Part shown: piece after piece, positions 1-52,874 of the stretch
How the letters are laid out: every line of letters begins with the position of its first letter
Position numbering within the stretch: the first letter of the stretch is position 1
NCBI RefSeq assembly: GCF_013304385.1
Contig: NZ_JAAITU010000028.1
Coordinates: forward strand, 1 to 52,874
Direction: 5' to 3'
DNA length: 52,874 bases
Source of the DNA: Blautia glucerasea
Lineage (GTDB): Bacteria; Bacillota; Clostridia; Lachnospirales; Lachnospiraceae
Made by a program: the position numbers and the translations under genes
The notes under the pieces: generated by a model
Told to the model about the DNA's origin: nothing
The model's database searches: none
The model's input: the letters and a program-made list of their open reading frames with translations, nothing else

Positions 1-54
1 GGTGCGCAGGAGAAGTATGTCATGCAATTGCATGACATACTTCTCCTGCGCACC
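1..54. repeat. Exact 54-bp palindrome at the window edge
   Basis: Bases 1-54 equal their own reverse complement: two 27-bp arms with no loop, centred on CAATTG. It lies downstream of the minus-strand ABC transporter operon that ends at 195. It could be the left part of the structured element at 78-159, a strong hairpin, or the place where an assembler stopped, since a perfect palindrome makes a self-complementary node in an assembly graph. Confidence 0.9.
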
Positions 55-77
55 TCTGCAATCCTGCCGGAGGCTAT

Positions 78-159
78 ATCAGCTGGGGGATTGACTCCCA
101 CCACTGATACCAGCTTGTTTCTCACCACCTATAGAGGTGGGAGTCATCTCCCAGCTGAT
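78..159. repeat. Structured hairpin element, copy A
   Basis: The arms at 78-102 and 136-159 pair with one mismatch and one bulge. A second, nested pairing joins CACC at 125-128 to GGTG at 136-139. The 53-base core at 93-145 (starting GACTCCCAC, with TCACCACCT inside, ending AGGTGGGAGTC) is closely matched at 49158-49211, while the outer stems differ in sequence but still pair. No transposase lies beside it. It sits just after the ABC operon and may act as its terminator. Subterminal hairpins of IS200/IS605-type elements look like this, so a non-autonomous derivative is likely, though not shown. Confidence 0.7.
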
Positions 160-194
160 GTATTTTGACTGGTAACTGAACTACTGCATATTTT

Positions 195-953
195 TTATAA
201 TACAGATTCGATCAATGTCCTGGTGTAATCGGTTTTAGGATGATCGATCACCTGCTCTGTTGTCCCATATTCCACCATCTTTCCGCCGTTCAGGACCATA
301 ACATGATCGCAAAATGCCTGCACCAGTGCAAGATCATGGCTGATAAAAAGAACTGTCAGGTTCTCATTGTGTTTTAGTTCTATCAGCAGTTCCAGTATCT
401 GCTTCTGCACAGTCACATCCAATGCACTGGTAGCTTCATCGCAAATCAGGATGGATGGCTTTACAGCCAGTGCTCTGGCAATGGCTGCCCTCTGGCACTG
501 ACCGCCACTGACCTGATGGGGATATCGCTGTGCAAATTCCTTATCAAGCCCGCATTTTTCCAAAAGCAGCTCCACTCTCTCATTTGTTTCTCTGCGATTC
601 ATCCCCATATTACGCAGGCTTTCTCCAATCCCATCTCCTAAGGTATGTCTTGGGTCAAAGGATTCTGCAGGATTTTGAAATACCATCTGAATGTCCTGAT
701 ATATGCTACGCAATGCCTTTCCTTTAGCCTTTGTAATTTCCTGATCACCTAAAAATATCTGTCCCCGGGACACATTCTCCAAACGGGTGATCATTTTTGC
801 AATGGTGCTTTTTCCTGAGCCTGATTCCCCAACAATTCCCAGACATTCTCCTTGTTTCAGATTGAAACTCACATCATCCACTGCAGTGAATCGCTTATTG
901 CCAGATATGAAGCTTTTACTTATATGTTCAGCCTTTAAAACAGTTTCTGCCAT
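195..953 (-). CDS. ABC transporter ATP-binding protein (OppF/NikE type)
   Basis: Second ATPase of a peptide/nickel-class importer; it hydrolyses ATP at the inner membrane face. Seen in the 252-residue protein: Walker A GESGSGKST at 42-50, signature VSGGQCQR at 148-155, Walker B ILICDE ending at residue 173, followed by a SALD D-loop. It lacks the Cys-rich C-terminal extension found in the oppD and oppF genes elsewhere in this window. That fits the shorter NikE-like group, but it does not prove nickel as the substrate. The ATG follows the stop of the preceding gene by one base, so translation is probably coupled. It is the last gene of the operon. Confidence 0.9.
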   Translation of the reverse strand: MAETVLKAEHISKSFISGNKRFTAVDDVSFNLKQGECLGIVGESGSGKSTIAKMITRLENVSRGQIFLGDQEITKAKGKALRSIYQDIQMVFQNPAESFDPRHTLGDGIGESLRNMGMNRRETNERVELLLEKCGLDKEFAQRYPHQVSGGQCQRAAIARALAVKPSILICDEATSALDVTVQKQILELLIELKHNENLTVLFISHDLALVQAFCDHVMVLNGGKMVEYGTTEQVIDHPKTDYTRTLIESVL

Positions 954-954
954 T

Positions 955-1755
955 TCACTCTGCCTCCGGAATCTTTCTGTGGTTCAAATGAAGCACAGAG
1001 CCCATAAGTTCCCTGGTGTAGCTATCCTTAGAATGCTCAAGGACCTTTTTTGTTTCTCCATAATCTCTGACCTGTCCATCTTTCAGCACCAGCACCTTAT
1101 CTGCCATTTTTCTTACTACGCCTATGTTATGTGTGACTATAATCATAGATGTATGGTACTCCTTGCGCAGCAACAGCAATTCTTCAACAACCTGCTTTTG
1201 CACTGTCACATCAAGTGCACTGGTAGGCTCATCCGCAAGGAGCACCTTTGGCTGCATGATCATAGCGATACAGATTCCAACACGCTGGTTCATTCCACCA
1301 GACAGCTGGAATGGATAGCTTTCCAGCACACGTTCACTATCATGCAAGCCGATTTTTTCCATAATCTCCTTGGCTCGGCATCGAATCTCTTTTTTGCTGA
1401 CTTTCTCATGTTCTGTCACTGCTTCATACACCTGTGCTCCAACCTTGCGCACAGGACATAATGCAGATTTGCAGTCCTGAAATACCATACCGATTTCTTT
1501 TCCCCGATATCTACACAGCTGTTTTTCATTCATTTCAGCAAGATTGTGATCCTTATACCAGATATTTCCTTTTGTTACTATTCCTTCCTGTCCCAAAAGT
1601 CCTGTAATTGCCTTTATGATCGTACTTTTACCACTTCCTGATTCTCCAACAATCCCAAGAATCTCTCCTGGTTTCAGGTCAAAGCTGATATCCTGTATCA
1701 CTTCTTCACCTTCATATGAAACTGTTACATGTTCTATACGAAGCAATGAATCCAT
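955..1755 (-). CDS. ABC transporter ATP-binding protein (OppD/NikD type)
   Basis: First ATPase of the importer. The 266-residue protein has Walker A GESGSGKST at 37-45, signature LSGGMNQR at 151-158 and Walker B VLLADEP at 171-177. The start ATG is preceded by AGAGGGA at a normal distance. Like its partner it has no C-terminal oligo_HPY Cys cluster. It lies 19 bases after the solute-binding-protein gene, in the order permease, permease, binding protein, ATPase, ATPase. Dipeptide, nickel or metal-chelate substrates are all possible for this family. Confidence 0.9.
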   Translation of the reverse strand: MDSLLRIEHVTVSYEGEEVIQDISFDLKPGEILGIVGESGSGKSTIIKAITGLLGQEGIVTKGNIWYKDHNLAEMNEKQLCRYRGKEIGMVFQDCKSALCPVRKVGAQVYEAVTEHEKVSKKEIRCRAKEIMEKIGLHDSERVLESYPFQLSGGMNQRVGICIAMIMQPKVLLADEPTSALDVTVQKQVVEELLLLRKEYHTSMIIVTHNIGVVRKMADKVLVLKDGQVRDYGETKKVLEHSKDSYTRELMGSVLHLNHRKIPEAE

Positions 1756-1774
1756 TCAAATTCCCTCTTAGCAC

Positions 1775-3310
1775 TTAATTAACATCCAGATCTGCAGTAA
1801 TCTCATAATAATCACATGGATGAGCTTCCAGTCCTGTCACATTGGATTTTGTTACGATCCCCATATTCAAATGTGATACAAAGAAAAATGCGTCATCATC
1901 CAGGATCTGCTGTTGCAGCTTCACTGCCAGTTCACCTCTTTTTTCTTTGTCAAAGGTCTGGTGCAGTTGATCTGTCAGCTTTGTTACCTCTTCGTTCTGA
2001 TAATTTCCATAATTTTTAGCACCTGTTACCGTACTGGTAAAGAAATATTCCGGATCACCGGTAGGAGCCGTGGTGGTAGAGCTTACATATACATCGAAAT
2101 CTCCGTTTTCTGCATAAGTTCTGTGGTCTGACGTATTATTCACCTGCAGGTCAATGCCGATTTCTTTTAAGGTAGCCTGTGCATACTCTGCTAACTTTGG
2201 CTGTTCCAGACGAGTAGGATAAGTAAGCCAGTTGATGGTCAGCTTCTGTCCATCTTTATCTGCATATCCATCCCCATCCGTATCCTTCCAGCCAGATTCC
2301 TCCAACAGCTTTTTGGCTTCCTCCGGATCATAGGACACTGTATTCACTGCATCATTTCCATAGGAAAAGCTGCTTGGAAATGCTCCTTTTGCCGGAATCC
2401 CCCGGCCTTGCATAATGACTGAGCAGAAACCTTCTTTGTCAATTCCCATTTCAACTGCCTTACGGATATTCTGGTCCTGCATCAGCTCTGAATCCATATT
2501 AAACTGACCAAAGAAGCATCTGCTGGTGGCACTGGAATGAATGGTATAATCCGGATTCTGATCAAATAAAACATAATTATCATACTGAAGACCATAGGTT
2601 CCCTGGACATCTCCTGTCTGTAATGCAGCTGTCAGGGCACTTCCATCAGCAAAAGATTTCACCGTGATTTTGTCAACTTTTACATCACCGCCCCAGTAGT
2701 CTTCATTCTTAGTCAGATCGATCTGAGTTGGTGTTACATTCGTAGCAATGTAAGGACCTGTTCCTGCTACATTTGCAGATCCTCCTTCTCCCTGAATACC
2801 ATATTCCATATCAATAATGGCACCATATGGATCACCAAGATAATTGATGATTGCAGGACAAGGCTCCGTTGTATAAATCGTCAAAATCTGTCCATCAGCT
2901 TCTATATGATCAATTTTAAGATCATATGGTGCACGGTCGTGAACACTGATCAGATCTTCCAGACACTCCTTTACTGCCTGGGCATCCATAGCCCTACCGC
3001 TGGAAAACTTCACTCCGTCACGAAGAGTTATTTTTACAGTTAAATCATCTACAAATTCATAGTCTGTAGCCAGCCATGGCTCAACCTCCATGTTGTCATT
3101 GTACTTAAAAAGTGTTTCACCCACACCATAACGGATGGCACTCCAGCCAGAATAATTATCATGAGGATTCAAGCCTGCATCTCCCATTTCTTCACTGTAA
3201 CCGGTGGTGCCATACACAAAGCTTTTTTCTCCCTCTGCATACACACTGGAGGCTGTGGCAGCAATAAGCATTGCTCCCGTCAAAACTGCTCCCAATATTT
3301 TTTTCTTCAC
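1775..3310 (-). CDS. Solute-binding protein, family 5 (peptide/nickel class)
   Basis: Extracytoplasmic receptor of the importer, 511 residues, SBP_bac_5 fold by its typical stretches (EPWLATDYEF near residue 75, RDGVKFSSG near 100, NIRKAVEMGIDKE near 275). It starts with GTG, preceded by GAAAGGA. The N-terminus is a signal peptide (KKK, then a hydrophobic stretch) with a likely cleavage after VYA. There is no lipobox cysteine, which is odd: in Gram-positive bacteria these receptors are normally lipoproteins. Substrate is unknown; the neighbouring methyltransferase/hydrolase fusion suggests a modified amino acid, peptide or chelator. Confidence 0.88.
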   Translation of the reverse strand: MKKKILGAVLTGAMLIAATASSVYAEGEKSFVYGTTGYSEEMGDAGLNPHDNYSGWSAIRYGVGETLFKYNDNMEVEPWLATDYEFVDDLTVKITLRDGVKFSSGRAMDAQAVKECLEDLISVHDRAPYDLKIDHIEADGQILTIYTTEPCPAIINYLGDPYGAIIDMEYGIQGEGGSANVAGTGPYIATNVTPTQIDLTKNEDYWGGDVKVDKITVKSFADGSALTAALQTGDVQGTYGLQYDNYVLFDQNPDYTIHSSATSRCFFGQFNMDSELMQDQNIRKAVEMGIDKEGFCSVIMQGRGIPAKGAFPSSFSYGNDAVNTVSYDPEEAKKLLEESGWKDTDGDGYADKDGQKLTINWLTYPTRLEQPKLAEYAQATLKEIGIDLQVNNTSDHRTYAENGDFDVYVSSTTTAPTGDPEYFFTSTVTGAKNYGNYQNEEVTKLTDQLHQTFDKEKRGELAVKLQQQILDDDAFFFVSHLNMGIVTKSNVTGLEAHPCDYYEITADLDVN

Positions 3311-3317
3311 CCTTTTA

Positions 3318-4190
3318 TTATCCTTTCTTTTTATTTCTTTGTTTTGGATCCATATAATCTCTTAATGTATCTCCCAGAAGGTTAAAAATCATTACTGTAA
3401 TAAAAATTGCCAGTCCGGGAGCCAGCACCATCCATGGTGAGATCTGCAGCATACTTCTGCCGTCATTGATCATACTTCCCCATTCTGCCATTGGAGGCTG
3501 CACCCCCAGTCCAAGAAAAGACAATCCGGCAAGCTCCATCATCATTGTTCCAATATCCAGAACAGAGGTGATCAGAATGGATCCAAATATATTAGGAAGT
3601 ATATGTTTGAATATGATCTTGCAGGTGCCACTTCCAGATAGTCTTACAGCCATTAAATAGGGCATATCCTTTTGAGTCAGTGTAAGTCCTCTTGCAAGTC
3701 TGGCATATTTTGGCCATCCGATCACTGCCAAAGCGATCACAGCATTCTGGATCCCACCTCCCAGCACCCCTGCAACAGCAAGGGCAAAAACAAGGCTTGG
3801 AAATGCAAGAAACAGATCCGAAATGCGCATCAGAATAGTATCCGCAAGTCCTCCGATCCATCCACAGATCATGCCGATCACAGTTCCTGCCACCGTAACA
3901 ATACACACAAGCAAAAGTGTTGCATAAATACTGGTAGTGCTTCCTACAAGCACTCTTGAAAACATATCCCTTCCATAGCAATCGGTTCCCATAATATTGG
4001 CCAGGCTGGGCGGCTTCTGTGCCTGTAGAAGATCCTGTGCATATGGATCATATGGACAAATATGCTTTGCAAATGCTGCCACTAATAGCAACAGCAAGGT
4101 AAGAAAAATAAGGAAATATAGCTTTCCTTTAATATGATTCTTCTTCCCTTTCTTTGCAGGGAGTATAACACCTTTTTCCGTCTGTTTCAT
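3318..4190 (-). CDS. ABC transporter permease (OppC/NikC type)
   Basis: Integral membrane subunit of 290 residues. A charged N-terminus leads into a first membrane segment (about 24-42), then the family motif GTDCYGRDMFSRV and the BPD_transp_1 region, including the EAA-type loop with GLSFLGLGVQPP, where NikC/OppC proteins contact the ATPases. It overlaps the upstream permease gene by four bases (ATGA), a translational coupling arrangement. Unlike the second OppC in this window (29795-31168) it has no large insertion after the first membrane helix. Confidence 0.9.
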   Translation of the reverse strand: MKQTEKGVILPAKKGKKNHIKGKLYFLIFLTLLLLLVAAFAKHICPYDPYAQDLLQAQKPPSLANIMGTDCYGRDMFSRVLVGSTTSIYATLLLVCIVTVAGTVIGMICGWIGGLADTILMRISDLFLAFPSLVFALAVAGVLGGGIQNAVIALAVIGWPKYARLARGLTLTQKDMPYLMAVRLSGSGTCKIIFKHILPNIFGSILITSVLDIGTMMMELAGLSFLGLGVQPPMAEWGSMINDGRSMLQISPWMVLAPGLAIFITVMIFNLLGDTLRDYMDPKQRNKKKG

Positions 4191-5131
4191 GTTCTGTCAC
4201 CTCCCAGCCGCACCCGGGGATCCAGATAATGATATAAAATATCTGTGATCAAATTGACCACCACATATATAATTGCCATCCATGCCACATAGGCCTGAAT
4301 AATGGGATAATCTCGCATTGTAATGGCATCTACTGCCATCTTCCCTACCCCATCCCACATAAAAATAGTCTCCACGATCGTGGTTCCGCCTAACAGGCTT
4401 CCTATTGACAGTGCCAACAGCGTGATGATCGTAATCATGGAGGATTTCATAACATTTTTCCAGATAATAACACTTCCTCTTACGCCCCGTGCCCTGGCTC
4501 CTGTCACATAATCTTTGTTCAGTTCTTCCAGAACCGTTGTACGCACCTGTCTTGTATATTTAGATGCCATGGAAATCGCAAGCGTCAGTGTTGGCAAAAC
4601 CAGGCTCAAAGCCATATTATCCGTTGTAATGACAGGCAGCCAGCCAAGCTTAATAGAAAACAAATACATCAACACCAGTGCCGCAAAGAAATTAGGCATA
4701 GAATTTCCAATAAAACTGAAGAAACGGATCAAATAATCAACCCATCGGTTATGTCTTACTGCAGAATAGATCCCCAGTGGAATCGCAATCAGCATTGTAA
4801 GAACTACTGAGGATACGGTAAGCACAATGGTTGACGGAAGCTTTTCGATAAACGTATCATATACGTCTCTTTTGGAGACATAGCTTTTTCCCATATCTCC
4901 TGTAATCATTCCGCAAAACCATTTTCCGTATTGGACAAGAAAGGGTTTATCCAAACCATATTCTTTTCTGGTGGCATCAATCACTTCCTGTGAAACCGCT
5001 GATCCTGCATTTTCATACATATATGTAACTGCATCCCCACCTGCCAAACGCATCATCGCAAAGGATAAAAAGGTAATCCCTATAAGAATCGGGATTAGTT
5101 GAAGCAGTCTTTTTAAAATATATTTTGTCAT
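4187..5131 (-). CDS. ABC transporter permease (OppB/NikB type)
   Basis: First permease of the importer, 314 residues. It opens with the usual MTKYILKRLLQLIPILIGIT membrane segment and carries the conserved late region GGTTIVETIFMWDGVGKMAV and a DPRVRLG C-terminus typical of OppB/NikB. The ATG is preceded by AAAGGAG at six bases. It lies 25 bases after the LysR gene, so regulator and transporter may be on one transcript. Confidence 0.9.
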   Translation of the reverse strand: MTKYILKRLLQLIPILIGITFLSFAMMRLAGGDAVTYMYENAGSAVSQEVIDATRKEYGLDKPFLVQYGKWFCGMITGDMGKSYVSKRDVYDTFIEKLPSTIVLTVSSVVLTMLIAIPLGIYSAVRHNRWVDYLIRFFSFIGNSMPNFFAALVLMYLFSIKLGWLPVITTDNMALSLVLPTLTLAISMASKYTRQVRTTVLEELNKDYVTGARARGVRGSVIIWKNVMKSSMITIITLLALSIGSLLGGTTIVETIFMWDGVGKMAVDAITMRDYPIIQAYVAWMAIIYVVVNLITDILYHYLDPRVRLGGDRT

Positions 5132-5156
5132 GGATGCTCCTTTATTTTTGAATAGA

Positions 5157-6062
5157 TCATTCAGATAATCGACTGGTAAGAAAATCCAGAAATTCCTGTA
5201 TGCATTCTTCCGGCTCCTCGTCTTTATGGATCACATACCCAAAACATACTCTGCTTTTTCCCGGTTCCAGTGGTATTCCCCACATGGTTCCGGTTTTATT
5301 TTCAGAAAGATAACTTCCGCTTATATTGGAAACATTACTGTTCTTCAGCATCTTTTCCATAATATAATCGCTGTTGGTTAAAACAGAAATATCCATATTC
5401 TTCCACTTAAAACGGCTGTCTTCAATTGCTCCTATATCAAAAAATTCATCCTGATAATTTTGTATGAACCGCATCTTTTCCAAATCATCCGATAAGATCC
5501 TGTCTCTCTTTAAACGATAAAAATCTGTATTTTGCCCTGGATACAAAATGGTATCTGTTTCCTGCATTATGACAAACTCCATTTTATTTTTACCCAGTTC
5601 ATGCAAAAAACTCCCCATTTGATGATTTAATATATAAACAAAGCCTATATCATCCACATAATCCCTGACACGTTCCATAACGTCTCTTACTCCTGCTGCA
5701 GTAATCTGGAAATGGTATCCCCGTTCACTGGTTTTATTATAAAAATCAACGAACTGATTTGCGAACCAGGAACTGGGATTCATGGAGATTCTGATCCATT
5801 TTGTCATCCCATGGGAAACCATATTCTCCAGGGCTTCCATTTCATTTGTGATTTTACAGGCATATTGATATACCTTTTTCCCTACTGGTGTTAATCGAAT
5901 ACCTCTGGGTATCCGTTCAAACAGCTGGATTCCAAGGGCATCCTCCAGGCCCTTGATCACCTTACTTACGCTTGGCTGTGTGGAGTACAAAATTTTGGCT
6001 GCATCACTAAACGACCCCGTCTGGGCACATATTTTAAAATATTGTAACTGCTTTAAATCCAT
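5157..6062 (-). CDS. LysR-family transcriptional regulator
   Basis: DNA-binding regulator of 301 residues. The N-terminal helix-turn-helix is clear (LKQLQYFKICAQTGSFSDAA, then STQPSVSKVIKGLE), followed by a ligand-binding domain. I place the start at the second in-frame ATG because GGAG lies six bases before it. It stands between the methyltransferase/hydrolase fusion and the importer, all in one direction, rather than divergent as most LysR genes are. Its ligand is probably the substrate or product of these neighbours (inference). Confidence 0.9.
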   Translation of the reverse strand: MDLKQLQYFKICAQTGSFSDAAKILYSTQPSVSKVIKGLEDALGIQLFERIPRGIRLTPVGKKVYQYACKITNEMEALENMVSHGMTKWIRISMNPSSWFANQFVDFYNKTSERGYHFQITAAGVRDVMERVRDYVDDIGFVYILNHQMGSFLHELGKNKMEFVIMQETDTILYPGQNTDFYRLKRDRILSDDLEKMRFIQNYQDEFFDIGAIEDSRFKWKNMDISVLTNSDYIMEKMLKNSNVSNISGSYLSENKTGTMWGIPLEPGKSRVCFGYVIHKDEEPEECIQEFLDFLTSRLSE

Positions 6063-6123
6063 AAATTTCTCCATATATTTTGTGAGAACAGGATTGGATG
6101 TCTTTCTTCCTTATCCCTGCAGG

Positions 6124-8583
6124 TTACTTTTCGGTCCACAATAAAAACATTGGTGTAGGATTATAAAATTCATCCTTTTCACAATAAATCCTGCTGCTGA
6201 TGCCCAAATCCACGTAGATTCTTTTTACACCTAATGTTTCCAGTGTCTGCAGATCCCAAGCTGGTCGGCTGCATGAACTGATGGGAAGCTGATGCTTAAT
6301 CTCATCACATTCCCGCATCATATCACTTCCCAGCATATTGTGTGCATGCATCTTAGGAAGTAAAGAAGTATCTGTACTGTCTTCCAGTCCGTAATTTGCA
6401 TCAAAATTCAACATAATACCGCCATTTTTCAAAACCCGCATCCACTCTCCATATGCTTTTGACGCATTAGGAAGCGTCCAGGTCAGATTTCTTGAAATCA
6501 CCATGTCAAAGCAGTTATCCTCAAAGTTCAGTGTCTCTGCATCCATTACCTGGAACGTACAACTCACTCCTTCTTCTTTTGCAAGGCTTCTGGCACCTTC
6601 GATCATGTTTGGAGTCAAGTCAATACCAGTTACTCTATGTCCTTCCTTTGCAAGAAGTACAGAAAAAAATCCTGCTCCACAACCTACATCCAGAATTTTC
6701 AATTTTCTTCCCTTTTCCTGCATGCATTTATGGATTTCGTTCATCCATCTTGATGCAAGGGGACTGTGAAGTTCATCTCTGCGCTGCTTTAAAAAGCTGT
6801 CACTGCGTTTTGTCCAGTAATTGGTGATTCTTTCCTTCCTGTCATCATCTTCGTAACTAATCTGCCCATAAGTGATCATGGGGCCATCCTGCAGCACCTG
6901 CAGGGAACGTGTCTGATACAGGATCACTCCATCACTATAGGCCACACAGCATTCCAGTTCTTTCCCTTCATAATCCCGCACATATCCAAGTACATCACCA
7001 GATTCAAACAGGTCTCCTGCCTTTTTTTCAGGATACCATAAACCATTGTATGAGGCATCCTGATACTGAACATTTTTCACTTCCAAAGGATAATACTTGC
7101 GATAACTTTTATGACCATCATAAATTCCAAGGTACCGCAAAATGGTGCGTACATCCCTCTTCATGGAACGCACCTCTTCTGCATCCCAGCATCCCATTCC
7201 CCCTCTTTCCAGAAGCACACTTGGAATTCCCTGGGAGGCAGCATAATTGTAAGCACCACCGGAAACTACATCGGACTGTACCATATAAGGCACATCCACC
7301 TGCTGAGCCATATGTCTGGAAATTTCCACAGTTCTTGCATCTGCACGTCCTGCATAATATACATAAGAAGCCAGTTCCTCATAATCGTCTCCACTATGCA
7401 GATCAATATAGTAATCTGCCTTTTCCTGCAGTTCCTTAACCACTGCAAAAGCCAGCCTCTCCAGTTTTTTTCCTTCTCTTTTTCCAGGAAAAAGGCGGTT
7501 CAGATTTCCACTCTCTGCCATATCTGCACTGCCTTTTCTGGTCTCAAAAGCCTCTCGGCAAACCACTTTTACAAGGATCACTGTACCGGACATTTTCTCT
7601 GCATTCAGATCCTCTGCCAGTTCTACAGCAGACTGGATTCCCACATATTCTCCTGGATGGATCCCAGCTGTGATCAATACAGTCTTTCCCGGATTTTTCC
7701 CACGGATCACCGTTATCGGCAGAGAAAATTCTCCATTGCCAAGGGTTAAAAAGCCATGTGCCCGATGCCCTGGCTGCACTGTCAGATCACCTAATGTATA
7801 ACCTTCCCATAGTTCTTGTTTTACAGCCTGTATCATGAACATAGGCGTTGATCCATAATTCAGTTTTTCTTCTGTACTCCACACCCTGTTCCATACATTG
7901 GTGTCAACTGTAACAGAAGCATGAAGCTCTGTCAGCACCTTTTCATCCCATGACGGACGCTGCTTCCCGGACAATGGAACCTGTCTGGCAATCTCTTCCA
8001 TGCGATCAATATCTGTACAGAGATAATGATCATCCAGGTTTTCCTTTTCTACATTTTCCCTGTCCTTATCATAAGCCAGCCGTTTCTCCTCATCATACAG
8101 ATATCCGTACCAATTGGCGTCAAAATTCAAAAGCTGTCCACCGGGACAAAGCACACGGATCCACTCCCGATAAGCCTTTACCGGATCCGGCAGATTCCAG
8201 GTCAGATTCCTGGTGATCACCACATCAAAAGTATTATCCTGAAAGTCCAGATCTTGGGCATCCATCCGATAAAATGACACATGATCCTTCTTATTTCCAA
8301 GATACTTTTCCACATTCTCTTTAGCCTTTTCCAACATTCCTTCTGTGTAATCCACAGCATCCACATAATAACCTTCGCCTGCCAGGATCACAGGAAAAAA
8401 ACCTGGGCCTGTGCCAATATCCAGGATCCGCAGGCTTTCCCTGGCTTTCTGTGGAAATTTATTTTTCAGAAGCATAAGCCAGGCTTCTTTTTGTGTGCCA
8501 AGAAGCTCTTTTTCATTTACCTCTGAATATCCTTCTGTCCGTGTATTCCAGTAATCCTTAATTTCTTTCATCAGTTCTGTCAA
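6124..8583 (-). CDS. Methyltransferase - M14 deacylase - methyltransferase fusion
   Basis: A three-domain protein of 819 residues. Domain 1 (about 10-255) is a class I SAM methyltransferase with motif I LDIGTGPGF. Domain 2 (about 265-565) is an M14-family succinylglutamate desuccinylase/aspartoacylase-type zinc hydrolase: the HPGE motif supplies H309 and E312, DLHSG supplies H396, and LLERGG supplies catalytic-type E459. Domain 3 (about 585-819) is a second methyltransferase with LDVGCGAGF. Domains 1 and 3 share ITRNLTW/ISRNLTW, an EWxRVL segment and a LNFDAN motif, so they are duplicates. The best start is TTG, eight bases after GGAGG; the upstream GTG overlaps that site. It begins the ABC importer cluster. 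A role in methylating and deacylating an amino-acid-derived compound is inference. Confidence 0.85.
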   Translation of the reverse strand: MTELMKEIKDYWNTRTEGYSEVNEKELLGTQKEAWLMLLKNKFPQKARESLRILDIGTGPGFFPVILAGEGYYVDAVDYTEGMLEKAKENVEKYLGNKKDHVSFYRMDAQDLDFQDNTFDVVITRNLTWNLPDPVKAYREWIRVLCPGGQLLNFDANWYGYLYDEEKRLAYDKDRENVEKENLDDHYLCTDIDRMEEIARQVPLSGKQRPSWDEKVLTELHASVTVDTNVWNRVWSTEEKLNYGSTPMFMIQAVKQELWEGYTLGDLTVQPGHRAHGFLTLGNGEFSLPITVIRGKNPGKTVLITAGIHPGEYVGIQSAVELAEDLNAEKMSGTVILVKVVCREAFETRKGSADMAESGNLNRLFPGKREGKKLERLAFAVVKELQEKADYYIDLHSGDDYEELASYVYYAGRADARTVEISRHMAQQVDVPYMVQSDVVSGGAYNYAASQGIPSVLLERGGMGCWDAEEVRSMKRDVRTILRYLGIYDGHKSYRKYYPLEVKNVQYQDASYNGLWYPEKKAGDLFESGDVLGYVRDYEGKELECCVAYSDGVILYQTRSLQVLQDGPMITYGQISYEDDDRKERITNYWTKRSDSFLKQRRDELHSPLASRWMNEIHKCMQEKGRKLKILDVGCGAGFFSVLLAKEGHRVTGIDLTPNMIEGARSLAKEEGVSCTFQVMDAETLNFEDNCFDMVISRNLTWTLPNASKAYGEWMRVLKNGGIMLNFDANYGLEDSTDTSLLPKMHAHNMLGSDMMRECDEIKHQLPISSCSRPAWDLQTLETLGVKRIYVDLGISSRIYCEKDEFYNPTPMFLLWTEK

Positions 8584-8897
8584 CTGTATTTCCTCCACAA
8601 GTCTCTTCCAACTGTTTCTTCTATCAATTTTTAATTTCTTATTTCAGTCTTTTCCACAAAATCTGTTAAAATGTTAGCAAAGTGGTGTGGATTCTGCAAG
8701 CCCCCTGGGGGGATAAATTATTGCTCCGCTGACCCATAAAAACAATTTGCTGAACTTCACGAAGTATGGTATACTGAATAAAATATGCAACAAGTGCAGT
8801 TCCAACTGTCTGCATCAGAAAATACCCCATCTTCACGATTCCTTAACATTCGCTGTACCAGGGGTATCAAAGCTATATGAGATTGAGGTGAAACATT
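8584..8897. promoter_or_regulatory. Divergent intergenic region with regulator promoter and leader hairpin
   Basis: No gene is seen here. On the plus strand, TTGCTG (8747-8752) and TATACT (8770-8775) are 17 bases apart and make a good promoter for the DtxR-type gene. Its -10 sits in AGTATGGTATACT, a small palindrome that could be an autoregulatory site. The leader of about 110 bases carries ATACCCC (8822-8828) pairing with GGGGTAT (8861-8867), close to the ribosome site. A C-run/G-run hairpin lies near 8700-8712. The minus-strand promoter for the fusion gene is not obvious. Confidence 0.55.
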
Positions 8898-9269
8898 ATG
8901 AAATCCAATGAATCTGCAGAGAATTATCTGGAAACCATACTGATTCTCAGTAAGAAAAAACCTGTTGTGCGTTCTGTAGACATCGCAGAAGAACTGGGCT
9001 TTAAGAAGTCCAGCGTCAGCGTTGCCATGAAGAACCTCCGTGAGAAGAATCACATTACGGTGACTCCGGAAGGGTATATCTACCTTACTCCATCCGGTCA
9101 GCAGATTGCTGATATGATTTATGAGCGTCATCAGTTTCTTTCTGCATGGCTGATCCGCCTTGGAGTAGATCCTGATACAGCTACTTCAGACGCATGCCGG
9201 ATCGAGCATGTGATCAGTCAGGAAAGTTTTGAAGCGATCAAGAAGCATCTTGCTCCGGAAATGCAATAA
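8898..9269 (+). CDS. DtxR/MntR-family metal-dependent regulator
   Basis: A 123-residue DNA-binding protein. Residues 1-60 form a winged helix-turn-helix (ENYLETILIL, then RSVDIAEELGFKKSSVSVAMK), and the rest is the start of the metal-binding and dimer region (YERHQFLSAWLIRLGVDPDTA, then CRIEHVISQESFEAIKKHL). It has the short, two-domain form without an SH3-like domain, as MntR has. GAGGTGA precedes the ATG by seven bases. It should sense Mn2+ or Fe2+. A candidate target in this window is the palindrome at 38185-38200. Confidence 0.88.
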   Translation: MKSNESAENYLETILILSKKKPVVRSVDIAEELGFKKSSVSVAMKNLREKNHITVTPEGYIYLTPSGQQIADMIYERHQFLSAWLIRLGVDPDTATSDACRIEHVISQESFEAIKKHLAPEMQ

Positions 9270-9283
9270 TTTTCTCAAACAAA

Positions 9284-9329
9284 AGGGTGCCCATTGCCTG
9301 TGGTTATACAGGATGGACACCCTATTTTT
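9284..9329. terminator. Bidirectional terminator
   Basis: AGGGTG (9284-9289) pairs with CACCCT (9318-9323), with a further CCTGT/ACAGG pairing inside. A T-run follows on the plus strand (9325-9329) and an A-run precedes it, giving T's on the minus strand. It separates the convergent regulator and branching-enzyme genes. Confidence 0.8.
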
Positions 9330-9335
9330 ATTCTG

Positions 9336-11129
9336 TTATTCCTGATCTGCTTTTTTCTCGTAGAAAACAGCAGAAAACGGTGATAATTTTAATGCATTTT
9401 CCCCTGCTGGGAGAATCTTGTCTTTCTTAGTATATTTCCTGTTGCCGCCATAAACTTCCATATCACTTGCCATCAGAAGATCATATTCCTCTTCAAGCCG
9501 GATCTGATATTCCTGGGTCTGATCAGAGAAATTAAACAATGCCAGGATTGTTTCTTCTTCGCTTCTGCGCTCAAAAACATATACGCATTTCTCTTCCTGA
9601 TGACAGTCGATCCATTGGAACCCTTTATCTTCAAAGTCATGCCTGTACAGTGCCGGATGTTCCAAATAGCAATGATTCAGTTCCTTCATAAATCTGTGGA
9701 ACTTCTCATGGATAGGAAAGTCCAATAGCATCCAGTCCAGATCTCCTACCTCGCTCCATTCTTTTAGCTGAGCTAGTTCATTTCCCATAAAATTCAATTT
9801 CAGACCGGGATGTGCATACATATACATATAAAAGGCTCTTGCCTGTGGGAATTTCCCGTCATATCCTCCATTCATTTTCTGTGCGATGGTTGCTTTCCCA
9901 TGGACCACTTCATCATGAGACAGCGGAAGAAGATACTTTTCATTATAGAAATACATCATGGAAAATGTCAGCTTATGATACTGCTCCTTACGCTGCTCCG
10001 GAGAAGACTGAAAATAAGAAAGTGTATCATTCATCCATCCCAGATCCCATTTGTAATCAAAGCCAAGTCCGCCTTCAGAAACAGCCTTCGTTACTCCCTG
10101 GTAAGGTGTGGAATCCTCTGCAAACAGCATAACATCCGGTAACCGTTCCTTCAGCCCCTGATTCATGGTCTTCAAAAACTTCAGAGCTGATAAATTCTCC
10201 CCGCGATTACTATCTCCCTGCCAGTAGATCAGATTGCCAACAGCATCCATACGCAGTCCGTCAAAATGAAATTCCTGCAGCCAATAAAGAGCACAGGACT
10301 GTAAAAAGCTGCAAACCTCTCCTCTGGAATGCATAAAATTACAGCTTCCCCATTCATTGCGTCCTACTGCAATATTAGGATATTCATATAAAGCAGTTCC
10401 ATCATAATTAGCCAGTGCATAATCATTAACAGCAAAATGAACCGGCACAAAATCCAGGATCACACCGATCTCATTTTTGTGGCACTGGTCAATAAAATAC
10501 TTCAGATCTTCCGGCTTTCCGTAACGTGAAGTAGGACTGAAATACCCGGTTCCCTGATATCCCCAGGATTCATCACAGGGGTATTCACAAAGAGGCATTA
10601 CCTCTATATAATTATATCCGTTTTTCTTCAGATAAGGAATAATAAGGCCTGCCATCTCCCGATAGGTGTACCATCTTTCTCCTGAGCCTTCTTCCGGACA
10701 TTTCCAGGATCCAAAATGCATTTCATAAATATTGACTGGTTTATTCTTTCTGTCCTTGCCATTTTTCTGCCACTCTTTATCATGAAATCTGTAGTCTTTA
10801 GATGTCCAGGTAACAGAAGCTGTTCCTGGGCGTAATTCAGAATAAAATGCATAAGGATCTGCGTGATCTATAAAAGAACCATCATTTTTGTAAATCCGGT
10901 ATTTGTACATCTGCCCTGATGTCACTCCCGGAATATCGCATTCCCAGAAATTGCCATCATAAATACGGTTCATAGGTGTTTCTGTCCATCCATTAAACTC
11001 ACCAATAACACTTACACGATTAGCAGCCGGGGCAAATGTACGGAAGGTGACGCCCTTTTCCCACACATGTGCTCCAAGAAATTCATATGCCTGAAATTCT
11101 TTCCCGATATAAAAATTATAAAAATCCAT
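9336..11129 (-). CDS. glgB: 1,4-alpha-glucan branching enzyme
   Basis: Glycogen branching enzyme (GH13) of 597 residues. It forms alpha-1,6 branches by cutting and rejoining alpha-1,4 glucan chains. An N-terminal CBM48-like domain (FRTFAPAANRVSVIGEFNGW) precedes the catalytic barrel, where GLRMDAVGN holds the nucleophile Asp, FAEDSTPY the acid/base Glu, and LSHDEVVHGK a substrate-binding His-Asp. I chose the ATG at 11129 because GGAGG lies five bases before it; longer starts would run through the divergent promoter. No other glycogen genes are present nearby. It is divergent from the TetR-type gene. Confidence 0.93.
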   Translation of the reverse strand: MDFYNFYIGKEFQAYEFLGAHVWEKGVTFRTFAPAANRVSVIGEFNGWTETPMNRIYDGNFWECDIPGVTSGQMYKYRIYKNDGSFIDHADPYAFYSELRPGTASVTWTSKDYRFHDKEWQKNGKDRKNKPVNIYEMHFGSWKCPEEGSGERWYTYREMAGLIIPYLKKNGYNYIEVMPLCEYPCDESWGYQGTGYFSPTSRYGKPEDLKYFIDQCHKNEIGVILDFVPVHFAVNDYALANYDGTALYEYPNIAVGRNEWGSCNFMHSRGEVCSFLQSCALYWLQEFHFDGLRMDAVGNLIYWQGDSNRGENLSALKFLKTMNQGLKERLPDVMLFAEDSTPYQGVTKAVSEGGLGFDYKWDLGWMNDTLSYFQSSPEQRKEQYHKLTFSMMYFYNEKYLLPLSHDEVVHGKATIAQKMNGGYDGKFPQARAFYMYMYAHPGLKLNFMGNELAQLKEWSEVGDLDWMLLDFPIHEKFHRFMKELNHCYLEHPALYRHDFEDKGFQWIDCHQEEKCVYVFERRSEEETILALFNFSDQTQEYQIRLEEEYDLLMASDMEVYGGNRKYTKKDKILPAGENALKLSPFSAVFYEKKADQE

Positions 11130-11156
11130 ATATTCCTCCATTAAAACCGACACCAG

Positions 11157-11184
11157 TTGTTTTTTTTCGATTTTAGTGTATAAT
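11157..11184 (+). promoter_or_regulatory. Promoter of the TetR-type gene
   Basis: TTGTTT (11157-11162) and TATAAT (11179-11184) are 16 bases apart, about 80 bases before the start codon. The site lies in the short region divergent to glgB, so the regulator could control both genes. Confidence 0.6.
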
Positions 11185-11266
11185 AAAAATGATTTTTTAT
11201 CCACCAACAATCCGAAAGAAATGTAGGTTATCCAACCAATTTGAAAAATCGTCGGGAGGCTGCTTT

Positions 11267-11800
11267 ATGGATATACGTATTGAAAAAACAAAACAAAGCA
11301 TTATCAATGCTTTTATTGAAATCCGGTCACGCAAGGAAGTAGAACGGATCACAGTGAAAGAATTATGTGAAAAAGCCCGGATCAATAAATCCACTTTTTA
11401 CGCCCATTATAAGGATATCTATGATCTTTCTGATCAACTGGAAACAGAACTGGTGGATTCGATTATGGAGAATTTCAACCATCCTGAAAATCTGCTCCAA
11501 AATCCTGCTGATTTTACAAAAGAAATCTTTATGGGATATATGGCTAAAGATACCCTGATCCGTACCCTTTTTTCCGGAAGCCGCAGCAAGTTCCTTGTTC
11601 AGAAAATGGAATCTGCCTTGAAAGCCCTTGTTTTCTCTGTCTATCCTGATTATCGCAAGGATCCCCAGCTGAACATTATGTTGTCCTACCTTCTTTATGG
11701 GAGTTATTACGCTTTTTATGAAAACCGCAAGTACGGAGACGCCTCTGTGATCAATTCGATTTCCCAGTTCACTGCCAGACTTTTACCTGCATTTACATAA
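11267..11800 (+). CDS. TetR/AcrR-family regulator
   Basis: A 177-residue regulator. Residues 1-50 hold the TetR-type helix-turn-helix (KTKQSIINAFIEIRSRKEVE, then KELCEKARINKSTFYAHYKD). The C-terminal half resembles the TetR_C_7/DhaS-like ligand domain (FMGYMAKDTLIRTLFSGS; LSYLLYGSYYAFYENRKYGD). GGGAGG lies seven bases before the chosen ATG. The likely targets are itself and glgB across the shared 137-base divergent region (inference). Confidence 0.85.
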   Translation: MDIRIEKTKQSIINAFIEIRSRKEVERITVKELCEKARINKSTFYAHYKDIYDLSDQLETELVDSIMENFNHPENLLQNPADFTKEIFMGYMAKDTLIRTLFSGSRSKFLVQKMESALKALVFSVYPDYRKDPQLNIMLSYLLYGSYYAFYENRKYGDASVINSISQFTARLLPAFT

Positions 11801-11809
11801 ATAAAGTTA

Positions 11810-11850
11810 AAAAGAAGGAGCTGCCTATTCCCAGACAGTCCCTTCTTTTC
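11810..11850. terminator. Bidirectional terminator
   Basis: AAAAGAAGG (11810-11818) pairs with CCTTCTTTT (11841-11849). T-rich bases follow on both strands. It lies between the convergent TetR-type gene and the fumarase operon. Confidence 0.75.
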
Positions 11851-11879
11851 TAATTGCAGACACTTTCCTGCATCACAGA

Positions 11880-12440
11880 TTATTCGTGCTCCTTCAGATA
11901 CTGTGCACGGCCTTCTTCATAAAGGTTATTGCCTTCGCTGTCAATAATAACTACCAGCGGCATATCCTCTACGTAAAGCTTTCTGAGAGCCTCTGCGCCC
12001 AGGTCCTCATACGCGATCAGTTCTGCCTTCTTGATACATCTGGCAAGAAGTGCACCTGCACCGCCGATGGCTCCAAAATAAACACCGGAGTATTTCTTCA
12101 TTGCATCCACAACCTCCGGAAGACGGGCACCTTTTCCGATCATTCCTCTTGCTCCAACAGACATCATAGTGGGTGCATAAGCATCCATACGTCCGCTGGT
12201 GGTAGGGCCTGCAGAGCCGATCACTTTTCCTGGTTTTGCAGGAGTAGGTCCCACATAATAAATGGTGGCATCCGTCGGATCAAAGGGAAGCTTTTCTCCC
12301 TTTGCCAGTGCTTCGCACATTCTTTTGTGTCCTGCATCCCTGGATGTATAAATAGTTCCTGTAAGCAGTACCTGATCTCCGGCATGAAGTGTTTTGGCCA
12401 GTTCCTCAGTAAGAGGCAGTGTAATATGTCTTCTCTCCAT
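11880..12440 (-). CDS. Class I fumarate hydratase, beta (C-terminal) subunit
   Basis: Small subunit (186 residues) of the two-subunit, oxygen-sensitive [4Fe-4S] fumarase, which interconverts malate and fumarate. Seen: the swivelling-domain motifs LTGTIYTSRDAGHKRM near residue 27, GPTTSGRMDAYAP near 80 and GAIGGAGALLARCI near 130. GGAGGTGA precedes the ATG, which directly abuts the alpha-subunit stop. Tartrate dehydratase beta is the usual alternative; the neighbouring fumarate reductase and malate dehydrogenase favour fumarase. Last gene of the long operon. Confidence 0.9.
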   Translation of the reverse strand: MERRHITLPLTEELAKTLHAGDQVLLTGTIYTSRDAGHKRMCEALAKGEKLPFDPTDATIYYVGPTPAKPGKVIGSAGPTTSGRMDAYAPTMMSVGARGMIGKGARLPEVVDAMKKYSGVYFGAIGGAGALLARCIKKAELIAYEDLGAEALRKLYVEDMPLVVIIDSEGNNLYEEGRAQYLKEHE

Positions 12441-13283
12441 TTAGATCACCTCCGTTTTATGACGGGTCACATGGCAGTTGATATTTACTGCACAAGGCAT
12501 TCCGGCAATATGAGTTGGCATTGTCTCAATGTTCAGACCGATCGCTGTGGTTTTTCCACCAAAGCCCTGTGGTCCGATTCCCAGTTTATTCACCTTTTCC
12601 AGCATTTCTTTTTCAAGATCAGCATAGAATGGATCCGGGTTTTCAGTATCGATAGGGCGCATCAGTGCTTTTTTTGCAAGAAGAGCACATTTATCAAAGG
12701 TACCTCCGATACCTACACCAACCACCATTGGCGGACATGGGTTAGGACCTGCAGTCTCAACTGCTTCCAGGATGAAATCCTTGATTCCCTGAAGTCCGGC
12801 TGAAGGCTTGAACATACGGATCATGCTCATATTCTCACTTCCAAAGCCTTTCGGGCCTACCGTGATCTTAATGTTTTCACCAGGTACGATCTCTGTGTAA
12901 AGCATAGCCGGTGTATTGTCTCCTGTGTTTCCTCTGCGGACAGGATCCTTTACAACAGATTTTCTCAGATATCCATTAGTATAGCCTCTGCGCACACCTT
13001 CATCTACTGCCTCACGAAGATCTCCGCCTGTGATATGTACATCCTGACCTATTTCCAGGAACACACATGCCATTCCTGTATCCTGGCAGATCGGCACACA
13101 TTCACTGTCAGCAATCTCATAGTTCTGGATGATATCATCCAAAACACCTTTTGCAATCTCTCCGTCTTCACATGCACGGCAATTTTTGATGGCACACTTT
13201 ACATCTTCCGGAAGATGCTCATTTGCCTGTATGCAAAGTTTTTCCACTACGTCTGTGATCTGGCTTGCTAAAATCTCACGCAT
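12441..13283 (-). CDS. Class I fumarate hydratase, alpha (N-terminal) subunit
   Basis: Large subunit (280 residues) that binds the catalytic [4Fe-4S] cluster. Likely ligand cysteines are in PICQDTGMAC, GPNPCPPMVVG and GTFDKCALLAKKA. The chosen ATG (MREILAS) is ten bases after AGGAG; a GTG three codons earlier almost touches that site, so it is less likely. With the beta subunit it converts malate made by the dehydrogenase at 22413-23360 into fumarate for the reductase just upstream. Aconitase-type oxygen sensitivity fits a strict anaerobe. Confidence 0.92.
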   Translation of the reverse strand: MREILASQITDVVEKLCIQANEHLPEDVKCAIKNCRACEDGEIAKGVLDDIIQNYEIADSECVPICQDTGMACVFLEIGQDVHITGGDLREAVDEGVRRGYTNGYLRKSVVKDPVRRGNTGDNTPAMLYTEIVPGENIKITVGPKGFGSENMSMIRMFKPSAGLQGIKDFILEAVETAGPNPCPPMVVGVGIGGTFDKCALLAKKALMRPIDTENPDPFYADLEKEMLEKVNKLGIGPQGFGGKTTAIGLNIETMPTHIAGMPCAVNINCHVTRHKTEVI

Positions 13284-13357
13284 ACTACTCACTCTCCTGA
13301 TTTTTATTTATCATAACTGTTCAGTACTCACCAAAGATACTGCCTGCTGAATAGTTA

Positions 13358-14980
13358 CTATTTATCAAAACTGTCAACAGTTCCTTCATGTCTTGCATAC
13401 TTTGGAAGAAGCAGCGGAGAAACGTCCTCAGAATGAAGTCCTGCTTTTTCCAGTTCCTGGGCATAAGCCTGCACATGATCAAGATTCATCTTTCCAAGAG
13501 TGATCTCTTTTACCCTTGCAGCTGCAGCCTTTCCTGCGTCACGGCCAAATACGATCACATCCAGAAGAGAATTACCCATCAGACGGTTACGTCCGTGGAT
13601 TCCTCCAACTGCCTCTCCTGCAACAAGCAGGTTTGGGATCACCTTTGTAAATCCGTCTCCGCCGATCTCCAGACCGCCGTTCTGATAATGAAGAGTAGGA
13701 TATACAAGGATCGGAAGCTTTCTCATATCAATTCCGTAGTTCATGTACATACGAAGCATTGCAGGGATTCTCTTTTCAATGGTACCTGCACCGCTCATTT
13801 CCTCGATCATCGGAGTATCCAGCCATACACCGGTTCCGATTGGGGTTTTTACTCCCTTTCCTCTTTCTGTACACTCACGGATAATGGATGCAGCAGCTAC
13901 GTCACGGGTTTCCAGCGGATGCATAAATGCTTCACCGTCTGCGTTTACAAGCATAGCACCAATAGAACGTACCTTCTCAGTAACAAGTGCACCAAAGATC
14001 TGTGACGGATAAGCAACACCTGTAGGATGATACTGAATGGTATCCTGATACAAAAGCGGTGCTCCGGCACGGTATCCAAGTACAAGTCCGTCCGCAGTTG
14101 CTCCATAATGGTTGGATGTTGGGAAGCCCTGATAATGCATACGTCCTGCACCACCTGTAGCAATGATCACAGTCTTTGCACGGGCTACCATATAATCTCC
14201 TGTCTCCATATTCAGAAGAACTGCACCTGCAACCTGTCCCTTGTCATCTTTGATCAGCTCTACTGCTGAAGTAAATTCCACAACCGGGATCTGACGGTTG
14301 ATCACTTCATCGCGAAGGGTACGCATGATCTCTGCTCCTGAATAATCCTTGCATGCATGCATTCTCTTTCTGGAGGTTCCGCCGCCGTGGGTGGTCATCA
14401 TATTTCCTTCTGCATCTTTATCAAACATAACACCAAGATCATTCAGCCACTGAATGGCATCCGGTGCTTCCATAACCAGTTTTTTCAAAAGTTCCGGTCT
14501 TGCAGCAAAATGTCCGCCGCCGAAAGCATCCAGATAATGCTGTACCGGTGAATCATTTGCTTTGTCAGCTGCCTGGATACCGCCCTCTGCCATCATGGTA
14601 TTAGCATCACCGATACGCAGCTTTGTAACGATCATAACCTTTGCTCCGGCTTCGTGAGCTTCAATTGCTGCTGAAGATCCTGCACCGCCGCCGCCGATCA
14701 CAAGCACATCTACGTCATAATCTACTTTATCAAGATCTACTTTATCTGTCAGCAGACGACTGTTGGAATGGAGAAGATGTGTCAGCTCTTTTGGAGCTTT
14801 CTGGCCTTTATTCGGTCCGATCTTAATCTCAGCAAACGCCTCTTCCCTGTAATCCGGATGAAAAGCCTTCAAAAGAGTGTCCTTCTCTTCAGCTGTCATT
14901 CTTCTAGGTTCCATGCCAATTCGTGAAGGTCTTGTTGCCTCCACTTTTTTCACGGATTCCATCATTTCTGGTGTAAACAT
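13358..14980 (-). CDS. Fumarate reductase/succinate dehydrogenase-type flavoprotein (TfrA-like)
   Basis: A 540-residue flavoprotein expected to reduce fumarate to succinate. An unusual ~85-residue N-terminal extension precedes the FAD dinucleotide motif VIGGGGAGS (94-102). Active-site-type motifs are QYHPTG, TRDVAAASI, HYQNGGLEIGG and GEAVGGIHGRNRLMGNSLLD. The place of the covalent-FAD histidine (SHT/SHS before AAxGG in E. coli FrdA) reads DANTMMAEGG, so FAD is probably not covalently bound, as in soluble enzymes. No membrane anchor subunit lies nearby. L-aspartate oxidase (NadB) is the alternative, but the iron-sulfur partner 12 bases upstream and fumarase downstream argue for fumarate reductase. 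Confidence 0.85.
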   Translation of the reverse strand: MFTPEMMESVKKVEATRPSRIGMEPRRMTAEEKDTLLKAFHPDYREEAFAEIKIGPNKGQKAPKELTHLLHSNSRLLTDKVDLDKVDYDVDVLVIGGGGAGSSAAIEAHEAGAKVMIVTKLRIGDANTMMAEGGIQAADKANDSPVQHYLDAFGGGHFAARPELLKKLVMEAPDAIQWLNDLGVMFDKDAEGNMMTTHGGGTSRKRMHACKDYSGAEIMRTLRDEVINRQIPVVEFTSAVELIKDDKGQVAGAVLLNMETGDYMVARAKTVIIATGGAGRMHYQGFPTSNHYGATADGLVLGYRAGAPLLYQDTIQYHPTGVAYPSQIFGALVTEKVRSIGAMLVNADGEAFMHPLETRDVAAASIIRECTERGKGVKTPIGTGVWLDTPMIEEMSGAGTIEKRIPAMLRMYMNYGIDMRKLPILVYPTLHYQNGGLEIGGDGFTKVIPNLLVAGEAVGGIHGRNRLMGNSLLDVIVFGRDAGKAAAARVKEITLGKMNLDHVQAYAQELEKAGLHSEDVSPLLLPKYARHEGTVDSFDK

Positions 14981-14992
14981 GGCTCTTCCTCC

Positions 14993-15667
14993 TTATTTCT
15001 CAATCTCTCTGTGGTTGTAAAGTTCTTCCATTTCTGTAATAGGCTTCTGCATGATCTGTTCGATCAGTTCATCATATGCCCCTTCATGGATCTCTTCTAC
15101 ACGTTTCGCCAGATGCTCACTCTTTGGTGCAATATATTTTCCGGTAAGACGTCTTGCCAGAAGACCAACCATTGGATGGGAAATCTCTGCAGGACAACGC
15201 ACAGTACAGCAGCCGCATGCGATACAGTCAAAGGACTCTTCTGCACATTTCTCAAATTCTCCGCGCTGTGCATAAGCGATATACTGCATAACATTCAGGT
15301 TCTGTGTGCAGGCTTTTGTGCAGGCATTACATCCGATACAGCTGTAGATTTCCGGATAAAGTTCCATCATAATACGCTGTTCCGGACGGATCTCATCAAT
15401 CTCATAGGTTCTCTTGTCTGTTGGGAAGAATGGGATGCTTGCCACATACATACCTTCCTGTACCTGTGTCTGACAGGCCAGGCAGGTCTTCAGTTCATTT
15501 TTTCCTTTGATCCTGTACATGGTTGCACAGGCGCCGCAGAAGCCATGACGGCAGCCGCAGCCTCTTTTTAAGGTATAACCTGCATATTCCATAGCGGTCA
15601 TGATCGTAAGATCAGCAGGTACTGTGTATTTTTTTCCAAAGAAATATACATTTACCATATTTTCCAT
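14993..15667 (-). CDS. Fumarate reductase-type iron-sulfur subunit, without CCG domain
   Basis: Electron-transfer partner of the flavoprotein, 224 residues. The N-terminal [2Fe-2S] domain has CGCRHGFCGAC and a distal CLAC; two further sets, CIGCNACTKAC and CIACGCCTVRCP, fit a pair of polynuclear clusters. It resembles the N-terminal part of methanogen TfrB, but ends at residue 224 with no C-terminal CCG repeats. In TfrB that domain receives electrons from thiols. Here the only CCG protein is HdrB in the same operon, so electrons probably arrive from Hdr or Flx proteins (inference). Confidence 0.85.
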   Translation of the reverse strand: MENMVNVYFFGKKYTVPADLTIMTAMEYAGYTLKRGCGCRHGFCGACATMYRIKGKNELKTCLACQTQVQEGMYVASIPFFPTDKRTYEIDEIRPEQRIMMELYPEIYSCIGCNACTKACTQNLNVMQYIAYAQRGEFEKCAEESFDCIACGCCTVRCPAEISHPMVGLLARRLTGKYIAPKSEHLAKRVEEIHEGAYDELIEQIMQKPITEMEELYNHREIEK

Positions 15668-15709
15668 GTTGTTTGATCCTTTCTTATAGTAGGTAATCGC
15701 AGTGCTTCT

Positions 15710-16564
15710 TTAGTACTCATCAGGTAACTGATCGATCTCATCCAGCCGGAACACCGGTCCGTCCTTGCACACATATTTGGAACCAATATTGCAGCGTCCG
15801 CACTTACCGATTCCGCATTTCATACGAAGTTCCAGTGTGGTATAAACCTGTGATCTTGAAAAGCCTAGTTCTTCCAATCCCTGAAGAACAAACTTGATCA
15901 TGATCGGCGGTCCGCACACCAATGCAACTTTATTTGTATCAAATCCGATTTCTTTCAGATAGCTAGGAACAAAGCCTACATGTCCGTCCCAGCCCTCCTG
16001 CTCACGGTCAATGGTAAGATATACATTTACATCTTTTGCTTTCATCCATACATTCTGGATCTCTTTCAGCTTAACCAGGTCATCTGCGGATCGGGAACCG
16101 TACAGAATATCCACAGTTCCATAATCCTCACGATTGTCCAGCACATAATTGATCACAGAACGAAGAGGCGCCAGACCAATACCTCCGGCGATAAACAGAA
16201 GATTCTTTCCTTTCAGCTTATCCTCTACCGGGAAATGATTTCCATAAGGCCCACGCACTGTGATCTCATCTCCAACCTGCAGACTGTGCAGATAAGATGT
16301 CAGTTCTCCGCATCTTTTAATACTGAATTCCTGATATTCTTTATTGGTAGGGGAAGATGTGATGGAAAACATTCCTTCGCTGACTCCAGGTGCACAAAGC
16401 ATTGCACACTGTCCGGGCATATGTTCAAAAAGCTTTCCTCCATCCGGTGCATTCACACAAAAGGTTTTCACATCCGGAGTTTCCTCGTTAATACTGGTGA
16501 TAACTCCTACCTTTGGAATCAGAGTATCCAGTTTGTAGTTTTTATGGCAGGTACATTCACTCAT
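15710..16564 (-). CDS. flxA: FAD/NAD(P)H-binding electron-input subunit (FlxA-like)
   Basis: A 284-residue ferredoxin-reductase-type protein of the group that includes FlxA and anaerobic sulfite reductase subunit B. The N-terminal FAD barrel has MFSITSSP and GPYGNHFP; the NAD(P) domain has FIAGGIGLAPLRS and LVCGPPIM; the C-terminus binds [2Fe-2S] with CGIGKCGRC and a later VCKDGPVF cysteine. It should accept electrons from NADH and pass them to the iron-sulfur subunits. It overlaps the next upstream gene by four bases. Dihydroorotate dehydrogenase PyrK is a relative, but the operon argues for FlxA. Confidence 0.88.
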   Translation of the reverse strand: MSECTCHKNYKLDTLIPKVGVITSINEETPDVKTFCVNAPDGGKLFEHMPGQCAMLCAPGVSEGMFSITSSPTNKEYQEFSIKRCGELTSYLHSLQVGDEITVRGPYGNHFPVEDKLKGKNLLFIAGGIGLAPLRSVINYVLDNREDYGTVDILYGSRSADDLVKLKEIQNVWMKAKDVNVYLTIDREQEGWDGHVGFVPSYLKEIGFDTNKVALVCGPPIMIKFVLQGLEELGFSRSQVYTTLELRMKCGIGKCGRCNIGSKYVCKDGPVFRLDEIDQLPDEY

Positions 16565-17604
16565 GCTTTTTCTCCTCCCTGCTTTTCAAAGGCTTTGATC
16601 ACCTTTACAATATTTAATGCTTCCGGACATTTCTCCACACAACGTCCACATCCTACACAGGAATACATGCCATCGTTGTTTGCCGGGAAATAAACCAGCT
16701 TATGCATAAATCTCTGGCGGAATCTCTGCAGCTGTGTTGTACGGTTATTACCACCTGCCATCAGCGTAAAATCAGAATACATGCAGGAATCCCAGCAGCG
16801 ATAACGCTTTACGCCATGGCCTGTATCATAGTCTTTAATGTCATAGCACTGGCAGGTAGGACATACAAAGGTGCAGGTACCACATGCCAGACATGGTTTA
16901 TACAGTTCATTCCATACAGGAGAATTGAATTTTTCTTCTGTAGCATTTCCATCCCAACCCTCCAGGGAAAGGTGTGTATAGGGAAGTTTTTCAATAATGG
17001 TACGGATTGCTTCTTTTTCCTTAGAAACTGCCTCCTCATCTGCTGCATCAGCATCCTGAAGAAGCTCCTTCACGCTTTCTGTAAGAGCATTTCCTTTTTC
17101 TGTAACAGCTTTCCAGAAAAGCTCTTCACCAATCATCCAGACAGCTACATCTGCCACCGGATCTGCTGCATCTGTACCGAAAACCTTGCAGAAACAGGAC
17201 TCTTCCGGCTCATGGCAGGCCATGGCAACAATAGTCCCATGCTCACGCCTTGCTGCATAAAAAGTGTCTACCGGATCAGACAGAAATACTTTATCCAGAA
17301 CCTCCACACCTTTTACATCACAGGCTTTCATTCCAAATACTACAAACGGATGCTCTCTTAATGCTTCCGGCTCTACAGACAGCTTCTTGCCATCACGTAC
17401 ACATGTATATAAAGTTTCGCTTTGTGGGAAAAAAGCATCTTTTCCTGATTTTACAGTTTTCAGGGTTGTAAGATCCACATCTGCATCTTCAGTCCACAGT
17501 GCAAAATTTGTTTGCTCTGCTTTTTTTACAGGAAGGATCAGATCCTGTTTTTCAGAAATCATCTGGAATAATGCCTTCAGATTTTCTTTTTTTATCTTAT
17601 ACAT
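16561..17604 (-). CDS. 4Fe-4S dicluster protein (FlxB/FlxC; sulfite reductase subunit A-like)
   Basis: A 347-residue protein of the hydrogenase-beta/anaerobic sulfite reductase A group. The N-terminal 200 residues form a domain found with FlxA-type partners; the C-terminal third carries CLACGTCTFVCPTCQC and CVGCGRCVEKCPEALN, two [4Fe-4S] sites. It should carry electrons from the FAD subunit towards HdrA. It starts three bases after the preceding gene and overlaps flxA by four. I cannot tell from sequence alone which of the two dicluster genes matches FlxB and which FlxC. Confidence 0.85.
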   Translation of the reverse strand: MYKIKKENLKALFQMISEKQDLILPVKKAEQTNFALWTEDADVDLTTLKTVKSGKDAFFPQSETLYTCVRDGKKLSVEPEALREHPFVVFGMKACDVKGVEVLDKVFLSDPVDTFYAARREHGTIVAMACHEPEESCFCKVFGTDAADPVADVAVWMIGEELFWKAVTEKGNALTESVKELLQDADAADEEAVSKEKEAIRTIIEKLPYTHLSLEGWDGNATEEKFNSPVWNELYKPCLACGTCTFVCPTCQCYDIKDYDTGHGVKRYRCWDSCMYSDFTLMAGGNNRTTQLQRFRQRFMHKLVYFPANNDGMYSCVGCGRCVEKCPEALNIVKVIKAFEKQGGEKA

Positions 17605-17607
17605 ACA

Positions 17608-18582
17608 TTATCCCCTTTCTGCCACAATGCCAGGCTCCACATCCTCAAATGTAAAGCTGGTAAGCGGACCTTTTGATTCAGCATCTGCACCTGCCTGATA
17701 TTCTCCATAGAACTGATCGATGTCTTTGATGAATTTACGGTTGAAAAGATGAAGAGGAATTCCCTGTGGGCAGACACGGCTGCACTCTCCACAGTCTGTG
17801 CATCTTCCTGCTACATGGAATGCACGGATGATGTGGAACATCTTTTCTTCAAAATCATCCACATTTGCTTTCTGGGCACTGTCAAATTTGGTACTGTCAA
17901 ATACGCATCTGCGGCAGCTGCATGCAGGACAAGCATTGCGGCAGGCATTGCAGCGGATACATTTACTCAGTTCTTTCTGGAAGAATTCAAATCTTTCCTT
18001 TGGAGACATTGCTTCGATCCGTTCCACTTCTGCAAAGCGGTCAGCATCTTTTGTATCCTTGGACTCACCGATGATCTCATCATAGATCATATGCTCTTTG
18101 CCCTTACATACATGGCATCTTTCCAGCATTGCATCTTTATAGGAAACAGTTTTGCTGCCATAAATTGTTTCAATTTCAAGGTTCTCGCAATCATCAGTAA
18201 GCTTTGCTCCGGTGATTTTCTGGATTCCCTTGATTCCCATTTTGCGAAGCTTTTCCACATCCAGCTTACCTTTACAGCCTACACCGATAATATAGGCTTT
18301 TTCACGGTCTACCCTGTGCTCTTTAATCAGCTGATTAAAGCTGTATGTGTCACACGGCTTCAGACAGACAAGGGTTTTTCCTTCCAGCTTGGAAGCTTCG
18401 ATCATCATCTTGCTTAAATTTGCTCCGCAAAAGCCATCGTAAACGAATTCATCCAGGCTTTCCGGTGTTTCAAAATATGCTGCTTCAGGATTGTAAGGCA
18501 GGTCTCCGGCTCTCCAGCCAAGAACACGGGCTACCGTATTATCTGCCAGCAGCTCTTTTGCACGGCTAATCAGTTCCTGCAT
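17608..18582 (-). CDS. 4Fe-4S dicluster protein (FlxB/FlxC; F420-hydrogenase/FdhB-like)
   Basis: A 324-residue iron-sulfur protein. The N-terminal region resembles the FrhB/FdhB family, with CLKPCDTYSF and IIGVGCKGKL; the middle has RCHVCKG; the C-terminal region has CIRCNACRNACPACSCRRC and CTDCGECSRVCPQGIP. It is a member of the Flx electron-input module together with the genes on both sides. GGAGG lies a few bases before the ATG, and the gene overlaps flxD by 13 bases. Confidence 0.83.
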   Translation of the reverse strand: MQELISRAKELLADNTVARVLGWRAGDLPYNPEAAYFETPESLDEFVYDGFCGANLSKMMIEASKLEGKTLVCLKPCDTYSFNQLIKEHRVDREKAYIIGVGCKGKLDVEKLRKMGIKGIQKITGAKLTDDCENLEIETIYGSKTVSYKDAMLERCHVCKGKEHMIYDEIIGESKDTKDADRFAEVERIEAMSPKERFEFFQKELSKCIRCNACRNACPACSCRRCVFDSTKFDSAQKANVDDFEEKMFHIIRAFHVAGRCTDCGECSRVCPQGIPLHLFNRKFIKDIDQFYGEYQAGADAESKGPLTSFTFEDVEPGIVAERG

Positions 18583-19013
18583 CTTATATCCTCCAATCTT
18601 ACATTCTTGCCAAGAGAATGGATCTTCTCCACAAACTCATTCATGGTCTGGGAGAACTTAACACCTTCTGCTGCAGATACCCATTCCACACGGGTACGTC
18701 CATTTTCCACACCAATAAAATCAAGCATGGAGAACAAAAGTGTCATTCTTCTTCTTGCATAATAGTTTCCGGTTGTATAATGGCAGTCTCCCGGATGACA
18801 TCCACAAAGGATCACTCCGTCTGCCCCTTTTTCAAAAGCACGGAGGATAAACATAGGATTCACACGGCAGGAACATGGAACACGGATGATCTTTACATCT
18901 GCCGGATAAACCAGACGGCTGCTTCCTGCCAGGTCTGCACCTGCATAACTGCACCAGTTGCAGCAGAACGCTACGATTTTAGGCCTGAATTCTTCTTTTG
19001 CTTCTATCGACAT
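18570..19013 (-). CDS. flxD: MvhD/FlxD-type [2Fe-2S] adaptor
   Basis: A 147-residue protein of the MvhD family, which passes electrons into HdrA. Conserved cysteines are in AFCCNWCSYAGADLAG, VPCSCRVNP and ILCGCHPGDCHY. I start it at the ATG of MSIEAKEEF, after a GGAGGTAGA site; a longer frame would reach back into hdrA. It overlaps hdrA by ten bases and the next gene by 13, so it is part of one tightly packed operon. Presence of MvhD-type protein with FlxA and two dicluster proteins is what marks the FlxABCD set. Confidence 0.9.
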   Translation of the reverse strand: MSIEAKEEFRPKIVAFCCNWCSYAGADLAGSSRLVYPADVKIIRVPCSCRVNPMFILRAFEKGADGVILCGCHPGDCHYTTGNYYARRRMTLLFSMLDFIGVENGRTRVEWVSAAEGVKFSQTMNEFVEKIHSLGKNVRLEDIRCRN

Positions 19014-20992
19014 ATTGCATCTACCTCCGCTATGATCTGTCTGTTGGAGAATCCCTGAAGATCCATCGCTCCGGATGGACAGGTAACTGTACATGCACCA
19101 CAGCCCTGACAAAGTGCATTGTTCACAACTGCCACACGCCTCGTCTCACGTACTCCATGGTCATTCACCTGTACATCCTCATAGGAAATAGCTCCATATG
19201 GGCATACATTCATACACTGGGAACATCCGTTACATGCAAGAGGATCTGCCTTTGCTGTACATGGGTTTGTAGTCAGCTTGTCTTTTGCCAGTAATCCGAT
19301 TGCTTTTACTGCTGCTGCTCCAGCCTGTGCAACGGTTTCCGGAATATCCTTTGGTCCCTGGCACACTCCGGACAGGAAGATACCTGCGGTTGGTGATTCT
19401 ACAGGACGAAGCTTTGCATGGGCTTCAGTAAGGAAATTGTTGGTATCAATACTTGCAGTAAGCATGGTTGCGATTTTACGTACATCTTTATTTGGCTCAA
19501 TGGCAGCTGCAAGCACAACCATATCTGCCTCCATCAGGATCTGTTTATTGTCCAGAAGGTCTGATGCCTGTACCATTAAAGTTCCGTCCGGCTGAGGAAT
19601 GACCTTGCCAACCTGGCCTTTAATATAATTTACTCCATACTCTTCTACAGCTCTTCTGTAGAACTCATCAAAGTTCTTTCCAGGAGTACGTACATCAATA
19701 TAAAATACGGTCACATTCGTATCCGGGTATTTATCTCTGATCAGCATTGCATGCTTTGCTGTATACATACAGCAGATCTTGGAGCAGTAGCTTTTTCCTC
19801 TGTTATCAGAGCAGCGGCTTCCCACACACTGTACAAACACAATATTCTTCGGTGCTTTTCCATCGGAAAGGCGCTCCAGATGACCCTTTGTAGGTCCTGC
19901 TGCATTCATCAAACGCTCCAGCTCCAGGGAAGTGATCACATCCTTGCTCTGGCTGTAAGCATATTCATCATATTGATCAAGCTTGATCACATCAAAGCCG
20001 GTTGCCACAACAATGGCTCCGTATTTCTTTGTTACGATCTCGTCCTGCTGTTCATAATCAATGGCTCCTGCTGCACAGTTCTTGGCGCAGGCACCGCATT
20101 TGCCGGTTTTGAACTTAATACAGTTCTCACGATCGATCACAGGTACATTTGGAATGGCCTGTGCAAAAGGAATATAAATGGCACTACGGTTGTTCAGTCC
20201 ACGGTTAAATTCGTTAGGAATCTTCTTGGATGGACATTTCTGGGAACATACACCACAGCCTGTACATTTGCTCATGTCTACGCTTCTGGCTTTTTTACGG
20301 ATATCTACTGTAAAATCTCCTACAAAGCCGCTTACCTTCTCAACTTCGCTGTATGTATAGATATTGATCTTCTCATGAGCTGCAGCTTCTACCATCTTAG
20401 GGGTAAGGATACATGCGGAGCAGTCCAGGGTTGGGAATGTCTTGTCCAGCTGGGACATTCTTCCACCAATACTTGGAAGCTTTTCCACAATATCCACTTC
20501 ATATCCTGCATCTGCAATATCAAGTGCAGACTGGATACCGGCAATACCACCGCCGATCACCAGGGCTCTTTTTGTAACCTGACTCTCTCCTGGCTGAAGA
20601 GGCGCATCCAGATTAACCTTTGCAATGGCTGCTCTTGCAAGAATCACAGCTTTCTTGGTTGCTTCCTCCATATCTTTGTGGATCCAGGAGCAGTGCTCAC
20701 GGATATTTGCGATCTCTACCATGTATGGATTCAGACCTGCCTTTTCCGCTGCTTTGCGGAAAGTAGCCTCATGCATACGTGGGGAACAGGAACATACTAC
20801 AACTCCTGTCAGATGTTTCTCTTTAATTGCATTAATGATCTTGGACTGTCCTGCTTCAGAGCACATATACTGATAATCCTCTGCATGGACTACTCCTGGC
20901 TCCATTTTTGCCATTTCAACTACTTTTTTTACATCTACTGTGGCTGCGATATTGGTACCACAGTGACATACAAATACACCTATTCTCTGCAC
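19004..20992 (-). CDS. hdrA: Heterodisulfide reductase-type subunit A (bifurcating flavoprotein)
   Basis: The 662-residue core of an Hdr complex; its FAD is the known site of flavin-based electron bifurcation in this family. Seen: N-terminal VFVCHCGTNI, MCSEAGQ and CSCSPRMHEATF; the FAD motif VIGGGIAGIQSALDIADAGY; internal clusters CTGCGVCSQKCPSKK and CGACAKNCAAGAID; and C-terminal CNGCSQCMNVCPYGAI and CQGCGACTVTCPSGAM, the likely ferredoxin-reducing pair. I place the start at GTG (VQRIGVF) behind AGGAGG, not at the earlier ATG, which would overlap hdrC. Length is that of standard HdrA with C-terminal ferredoxin domain. Confidence 0.93.
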   Translation of the reverse strand: MQRIGVFVCHCGTNIAATVDVKKVVEMAKMEPGVVHAEDYQYMCSEAGQSKIINAIKEKHLTGVVVCSCSPRMHEATFRKAAEKAGLNPYMVEIANIREHCSWIHKDMEEATKKAVILARAAIAKVNLDAPLQPGESQVTKRALVIGGGIAGIQSALDIADAGYEVDIVEKLPSIGGRMSQLDKTFPTLDCSACILTPKMVEAAAHEKINIYTYSEVEKVSGFVGDFTVDIRKKARSVDMSKCTGCGVCSQKCPSKKIPNEFNRGLNNRSAIYIPFAQAIPNVPVIDRENCIKFKTGKCGACAKNCAAGAIDYEQQDEIVTKKYGAIVVATGFDVIKLDQYDEYAYSQSKDVITSLELERLMNAAGPTKGHLERLSDGKAPKNIVFVQCVGSRCSDNRGKSYCSKICCMYTAKHAMLIRDKYPDTNVTVFYIDVRTPGKNFDEFYRRAVEEYGVNYIKGQVGKVIPQPDGTLMVQASDLLDNKQILMEADMVVLAAAIEPNKDVRKIATMLTASIDTNNFLTEAHAKLRPVESPTAGIFLSGVCQGPKDIPETVAQAGAAAVKAIGLLAKDKLTTNPCTAKADPLACNGCSQCMNVCPYGAISYEDVQVNDHGVRETRRVAVVNNALCQGCGACTVTCPSGAMDLQGFSNRQIIAEVDAICR

Positions 20993-20999
20993 CAGTCTC

Positions 21000-21404
21000 T
21001 CACCTCCTGTATCTTCTGAATGCACTGACTAACAGCTGCTGAGGCGTTTCATCATCAAGAAGCTCCGGGATCTCATCTGCTTTCAGATAATTCTGTCCCT
21101 TCTCCCTGATCACGATCTGTCTTGCAGCATCGATCAGTTTTCCTGGTTTTACATCTCTTGGGCAACGCTCCACACATGCAAAGCAGGAAAGACATTTCCA
21201 CAGGGATTTTGACTGGGCAAGTGCCTCGATATCCCCATTCTGTACATAAGATACAAACTGATGTGGTTTGATATCCATCTCATTAAATGCCGGACAGGTT
21301 GCAGAGCATTTACCGCATTTCATACATTTCAGAGGATTTACTCCTGAGATCTCTTTGATCCGTTCTGCAGCATTTGCAGTATTTCCATATGTATAAGCAC
21401 TCAT
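21000..21404 (-). CDS. hdrC: Heterodisulfide reductase-type subunit C
   Basis: A 134-residue protein with two [4Fe-4S] motifs, CMKCGKCSATCPA and CLSCFACVERCPRD, that links HdrA with HdrB. Its ATG overlaps the hdrB stop (TAATG). Order hdrB-hdrC-hdrA in the direction of transcription. Confidence 0.92.
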   Translation of the reverse strand: MSAYTYGNTANAAERIKEISGVNPLKCMKCGKCSATCPAFNEMDIKPHQFVSYVQNGDIEALAQSKSLWKCLSCFACVERCPRDVKPGKLIDAARQIVIREKGQNYLKADEIPELLDDETPQQLLVSAFRRYRR

Positions 21405-22198
21405 TACTCTGCCACCTCCTCTTTCACGCCCAGTGCTTCCGCAAGAAGCTCTGTGAAATAGTATACAGGAAGTTTTCCGTTTCCGTTCTTTTTCAGGTTA
21501 TACATGCAAAGCGGACAGGCTGTGATCAGCATCTCTGCCCCAAAACCTTCTGCACTGTCCATGATCTTTTTGCACATATTCTGTGCCATGTCCTTTTCTT
21601 TCAGGGAAATATATCCACCGCAGCATTCATTACGGAAAGGATAGATCACCGGCTCACCACCGATAGCACGGATAAAATCTTCTATAATGGAAGGATTTTC
21701 CGGATTATCAAATCCCAGTATTTTCCCGGGTCTTAACAAAAGGCACCCATAATAAGCACCTATTTTTCTGCCCTTTAACGGATTTACAACCTTTTCTTTG
21801 ATCTTATCAAAGCCTACCCTGTCTCTTAATACTTCCAGGTAATGGAGAACGGTTGTTTCTCCTGCATAGGGTGTTTCAAATTTCAGGTAATTGTTGGCTC
21901 TGGTGCGGATATCCTCCACATTTTGCATGTCGTCATTGACTCTTTTGATCACATGATGACAGGCGGAACAGACTGTTACCAGATCCTGGCCTTTTTCCCT
22001 GGCCTGCTCCAATGCACGGACAGAAGAAAGCTTTGTGGCAATTTCATCGCTTCCCAGCGGATAAACACCGCCGCAGCACTGCCAGTCTTCGATTTCTTCC
22101 AGTTCAAATCCAAGCGCCTTGGCAGAAGCCCTGGCATAGGTATCCAGGTCTTTTGCTTTGTTTTTCAGGGTACATCCCGGATAATAACTGTACTTCAT
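21404..22198 (-). CDS. hdrB: Heterodisulfide reductase-type subunit B with two CCG domains
   Basis: A 264-residue protein; in methanogens HdrB carries two noncubane [4Fe-4S] clusters that reduce a disulfide. Both CCG repeats look complete: GCTLKNK, QCCGGVYP, CSACH; and GCLLLRP, ECCGGYIS, CPLC. So it should still bind both clusters. The organism has no methanogen heterodisulfide, so its partner is unknown; given the operon it may hand electrons to the fumarate reductase iron-sulfur subunit, or reduce an unknown thiol pair (inference). First gene of the Hdr-Flx-Frd-Fum block, 214 bases after the malate dehydrogenase gene. Confidence 0.92.
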   Translation of the reverse strand: MKYSYYPGCTLKNKAKDLDTYARASAKALGFELEEIEDWQCCGGVYPLGSDEIATKLSSVRALEQAREKGQDLVTVCSACHHVIKRVNDDMQNVEDIRTRANNYLKFETPYAGETTVLHYLEVLRDRVGFDKIKEKVVNPLKGRKIGAYYGCLLLRPGKILGFDNPENPSIIEDFIRAIGGEPVIYPFRNECCGGYISLKEKDMAQNMCKKIMDSAEGFGAEMLITACPLCMYNLKKNGNGKLPVYYFTELLAEALGVKEEVAE

Positions 22199-22377
22199 AA
22201 TCCTGCTATCCTTTCTTTGTTTCTTAGCATTTTCTATCGTTTTTTCAGCAAATCTATTTATATATACAGCAACCTTTTTATCTTGTTTTCCGGCTGCTGG
22301 TATATTCAGAAATTAATAGGAATCAACACGTTATTTTGTATTTTAAAATCAAATCAAGACTATTTTGGACATAATAG

Positions 22378-22397
22378 GGGAGCCGCAAGCGGCTCCC
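22378..22397 (-). terminator. Hairpin after the malate dehydrogenase gene
   Basis: GGGAGCCGC (22378-22386) and GCGGCTCCC (22389-22397) form a nine-pair stem with two unpaired bases between. Only a weak T content follows on the minus strand, so it may be partly leaky and let transcription run into hdrB. Confidence 0.6.
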
Positions 22398-22412
22398 AAT
22401 ATATACGTAATT

Positions 22413-23360
22413 TTACAGATTGATCTGTGCAATAACATTTTTCAGGGCGTCAGCACTCTTTCTCAACTGTTCAATTTCATTCTTATTCATACGCATTGGT
22501 ACTTTTCCCTGGATACCATTAGGTCCTACCAAGGTAAGTGTGCTTAAGCATACGTCTTCAATACCATACTCTCCATGCATCATGGAAGAAACAGTGGTAA
22601 TAGTATCAGATGCTGCAAGTACCAGATTGACCAGCTTGCATACGGTTACAGATACAGCATAGAAAGTAGCCCCTTTCTTTGCAATGATCTGACCGCCGGA
22701 CTTCTGGACATAATTCAACATTGCCTCTTTATCAATTGGCTGGATCTCTTTTCCAAGTGCTTTCATATTCTCATAATATTCATCCACACTTACTCCTGAG
22801 ATATAAGCGCCTGTCCACGGAATAAAGGAAGTATCCCCATGCTCACCGAATACATATGCATGGATATTTGCCTGTGCTACCTTGAAATGCTCAGAAATAC
22901 CGCAACGAAGACGTGCTGTATCCAGCAGTGTACCGGAACCGATCACCTGTTTCTCCGGAATACCGGAGATCTTGGTAAATACATAAGTCATAATATCTAC
23001 CGGATTGCTTACGATAATGTAAATAGCATTTGGAGCTTCCTTTGCGATCTTTGGAGCAATGTCTTTCATAATATTTACATTCGTCTGTGTAAGCTCGATC
23101 CTGGTCTGTCCCGGCTTTCTGGCAATCCCGGATGTAATAATTACAATGTCAGAGTCCCTAGCATCTTCATATTCTCCTGCGATCATGGAAATCGGACTTC
23201 TAAAACAGGTACCCTGAAGGATATCCATCACTTCACCTTCTACCTTTTCCTTGTTAATATCAATCATAACGATTTCAGACGCAATCGCCTCACTTGCCAA
23301 AGTATAAGCGATGGTAGAACCTACGCTACCTGCACCAATAATAGTAATTTTGCTACTCAT
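22413..23360 (-). CDS. mdh: Malate dehydrogenase of the LDH-like type
   Basis: NAD-dependent 2-hydroxyacid dehydrogenase, 315 residues. The Rossmann motif GAGSVGSTIAYT (9-20), the conserved Arg in TRIEL (R87), the substrate Arg in LDTARLR (R150) and the catalytic GEHGD His (H174) are present. The residue that sets specificity is Arg (R81 in SGIARKPGQTR); lactate dehydrogenases have Gln there, malate dehydrogenases Arg. So it should reduce oxaloacetate to malate, which suits the fumarase and fumarate reductase downstream. General tools may name it lactate dehydrogenase. The start is the ATG after GGAAGG; a longer frame has no such site. Confidence 0.85.
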   Translation of the reverse strand: MSSKITIIGAGSVGSTIAYTLASEAIASEIVMIDINKEKVEGEVMDILQGTCFRSPISMIAGEYEDARDSDIVIITSGIARKPGQTRIELTQTNVNIMKDIAPKIAKEAPNAIYIIVSNPVDIMTYVFTKISGIPEKQVIGSGTLLDTARLRCGISEHFKVAQANIHAYVFGEHGDTSFIPWTGAYISGVSVDEYYENMKALGKEIQPIDKEAMLNYVQKSGGQIIAKKGATFYAVSVTVCKLVNLVLAASDTITTVSSMMHGEYGIEDVCLSTLTLVGPNGIQGKVPMRMNKNEIEQLRKSADALKNVIAQINL

Positions 23361-23522
23361 AACCTGTTCCTTCCTTCTTCCTCTCGTCTTTTTTTTAACA
23401 ATTATCTGAATAAAAAAACAGAACCACAACTTTCATCTTCTGCTCTACCAATATTTTCATTCAAATACAGGCATATTCCCTCTTCTCCGCATAAATAGAA
23501 TTTAGTTCAGTTCCGCATTACT

Positions 23523-23551
23523 AAGATACCATAATGATAATATTTTAACAA
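23523..23551 (-). promoter_or_regulatory. Probable promoter of the malate dehydrogenase gene
   Basis: On the minus strand TTGTTA (23546-23551) and TATCTT (23523-23528) are 17 bases apart, giving a leader of about 155 bases. The rest of 23361-23816 is AT-rich and holds the pepT terminator; no gene is seen. Confidence 0.45.
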
Positions 23552-23712
23552 GTTTTTTTTTTGTATTTCAAGAATATCAGCATGTTGCACATTTTTTATC
23601 GTTAATTTTTAAGCATATTGTATTAAATTAAGAACTCAAGATCATTTTTTGAACATGTGTCCATTTCTGTATATTTTTAAACAGCTACGGTGCTTTTACG
23701 CTTTAAATTTTT

Positions 23713-23810
23713 ACAAAAAAAGAACCATTGTGATAAAAAATTATCACACAGTTACCCAACACATTCTCTGTTACATGCTGCTGAACAACTGCCAGATCAC
23801 AATGGTTCTT
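23713..23810 (-). terminator. Long-loop terminator of pepT with an alternative hairpin
   Basis: AAGAACCATTGTGAT (23720-23734) and its exact complement (23796-23810) enclose 61 bases; a run of T's follows on the minus strand (A-run 23715-23721). A second hairpin, TGTGATAA (23730-23737) with TTATCACA (23740-23747), shares bases with the first, so the two cannot form together. Confidence 0.7.
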
Positions 23811-23816
23811 ATCCTA

Positions 23817-25043
23817 TTATTTCACAGGCTCTGCATACCGCTTCACGATCCCTTTCAGGATCTCCACCACCAGATCCATGCCCTCTACCGTAATATGCTC
23901 ACAGGGACCATGGGCTGCATAGCCGCCGGTGCCAAGATTGGGGCAGGGAAGACCCATGTAAGACAGCCTTGCCCCGTCTGTGCCGCCACGGATGGGTACT
24001 GTTACAGGTGACAGACCTGCTTCCTGGGCTGCCAGCTTTGCATTCTCGATCAGGTGCATGCATGGCTCAATTTTTTCTTTCATGTTCCGGTACTGCTCCT
24101 TAATGGTCAATGTGACTGTACCTGCACCGTATTTTTCATTAAGAAGCTTTGCAATATGCTTCATGGTAGAAATCCTTGCTTCAAACAGATGGCTGTCATG
24201 GTCACGAATAATGTAAACCATACTTGCCTGTGCAATATCCCCGTTCAGGTCGCAAAGATGGTAAAAGCCTTCATACTCTTCTGTATACCTTGGTGTCTCC
24301 CCTGCAGGAAGCATATTATGAAATTCTACCGCTACCTGCACTGCATTCACCAGAGTATTTTTGCTGCTGCCAGGATGCACTGGAAAACCCTTGATCTGTA
24401 CCTGGGCACCTGCAGCATTGAAGTTCTCGTATTCCAGTTCGTTTTCCACACCGCCATCTACGGTATAGGCAAAATCAGCGCCGAAATTCTCTATATCAAA
24501 ACAATCAGCACCTCTGCCGATCTCTTCATCCGGAGTAAAACCAATGCAGATCTTTCCATGGGGGAAATCCTCATTCAGAAGGATCTCTGCCAGAGTCATG
24601 ATCTCTGCGATCCCTGCCTTGTCATCTCCTCCAAGGAGCGTGGTGCCATCTGTGGTGATCAGTGTTCTGCCTTTCAGGGAAGAAAGGTGTGGAAAATCTG
24701 CCGGATCCAGAAAAAGTCCGCTATTTCCCAATGCTACCCTGCTGCCATCATAATTTTCGATGATCTGAGGATTCACACCTTCTCCGGAAAAATCCGGTGC
24801 TGTATCCATATGGGCAATAAACCCGATCCCTGGTGCATCCTCATAACCCTTTGTAGCAGGGATTTCACCATACACATAGCATTTGTCATCTATACGCACA
24901 TTGCTGATCCCAAGCGCTTTCATTTCTTGTGCCAGCTCATTTCCCAGATCGAACTGTCTCTGAGTGGAAGGTATTGTCTCACTGCTATCATCACTTGTGG
25001 TATACACCCTGATATACTTCAAAAAACGCTCATATGCTCTCAT
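23817..25043 (-). CDS. pepT: Peptidase T (tripeptide aminopeptidase)
   Basis: Zinc-dependent cytosolic exopeptidase (M20B) that removes the N-terminal residue of tripeptides; 408 residues, the usual length. Metal-site motifs: GFIAHMDTAPDF, GGDDKAGIAEI, GFTPDEEIGRGAD with the catalytic-type Glu, YTVDGG, and a final His in AAHGPCEHIT. GGGAGAAG precedes the ATG. It follows the membrane-protein gene by two bases, so they are cotranscribed. It would complete use of peptides taken up by the neighbouring Opp system. Confidence 0.95.
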   Translation of the reverse strand: MRAYERFLKYIRVYTTSDDSSETIPSTQRQFDLGNELAQEMKALGISNVRIDDKCYVYGEIPATKGYEDAPGIGFIAHMDTAPDFSGEGVNPQIIENYDGSRVALGNSGLFLDPADFPHLSSLKGRTLITTDGTTLLGGDDKAGIAEIMTLAEILLNEDFPHGKICIGFTPDEEIGRGADCFDIENFGADFAYTVDGGVENELEYENFNAAGAQVQIKGFPVHPGSSKNTLVNAVQVAVEFHNMLPAGETPRYTEEYEGFYHLCDLNGDIAQASMVYIIRDHDSHLFEARISTMKHIAKLLNEKYGAGTVTLTIKEQYRNMKEKIEPCMHLIENAKLAAQEAGLSPVTVPIRGGTDGARLSYMGLPCPNLGTGGYAAHGPCEHITVEGMDLVVEILKGIVKRYAEPVK

Positions 25044-25045
25044 AA

Positions 25046-25798
25046 TTACTCTTCTCCCTGTTTTGTTTTATCAGCCTCTGCAGCATCATGCACTTCCTGT
25101 TTTGCTTCGCCGTCTGACTGTATTCCTTCTGATGTGTGCACAGCATCTGCCTGAGGCTCCTTTTCGCCTTCCGGCTGGATCTCTTCTGATGTATCCTGTG
25201 TGTAATCTGCCTGCATCATAGCACGTTCACGCAGGCTTTTCTTTGGTGCCGCCGGCTGGGCTGCTGCCTGTCTTCTTGCCTGCTGTCTTTTCTTCATATC
25301 CACTGCATAGACACGCTTAGGATCTTCCTTAGAAAGCTTCCGAAAGCCCCATGCTCCCCATAAAATAAACAGTGGGATCCCAATTGCTGTAAAAAGCATC
25401 CCCAGACTCATCAGCTTGGAGAAACAAAGAAAGACTTCCATCAAGGCCTCCACTACCAAAAGTACAAGAGCAATCCGGATCATCGTAGTCGCCTTGTCTA
25501 CCCGGTTACTGTACCGTACACTGCTGATCCCGGCAAAAACCTCCACAACTGCCATAATCACAAACAATATACCAACCAGCCTGAGAAACGGAACCTGCAT
25601 GTTTGTCTTTTCAAGAATCTCCACATATTCCTTGGTTCCTGCGGCTGCCTTAGAGGCGATCACCAGAAAATTGATCCCGTACAGCAAAGTCGATGTAATG
25701 GCTGTAAACAAAAGGAATCCACCGCCGAATAACAGGCACATCCTGCCGGTTGCAGCTTTCCGCACAGCCTTCTGCTGATCTAATACGTCCATATTCAT
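25046..25798 (-). CDS. Membrane protein with acidic C-terminal tail, unknown function
   Basis: Not recognised as a named family. The 250-residue protein has about four hydrophobic segments in its first 150 residues, then a basic stretch (VDMKKRQQARRQ), an Ala/Pro-rich linker and an acidic tail. The tail contains two versions of a short repeat, TSEEIQPEGE and TSEGIQSDGE. Two nearby ATGs are possible; I chose the one with AAAGGA five bases upstream. It is cotranscribed with pepT. Confidence 0.75.
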   Translation of the reverse strand: MNMDVLDQQKAVRKAATGRMCLLFGGGFLLFTAITSTLLYGINFLVIASKAAAGTKEYVEILEKTNMQVPFLRLVGILFVIMAVVEVFAGISSVRYSNRVDKATTMIRIALVLLVVEALMEVFLCFSKLMSLGMLFTAIGIPLFILWGAWGFRKLSKEDPKRVYAVDMKKRQQARRQAAAQPAAPKKSLRERAMMQADYTQDTSEEIQPEGEKEPQADAVHTSEGIQSDGEAKQEVHDAAEADKTKQGEE

Positions 25799-25860
25799 TA
25801 CCATCCTTTCTAGAGTTAAAGAAAGTATACCATGCCTCTTAATCCGGGTCAATGCGAAGC

Positions 25861-25911
25861 AAAAAAACAGGGACAGCCCTGCCACATTTCTGTGATAGAA
25901 CTGCCCCTGTC
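25861..25911 (-). terminator. Terminator of the opp operon
   Basis: ACAGGG (25867-25872) pairs with CCCTGT (25905-25910), and a seven-base A-run (T on the minus strand) follows the stem in the direction of transcription. Confidence 0.7.
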
Positions 25912-25945
25912 AAAGGCTTACAAAGCAGATTTCCTACAAGAAAAT

Positions 25946-27619
25946 TTACTCTGCTGTTTTTGATGTATAACCGAAGAAGAAGTATCCAAGTGGTGTGTAG
26001 TACATACCCTGAATGTTCTCTTTCAGCATGTATGGCTGTGTATAGAAATAAATCGGAGCAAGTACGCTGTCCTGACCGATCAGGATATCCTCAGCCTCAT
26101 GGAATGCTTTCATACGATCTTCCTGTACGGAAGTAGCTTTTGCTTCATCAATCTTTGCATCGTAATCCGGGTTGGAATACTGAGCATCGTTGTTTCCGCC
26201 GCCAGTGTACCACATATCCAGGAAGGAGCAAGGATCATTGTAGTCTGCGATCCAGCCGTTACGGGCGATCTGGTAGTTACCCTGTTTTCTGTTCTCCAGG
26301 AATACGTTCCAGTCCTGATTGTTCAGTTTAACAGTAACGCCCAGCTGCTCCTGCCACATGTTCTGAAGAGCCTCACCGATCTTCTTGTGGTTGTCAGATG
26401 TGTTGTACAGATACTCAACAGTGGGGAAGCCTTCGCCGTTAGGATAACCAGCATCTGCAAGGATCTGGCGAGCCTCTTCACAGTTCTTCTCATAATCCTC
26501 ATCTGCAACACTGTAGTAAGAACCACCTACTGTACGGAAATCATCATTTCCAGGGCCTGCTGCATCATATACACCGGATGGAACATATCCGTCAGCCGGA
26601 ACCTCACCAGCCTGGGAAACATTCTCTACGATATAGTTACGATCGATTGCAAGAGAGAAAGCTTTACGGATGTTAGGATCTGAGAAAATCTCGTCTTCTG
26701 TGTTGAAGCATACATAGTATGTTCCAATATAATCAGCAATGTTAAGCTGTCCATCAGCAAGATATGTTGGAATCTCATCTACCGGCAGATTCTCGATGAA
26801 ATCAAGCTCGCCATTGTTGTAGCCTTTCAGCATAGCATTGTTGTCATCAAGAAGTGCAAATTTGATGGTATCCGGTCCAAGATTCTCATAATCATAGTAG
26901 TTCTCGTTTTTCTCCATCAGGATGTAAGCATTGTGTGACCACTCTTTCATCTTGTATGGTCCATTGCTGACATAAGAATCTACATCATATGTCCAGTCAT
27001 CATTTCCATCAACTTTATCCTGGCGAACAGGGAATGTTGCCGGGAATGCCATGATCTCCTCGAAATACGGGCAGTCATAGCTCAGATCGATCTGAAGTGT
27101 TTTGTCATCAATTGCTTTGATACCAAGTGTGTCAGGCTCTGCACTGCCATCAGCAATTGTATCATAGCCCTGTACCATATCGATCATGTAGCAGTAATCT
27201 GCTGCTGTCTCAGGATTTGCAAGACGCTGCCAGGAATATACAAAGTCACCTGCTGTTACGTCCTGTCCGTCTGACCATTTAATACCGTCACGAAGTGTCA
27301 GTGTATAAGTTACTGTACCATCATCGTTCGCTGTCTTCTCCCAGGATTCTGCCTGTCCAGGTGCAGTTACTGCATTTCCGTCGCCGTCATCCACCCATTT
27401 GACCAGACCTTCAAACATGTGATTACACATGATCGCACCATCTACTGCACTGTTTAATGCAGGGTCGATGGACATAGGCTCAGAAGCGATGCAAAGAGAC
27501 AGATTATATCCGTCCTCAGATGCAGCAGCATCCTCAGCCATTACCGGTGTGGTAGCGGCCATGCCTACAACCATAGCTGCTGACAGGGCCAGAGACATAA
27601 ATTTTCTTGCCTTTCTCAT
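25946..27619 (-). CDS. oppA: Oligopeptide-binding protein OppA-like
   Basis: Extracytoplasmic receptor, family 5, 557 residues. Typical motifs: LRDGIKWSDGQDVTAGDFVY, SWQRLANPETAA, GPYKMKEW, NIRKAFSLAIDR. The start ATG (MRKARKF) follows AAGGAGG; the longer frame is not needed. The signal peptide ends at a likely VMA cleavage site and has no lipobox Cys, the same oddity as in the binding protein at 1775-3310. It is last in its operon, 140 bases after oppF, a gap with two small hairpins (27676-27690 and 27708-27738) that may help give this subunit its own expression level. Confidence 0.9.
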   Translation of the reverse strand: MRKARKFMSLALSAAMVVGMAATTPVMAEDAAASEDGYNLSLCIASEPMSIDPALNSAVDGAIMCNHMFEGLVKWVDDGDGNAVTAPGQAESWEKTANDDGTVTYTLTLRDGIKWSDGQDVTAGDFVYSWQRLANPETAADYCYMIDMVQGYDTIADGSAEPDTLGIKAIDDKTLQIDLSYDCPYFEEIMAFPATFPVRQDKVDGNDDWTYDVDSYVSNGPYKMKEWSHNAYILMEKNENYYDYENLGPDTIKFALLDDNNAMLKGYNNGELDFIENLPVDEIPTYLADGQLNIADYIGTYYVCFNTEDEIFSDPNIRKAFSLAIDRNYIVENVSQAGEVPADGYVPSGVYDAAGPGNDDFRTVGGSYYSVADEDYEKNCEEARQILADAGYPNGEGFPTVEYLYNTSDNHKKIGEALQNMWQEQLGVTVKLNNQDWNVFLENRKQGNYQIARNGWIADYNDPCSFLDMWYTGGGNNDAQYSNPDYDAKIDEAKATSVQEDRMKAFHEAEDILIGQDSVLAPIYFYTQPYMLKENIQGMYYTPLGYFFFGYTSKTAE

Positions 27620-27759
27620 TACTTTTCCTCCTTTTTTCTTTTTTGTGCTGCATGAGAAACAACACATTTATTAAAGAGGGATCTCTCCCTACAATAACCT
27701 ATTTGCAGGATTGCAAGAGCATAGCTGCATAGCAATCCATGGTATTCATCCTCTATACC

Positions 27760-28770
27760 TTATTTGTCCAGCATATGGCATGCAGCCCAGTGCCCCGGCT
27801 CATGCTCCCGGAATACAGGGGCTTCCACCTTACACTTTTCCGTAGCATATGGACATCTGGTATGGAAGCGGCATCCGCTTGGCGGATTCATTGGACTTGG
27901 CACGTCTCCCTCAAGAATGATCCTTTTCTTGGTACGGCTAAGCTTTGGATCCGGCACCGGCACTGCTGATAACAGTGTCTGTGTGTATGGATGGATGGGA
28001 TGACGGTTCAGTTCATAGCTTTCACCCAGCTCTACCAGAGAGCCCAGGTACATAACACCGATCCTGTTGGAAATATGACGTACAACAGAAAGGTCATGGG
28101 CAATGAACAGATAAGTAAGTCCCATCTGCTGCTGCATGTCCTCCAGCATATTTACGATCTGAGACTGAATAGAAACATCCAGTGCGGAGATCGGCTCATC
28201 ACATACGATAAACTCCGGCTTAACAGCCAGTGCACGGGCAATTCCCACACGCTGCTGCTGTCCGCCTGAAAACTCATGAGGATAACGGTTTGCATGCTCT
28301 GTATTTAATCCAACCTGTGCAAGCAGCTCCTTGATCATGTCTGCACGGTCTTTCTTATTTGCTGCAAGCTTATGGATATCGATTGCTTCCCCGATGATCT
28401 CTCCTACTGTCATACGGGGATCAAGAGATGCGGATGGATCCTGAAAAATGATCTGCATCTTTCTGCGGTAAGGCAGCATATTCACAGATTTGGCTTTGCC
28501 AAGAGGCTGTCCGTCCGGCCCAAGAGGATTATCATAAATCGCCTGTCCGTCATAAATGATCTTTCCGCCTGTAGGCTCATACAGTCTGAGGATGGTTCTT
28601 CCAAGAGTAGTTTTCCCACATCCGGACTCTCCTACCAGACCCAGTGTTTCTCCTTTTTTGATAAAAAGGGAAACGTCCTGTACAGCCTGCACCCCAGGAC
28701 CTTTCACTCCCTTGATAGGAAAATATTTACGTAAATTTTGTATTTCAAGGAGTTTCTTATCTTCTGCCAT
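27760..28770 (-). CDS. oppF: Oligopeptide ABC transporter ATPase OppF
   Basis: 336-residue ATPase. Walker A GESGCGKTT, signature FSGGQQQRVGIARAL, Walker B FIVCDEPISALD. After the ATPase core comes an oligo_HPY domain whose cysteines in SGCRFHTRCPYATEKC and WAACH match the iron-sulfur site described for dipeptide/oligopeptide ATPases. One base separates it from oppD. Confidence 0.93.
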   Translation of the reverse strand: MAEDKKLLEIQNLRKYFPIKGVKGPGVQAVQDVSLFIKKGETLGLVGESGCGKTTLGRTILRLYEPTGGKIIYDGQAIYDNPLGPDGQPLGKAKSVNMLPYRRKMQIIFQDPSASLDPRMTVGEIIGEAIDIHKLAANKKDRADMIKELLAQVGLNTEHANRYPHEFSGGQQQRVGIARALAVKPEFIVCDEPISALDVSIQSQIVNMLEDMQQQMGLTYLFIAHDLSVVRHISNRIGVMYLGSLVELGESYELNRHPIHPYTQTLLSAVPVPDPKLSRTKKRIILEGDVPSPMNPPSGCRFHTRCPYATEKCKVEAPVFREHEPGHWAACHMLDK

Positions 28771-28771
28771 T

Positions 28772-29779
28772 TTAATTCTCCTCCTTGTTCATCAGATCTT
28801 CTACACACAACCAGCATGCAGAACGGTGTTTGTCGCTGATTTCCACGTAAGGAGGCATTTTCTTCAGACAGATTTTCATACATTTCTCACAACGTGGTGC
28901 AAAAGGACATCCTTCCGGAGGATTCAGCATATCCACCGGTGTTCCCTCGATGGGGATCAGTCTCTCATAGCTCTGGGCATCCACACGTGGCATGGAACGG
29001 AGAAGTCCTTTGGTATATGGATGGGCAGGCTCATAGAAAATATCATCTACAGGCCCCTGCTCAACAATCTTTCCTGCATACATAACAGATACCTTATCAC
29101 AGATATCTGCAACAACTCCCAGGTTATGGGTGATAAAAATAATACCCATGCCCGTCTTCTTCTGAAGGGATTTCATCAGATCCAGGATCTGCGCCTGAAT
29201 GGTCACATCCAGGGCTGTGGTAGGTTCATCTGCGATCAGAAGCTGTGGATGACAGATCAGGCCCATGGCGATCATAACCCTCTGGCGCATACCTCCTGAA
29301 AACTCATGAGGATATTGATTCATACGCTTCTGTACATTGTTGATACCAACCATTTCCATCATTTCCATAGCTCTTTGTTCAGCTTCTTTCCTGCTGATCT
29401 TGCTGTCATGAGCACGCAGGGCCTCCACAAGCTGATTTCCTACTGTATAAACAGGATTCAGGCTTGTCATAGGGTTCTGGAAGATCATGGCGATTTTATT
29501 CCCACGATATTCCTGCATTTCTTTCTTTGTAAGGGCAAGCATGTCCTTTCCTTCAAAAGTAATGCTTCCGCCAACAACCTTACCTGGTGACTGAAGAAGA
29601 CCAATAATGGAATAAGCCTCCTGGCTTTTTCCGGATCCGGACTCTCCAACCACTCCCATGACCTCACCATAATCCAGATCATAGGAAATGCCTCCTACTG
29701 CCTTAACCTCACCGGCTGGTGTAAAGAAGGAGACTTTCAGGTCTTTTACTTCCAATAATTTTTCTTTCTTTTCAGACAT
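28772..29779 (-). CDS. oppD: Oligopeptide ABC transporter ATPase OppD
   Basis: 335-residue ATPase with Walker A GESGSGKS, signature FSGGMRQRVMIAMGL and Walker B LLIADEPTTALD. Cysteines in GCPFAPRCEKCMKIC and SACWL form the C-terminal Cys cluster of the oligo_HPY domain. GGAGGAG precedes the start; it follows oppC by 15 bases. Confidence 0.93.
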   Translation of the reverse strand: MSEKKEKLLEVKDLKVSFFTPAGEVKAVGGISYDLDYGEVMGVVGESGSGKSQEAYSIIGLLQSPGKVVGGSITFEGKDMLALTKKEMQEYRGNKIAMIFQNPMTSLNPVYTVGNQLVEALRAHDSKISRKEAEQRAMEMMEMVGINNVQKRMNQYPHEFSGGMRQRVMIAMGLICHPQLLIADEPTTALDVTIQAQILDLMKSLQKKTGMGIIFITHNLGVVADICDKVSVMYAGKIVEQGPVDDIFYEPAHPYTKGLLRSMPRVDAQSYERLIPIEGTPVDMLNPPEGCPFAPRCEKCMKICLKKMPPYVEISDKHRSACWLCVEDLMNKEEN

Positions 29780-29794
29780 TGTTCTCCTCCTTTC

Positions 29795-31168
29795 TTATTT
29801 CTTCAGCTTAGGATCCAAAGCATCACGCAGGCCGTCACCAAACAGGTTGAAAGCAAGGATCATCACACTAAGGATCACAGAAGGCACGATCAGACGATAG
29901 GTATATGTATACATGCCGCCAAGGGCATCTGTTGCCATGGAACCAAGACTTGGAAGCGGTGCGGACACACCTACTCCAAGGTAGGACAAAAAGGATTCCA
30001 GGAAAATAGCAGATGGAATCTGCAGACAGGTGGTAACAACGATCTGCCCGATACAGTTGGGAAGAAGATGACGACGGATAATACGGCCGCCGGATGCTCC
30101 CAGTGCCCTTGCTGCTGTTACGTATTCCTGCTGCTTCAGCTGCAGTACCTGGCCACGGATAATACGGCTCATTGTTACCCAGTACAGCATACCGAAAGCG
30201 ATAAACATGGAAATCAGGTTTGGTCCCAATACAGACACAAAGGACTTCATAGGACTGTTGCCTGCTGAATTTACATATTCTGTAAGGATTGGTTTCATAG
30301 CTGTGGCGATCAGAAGTACCACCAGCATCTCAGGTACTGCATAGATCAGTTCTACAATACGCTGCATCACAGCATCCACCTTGCCGCCGCAGTAGCCGGA
30401 AATTGCACCATAAACTGCACCGATCACCAGCACAAGAAGTGCTGCAAACACACCTACGGACATGGATACTCTGGCTCCGTACATAACACGTACCAGAATG
30501 TCACGGCCATACATGTCAGTTCCAAATACATGTGGAAAAACTTTTTCTCCGGAAGCCTTACGCTCCAGTTCTTTTTGGGAATAACCAAACAGATGCTTTT
30601 TGATGCCAAGTTCCTTACGGAGTGCATCCTGATCGATCTCTTCTTCACTGTCACTGCTTGCGGAGCTGCCTTTTTTAGCAGCAACCTTTGCCTGGGCACG
30701 GATCACAGCTTCGTCCTTTTTGGTGAATTCCTCCCCCTTGGCTTCAGCCTCTTCCTTAGCCTTGGCGATCATCTCATCTACATCAACCACATCTGTCTTT
30801 GTTCTTGAGGCGATCTCTGCATCCAGCTTCTGCTGGTCTTCCAGGGTATAGTGATAAGGATACAGGTTCTCTGCACCTTTGTTAAATTCGTCATAGCCAT
30901 ATGGAACCAGAACCGGCCCCAAAAAAGCAAATAAAAACAGCAAAACGATCACACCAAGGGCTACCATGGCTACCACATTCTTTTTCAGTCTGCGCCATGC
31001 ATCCTTCCAGTAAGATACGCTTTTACGATCCTGAATAAAGTCATCCTTTTCTTCTTTTGATGCCTTTGAGAAATCCTCCGGGGAAAGATCGTTTAACAGA
31101 TTCTCAATATCCGGCTGCATACTGACAGGACAGCGCTTCATTTTCTTCTTTTGTTCTGCCACGATCAT
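29795..31168 (-). CDS. oppC: Oligopeptide permease OppC with a ~100-residue insertion
   Basis: Permease of 457 residues, well beyond the usual ~300. A 60-residue cytoplasmic N-terminus leads to membrane segment 1 (about 66-88). Next comes an inserted, highly charged, Lys/Glu/Ala-rich helical region (about 105-205) before the family motif HVFGTDMYGRD at 213. By normal OppC topology the insertion is on the outer face, where the binding protein docks. The rest is a regular BPD_transp_1 domain ending in a second typical motif LGVGVSAPLPSLG. The ATG follows GAAAGGAGGAG and overlaps oppB by four bases. Confidence 0.9.
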   Translation of the reverse strand: MIVAEQKKKMKRCPVSMQPDIENLLNDLSPEDFSKASKEEKDDFIQDRKSVSYWKDAWRRLKKNVVAMVALGVIVLLFLFAFLGPVLVPYGYDEFNKGAENLYPYHYTLEDQQKLDAEIASRTKTDVVDVDEMIAKAKEEAEAKGEEFTKKDEAVIRAQAKVAAKKGSSASSDSEEEIDQDALRKELGIKKHLFGYSQKELERKASGEKVFPHVFGTDMYGRDILVRVMYGARVSMSVGVFAALLVLVIGAVYGAISGYCGGKVDAVMQRIVELIYAVPEMLVVLLIATAMKPILTEYVNSAGNSPMKSFVSVLGPNLISMFIAFGMLYWVTMSRIIRGQVLQLKQQEYVTAARALGASGGRIIRRHLLPNCIGQIVVTTCLQIPSAIFLESFLSYLGVGVSAPLPSLGSMATDALGGMYTYTYRLIVPSVILSVMILAFNLFGDGLRDALDPKLKK

Positions 31169-32109
31169 TCTCCTCCTTTCGTAAGGCTGATCCTTGGGTC
31201 AGCTACTTTATAAAGAAGGTCTACCACAAGGTTCATCAAAATAATAAATGCTGCAAGGAAAATCGTTGTACCCATGATCACCGGATAATCACGGTTCTGG
31301 ATGGACTGTACAAAATAACGTCCAAGTCCCGGAATGGAGAAAACGCTTTCCACTACAAAGCCGCCGCACAGGGTAAATGCTACCTGCGGCCCCAGATATG
31401 TAATAACCGGAATCAGGGCATTTCTAAGGGCATGTTTGAAAATGATCTTATTATTCTTAAGGCCCTTTGCCCTTGCCGTCTTGATATATTCCTGGCTGAA
31501 TGAATCCAGCATGGCTGATCTGGTCTGTCTTGCAGTATAACACATAGGGTAAAATCCAAGTGCAAAGCAGGGAAGTACATATGCCCTCCATCCCTGGGAA
31601 GCATCAAAGATTGAAGGGAACAAGCTTAAAGCGTTTGTTCCTGTAAGTGTAACCAGAAGTACAGATGCTACAACAAAGCTGGGCATAGAGATGCCGAGAG
31701 TACATATAATACGCAGCACACTATCTGTAAATTTGCCTCGTTTAAAAGCAGCAAGACAGCCAATGGGTATACCTACCAGCACTGCCCAGCACAAAGCAAT
31801 GGCTCCAACCTTTGCTGATACCGGGAACATCTCTGTGATAATACTAAGAACCGCACGGTTCTTCTGCATTTTCAGAGATACACCAAAATCACCATGAAGA
31901 ATATTCTTAAGATACATATAAAGCTGAACGTAAACCGGTTTATCAAGACCGTATTTTGCATTCAGTGCCGCAAGAGTTGTTTCCGACGGCGTTTTCTCAC
32001 TGAGCCAGGGACTTCCTGGCACAGCATTCATTAAAAGGAAGGTAAGACATGCCACCAGAAAGATGGTCAGTATTGCCATTCCAAGCCTTTTTACAAAATA
32101 TTTGCCCAT
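31165..32109 (-). CDS. oppB: Oligopeptide permease OppB
   Basis: First gene of the opp operon, 314 residues. The start MGKYFVKRLGMAILTIFLVA lies after AAGGAGG; the longer frame has no such site. Family motifs: NAKYGLDKPVYVQLY, then GGFVVESVFSIPGLGRYFV and ADPRISL at the C-terminus. Order oppB-C-D-F-A. Confidence 0.92.
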   Translation of the reverse strand: MGKYFVKRLGMAILTIFLVACLTFLLMNAVPGSPWLSEKTPSETTLAALNAKYGLDKPVYVQLYMYLKNILHGDFGVSLKMQKNRAVLSIITEMFPVSAKVGAIALCWAVLVGIPIGCLAAFKRGKFTDSVLRIICTLGISMPSFVVASVLLVTLTGTNALSLFPSIFDASQGWRAYVLPCFALGFYPMCYTARQTRSAMLDSFSQEYIKTARAKGLKNNKIIFKHALRNALIPVITYLGPQVAFTLCGGFVVESVFSIPGLGRYFVQSIQNRDYPVIMGTTIFLAAFIILMNLVVDLLYKVADPRISLTKGGE

Positions 32110-32481
32110 TTTTCCTCCTTGTTTTCTTTTCCCCTGACACACCATTCTTGCAAATAAAACAAAAAAAGTCTCCGAAAACTTCTTTTTTCAAAGACCAAAT
32201 CAATTCCGTTCTACTTCATAAGTTCTCTACTATGTCTGTTAGGAAAGTATTGCTCTTTACTACGGATAGAACATCCATCCATAAAATATGCAGAAATTAT
32301 AGCACCCTTTTTCGCTTTAATCAAGTAACTTTTCTCATTTCTACACTTTAGCACAAGAAAAGACAAGTGAAAGAACGCTGCAGTTATGGTATTTTCCTTG
32401 ACATCCCGGTCAAAAACCTGCAAAATGATGATAAAAAGGATGGCTGCCACAAACAGGTGCAGCCAGAAGGAGTCGTGAATC
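32110..32481. promoter_or_regulatory. Divergent regulatory region between opp operon and LysR gene
   Basis: No gene is seen in these 372 bases. A symmetric A-run/T-run hairpin lies at 32159-32187, only about 50 bases before oppB, and could attenuate the operon. The divergent layout is typical of a LysR regulator and its target, so LysR sites are expected here, but I could not define one with certainty. Confidence 0.45.
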
Positions 32482-33363
32482 TTGGTCAACTTTGATTATT
32501 ACCGCATTTTCTATTTTGTCTGCCAGTACAAAAGCTTTACCAAAGCAGCAGAAATCCTGAATAATAATCAGCCCAACATTACCCGCTGCATGAATATCCT
32601 GGAGCGCGAACTGAACTGTAAGCTGTTCGTCCGTACTCACCGTGGAGTTTCCCTTACCCCTGAGGGCAAACGTCTGTATGAACATATTTCCGTAGCTTAT
32701 GAGCAGATTTCCCTTGGCGAAAAGGAACTGGAAAAGGATCGTGGTCTGGAAAGCGGCCTGATTTCCATTGGTGCCAGTGAGACAGCCCTGCGTCTTCTGC
32801 TTTTAGATAAGCTGGAATCCTTTCACAAAAAATATCCTCATGTACGTCTACGGATTGCCAGTCACTCTACCCCGGAAGCTCTTACTGCCCTGGAAAACGG
32901 ACTTGTGGATTTTGCAGTGGTTTCCAGCCCTGCCCACACAAAAAAACCTCTCCAGAAAACCCTCCTTGTATCTTTTAAGGAGATTCTTCTGGGAGGTCCT
33001 AAATTCGCCCAGGCAGCCAATACACCCCTGCACCTGCAGGATCTTCGGGATTATCCCTTTATTTCTCTTGGGGGACGGACTTCCACCAGGGAAACCTATA
33101 TGGAGCTTTTCCTCCAACGGGGACTGCCTTTCCAGCCGGATATGGAAGCATCTGCCACTGACCAGATCCTGCCTATGATCATGCATAATCTTGGCATTGG
33201 TTTTTTCCCGGAAATACTTGCCCAGGATGCCCTGCGCCGTGGTCAGGTGATCCAGATCCCCCTGGCAGAAGAGATCCCAGCCAGGGATGTTTATCTGGTA
33301 CGGGACAGCACGCGGCCCCAAAGTATTGCTGTACGCAAAATGATCGCCGCATTAAAAGAATGA
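32482..33363 (+). CDS. LysR-family regulator, divergent from opp
   Basis: 293-residue regulator with a TTG start, supported by AGAAGGAG nine bases upstream and by the position of the helix-turn-helix (FDYYRIFYFVCQYKSFTKAA, then NNNQPNITRCMNILERELNC). The effector domain begins with GLISIGASETALRLLLLDKL. Its best target is the opp operon across the 372-base gap (inference). It ends within 94 bases of the activase gene on the other strand. Confidence 0.9.
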   Translation: MVNFDYYRIFYFVCQYKSFTKAAEILNNNQPNITRCMNILERELNCKLFVRTHRGVSLTPEGKRLYEHISVAYEQISLGEKELEKDRGLESGLISIGASETALRLLLLDKLESFHKKYPHVRLRIASHSTPEALTALENGLVDFAVVSSPAHTKKPLQKTLLVSFKEILLGGPKFAQAANTPLHLQDLRDYPFISLGGRTSTRETYMELFLQRGLPFQPDMEASATDQILPMIMHNLGIGFFPEILAQDALRRGQVIQIPLAEEIPARDVYLVRDSTRPQSIAVRKMIAALKE

Positions 33364-33383
33364 TCCTTCATGAAACAGATGTC

Positions 33384-33439
33384 CGCGCAATCATTGCCGC
33401 ACAATCATCGCTGCATAATAATCACTGCATAAAAAATGA
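33384..33439. repeat. Four imperfect 14-bp tandem repeats
   Basis: Units at 33384-33397, 33398-33411, 33412-33425 and 33426-33439 follow the form CGCACAATCATCGC with changes that grow towards the right. They lie between the LysR gene and the activase terminator. Confidence 0.6.
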
Positions 33440-33460
33440 TCCTGCAAAATGCAGGATCAT
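33431..33460 (-). terminator. Terminator overlapping the activase stop codon
   Basis: ATGATCCTGCA (33436-33446) pairs fully with 33450-33460 around a three-base loop, followed on the minus strand by six T's. The activase stop codon (33457-33459) is inside the stem. Confidence 0.85.
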
Positions 33461-34248
33461 CCTCCGATCTGGCAGTCCAGGCCACATACTGCATGGACTG
33501 CCTTTTTTAATGTTTCCATATGTTCTGCTGATGGGGGCAGAACCCCGTCCAGCAAATATTCACGACCAAGACCAGTGTATTTATCCTGTCCCAGCCTGTG
33601 GTAAGGCAGCAAATGAATCTTATCTACCCCCGGAAGAGTTGCTGCAAATCTGGCAATCCCCTGGATCTCTTCCACAGTATCATTAAACCCAGGGATCACA
33701 GGCACCCGTATCACCAGGCGGGTCATCCCGGAAAGCGCTGTTTTTCTTGCATTTTCCAGCATTCGTTCATTAGATCTTCCGGTAAAAGCCTTATGCTTTT
33801 CAAGATTGGTATGCTTGATATCCATCAGGTACAGATCCAGATAGGGCAGCACCATCTGGATATTCTCCCAGGGCATGCCTGCCATACTTTCTATAGCCGT
33901 ATGGATCCCTCTTTCCTTTGCACCGCGAAGCAGATCCCTGGCAAACTCAGGCTGGCACAGGCATTCCCCTCCGGAAAGAGTCATCCCACCGCCTGAACGA
34001 TAATAGTATGCCCGATCCTTTTCCACTACCTGAAGCATTTCTTCCACTGTCACATCCCTACCGATGATCTTCTCTTCCCCCTGCACGATCATCTTCTGAA
34101 TGGCAAACTCCTGGGATTCCGGATTACAGCACCACCTGCACCGCAGGATGCACCCTTTCAGAAAAAGGATGGTACGGATCCCTGGTCCGTCATGAATGGA
34201 ATATCTTTGTACATCAAAAATCCTGCCTGCTGTTTTCAAGTAATCCAT
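33457..34248 (-). CDS. Glycyl-radical-enzyme activating protein (radical SAM)
   Basis: Installs the glycyl radical on its partner enzyme using SAM. The 263-residue protein has the activase signature YSIHDGPGIRTILFLKGC and the radical SAM cysteines CILRCRWCC (CxxxCxxC), then SGGECL. It lacks the extra ferredoxin-like double CxxCxxC insert that most dehydratase-type activases have between the SAM cluster and the SGGE motif, so it is short like pyruvate formate-lyase activase. Start chosen at the ATG after CAGGAG. It follows the target gene by 16 bases. Confidence 0.92.
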   Translation of the reverse strand: MDYLKTAGRIFDVQRYSIHDGPGIRTILFLKGCILRCRWCCNPESQEFAIQKMIVQGEEKIIGRDVTVEEMLQVVEKDRAYYYRSGGGMTLSGGECLCQPEFARDLLRGAKERGIHTAIESMAGMPWENIQMVLPYLDLYLMDIKHTNLEKHKAFTGRSNERMLENARKTALSGMTRLVIRVPVIPGFNDTVEEIQGIARFAATLPGVDKIHLLPYHRLGQDKYTGLGREYLLDGVLPPSAEHMETLKKAVHAVCGLDCQIGG

Positions 34249-34264
34249 TATGTTCTCCTGTTTC

Positions 34265-36790
34265 TCAGAATCCCTGCTCTGTCCTTCGTATAATATCATC
34301 CTGCAAAGATCTGGACAATGTGGTAAATAAAGCGCTGTATCCTGCCACACGCACCACCAGATGCTTATAATTCTCCGGGTGTGCCTGTGCGTCCAGAAGT
34401 GTTTCCCTGCTTACTACATTAAACTGCATGTGCATGCCCTTCTGGTCAAAGAAGGTACGGATCAATGCCACAAATTTCTCCAATCCCTCTCTTCCTGACA
34501 AGGCAGAGGGATGGAATTTCTGATTAAATAATGTACCATTGGATACAATGAAATGATCAAGTCTGGATACAGAAGTAGCTGCTGCTGTAGGACCGTTCAC
34601 ATCCTTGCCTGCAGATGGTGAAACTCCGTCAGCAACCGGTGTATGGGCATATCTGCCGTCCGGGGTAGCTCCTGTCTGTCCTCCCAGCGGAACATTGGCA
34701 GATACAGGATAAAGACCTGCATGGAAGCTGCCTCCTCTTGGGTTGCTATACTGTTGGATAGGCCTTGTATATGTATAAGCAACATCTCTTGCAAAATAAT
34801 CCACTTCTGGAATATCATTTCCAAACTTAGGTACTTCCAGGATCTTGTTCCGGATCTCTTCGTACCGGCTGATCTTCTCCTTTGAAAGCTTCATGGAAAG
34901 CACAGACTGAACCACTGCTTCTGTCATCTTTTCATCAACCTGCCTGCCTGCATTTTCAGCTTCTTTCAGTATGCCCTGGGCAAGATCCTGTACAGACTGC
35001 TGATCCAAGCCTTTTCCGTAATTCCAGATCAGTGCCTCCTTTAATTCCCCAAGGGTAAATTGCTTCTCTTCAAATACCAGCTTCCTGATAGCATAAAGAG
35101 AATCTGCCATATTAGCGATCCCAAATCCCTGAGGGCCGGTAAAGTTATACACAGCTCCGCCTTCCTGGGTGGATTTGCCTTTCTTGATACAGTCATCGAT
35201 CATACTGGATAAAAATGGCAGCGGGCATCTCTCCCCATGAGCCACATCAATTGCATTATCTGCATTCACCATCAAGGAAATACAGTAATCCATCTGTTGC
35301 TTATATGCATCATAAAAGTCTTCAAAGCTGTGCATCTCACTGATGTCCTTAGTAGGAACTCCCACCATCTCTCCCTTGTCCATACCCTGGGAGAAAACAA
35401 GCTCCAGCGGGCGGCACATATTAAAAAATGCAGCATCATGCCATCCTTCTGTCTTCCCCGCCTTCTGTGGCTCCACACATCCGATGATGTTATATTCCCT
35501 GGCATCTTCCAAAGTTAATCCCCGGTTCATCAGTGCCGGGATGATCACCTCATCATTATAATATGCAGGCAGACCGATTCCTGTCCTGGTAAGCTCTGCT
35601 GCCTTGATCAGAAGATCATGGGGCGAACCGTTCCATACCCGGATGGACAATGAGGGCTGAGGCAGGTTTACATGCATGGAGGCCTGAATACACATAAAAG
35701 ACAGATCATTGGTCACATCCTCCCCATCTTTATTCTGACCTCCTACGATCAGATTCTGGAACAAACTGTATCCTGCAAATCCTTCCGCAGATACAGCATC
35801 TCTGCATTTATTCAGGTCATTCAGCTTCACCCAAATACAATCCATCAGCTCCTGGGCAGCTTCCCTGGTAATCTTTCCTGCTTCTACGTCCTTCTTATAA
35901 TATGGATACATATACTGGTCAAATCTTCCAGGTGAAATAGAATGTCCGCTGGATTCGATCTGAATCAGAAGCTGTACAAACCAGAAAGACTGACAGGCCT
36001 GATAAAAGCTTTCTGCGCCTTTGGCAGGCACCCTGCTGCAGTTGTCAGCAATAGCCAGAAGCTCTTGCTTCCTGTCCGGATCCGTGCACTTTTCAGCCAT
36101 CTGCTGTGCCAATTCGGCATACCTGGCAGCATAATCCATAGCAGCCTGACAGCTTATGATCACAGCCTCCAGAAAACGGGACTTTCTTGCATAGTCACCA
36201 TCTCCCACATTGCACTGGGCCAGCTCTGCTTTTGCCTTTGCCATGATCCCCTCAAAGCCAATGTTCAGAACTTCCCAGTATTTAACAGTTACGTGTCCCA
36301 CGCCATTATAAAAATAATTCCCTGGTGTAAAAATATTGTGTTCAATCCCCCGGATGGCTTCCGGTGCCATATAGGAAGTGGCAAGCTCACTGGTGGTCCT
36401 GCCCTTCCAATATTGATGGATCTGACGCAGTTCTTCCTTAGTCTCTTCTTTTATGAAAAATGGGTCTGCACTTCTGCCTGCAACCGTATCCAGTTCATCC
36501 TCCAGCCATTGATAAGAAAACTCCGGGAATGTCTGGCAGCTTCTGGGTGCAAGGGTGCTGCTTCCTACGATCAGTTCTTCCTCACGGATCACGATGGGAA
36601 GGTGATGCAGGATATGTGCAAATGCCTTTGCTCTTCTTTGAATGATCGGTTCTCCCTCAGTCTGCTGATAGGATTCTGTCAGAAGTCTGGCTCTTGCTGA
36701 TTCGATCTTTGGCATCTCTGCATACAGATGTTCCACCAGTCTTGGAATCCTTGATGATTTTGGAATATCGCTTGTATTATATTTCTCCAT
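34265..36790 (-). CDS. Glycyl radical enzyme, glycerol/propanediol dehydratase-like
   Basis: An 841-residue glycyl radical enzyme. The thiyl Cys is C438 in IIGCVEPQKAGKTEGWHD, with E440 and D452. The spacing Cys, +2 Glu, +14 Asp is that of B12-independent glycerol dehydratase (C433, E435, D447). Further matches are GVGHVTV, SSGHSISPGRFDQYMYPYY and EGFAGYSLFQN. The radical site is G817 in RVAGYSA. It lacks the Cys-Cys pair of pyruvate formate-lyase. Likely reaction: dehydration of glycerol or 1,2-propanediol to an aldehyde. No microcompartment, reductase or choline genes lie nearby, so the exact substrate is open. Start chosen after GAGAGGAG. Confidence 0.85.
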   Translation of the reverse strand: MEKYNTSDIPKSSRIPRLVEHLYAEMPKIESARARLLTESYQQTEGEPIIQRRAKAFAHILHHLPIVIREEELIVGSSTLAPRSCQTFPEFSYQWLEDELDTVAGRSADPFFIKEETKEELRQIHQYWKGRTTSELATSYMAPEAIRGIEHNIFTPGNYFYNGVGHVTVKYWEVLNIGFEGIMAKAKAELAQCNVGDGDYARKSRFLEAVIISCQAAMDYAARYAELAQQMAEKCTDPDRKQELLAIADNCSRVPAKGAESFYQACQSFWFVQLLIQIESSGHSISPGRFDQYMYPYYKKDVEAGKITREAAQELMDCIWVKLNDLNKCRDAVSAEGFAGYSLFQNLIVGGQNKDGEDVTNDLSFMCIQASMHVNLPQPSLSIRVWNGSPHDLLIKAAELTRTGIGLPAYYNDEVIIPALMNRGLTLEDAREYNIIGCVEPQKAGKTEGWHDAAFFNMCRPLELVFSQGMDKGEMVGVPTKDISEMHSFEDFYDAYKQQMDYCISLMVNADNAIDVAHGERCPLPFLSSMIDDCIKKGKSTQEGGAVYNFTGPQGFGIANMADSLYAIRKLVFEEKQFTLGELKEALIWNYGKGLDQQSVQDLAQGILKEAENAGRQVDEKMTEAVVQSVLSMKLSKEKISRYEEIRNKILEVPKFGNDIPEVDYFARDVAYTYTRPIQQYSNPRGGSFHAGLYPVSANVPLGGQTGATPDGRYAHTPVADGVSPSAGKDVNGPTAAATSVSRLDHFIVSNGTLFNQKFHPSALSGREGLEKFVALIRTFFDQKGMHMQFNVVSRETLLDAQAHPENYKHLVVRVAGYSALFTTLSRSLQDDIIRRTEQGF

Positions 36791-37004
36791 GTTACTCCTC
36801 TCCCAAAGGGCAGCGCCTATGCTCCGCAATCACAGATGCTTTCCAAAGTCTTTTCGCTGCGGCAGGATACTCCCTCCCCACCTTATTTTCCTCTATTATA
36901 TCGAATCATTCCGCAAATGTCAACAGAATCAACACATTATATCTGTTGTATTTTGTGGATTTATGTTGTTTTTGGTGTTTTTTTCATGTGAATTACATAA
37001 AAAA

Positions 37005-37035
37005 ACTGTAACACAGGAAAATCCTATGCTACAGT
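37005..37035 (-). terminator. Terminator of the DUF1275 gene
   Basis: ACTGTA (37005-37010) with TACAGT (37030-37035), AGGA/TCCT inside, and seven T's after the stem on the minus strand. The remaining bases of 36791-37067 hold the leader of the glycyl radical enzyme and no gene. Confidence 0.8.
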
Positions 37036-37067
37036 TCTCATATTATAACCATTGTTATATTTTGATC

Positions 37068-37781
37068 CTAATCATTAGAAGCCTTAAACCGCTCAATAAA
37101 CATCAGGAAAAAGCTTATCAGCAGAAGGCCGCTGCACACCCAGATCATTTTATATCCATAGGCAATACTCAGATTACCGCCTACTCCGGCGCCAAGGGCA
37201 AACAGGAAAATGATCCCGAAGTAATAACCTGCCTGTTCCAGCTTCTTAGGATCTTTGCGTCGCCAGTAAGCTGAAATGGCAGCTGTACCGCTTCGCAGAT
37301 TACCGATACACATGGTACTTGCATAGGAATATCCGTGGATCTTCCGGAATGTTTGTACCTGCATGGCACAGGCAAAGGATACCAGTATGGTAGCCAGCAT
37401 ATTCATCGTAGATGGAACGAAGCCAACCAAAAACAGGATCACAATCTCTGCTGCCAGAATCCCCTGTCTCCAGTGAAGACGTCTGGCATTTTTAAATTTG
37501 CCCTGAATCTTCTCAGCAAAGAAAACTCCTAATGCAAAGGACAGTACCGGAAGCAGATACCGAAGGGCAATCCCCCAGTCACCGGCAAGCAGATGCTGAC
37601 TAAGCAGCACCACATTTCCTGTCTGCGCATTTGAAAAGACTTCGTCTCTCACATTGTAGGTGTACGCATCCTGGAATCCTCCTGAAAGAGCCAGGAATGC
37701 ACTGTTTACAAAAGCTTCGGACATCTGTACATCCGAAGCATCAGAAAACAGGTGATGATGTTCGTGGTGTTTTGTTTCCAT
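37068..37781 (-). CDS. DUF1275 (YoaK-like) membrane protein
   Basis: A 237-residue protein of the DUF1275 family, function unknown. After a His-rich N-terminus (KHHEHHHLFSD) come about six hydrophobic segments. Family motifs are ALSGGFQDAYTY and FSNAQTGNVVLLS. The start is placed at the ATG of METKHHEHH, with GGAG 11 bases upstream. Promoter TTTACA (37887-37892) and TATTAT (37864-37869), 17 apart, leave a leader of about 75 bases with a seven-pair hairpin (ACAGCCT/AGGCTGT). Confidence 0.85.
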   Translation of the reverse strand: METKHHEHHHLFSDASDVQMSEAFVNSAFLALSGGFQDAYTYNVRDEVFSNAQTGNVVLLSQHLLAGDWGIALRYLLPVLSFALGVFFAEKIQGKFKNARRLHWRQGILAAEIVILFLVGFVPSTMNMLATILVSFACAMQVQTFRKIHGYSYASTMCIGNLRSGTAAISAYWRRKDPKKLEQAGYYFGIIFLFALGAGVGGNLSIAYGYKMIWVCSGLLLISFFLMFIERFKASND

Positions 37782-37923
37782 GAAAAATATATCTCCATCC
37801 TCTTTTGTTTTACACAGCCTGTCCAATTCAAGTCGAGCAAAGGCTGTTTAGCTATTAGTTCATATAATACCTGCCTTCTGTCAAAATGTAAAATGTATCG
37901 TTCATATTATTGTCATATAAAAA

Positions 37924-37964
37924 ATATATAGTTACTGATCACACCATTCACAGTAACTATATAT
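37924..37964 (-). terminator. Terminator of the Cys-rich small gene
   Basis: A perfect 14-bp inverted repeat (37924-37937 with 37951-37964), 13-base loop, and TTTTTT after the stem on the minus strand. An outer ten-base repeat, TGTAAAATGT (37887-37896) and ACATTTTACA (37968-37977), encloses it. Confidence 0.75.
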
Positions 37965-38000
37965 CTCACATTTTACACTATGAAGTTAATTCAGAACACC

Positions 38001-38129
38001 TTAATGGCAGCCACTGCAATGCCCACAGTCACCGCCACATCCTTTACCATTCTTTTTATCCTTGATCATACTGCGAACGATCAGGCCTACAATCACAACC
38101 AATACAGCGCCTACGATCACTGTTCCCAT
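38001..38129 (-). CDS. FeoB-associated Cys-rich membrane peptide (42 residues)
   Basis: Small protein: residues 2-18 are a membrane helix (GTVIVGAVLVVIVGLIV), then a basic linker (RSMIKDKKNGKG) and a tail with four cysteines, CGGDCGHCSGCH. This is the form of the FeoB-associated Cys-rich family, usually cotranscribed with ferrous-iron transporters. No feoA or feoB is present here, so it is an orphan. AGGAGG precedes the ATG. Its strong promoter overlaps a palindrome typical of metal-dependent control. Confidence 0.85.
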   Translation of the reverse strand: MGTVIVGAVLVVIVGLIVRSMIKDKKNGKGCGGDCGHCSGCH

Positions 38130-38184
38130 GGAAATTCCTCCTTTTCCTGAACAGACACTTAAAAGTCTGACTTATGTTTCTTCC

Positions 38185-38216
38185 GTTAGTATATACTAAC
38201 AAAAGTAATATGTCAA
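38185..38216 (-). promoter_or_regulatory. Promoter with 16-bp palindromic operator over the -10
   Basis: On the minus strand TTGACA (38211-38216) and TATACT (38188-38193) are exactly 17 bases apart. The -10 is inside GTTAGTATATACTAAC (38185-38200), a perfect 16-bp palindrome. TTAG...CTAA half sites are seen in DtxR-family operators, so iron or manganese repression is likely (inference). Confidence 0.75.
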
Positions 38217-38243
38217 TATCTGTCCTATCCGAATTTCTTACAG

Positions 38244-39758
38244 TTAAATCTGAAATTCTTCCAAAGAGGAAAGCTTATCACCAAACTCTGTATCGCTGCA
38301 TTCCTGGAAAACAGCCTCCTTTTGCATTTTCTGGAGGGCAGAGGCAGAGGTTTTCAAAGGCTGGATCGTTCCGGCTCCTGCAATACATCCTCCCGGACAA
38401 GCCATACCTTCTAGCAGATATCCATCATATTTGCCCATTTTGGCCAGCTGCATCATTTTTTTGCAATTTGCAAGACCGTCTGCACTGGCAGTCTTTACGG
38501 TTCGCTCCGGGTCCAAACGGTGAATGGCATTCACAACTGCTGCTGCCACACCGCCGCTGGCAGCAAAGCCTCTTCCATCTGCACTGGCACGTACCAAAGG
38601 CTCTCCGTCAGGCAGAGAATCAAAGTCTACGCCCTTTGCCTCAAACATACCAGCCACCTCTTCAAAGGTAAGTACAAAGTCCACATAGCTTCGGATGGAT
38701 TTTCTGCTTGCTTCCAATTTCTTGGCAGCACATGGTCCCACAAAAACTATCTTGCATTCCGGTTCTTCCTGCTTGATCAGCCTTGCTGTCAGTACCATCG
38801 GTGTCAATGCCATGGAAATACAGTCAGCCTGCTTTGGGAACATTTTCTTTGCCATCACAGACCAGGCTGGACAACAGGAGGTTCCCATAAACGGAATCTT
38901 TGCCGGAACTTCTTCTATGAAATCCTTGGCTTCTTCAATGGCACACAAATCTGCACCAACGGCTACTTCCCGCACATTCTTAAACCCAAGTGCTTTAAAG
39001 GCTTCCCGGATCTTTGTATCCTTAAGCCCTTCAAACTGGCCTGCAACTGCCGGTGCTACAATAGCATATACCGGATTACCACTTTTGATCGCCATAATGG
39101 TCTGGTATATCTGACCCTTATCAACAATGGCACTAAATGGACAGCTTACCAGACACATTCCGCAGGACACACACTTATCCTGATCGATCTCTGCCCTTCC
39201 ATATTGATCTGAATGGATCGCTCCCATTCCACAAGCTGCAGCACAGGGGCGTTCCTGCTTGATAATAGCATTGTATGGGCAGGCACTAACGCATTTCCCA
39301 CATTTGATACACTTTTCCTGATCAATATAAGAATGGCCCTTCACCATGGATATGGCCTTCTTGGGACAGACCTCCACACAGGGATGTTCCAGGCAGCCCT
39401 GACATCCTTCTGTTACCATCACTTTCTTCTCTGCACAGGAATTGCATGCAAACTTGATCACATTAATCAGCGGGGGTTCATAATACTTTTCCTCGATTAC
39501 ACTTGCCTCTACCCCCTGAGAAATAGGGGCATGCTCTGAAATACTCCGAAGGGACATTCCCATGGCAACACGAAGACGTTCGCCTACAACTGCACGCTCC
39601 AGGAAAATACTGTCCCTGTATGTGGCAATCTCGCCTGGAATGATCTTGTAAGGAAGCTTTTCCAGATTTTCGATTCCGTCTTCTTCATATGCCATGCGGG
39701 CAATTTCCGTGAAGATCTGATGTCTTATTTTCGTCTTAGACGAATATAATCCTCTCAT
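38244..39758 (-). CDS. Monomeric [FeFe] hydrogenase, group B
   Basis: A 504-residue hydrogenase for ferredoxin-linked H2 chemistry. N-terminal residues 100-215 bind several iron-sulfur clusters (CNSCAEKK; CQGCLEHPCVEVCP; CIKCGKCVSACP; CVSCGMCLVSCP). The H-cluster motifs are TSCCPAW (293-299), GPCAAKK (341-347) and EGMACPGGC (450-458). GPC in place of the MPC of group A and the TSCCPAW form point to group B, whose physiological role is poorly known. GGAG precedes the ATG. No HydEFG maturases are in the window. Confidence 0.9.
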   Translation of the reverse strand: MRGLYSSKTKIRHQIFTEIARMAYEEDGIENLEKLPYKIIPGEIATYRDSIFLERAVVGERLRVAMGMSLRSISEHAPISQGVEASVIEEKYYEPPLINVIKFACNSCAEKKVMVTEGCQGCLEHPCVEVCPKKAISMVKGHSYIDQEKCIKCGKCVSACPYNAIIKQERPCAAACGMGAIHSDQYGRAEIDQDKCVSCGMCLVSCPFSAIVDKGQIYQTIMAIKSGNPVYAIVAPAVAGQFEGLKDTKIREAFKALGFKNVREVAVGADLCAIEEAKDFIEEVPAKIPFMGTSCCPAWSVMAKKMFPKQADCISMALTPMVLTARLIKQEEPECKIVFVGPCAAKKLEASRKSIRSYVDFVLTFEEVAGMFEAKGVDFDSLPDGEPLVRASADGRGFAASGGVAAAVVNAIHRLDPERTVKTASADGLANCKKMMQLAKMGKYDGYLLEGMACPGGCIAGAGTIQPLKTSASALQKMQKEAVFQECSDTEFGDKLSSLEEFQI

Positions 39759-39870
39759 TTAATTCTCCTTTTTGTTTAATATCCGCAATCTGTAGTAAAT
39801 TATCCTCCGCTATAAAAATACTAACACATTTCTATCCGGTCTGACAAGGGCATCTGTTACATCAAAAGCA

Positions 39871-40941
39871 TCACACCTGCAGCTTCATCTGACCGTCTTT
39901 AATATAGCCCATATTTTTCATGCCCCGATAGATCACATAGGAAACTACTGCTGGAAGAATGAAATGGAAAACAAGAATCTTCAGAAGTACCATCAAAGGC
40001 TCTTCTGCTGCAGTCATAGTCTGATAAGTCATGATCTGTCCTACCAGTCCGGAAGTACCCATTCCTGCGCCTGTAGGATTATTCGTCATATGAAAAGGCC
40101 CTATGATCGCAATCGGTCCTAAAATAGCAGATGCCAATGTAGGCGGCAGCCATATCAAAGGTCTGCGTACAATATTGGGAATCTGCAGCATAGACGTACC
40201 AACGCCCTGGGCAAACAGACCACCTACTCCGTTATCTTTAAAACTGGTTACAGCAAAGCCGATCATCTGACAGCAGCATCCTACGGTAGCTGCACCTGCT
40301 GCTACTCCGTTCAATCCCAGAATGATCCCAAGGGCTGCAGAACTGATGGGCAGTGTAAGAGCCATACCCATAAGGACAGAAACCACGATTCCCATAAGGA
40401 TAGGCTGCTGCTCTGTACCCCAGTTGATCATTCCTCCGATCCAGCTCATAAACTGAGAGATACCAGGCCCTAACAGCATTCCAACAGCACCACCGGATAT
40501 AATGGTCACTGCAGGAGTGATCAAAAGATCCAGTTTAGTCTTTCCTGCTACCAGATGTCCTACCATAATTCCTACATAAGCAGCAATAAAGGCACCTAAA
40601 GGCTCTCCAGGGCCGGACAGCACCATGGCTCCCTGCTCTGAAAAAAATGTACCTGCCAGAATATTGGCAGCATAAGCACCGATCATACCTGCAGCTGCCG
40701 CAGACAGAAGAACATAGGTGGATTCCTTAAACTTATAAGCTACTCCAATACCAATGCCTGCACCTGTAAGTCTCTGTGCGATCACTGCAAAGGCACTAAG
40801 ATAATGGCCATAGGTTCCTCCCATCAGATCACCGATCTGTTTTAAAATGGTACCGATGATCAGCGTGGAAAAAAGTCCCAGCGCCATACCGCTTAATCCG
40901 TCAATAAAAATATTGGACAGGATTTTCTTAAATGATTTCAT
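39871..40941 (-). CDS. PTS_EIIC_2-type membrane protein (PfoR-like)
   Basis: A 356-residue polytopic protein of the PTS_EIIC_2 family, with about nine or ten hydrophobic segments (DGLSGMALGLFSTLIIGTIL at the start; ITPAVTIISGGAVGMLLGPG; GPFHMTNNPTGAGMGTSGL). No IIA, IIB, HPr or kinase genes are near. Such lone proteins are usually named PTS IIC or PfoR-like, and transport through the PTS has not been shown for this group. A small CCGGC/GCCGG hairpin (40965-40980) lies just before its ribosome site. Confidence 0.8.
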   Translation of the reverse strand: MKSFKKILSNIFIDGLSGMALGLFSTLIIGTILKQIGDLMGGTYGHYLSAFAVIAQRLTGAGIGIGVAYKFKESTYVLLSAAAAGMIGAYAANILAGTFFSEQGAMVLSGPGEPLGAFIAAYVGIMVGHLVAGKTKLDLLITPAVTIISGGAVGMLLGPGISQFMSWIGGMINWGTEQQPILMGIVVSVLMGMALTLPISSAALGIILGLNGVAAGAATVGCCCQMIGFAVTSFKDNGVGGLFAQGVGTSMLQIPNIVRRPLIWLPPTLASAILGPIAIIGPFHMTNNPTGAGMGTSGLVGQIMTYQTMTAAEEPLMVLLKILVFHFILPAVVSYVIYRGMKNMGYIKDGQMKLQV

Positions 40942-41177
40942 TTTTCTCTCCTTTTCCTAATTATCCGGCATTTTTGCCGGGAAATCCGTTTGATTGTATC
41001 ATACTTTCTGCGGATATCCAATACTAAGTTGGCAAAGGAAAGAAGAGTGCTTGTGAATTGCTGATTTTTTCACATTTTTATCTTGTACGAAAACCTGATT
41101 TTTGCTAGAGTGTATAGGAAATGGTCGATTTAGCTGTTGTATTTTCATACAACCTTTTAAACTTACAGGAGGTTCTC

Positions 41178-41987
41178 ATGATCATAGATTTTCATACCCA
41201 TATTTTTCCGGATAAGGTGGCTGCTGCCGCCATCCCCAAGCTTGCTTCTGTTATAAATATCTCTCCCAGCATGGACGGTACCATCCAGGGGCTTCTTGAT
41301 TCCATGGACAGGGCCAAGGTAGACACAAGCGTGATCCTGCCGGTGATCACAGATCCACATCAGTTTGATTCCATCATCCGCTTTGCTTCCAGTATCAATG
41401 AAAGCCAGGACAATACCCATCCCAGGCTGATCTCTTTTGCAGGAATCCATCCGGCTATGGATAATTACAAAGATCTGCTCCACCTGATCGCAGCCCAGGG
41501 CTTTTCCGGAATCAAGCTTCATCCTAATTACCAGGACACATGCTTTGACGATATCCGGTATCTGCGGATCGTCTATACGGCTTCCGAACTGGGGCTGATC
41601 GTGCAGGTGCATACAGGAGAGGATCCCTATACTCCCGGAGAACAGTTCTGCTCCCCGGATATGGTCCTCCATGTAATAAAAGAAACAGCCCCGCCAAAGC
41701 TGGTGCTAGCCCATATGGGAAGCAACGAACACTATGACGAGGCTGAAGCCAAGCTGTGCGGTCAGAATGTATATTTTGATACCGCCTATTCTATTCAACA
41801 TATGTCCGAGGAGCAGCTGGTACGCATGATCCATCTTCATGGCACAGACAAAGTACTGTTCGGCAGCGATACCCCCTGGACAGACCAGAGGGCAGATATT
41901 GAACGCTTTATGTCTTTTACAGGACTGTCCCTTACTGAAAAAGAACAGATCCTTCATGGGAATGCACAGCTTCTTCTGGGCATTTAA
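41178..41987 (+). CDS. Metal-dependent amidohydrolase
   Basis: 269-residue amidohydrolase-2-type TIM barrel: DFHTHIFP metal site at the N-terminus, then GIKLHPNYQ, VHTGEDP, LVLAHMG and LFGSDTPW. AGGAGG lies seven bases before the ATG used here. Substrates of this group include carboxylic acids and lactones; none is indicated. It is divergent from the PTS_EIIC_2 gene. Confidence 0.88.
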   Translation: MIIDFHTHIFPDKVAAAAIPKLASVINISPSMDGTIQGLLDSMDRAKVDTSVILPVITDPHQFDSIIRFASSINESQDNTHPRLISFAGIHPAMDNYKDLLHLIAAQGFSGIKLHPNYQDTCFDDIRYLRIVYTASELGLIVQVHTGEDPYTPGEQFCSPDMVLHVIKETAPPKLVLAHMGSNEHYDEAEAKLCGQNVYFDTAYSIQHMSEEQLVRMIHLHGTDKVLFGSDTPWTDQRADIERFMSFTGLSLTEKEQILHGNAQLLLGI

Positions 41988-42016
41988 CCAGACCTGCCAT
42001 GTGGCAGCACAAAAAA

Positions 42017-42042
42017 AGAGCTGTTACATATGCAACAGCTCT
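42017..42042 (-). terminator. Terminator of the surface protein gene
   Basis: AGAGCTGTT (42017-42025) pairs exactly with AACAGCTCT (42034-42042), and seven T's follow on the minus strand. Confidence 0.85.
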
Positions 42043-42079
42043 GATAAAATCTGATTACTTTTGTTACCTTTCTATTGTT

Positions 42080-45000
42080 TTACAATTCTTTCTGTTTTCT
42101 AACAATTCTCATAGTTGTTACCAGAATTGCACCCATAGCCAATAATAATAACGTCTGCCACAAAGCGGCATCGCTGTCATCTCCTGTCTTGGGAGAATTG
42201 GTGCTGTAACCTGAGCCGCCATTTCCTGAACCACCGGCACCACCGTTTCCTGAGCCGCCGGATGGTCCTTCGGTCACAGTTACTGTAACTGTAGGCTCCG
42301 GAGTATCAGAGGGCTTTGGCTTTTTAGTAGGTGTGGGTGTCTTGGACACAGTCACAGACGGTATGGGTGTAGCAGATACTTCCGGTGCAGGTGTGGTTGT
42401 AACCTGTGGAGTTGGTGTATTCGTTGGTGTAATTGTTGGCTCGGTTGGGGGTGACTCCTGATACCGGTTGGTCACTGTCACATCACAGTCTGTCGGAAGA
42501 AGCTCTGTCATATTTCCTTCACCGCTCTTGCCATTTGTGGAGGCCCATCCTGCGATCCAGTTCCCCTGCTTTGTTTCAGTTACACGGTAAGCGGTGCACT
42601 CCTGCAAGGTGCTGAACTGGATGGGCTCTCCTGCTTTTAACTGGAACTGATATTTTCCTGTTCCGTTTTCTACAGGGGTACGCTTTCCATCTGTCAGCTG
42701 ATACAGATTGCCGGTGTAGGCATTTCCCTGTCCATCCAGAAGCTCCATTTCAAAGTCAAAGCTTTCCTGGGTATCTTTTCCTTCTACTGCCTTTGTCACT
42801 GCAAAATCCTTAAATACAGGAAGATTAAACTTAATGGAGCAGTCAGAAAGGGTTCCTCCTCTTTCCAGATAGAAGAAGCTGAAGGTATGCTTTGTTCCTG
42901 CCGCCCATGCAGAATCATCCCACTTGCCGATAGCTTCCGGATAGTCTGCAAAAACAGAGGATAATGACTGAGTCCTGGTGTCTCCGGTAACACTGCTGGT
43001 CACAGTAAAGGTTCCCTTGGTAAAGTTAATGCTTCCGGATACCGCTTCATGGATACCGCCCATGTCAAGCACCAGCTGTCCGTCCACAAACAGCCAGGCA
43101 TCATCATCACCGCTGAAGGAAAAGACCATATCCTTCCGTGCAGAAACATTTCCCTGATCATCAGTAATAGCTACCGTGCCCTCTTCCGGAATGATGAAGT
43201 CCTTTTCCATGCTCATCCCGAAATGGTAATCTACGGTTTTCAGCTGGTCCAGCAAATAAATACCCTTAGTATTTTTCTCACTGGTCCCCCATACTCCTTT
43301 GTCCTCAAAGCTATTGAATGGGAAAAAGCCTGCTCCTTTCTCATCCCAGCCCTCAATACCGATGGCCTTATCATACTGATAGATCTTGTTTGCTCCCGGA
43401 TCATAACCGGCATGGTTGATGCTGCTCTGGTAGCTGTACTCATTGGCTGAAGGATCATATACAAAATCAAAGCCAACATTCTGGTATACACTTTTTGTAC
43501 CGCCGTTTACAGCGGCAGGCACCACTGAAGTATCAAACAATGAAAATGGCGTTGTATAATTAAATACAGGCAGCCCGTCCTCTCCCAGCTGATTCTTCAG
43601 GATTCCTGTAAATATATTATTGTACCAGCTATTTACTGCTGTGTTTTTAACATTTTTAGGATCATACCGGAATCTGTACTGTGCAGTCTGCGCCCCAAGT
43701 ACAAAATGCGCCCATTCACCAAAATCATAGTTAAAAAGCGTAACCGGCAGGGATCTTACATTGGTCAGCCTGCTTACTGTCTCACTGCCTCCTGCATCCA
43801 CATTTTTCGGGGAGGTAGCGATCACCAGATGTTCTGTCTTTGGATCTTCTGTCGGGAAATGGGAAAGTGTTCCGGTAAATTCATGTCTGCCGGGATGCTG
43901 TACATCCGAAGGGATCTGACAAGAGCCATGCACCACATCATACTCTCTGGCATTGCTCAGCCAGACCCTGTAGGAGAATGTATACAGGTCATATTGCGGC
44001 ACAATAACGATAGCCTCGTTATCCTTCAGGTGGGCATGTACCATATAACCAAACTCTCCATGAAGACGTCCTGCATCCTGATAGGTACCTGACTCAAAGG
44101 TACCTGAATCTAAAATATTAATCCAGTCGCCGGTCTCATTCTTTTTCTCTATCTTATGCCAGTTTCCTTCTTTATCCTGGCGATACAACCATGCATTAAA
44201 ATACATAACTCCATATTCTTCGTCGCCACCAACTCCATCTTCCGCCATATTAAGTTGTATATTAAATTCAGCAAGTTCATTGGAACTTCCACCAATATTT
44301 TTATTCTGTATTACAAGACCATTCTCTGGAAGACTATTTTCGGGAAGCGTCTGCTTAGATAATGACACTGTATTTGTTCCTAAGCCCTGCAATACAACCA
44401 GTCTTTCCTTTTCTGAAGTATAATTAACTTCTCCGGTCACTCCATAGGACACGTTTGGTGTACATACAGCTTCAGGTGATGTATTCTGCCAGTCTGTCGT
44501 ATGCCACCGATTTGTCTTTTTCAGGTACGTATATAATCTTGTCTCGTCATCTCTTGATATTTCATTGATCAAACAAGCGTAACTTACTGTTCCAGTCTGA
44601 GGATAAATAACATTGCCATTCTTGTCTGTTGTCTCATATGCTCCATCTTTACGGTAATTATTCCACCACGACTGATCAATGTAATTGTCATTTCTCATTG
44701 ATGAAGTAACTTTTTTATTTGGAAATATGGGACGAAAAACCTGAATAACCGTACTATTGCTTTCTACATCAATCGCATTCTTTCCTTTAGGGATTCTATA
44801 TATAACCACTTTCGGTCCATAATTTCCTGAAACAATCGTATATTTGCCATCATCATTCAACTGATACTTTTCCAGTACATACCAGCTATATTTTTCTCCG
44901 TTATTCAAAGCTGGATCAATATATATTGATCCGAACTCACCTGGCAGAAAAATGAAGCCGTAATTAGGAAGACCATTTTCCAGAAGCCCACATCCCTGTA

Positions 45001-47854
45001 GCTTTTCACCGGTACTTACTGATAAAACTGCTTCCTGTAAATACTTTCCATCATCACATACCGATTCTTTTCCATAAAAAACGTCTGCCTCGTTTTCAAT
45101 TTCGGTTTCATTCTCACCGATAACAGATAAAATATCTCCAGTCCCATCCAGAGAAAGACTGTAATCAAAATTAAAGTATCGAATATTCTGCGTACTGCCA
45201 TATAAAGTGTCTGGAAAGACTTTGTTGTTATCTGGATCATTTGATTTTAATGTGCTTTCGTATTTTCCATAATACTCCTTTCTTGTGAAGCCAGTGTATT
45301 CCGGCGAATATGGAATGATACACAAAATATCTCCTGTCTGTAAATCCATTTCGGCAAGATTCAGACTTCCTCCATCTTCAGCAGTCACAGTAGTATTTTG
45401 GGCATCCACTACAATGTATGTACCATCTCCTTGATTCCGGAATAATACAGCAGCCATCCTGGTTCCACCTTTACCAGTGATTTTATATGTCCAGTAAGAC
45501 CCACCTGCTGGCTCTCGGTATTGATCATCTGAAGAATATCCCATGCCAGCCTCACCGTTTTTAAAATCTTCCGGTACTGTAATATTCACTTTCAGCATTC
45601 CTGTCAGACCGTCTGCCGGTATTTCTCCAATTTTCATCTGAAATCCTATATTAGGAAGACCATTTTTGCCCAATTCATATAATTTGCCATCCTTTTGAAG
45701 CTGTGTTGAAATTTCCAGATCCGCTCCCACTGTTCCTTCATGTTCTGCGGTTCCGTTTCCACAAGTAAGCCATGCTCCCTTTACCATACCATCGACCAGA
45801 GTGGGACTACTCTGTCCATCCAAGGCGTTCACACCTATGATTGACCACTCCTGTGTGCTGTTCAGAAAAACCTGATACTGGAAACAATAATTACGGCTTT
45901 GTGTATTTTCATATTCTTCAGGTGTATGTTCATAAGAATATTGATCTCCCTTGCACCTTAATGGTATGATTGCTGCCACTTCATCGGGTTTTGGATTAAC
46001 ATAAAAGCAATGATAATAATCGGACGTATCCTCATAATTTTCAATATTCTGGATGCCGTTCCAACCTGTATTGTCTCTATCTTCGTCGTTTACTTCGTAT
46101 TTTCTTGTATTCTGATTCCATTTGTAATAAATGCACGCTGCCCACAATCCTGGTGTCTGATAATTTTCAGGCTGGGAATTATGCAGCTTATCCCAACAGG
46201 GGTTTACTCTTACAAAGTAACCAGGATACCTGCTTTCTCCAGCATAACCTGTTACTGCTTCCGTCTGTGCATTTCCGTGGATCAGAAGTGCATAATTAGG
46301 CAGTCCATTTTCTTTGAAAGATGGAACTGCCGCCTCTTTTGACGTTACGTTAAGCTGCGGATTTGTTATATCGGTTACATCCGAAGATACCTCGGTGCTC
46401 CAGTATTGTCCCTTTTGCGTCCATTCTCCTTGCACAGCTTCCACTGACTTTGTGGTAGTATCCAGATCTCGGTTAAATTCTACCAACAGTTGATAATGAT
46501 ACATTTCTGAAACCATTGGATAAAGAACCAGGCATTCTCCAGGAGACAAATATCTTCTTGTTTCTGATCCGTATAAGTTATACCATTTTTGTCCGTAATC
46601 TGTATTTTCCCATTTTCCTTCTTCATTCTGTGAGTATTTTTCAGCACCAATCTTATATCTATAATTGTCTGATTCGCATTCTTCAACAGTGTCTTCATGT
46701 ACGATATATTTAGTCTTCCCTGTCAGATGCCCCGTCACCGACACAACTGTCCCTATCTCTCCTGCATTACGAATGACCACAGCTCCCTTAGGCAATCCGT
46801 TCTCCTGGTATTCAAGAACCTGTTTAGAAACAGCATTCCGTATTCTAATAACAGATCGTGGATTTTCTGTTGTCAGCTGCTCCATAGGGTGCTCCCCATC
46901 TCCTTCATATGTGGTCCACTGGTCTGTATCTGGAAGACTGCACCCTTTTCCTCCTGCATCGGAAACCTGTTGTATTTCACAGGTCTTAATTTGTTCGCCT
47001 TGTAATTTGAAAGTTGCTTTATCAACCCACGACGAACTGTTCTGTGCCAGTATACTATCGGTAAGATAGTAATATTTTCTTTTGTAACTATCCCAATAAT
47101 AATACCTTGGCAAGACAACCATTCTTATGGAGCTATACTTTCCCACATAGCTTTTTGCTTCACTTATCACATCGAAAGAATAAGCTCTATTCATTGTGAT
47201 GTATTCATACCGGTTATCGATTTTCCCATATAGAAAACGATACCAATAGCCATCATAGCTTCCCTCCTTGTACCATATATCATCCACTTTACCTTCATTG
47301 CAAGAAAAGTGGATCCTGCTGTAAGCTTCCAGTAATGAACCATCCAGTGAATAATCCACAATCATTCCGCAGGCTGGATTCGCCGGATCCTCTATAATCT
47401 TAGTGCTATCATTTACAGGCTGAAGCTCCTCGCCCTCCAGCAGATCTGTTTCTGCATTTTCTTCTTCCACATCCTCAATTTCCATGTCCTCTGAAGCAGA
47501 ATCTGAAGCATTATCATCAGCTTCATCCACATCCTGATTCTGGGATTCCGTCACATCCTGAAACTGCGGTTCATCACCTGCCGGGTTTTCATTATTACCG
47601 TCCTCTTCACCTGTAGATTCGTCTGTAGATTCCCCTGTAGATTCTTCTGGCAGGATTACTTCCTCCGGTTCATCTTTACTTTGTTCCTCTGTTAATACTG
47701 CCGGATCCGCTGCGCCATCTGTAACCTCCCCGCCATCGGAAAACTCGGCCCCATAGCTTACATTTCCTGCCACTGCACCTTGGAAATTACCGCCAATCAC
47801 CATGGAAAAAGCAATCGTCATAGCCAACAACCTGCTTATTCCTTTCTTCCTCAT
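42080..47854 (-). CDS. Large sortase-anchored fibro-slime surface protein
   Basis: A 1924-residue exported protein. Order: signal peptide (about 1-37); an acidic Glu/Asp/Ser-rich region (about 50-150); five related modules whose starts are marked by NGLPNYG-like strings near residues 351, 517, 733, 961 and 1178; a fibro-slime domain near 1450-1700 with SGDDDAWLFVDGQLVLDMGG; a Spy0128-like pilin fold (FDFEMELLDGQGNAYTG); a Pro/Thr spacer (about 1799-1865); a Gly/Ser stretch; and at the end SPKTG (1887-1891), a membrane helix and a basic tail. SPKTG is a non-classic sortase signal. GGAGG precedes the ATG. It probably mediates adhesion (inference). Confidence 0.88.
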   Translation of the reverse strand: MRKKGISRLLAMTIAFSMVIGGNFQGAVAGNVSYGAEFSDGGEVTDGAADPAVLTEEQSKDEPEEVILPEESTGESTDESTGEEDGNNENPAGDEPQFQDVTESQNQDVDEADDNASDSASEDMEIEDVEEENAETDLLEGEELQPVNDSTKIIEDPANPACGMIVDYSLDGSLLEAYSRIHFSCNEGKVDDIWYKEGSYDGYWYRFLYGKIDNRYEYITMNRAYSFDVISEAKSYVGKYSSIRMVVLPRYYYWDSYKRKYYYLTDSILAQNSSSWVDKATFKLQGEQIKTCEIQQVSDAGGKGCSLPDTDQWTTYEGDGEHPMEQLTTENPRSVIRIRNAVSKQVLEYQENGLPKGAVVIRNAGEIGTVVSVTGHLTGKTKYIVHEDTVEECESDNYRYKIGAEKYSQNEEGKWENTDYGQKWYNLYGSETRRYLSPGECLVLYPMVSEMYHYQLLVEFNRDLDTTTKSVEAVQGEWTQKGQYWSTEVSSDVTDITNPQLNVTSKEAAVPSFKENGLPNYALLIHGNAQTEAVTGYAGESRYPGYFVRVNPCWDKLHNSQPENYQTPGLWAACIYYKWNQNTRKYEVNDEDRDNTGWNGIQNIENYEDTSDYYHCFYVNPKPDEVAAIIPLRCKGDQYSYEHTPEEYENTQSRNYCFQYQVFLNSTQEWSIIGVNALDGQSSPTLVDGMVKGAWLTCGNGTAEHEGTVGADLEISTQLQKDGKLYELGKNGLPNIGFQMKIGEIPADGLTGMLKVNITVPEDFKNGEAGMGYSSDDQYREPAGGSYWTYKITGKGGTRMAAVLFRNQGDGTYIVVDAQNTTVTAEDGGSLNLAEMDLQTGDILCIIPYSPEYTGFTRKEYYGKYESTLKSNDPDNNKVFPDTLYGSTQNIRYFNFDYSLSLDGTGDILSVIGENETEIENEADVFYGKESVCDDGKYLQEAVLSVSTGEKLQGCGLLENGLPNYGFIFLPGEFGSIYIDPALNNGEKYSWYVLEKYQLNDDGKYTIVSGNYGPKVVIYRIPKGKNAIDVESNSTVIQVFRPIFPNKKVTSSMRNDNYIDQSWWNNYRKDGAYETTDKNGNVIYPQTGTVSYACLINEISRDDETRLYTYLKKTNRWHTTDWQNTSPEAVCTPNVSYGVTGEVNYTSEKERLVVLQGLGTNTVSLSKQTLPENSLPENGLVIQNKNIGGSSNELAEFNIQLNMAEDGVGGDEEYGVMYFNAWLYRQDKEGNWHKIEKKNETGDWINILDSGTFESGTYQDAGRLHGEFGYMVHAHLKDNEAIVIVPQYDLYTFSYRVWLSNAREYDVVHGSCQIPSDVQHPGRHEFTGTLSHFPTEDPKTEHLVIATSPKNVDAGGSETVSRLTNVRSLPVTLFNYDFGEWAHFVLGAQTAQYRFRYDPKNVKNTAVNSWYNNIFTGILKNQLGEDGLPVFNYTTPFSLFDTSVVPAAVNGGTKSVYQNVGFDFVYDPSANEYSYQSSINHAGYDPGANKIYQYDKAIGIEGWDEKGAGFFPFNSFEDKGVWGTSEKNTKGIYLLDQLKTVDYHFGMSMEKDFIIPEEGTVAITDDQGNVSARKDMVFSFSGDDDAWLFVDGQLVLDMGGIHEAVSGSINFTKGTFTVTSSVTGDTRTQSLSSVFADYPEAIGKWDDSAWAAGTKHTFSFFYLERGGTLSDCSIKFNLPVFKDFAVTKAVEGKDTQESFDFEMELLDGQGNAYTGNLYQLTDGKRTPVENGTGKYQFQLKAGEPIQFSTLQECTAYRVTETKQGNWIAGWASTNGKSGEGNMTELLPTDCDVTVTNRYQESPPTEPTITPTNTPTPQVTTTPAPEVSATPIPSVTVSKTPTPTKKPKPSDTPEPTVTVTVTEGPSGGSGNGGAGGSGNGGSGYSTNSPKTGDDSDAALWQTLLLLAMGAILVTTMRIVRKQKEL

Positions 47855-48298
47855 ACACCTTTCCTCCTTTTTTTATGCCTTTCTTTTTTAATGCCTTTCA
47901 TTTTTAACTCATTCTCTGTTGCTGTCCCAGTTTTTCATTGTCAAGCGGATATTCGCAATCCGCTTCGCTACTTGCTCATAACCGAATAACTGCTCCGCAG
48001 TTTATCAGAAGGAGCTTACACTCCTCCTGATACAAGCAAGTCCCCACCCACTGCTTATTGCTTTTCGCAATTGAAGCAGGGGACTTACTTGATTCGGTTA
48101 AATTATACATCTTTACTATAATCTGTTCAATATCACACTTTTCATTTTTATAAAATTTATCGTACAAATAAAGTACACAATCAAAGTATCCATAATTTCC
48201 CGGCCAATTTACCTGGATATTGGATACGCGAATGTTAGACTAAAAGTCTGGTACAGTTATTTGCAAAACGCTGTACCAGGCGAAAATATAATTGAAAA
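47855..48298. other. Gene-free region upstream of the surface protein
   Basis: No coding sequence is credible here. It holds a two-copy 16-base tandem repeat, ATGCCTTTCTTTTTTA/ATGCCTTTCATTTTTA (47875-47906), the structured element at 47943-48100, and a nine-pair hairpin CTGGTACAG (48248-48256)/CTGTACCAG (48271-48279). I see no clear promoter for the surface protein. Bases 48101-48240 show nothing I recognise. Confidence 0.6.
47943..48100. repeat. Structured cloverleaf-like element, copy B
   Basis: A hairpin AAGCGGAT/ATCCGCTT (47943-47965) is followed by a closed four-way structure. The outer stem TAACCGAAT (47979-47987) pairs with ATTCGGTTA (48092-48100). Inside are three hairpins: 47990-48000 (CTGC/GCAG), 48004-48031 (11 pairs, one mismatch) and 48033-48091 (13 pairs, one mismatch). 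Nearly every base of the inner part is paired. It is not a tRNA. Its AAGTCCCC/GGGGACTT arm recalls the core arm of copies A and C. Confidence 0.65.
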
Positions 48299-48351
48299 AC
48301 CGCCCAAATGTTTATCTGAGCCTTAATCACTCAGAGAAACCTGGACGGTTC
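48299..48351 (-). terminator. Terminator of the toxin-antitoxin operon
   Basis: AACCG at 48298-48302 and CGGTT at 48347-48351 close an imperfect stem that also holds CTGAG/CTCAG. Five T's follow on the minus strand. Confidence 0.7.
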
Positions 48352-48372
48352 TTTTCATATCTACTTATTTAC

Positions 48373-48633
48373 TTAATCCTCATAATGTCCCCTACAGGCA
48401 ATAATCCACAGAAAACCATTCTCATCTATATTGTAAACCAGTCTGTTCACATCATCAATCCGCCTGCTCCATGCTTTTCTATGGCGTAATGGTTCCGGCT
48501 TGCCAATGCCTTCAGACAAGCCTTCTCTTTCAATAGACTTAATGAGTTCGTTTATGCGCTTCAAAGTCCTTTTGTCTTGTGTCTGCCAATAAAGATAATC
48601 ATCCCATGCTCTGTCAGCCCATAACTTTTTCAT
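48373..48633 (-). CDS. yoeB: YoeB-family mRNA interferase toxin
   Basis: 86-residue RelE-superfamily toxin that would cut mRNA at the ribosome. Matches to YoeB: WDDYLYWQTQDKRTLKRINE, GKPEPLRH, WSRRIDDVNRLVY and a C-terminal ACRGHY with the catalytic His-Tyr end. Its ATG overlaps the antitoxin stop by four bases. Confidence 0.94.
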   Translation of the reverse strand: MKKLWADRAWDDYLYWQTQDKRTLKRINELIKSIEREGLSEGIGKPEPLRHRKAWSRRIDDVNRLVYNIDENGFLWIIACRGHYED

Positions 48634-48881
48634 TCATCTACCTCAAGCAGTTCATGTTCCTTCCCCATGCCTGCAGATAATTGTGCAATTCCCCTATCAA
48701 TCATAGCAAGGTATTCTGCATTACGAGCAGCTTTTTCAAGCTGATTGTATCTTTCAAGGCTCATGATCACAACATTCTTTTCACCTTTACGTGTAACAAT
48801 AACAGTCTCGTGATTATCTGTTGCTTGATCACAATAATCTTTTAAATGATTTCGGATTGTAGAATAATTCACAGCTAACAT
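48630..48881 (-). CDS. yefM: YefM/Phd-family antitoxin
   Basis: 83-residue antitoxin. The N-terminal DNA-binding fold (NYSTIRNHLKDYCDQATDNH, then VIVTRKGEKNVVIMSLERYN) is typical of Phd/YefM; the C-terminal half should wrap the toxin. GGTGAG precedes the ATG. It would repress its own operon through the TGTACA operator and 12-base repeats just upstream. Confidence 0.94.
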   Translation of the reverse strand: MLAVNYSTIRNHLKDYCDQATDNHETVIVTRKGEKNVVIMSLERYNQLEKAARNAEYLAMIDRGIAQLSAGMGKEHELLEVDE

Positions 48882-48914
48882 AGTCTCACCAGCCTTTCAT
48901 AATTATTCAATTTC

Positions 48915-48989
48915 TTGTACTATTTATTGTGTTATTTATTGTGCTATTTATTGTACAATTATTATACCCTATTATTCTATGGCGGTCAA
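48915..48989 (-). promoter_or_regulatory. yefM-yoeB promoter and operator array
   Basis: On the minus strand TTGACC (48984-48989) and TATAAT (48961-48966) are 17 bases apart. Directly downstream lie TGTACA (48952-48957), the core of known YefM operators, three 12-base tandem repeats of TATTTATTGTGT form (48921-48956), and TTGTAC (48915-48920) closing the far side. Confidence 0.85.
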
Positions 48990-49058
48990 TCCAATTATCC
49001 TACATTTCTCTTTTTTATGATTCCCCTGTCTGAAAACCTGTCATTTCAAGTCGAGCAG

Positions 49059-49224
49059 CCGCGAGACTTGGCGCGTGATTCTGGTCAGCGTAAGCTGACA
49101 TATTCTTTACAGAATCACTGCGCATCCTCGCGGAGCGTTTATCTCAGTCTGAGATTGGACTCCCACTGAGACGAACTTGCTGTTACTCACCACCTGAAAG
49201 AGGTGGGAGTCTTCTCGACTGAGA
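49059..49224. repeat. Structured hairpin element, copy C
   Basis: Left part: nested stem CCGCGAG (49059-49065)/CTCGCGG (49127-49133), then GTGATTCTG (49075-49083)/CAGAATCAC (49110-49118) and GTCAGC (49084-49089)/GCTGAC (49094-49099). Right part: an outer stem (about 49141-49156 with 49210-49224) around a core (49158-49211) that matches copy A. Same orientation as copy A, and likewise just after the end of a minus-strand gene. No transposase is present. Confidence 0.7.
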
Positions 49225-49250
49225 TAAAAGATATTAACACTCACCATGCC

Positions 49251-50798
49251 TCACTTGCGTTCAGCCTGCTGATCATCCGGCAAAGCAATCTTCTGCTTAA
49301 CAGACACTTTCTCATCATAGCAGGTAAAGATCTGATCTACTTTCTGTTTGTTCAGCTTTGGTGTAAGCAGACTTACCACCGGCACAACGATCAGTCCGGC
49401 TACCATGGCAACAGCCCCTGCATTGATAGGGGATGCAATAAATTTAAAGAACATATTTGCAACTGTGATGCCTACCCCTGTGATAAAGCTTGCCCAGACA
49501 GCCAGCTTAGTGGTGCCTTTCCAGAAAAGCCCGTACAAAAACGGTGCCAGAAATGCGCCTGCCAGTGCTCCCCAGGAAATACCCATCAGCTGGGCAATAA
49601 ATGTAGGCGGATCCAAAGCCAGGATCACAGAAACAGCAATAAAGAACACGATCAGGACACGCATAAGCAAAAGCTGCTTTTTCTCGCTTAAATTTTTTGC
49701 AATATTTCCCTTGATAAAATCCAGTGTTAATGTGGAACTGGAAGTCAGCACAAGAGAAGACAGCGTAGACATAGATGCAGAAAGCACCAGGATCACCACA
49801 ATACCGATCAGCACATCCGGCAGGGTAGAAAGCATAGCCGGAATAATGGCATCATAGGTAACTGCACCTTCTGCCGTGTAGATCCCGGCTCCGTCAAAAA
49901 GTCTTCCAAAGCCTCCCAGAAAATAACAGCCGCCGGAAATGATCACTGCAAAAACAGTAGAAATCACTGTACCTGTCTGTACTGCTTTCTCACTTTTGAT
50001 AGTATAAAATTTATGTACCATCTGGGGAAGTCCCCAGGTTCCCAGCGAAGTAAGAATGATCACGCCAAGAAGATTCATAGGATCCGGTCCAAAAAAGGAT
50101 GTAAAGGCTCCTGGCTGGCCCAGAGTAGCAGGCACATCACTGGACAGCTGGGACAGGCTTTTCACTGCATTCATAAATCCACCCTGTCCGGCCAGTACTG
50201 CCCCGATCACTGCAATGATCCCGAAGATCATAATGATTCCCTGGATAAAGTCATTGATAGCAGTGGCCATATATCCTCCAAGGATCACATAGATGCCGGT
50301 AAGAGTAGCCATAAGAACCACACATACAGAATAAGGAATGTCAAAAGCCATCCCGAACAGTCTGGACAGTCCATTATATAAAGATGCTGTGTATGGGATC
50401 AGGAAAATAAATACGATGGCAGAAGCAGCGATCCTAAGTGCATGACTGTCAAACCGCTTGCCGAAAAAATCCGGCATGGTAGCCGCCTGCAGATGGTGAG
50501 TCATGATCCTTGTCCTTCGTCCAAGCACCACCCAGGCCAGAAGACTTCCAAGAAAAGCATTCCCAAGTCCGATCCAGGTAGATGCCAGTCCATATTTCCA
50601 TCCGAACTGTCCTGCATATCCAACGAATACTACTGCTGAAAAATAAGAAGTACCATAAGCAAAGGCTGTGAGCCACGGTCCCACATTCCTTCCTCCAAGT
50701 ACAAATCCTGTAACACTGGAAGCATGCTTCCTGGACATCACTCCTACTGCGATCATGATCCCGAAAAAGATCACCAACATGATCAGTTTTACAGCCAT
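49251..50798 (-). CDS. Sodium:solute symporter (SSS family, PutP/PanF-like)
   Basis: A 515-residue transporter with about 13 hydrophobic segments. Family features: VTGFVLGGRNVGPWLTAFAY near the N-terminus, GGYMATAINDFIQG and LSASMSTLSSLVLTSSSTLT, a Na+-site-type Ser/Thr-rich segment. GGGAGGA lies eight bases before the ATG used. It is divergent from the acyl-CoA ligase, so its substrate may be the acid that enzyme activates (inference); proline and pantothenate are the usual guesses for the family. Confidence 0.9.
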   Translation of the reverse strand: MAVKLIMLVIFFGIMIAVGVMSRKHASSVTGFVLGGRNVGPWLTAFAYGTSYFSAVVFVGYAGQFGWKYGLASTWIGLGNAFLGSLLAWVVLGRRTRIMTHHLQAATMPDFFGKRFDSHALRIAASAIVFIFLIPYTASLYNGLSRLFGMAFDIPYSVCVVLMATLTGIYVILGGYMATAINDFIQGIIMIFGIIAVIGAVLAGQGGFMNAVKSLSQLSSDVPATLGQPGAFTSFFGPDPMNLLGVIILTSLGTWGLPQMVHKFYTIKSEKAVQTGTVISTVFAVIISGGCYFLGGFGRLFDGAGIYTAEGAVTYDAIIPAMLSTLPDVLIGIVVILVLSASMSTLSSLVLTSSSTLTLDFIKGNIAKNLSEKKQLLLMRVLIVFFIAVSVILALDPPTFIAQLMGISWGALAGAFLAPFLYGLFWKGTTKLAVWASFITGVGITVANMFFKFIASPINAGAVAMVAGLIVVPVVSLLTPKLNKQKVDQIFTCYDEKVSVKQKIALPDDQQAERK

Positions 50799-51155
50799 AA
50801 AAAAATCCTCCCTCATTTACCTGTTTGATGCTGCATTCTTGTTGCTGCACTTTTGTTATTTCATTTTTGTTGTTACATTTTTTATTGAACTTTTGTTATT
50901 TCATTCTGCTTTGTTGCGTTAAAGCGTTACGCTTTTACTCGTTAAATTTCAAGTAGAAACAGTATACCATTGATCTCCTGGTTCCGTCAACTGTTTTTCT
51001 TCACTTTTTTGTGCATTTTATCTTGTTGAATCCATGATCCTGCCGATTCTTTTGTTGACATTTTGTGATAAATCGGATATGATTACTTCAATGAACCGAC
51101 GCTTTAACGCGCGAATATTTTATAAAATGTTTTAAACAAAAAGGAGTTATTTGAA
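50799..51155. promoter_or_regulatory. Divergent promoters with mirrored operator
   Basis: Ligase promoter (plus): TTGACA (51055-51060), 17 bases, TATGAT (51078-51083). Symporter promoter (minus): TTGACG (50985-50990), 18 bases, TATACT (50961-50966). GCGTTAAAGCGT (50916-50927) and its exact complement ACGCTTTAACGC (51099-51110) lie downstream of each start. The left site is part of AAAGCGTTACGCTTT (50921-50935), a palindrome. A 17-base direct repeat, ACTTTTGTTATTTCATT, occurs at 50849-50865 and 50889-50905. Confidence 0.75.
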
Positions 51156-52790
51156 ATGCCTATTACTGAGCTTCTGGAAAAGAATTGCCGTCTGTACGGA
51201 GATGAAGTCTGTCTTGTGGAGATCAACCCGGAACTGCCGGAGACCCGGCGGGTCACATGGAAAGAATTTGAACTGATCGAGCCGGAACGTGCCCCCTATT
51301 ACAGGCGTGAGATTACATGGAATATCTTCAACGAAAAAGCCAACCGCTTTGCCAACCTGCTTCTGGAACGTGGTGTCCAGAAAGGAGATAAAGTTGCCAT
51401 CCTTCTGATGAATGGCCTGGAGTGGCTTCCTATCTATTTTGGTATCCTGAAAACAGGTGCACTGGCTGTTCCCCTGAATTACCGTTATTCTGCTGATGAG
51501 ATCCAGTATTGCCTGGATCTGGCTGATGTGGACATCCTGGTATTCGGTCCGGAATTTATTGGCCGTGTAGAGGAAGTAGCCGATGAAATCGGGAAACACA
51601 GGCTTTTGTACTATGTGGGTGATAGCTGTCCTGGTTTTGCTGAGGATTATATTTCCCATACTGCCAACTGTTCCAGCCAGTCGCCCAAGATTGCTATTTC
51701 AGATGACGATTACGCTGCCATTTATTTTTCTTCCGGTACTACCGGATTTCCAAAAGCTATCCTGCACAGACACCGTGCTCTTTTGCATGCCGCCCAGACA
51801 GAACAGCACCATCATGGCCAGACACACCAGGATGTGTTCCTCTGCATTCCTCCCCTGTACCATACAGGAGCCAAGATGCACTGGTTCGGCAGTCTGCTTT
51901 CCGGCAGCAAGGCTGTGCTTTTAAAAGGTGCTAATCCTGAATTTATCCTGCAGGCGGTTTCCGAAGAAAAATGTACCATCGTATGGCTTCTGGTTCCCTG
52001 GGCACAGGATCTTCTTCTTGCCCTTGACCGTGGAGAATTAAAACTTGAAGATTACCAGCTGTCTCAGTGGAGACTGATGCACATTGGTGCCCAGCCGGTT
52101 CCTCCAAGCCTGATCAAGCACTGGAAGGAATACTTTCCTCATCATCAATATGACACCAATTACGGACTTAGTGAATCCATCGGACCAGGCTGTGTCCACC
52201 TTGGAGTTGAGAATATCCACAAGGTTGGTGCCATCGGTGTGCCAGGCTATGGATGGGAAGCAAAGATCATTGATACCCAGGGCAATACTGTTGCTCAGGG
52301 TGAGACCGGTGAGCTTGCTGTCAAAGGACCTGGCGTTATGGAGTGCTATTACAAGGATCCTAAAGCTACTGCAGAGGTGCTTCACGGAGACTGGTTATAT
52401 ACCGGAGACATGGCTATGGAGGATGAAGACGGCTTTATCTATCTGGTAGACCGTAAGAAAGATGTGATCATCAGCGGCGGTGAGAATCTGTATCCTGTAC
52501 AGATCGAAGATTTCCTCCGCACAAATCCTGAGATCCTGGATGTTGCAGTGATCGGTCTTCCGGATAAGCGTCTTGGAGAGATCGCAGCTGCCATTATCCA
52601 GTTAAAACCGGACAGTACCTGCACAGAAGAGGATATTAACCTGTTCTGCCGAAAGCTTCCAAGATACAAACGTCCTAGGAAGATCATCTTTGCAGATGTT
52701 CCACGGAATCCTACCGGCAAGATTGAGAAGCCGAAGCTTCGTGAGATTTATGGTGCCGCCCATCTGGTGGCTACCCAGAGTCAGGGATAA
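51156..52790 (+). CDS. Acyl-CoA synthetase (class I adenylate-forming ligase)
   Basis: 544-residue AMP-dependent ligase that joins a carboxylic acid to CoA through an acyl-AMP. Motifs: the P-loop YFSSGTTGFPKAILHRHRA, PPLYHTGA, NYGLSES, the hinge region YTGDMAMEDEDGFIYLVDRK, and the catalytic Lys in NPTGKIEKPK. It resembles carnitine/crotonobetaine- and medium-chain-type ligases; the acid is not identified. AAGGAG lies nine bases before the ATG. Divergent from the symporter and probably co-regulated with it. Confidence 0.9.
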   Translation: MPITELLEKNCRLYGDEVCLVEINPELPETRRVTWKEFELIEPERAPYYRREITWNIFNEKANRFANLLLERGVQKGDKVAILLMNGLEWLPIYFGILKTGALAVPLNYRYSADEIQYCLDLADVDILVFGPEFIGRVEEVADEIGKHRLLYYVGDSCPGFAEDYISHTANCSSQSPKIAISDDDYAAIYFSSGTTGFPKAILHRHRALLHAAQTEQHHHGQTHQDVFLCIPPLYHTGAKMHWFGSLLSGSKAVLLKGANPEFILQAVSEEKCTIVWLLVPWAQDLLLALDRGELKLEDYQLSQWRLMHIGAQPVPPSLIKHWKEYFPHHQYDTNYGLSESIGPGCVHLGVENIHKVGAIGVPGYGWEAKIIDTQGNTVAQGETGELAVKGPGVMECYYKDPKATAEVLHGDWLYTGDMAMEDEDGFIYLVDRKKDVIISGGENLYPVQIEDFLRTNPEILDVAVIGLPDKRLGEIAAAIIQLKPDSTCTEEDINLFCRKLPRYKRPRKIIFADVPRNPTGKIEKPKLREIYGAAHLVATQSQG

Positions 52791-52804
52791 TAAAAGGCTC
52801 CCCA

Positions 52805-52874
52805 AGTCCCTCAATAATTAAGGGCACTGAAAAAGTCTGATTCTAAAAAAGAATTGGGCTTTTTTTCGTATTTC
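52805..52874. mobile_element. Probable insertion-sequence end at the window edge
   Basis: After the ligase comes a hairpin AGTCCCT/AGGGCACT (52805-52828), then GGGCACTGAAAAAGTC (52822-52837), ATTCT/AGAAT and a T-run. The string looks like the terminal inverted repeat of an insertion sequence, from memory of such ends only; no transposase is within the window. It could also serve as a terminator of the ligase gene. Confidence 0.35.

Follow-up and report, generated by a model that had tools for sequence, protein, structure and literature searches.

The twelve genes mdh-hdrB-hdrC-hdrA-flxD-flxC-flxB-flxA-frdB-frdA-fumA-fumB, found on the minus strand at positions 11880-23360 of the stretch of DNA analyzed here (the window, a whole contig of 52,874 nt from a genome of 3.99 Mb that is 99.97% complete), probably encode a soluble HdrABC-FlxABCD-FrdAB complex in which NADH would reduce fumarate and ferredoxin would be reduced in the coupling. 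The evidence comes from the order of the genes across many genomes, from the co-occurrence of FrdA and HdrA, and from the residues that each protein has kept.

Organization of the gene block

An earlier note on this DNA had claimed a co-directional and tightly packed block at this position, and both features are borne out: the twelve genes all lie on the same strand (Table 1), and from hdrB to frdA neighboring genes overlap by at most 13 bases or are separated by at most 42. The overlaps are 1 base for hdrB and hdrC, 10 for hdrA and flxD, 13 for flxD and flxC, and 4 for flxB and flxA; the gaps are 7 bases between hdrC and hdrA, 3 between flxC and flxB, 42 between flxA and frdB, and 12 between frdB and frdA. 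Further downstream, 65 bases separate frdA from fumA and none separate fumA from fumB. The start of hdrA is a GTG at 20992, with a AGGAGGTG site upstream that overlaps the end of hdrC, and that of flxD is an ATG at 19013, within the end of hdrA.

Between mdh and hdrB there are 214 bases that hold a GC-rich hairpin of eight pairs (22397-22378), and because of it mdh may be transcribed apart from the rest of the block. Scans for promoters and terminators were at the level of chance (26 vs. 24.0 and 10 vs. 9.0 in shuffles), and a single transcript that includes mdh is unproven.

Table 1. Genes of the block, with window coordinates and the basis of each assignment
Gene	Product	Coordinates	Strand	Basis
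mdh	LDH-like malate dehydrogenase (predicted)	22413..23360	-	best NCBIfam model L-LDH; malate specificity predicted from Arg
hdrB	two CCG domains, ligands for two non-cubane [4Fe-4S] clusters	21404..22198	-	domains, motif cysteines
hdrC	2x[4Fe-4S] subunit	21000..21404	-	domains, family models, cysteines
hdrA	candidate bifurcating flavoprotein, FAD domain and Fe-S clusters	19004..20992	-	alignment to 5odc
flxD	MvhD/FlpD family	18570..19013	-	PF02662, 183.2 bits
flxC	dicluster Fe-S protein	17608..18582	-	domains, family models, conserved residues
flxB	dicluster Fe-S protein, sulfhydrogenase beta / AsrA like	16561..17604	-	domains, family models, conserved residues
flxA	FAD/NAD(P)-binding, DHODB-type [2Fe-2S] site, proposed electron entry	15710..16564	-	domains, family models, conserved residues
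frdB	[2Fe-2S] domain and two [4Fe-4S] motifs	14993..15667	-	domains, family models, fold search
frdA	fumarate reductase flavoprotein (predicted), 88-aa N-terminal extension	13358..14980	-	domains, structures, active-site residues
fumA	class I fumarase alpha subunit	12441..13292 (start alternatively 13283)	-	NF004885, 417.8 bits (cut-off 276)
fumB	class I fumarase beta subunit	11880..12440	-	NF005310, 290.8 bits (cut-off 238)

Conservation and co-occurrence in Clostridia

A scan of named genomes with FrdA found at least 570 encoding stretches, and we kept the best 80 of these at least 570. Judged by record title, they come mostly from Lachnospiraceae, Oscillospiraceae, and other Clostridia, many of them from gut samples. 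The order hdrBCA-flxDCBA-frdBA is kept in all 57 loci among these 80 that have at least 7.3 kb upstream, a set taken from the best FrdA matches and thus no random sample. The order is therefore fixed across genomes, as opposed to being unique to this strain, and conserved beyond chance. In a search of the class, flxA, frdB, and frdA are found together in 29/29 loci (L084-L112), and the whole Hdr-Flx set in 9 of 10 more distant loci (L120-L129), where the remaining one, L124, reaches the end of its contig.

For the co-occurrence of the genes we used an even draw of 393 genomes of the class, with strict thresholds of our own choice (E-values of at most 1e-90 for FrdA, 1e-120 for HdrA, and 1e-60 for FlxB). 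FrdA is present in 54 genomes, HdrA in 54, and FlxB in 55. FrdA and HdrA are together in 53 (Fisher p = 1.5e-63, relatedness ignored), leaving one genome with FrdA only (G281) and one with HdrA only (G019); few candidates were scored per genome, and a more distant HdrA in the remaining genomes is possible. In 49 of the 53 genomes the two genes are on the same contig with 1.3-4.3 kb between them, and in the other four they are on different contigs. The FlxB threshold misses one genome of the FrdA set (G231, with a FlxB 34% identical) and adds two others (G031 and G057). Within the family of the window itself the cassette is patchy (3 of the 20 genomes listed), which is consistent with transfer or loss.

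The function of these proteins is easily overlooked, due to the generic names that their relatives carry. Among 120 FrdA relatives listed, 14 are named: 12 as 'FAD-dependent oxidoreductase', one as 'FAD-binding protein', and only one as 'succinate dehydrogenase / fumarate reductase flavoprotein subunit'.

Malate dehydrogenase and fumarase

The claim that the first gene is a malate dehydrogenase stands in part. Among the NCBIfam models, L-lactate dehydrogenase fits mdh best (PRK00066, 339.3 bits for a cut-off of 339), and the protein also scores 330.6 bits against TIGR01771 (cut-off 303.55). On the other hand, its motif RKPGQTR has an Arg at the specificity position in 44/44 copies, which we take to be position 102 and the malate-type residue. 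Because of this Arg we do not accept mdh as a lactate dehydrogenase by family score alone, and by the Arg rule the enzyme would be malate-specific. An mdh relative of more than 50% identity lies upstream in 38/54 loci of the best-match named-genome set.

Genes fumAB are present in 56/65 loci of the same set with enough downstream DNA. In 6 of the 10 distant loci of the class, a class II fumarase, unrelated to class I, replaces it within the block, and this substitution of one fumarase by an unrelated one ties FrdA to fumarate.

The Hdr-Flx subunits and the proposed electron path

The cluster and flavin motifs that had been noticed in the block are intact when we count their conservation. HdrA aligns over its full length to the solved methanogen HdrA (5odc_A, E 1.4e-207); Lys424, aligned to 5odc residue 409, is present in 71/71 copies, and the cysteines are mostly invariant (C78, C405, C555, and C589 not quite). 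The ten motif cysteines of HdrB are kept in 66/66 copies, and the eight cysteines of HdrC in 66/66 or 67/67. At the domain level all seven subunits correspond to HdrABC-FlxABCD: HdrA has FAD and ferredoxin-type clusters, HdrB two CCG domains, and HdrC 2x[4Fe-4S]; FlxA is FAD/NAD(P)-binding, FlxB and FlxC are dicluster proteins, and FlxD is MvhD-like. The sequence of FlxA does not discriminate NADH from NADPH, and NADH is our presumed donor.

In the proposed mechanism, hydride would enter at FlxA and electrons would pass through FlxB, FlxC, and FlxD to the flavin of HdrA, which would split the electron pairs. One electron of each pair would go by way of the HdrA C-terminal clusters to ferredoxin, and the other through HdrC, the non-cubane clusters of HdrB, and FrdB to the flavin of FrdA, where fumarate would be reduced to succinate. 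The net reaction would be 2 NADH + fumarate + oxidized ferredoxin -> 2 NAD+ + succinate + reduced ferredoxin. With potentials of +33 mV for fumarate, -320 mV for NAD, and -420 mV for ferredoxin, as given in the available part of the published source, our own arithmetic for 2 NADH, fumarate, and 2 one-electron ferredoxins yields about -49 kJ/mol, and thus the coupling is feasible.

Malate dehydrogenase and fumarase would turn oxaloacetate, the product of PEP carboxykinase, into fumarate, and the genome has a PEP carboxykinase of the ATP type. Ferredoxin could be re-oxidized by Rnf and by hydrogenases, so that the formation of succinate would add chemiosmotic energy. RnfC, the only Rnf subunit searched, is found in the genome over its cut-off, and of two [FeFe]-hydrogenase matches one is inside the window.

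Could the same genes encode an NADH:fumarate reductase in which the Hdr module is a relay and no ferredoxin is reduced? Hydrogenobacter thermophilus reportedly has a soluble multi-subunit NADH-dependent fumarate reductase, and for the related MetFV-HdrABC-MvhD of Moorella, according to the accessible portion of PMC8578096, bifurcation could not be demonstrated. We consider this alternative unlikely. HdrA is full length and close to the solved methanogen protein, with its clusters and the aligned Lys kept, and a plain relay would have no need of HdrA, yet of the 54 genomes with FrdA and the 54 with HdrA, 53 are the same.

The identity of FrdA and FrdB

By sequence and fold, FrdA is a member of the fumarate reductase / succinate dehydrogenase flavoprotein superfamily: it has the FAD_binding_2 fold and the dicarboxylate active-site residues (119/119). 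Fumarate is its predicted substrate, and urocanate reductase is equally near in fold. The 88-aa N-terminal extension is predicted to be ordered, and lies outside the range 72-524 covered by the listed structures. The His that would bind flavin covalently is replaced by Asn (Asn127) in 156/156 copies (119/119 and 37/37), and the domain search gave no match of FrdA to PF02910, the C-terminal helical domain. For these two reasons we do not file FrdA with the quinone-linked flavoproteins of complex II (SdhA/FrdA). An L-aspartate oxidase (NadB) is rejected as well, since FrdA scores below the cut-offs (260.1 of 639 and 255.3 of 452.75 bits) and the genome has its own nadB (534.1 bits, cut-off 472) on another contig, C97, between nadA and nadC.

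The best family score of FrdA is to TfrA, with 334.5 bits, below the cut-off of 718, and FrdB scores 38.7 bits against TfrB, for which the cut-off is 385. Moreover, the domain search found no CCG domain in FrdB, and we do not identify FrdBA as TfrAB. A fold search with FrdB, using a weak model, gave no match at E <= 0.001; the top hit, at 1.4e-3, is chain C (presumably HdrC) of a Methanothermobacter Hdr complex, which we take as a hint only.

The profile of TfrB (488 positions) is nonetheless informative when its parts are compared to the block, as positions 19-87 correspond to FrdB, 121-220 to HdrC, and 416-487 to HdrB. That one chain covers parts of these three proteins supports, by analogy, a contact between FrdB and HdrB. 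The match in the middle is less telling, because FlxC, and weakly FlxB, also match there.

These similarities bear on a second alternative, in which HdrABC-FlxABCD would reduce a small disulfide/thiol carrier from which FrdBA would draw, as does the methanogen thiol:fumarate reductase. The HdrB cluster ligands, all kept, and the preference of FrdA for TfrA are in its favor, but FrdA falls short of the TfrA cut-off, FrdB has no CCG match, and a search limited to the block found no thiol carrier among its twelve genes. We regard it as quite improbable, and we keep the direct path from HdrB to FrdB as the preferred reading.

FrdBA outside the class

In a sample of the phylum (398 genomes, with the FrdA protein of locus L120 as the query), FrdA is present in 39 genomes, from which 20 loci were fetched. 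A complete Hdr-Flx set is found in 4 of them (L171-L173 and L183). Locus L180 has HdrC, HdrB, two HdrA-type frames, flxD, a weak flxC, and frdBA, with a two-subunit 2-oxoacid:ferredoxin-oxidoreductase-type pair nearby. Around FrdBA in 14 of the 20 loci we found no Hdr or Flx gene. Thus, the statement that FrdBA always comes with Hdr-Flx is true of the class sample, and false at the level of the phylum. The neighbors there are sensible partners in a succinate pathway: a succinyl-CoA-ligase pair and fumAB (L174), a multihaem cytochrome, malic enzyme, and fumAB genes (L178), and pyruvate carboxylase (L185 and, by eye, L186). Judging from these neighborhoods, FrdBA is modular and is predicted to work with other donors outside the class.

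HdrCB adjoining FrdBA recurs at L182, another of the 20 loci (fumAB-hdrCB-frdBA, CCG domains confirmed), where neither hdrA nor flx was found at the locus.

Least probable of the three alternatives is that FrdBA acts apart from Hdr-Flx, the two enzymes sharing no more than a transcript that serves succinate fermentation, with ferredoxin, flavodoxin, or something else as the donor to FrdBA. The 14 loci above would favor this alternative. The near one-to-one co-occurrence in the class, the contiguity of the genes in all of several gene orders, and a distance correlation of 0.89-0.94 over 68 loci (without species control, and showing joint inheritance only) speak against it.

The earlier note's proposal of fumarate as the acceptor is supported in part, by most of the genomic tests: the fixed order, the co-occurrence of FrdA and HdrA, the exchange of fumarases, the intact residues, and the presence of RnfC and PEP carboxykinase. 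It is limited by how often FrdBA outside the class goes without Hdr-Flx, and the idea was already published.

Implications

We lean, with some reserve, toward a broader picture in which a dedicated bifurcating fumarate reductase, dependent on NADH and ferredoxin, would be widespread among gut Clostridia as a means of saving energy, and HdrABC-FlxABCD in the class would serve fumarate almost only. A non-covalent flavin in FrdA (His to Asn) would bias the enzyme to fumarate reduction, each succinate would charge ferredoxin for Rnf, and FrdBA would be a swappable soluble cassette taking electrons elsewhere from other donors (cytochromes, HdrCB alone, or 2-oxoacid:ferredoxin oxidoreductase clusters). 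If the proposed reaction is true, succinate, a major cross-fed acid of the gut, is made with energy conservation and without a membrane quinone chain, models of fermentation in the gut and the rumen need other ATP and redox balances, and fumarate joins the acceptors of flavin-based bifurcation. The operons occur in cultured isolates, among them Ohessyouella blattaphilus (L061) and Mordavella massiliensis (L031) from the gut, and are directly testable.

Comparison with known systems

Bifurcation between NADH, ferredoxin, and fumarate by a block of this kind has already been proposed in print and is, as far as we found, biochemically unproven; in the open-licence literature, searched by titles and abstract openings, we found no publication that describes a bifurcating fumarate reductase in purified form.

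The methanogen TfrB is one fused chain, and the enzyme uses the CoM/CoB thiols. The window resembles TfrAB in that FrdA scores best with TfrA and that the TfrB profile corresponds to FrdB at one end and to HdrB at the other, whereas the parts fused in TfrB are separate here and joined to HdrA and Flx. For HdrABC-FlxABCD, reportedly described by Ramos in 2015, the domain set of the seven subunits is the same as in the window; the acceptor in Desulfovibrio is said to be a disulfide protein, as opposed to the fumarate that we propose. In MetFV-HdrABC-MvhD of Moorella thermoacetica, as in the window, the Hdr module is joined to a different terminal reductase; the acceptor there is methylene-tetrahydrofolate, and FlxABC is not named in the part of the source available.

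Tubeworm symbionts have flxABCD-hdrABC clustered with tfrAB and korABCD, and a direct transfer from Hdr-Flx to TfrAB has been suggested, with tfrAB expressed in another pattern than the other genes of the cluster (PMC6315080, PMC11636981, in their accessible portions). The symbionts thus share with the window the clustering of Hdr-Flx with an enzyme of the thiol:fumarate reductase type. Unlike the window, theirs is a cluster of the reductive TCA cycle with 2-oxoglutarate:ferredoxin oxidoreductase, a type that L180 resembles as far as those portions describe it. For the block in the window, a role in fermentation to succinate is more likely.

The closest description is that of the 'succinate operon' of Pseudoclostridium thermosuccinogenes, with fumarase, Flx-Hdr, two Frd genes, and a possible succinate transporter. 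According to the accessible part of PMC7282089, at low CO2 this operon, whose proteins carry the locus tags CDQ83_RS03315-RS03365, goes up about four-fold (not significantly for all subunits), and the ferredoxin coupling of fumarate reduction is assumed, following a 2019 preprint. Compared by published description, the window likewise has fumarase, contiguous Hdr-Flx, and FrdBA, for which the same coupling is proposed. The order given for it, fumarase, Flx-Hdr, Frd, is shared by L123 and L125-L129, whereas in the window the class I fumarase, encoded by two genes, lies downstream, with mdh upstream. The P. thermosuccinogenes operon ends in its possible transporter, and an AspT-like gene follows frdA in many relatives; no match to the AspT-like family was found in the genome to which the window belongs. 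With the idea in print for both P. thermosuccinogenes and the tubeworm symbionts, we regard the inference as sound and not new. What may be new here is the breadth of the block in gut Clostridia, its near one-to-one co-occurrence, the replacement of the fumarase, the invariant Asn127, the partial correspondence to TfrB, and the modularity of FrdBA outside the class.

Elements within the operon

We consider the N-terminal extension of FrdA, the flavoprotein encoded by frdA, to be a candidate docking element. The extension is predicted to be ordered, its invariant positions across 33 sequences include V13, E14, R17, P42 and D43, and it lies outside the coverage of the structure matches of FrdA. 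A different kind of conservation is found in HdrA, in which a Cys just ahead of the C-terminal end is kept in 71/71 sequences. Its TGT codon overlaps the flxD ATG (window 19011-19016), and it is this overlap, not function, that accounts for the conservation. Between mdh and hdrB, a GC-rich hairpin is possibly a terminator or attenuator, from a scan that overall performs at chance level.

Features discussed in the text, with the evidence for each
Feature	Location	Strand	Evidence
frdA N-terminal extension, residues 1-88	window 14980-14717	minus	order prediction, alignment
GC-rich hairpin, eight pairs	window 22397-22378	minus	hairpin scan
Glycyl-radical enzyme, 854 aa	window 34265-36829	minus	PF02901 842.5 bits, PF01228
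[FeFe]-hydrogenase-type protein, 504 aa, PF02906	window 38244-39758	minus	domain match
Second fumarate reductase	L118 (own genome C149:1-7306), 964-4280	minus	domain content
AspT/YidE-type transporter, PF06826	L004 11617-12774 and similar loci		family match
hdrA locus of G019	L221 (G019:C5:22000-41000), 8259-10655	plus	HdrA search

The contig that bears the operon also carries the [FeFe]-hydrogenase-type gene, whose product has several ferredoxin motifs, and a glycyl-radical enzyme of the pyruvate-formate-lyase-like kind.

Related genes in other settings

Besides frdBA, the genome has another fumarate reductase (L118), with an SdhB-like Fe-S protein, a FrdA with PF02910, a DUF6921 protein, and a membrane protein whose Sdh_cyt-like match is weak, under the family's cut-off. 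By eye, this FrdA has Gln at the flavin-linked His position.

In many relatives, a PF06826 transporter gene, a candidate succinate exporter, sits between frdA and fumA; a search of the window's own genome for PF06826 gave no match.

Only one of the 393 genomes in the class sample, G019, has HdrA (E ≤ 1e-120) but not the window-type FrdA (E ≤ 1e-90). Its hdrA and an MvhD-like gene adjoin one frame that reads, by eye, as an Fe-S protein and others that read as glycolate-oxidase-like; these are candidates for another acceptor of the Hdr module. A further locus, L180, groups HdrC, HdrB, a 648-aa HdrA, a 1076-aa HdrA-like frame, flxD and frdBA with a 2-oxoacid:ferredoxin-oxidoreductase-type pair, and this grouping resembles the reductive TCA cluster of tubeworm symbionts (PMC6315080, PMC11636981).
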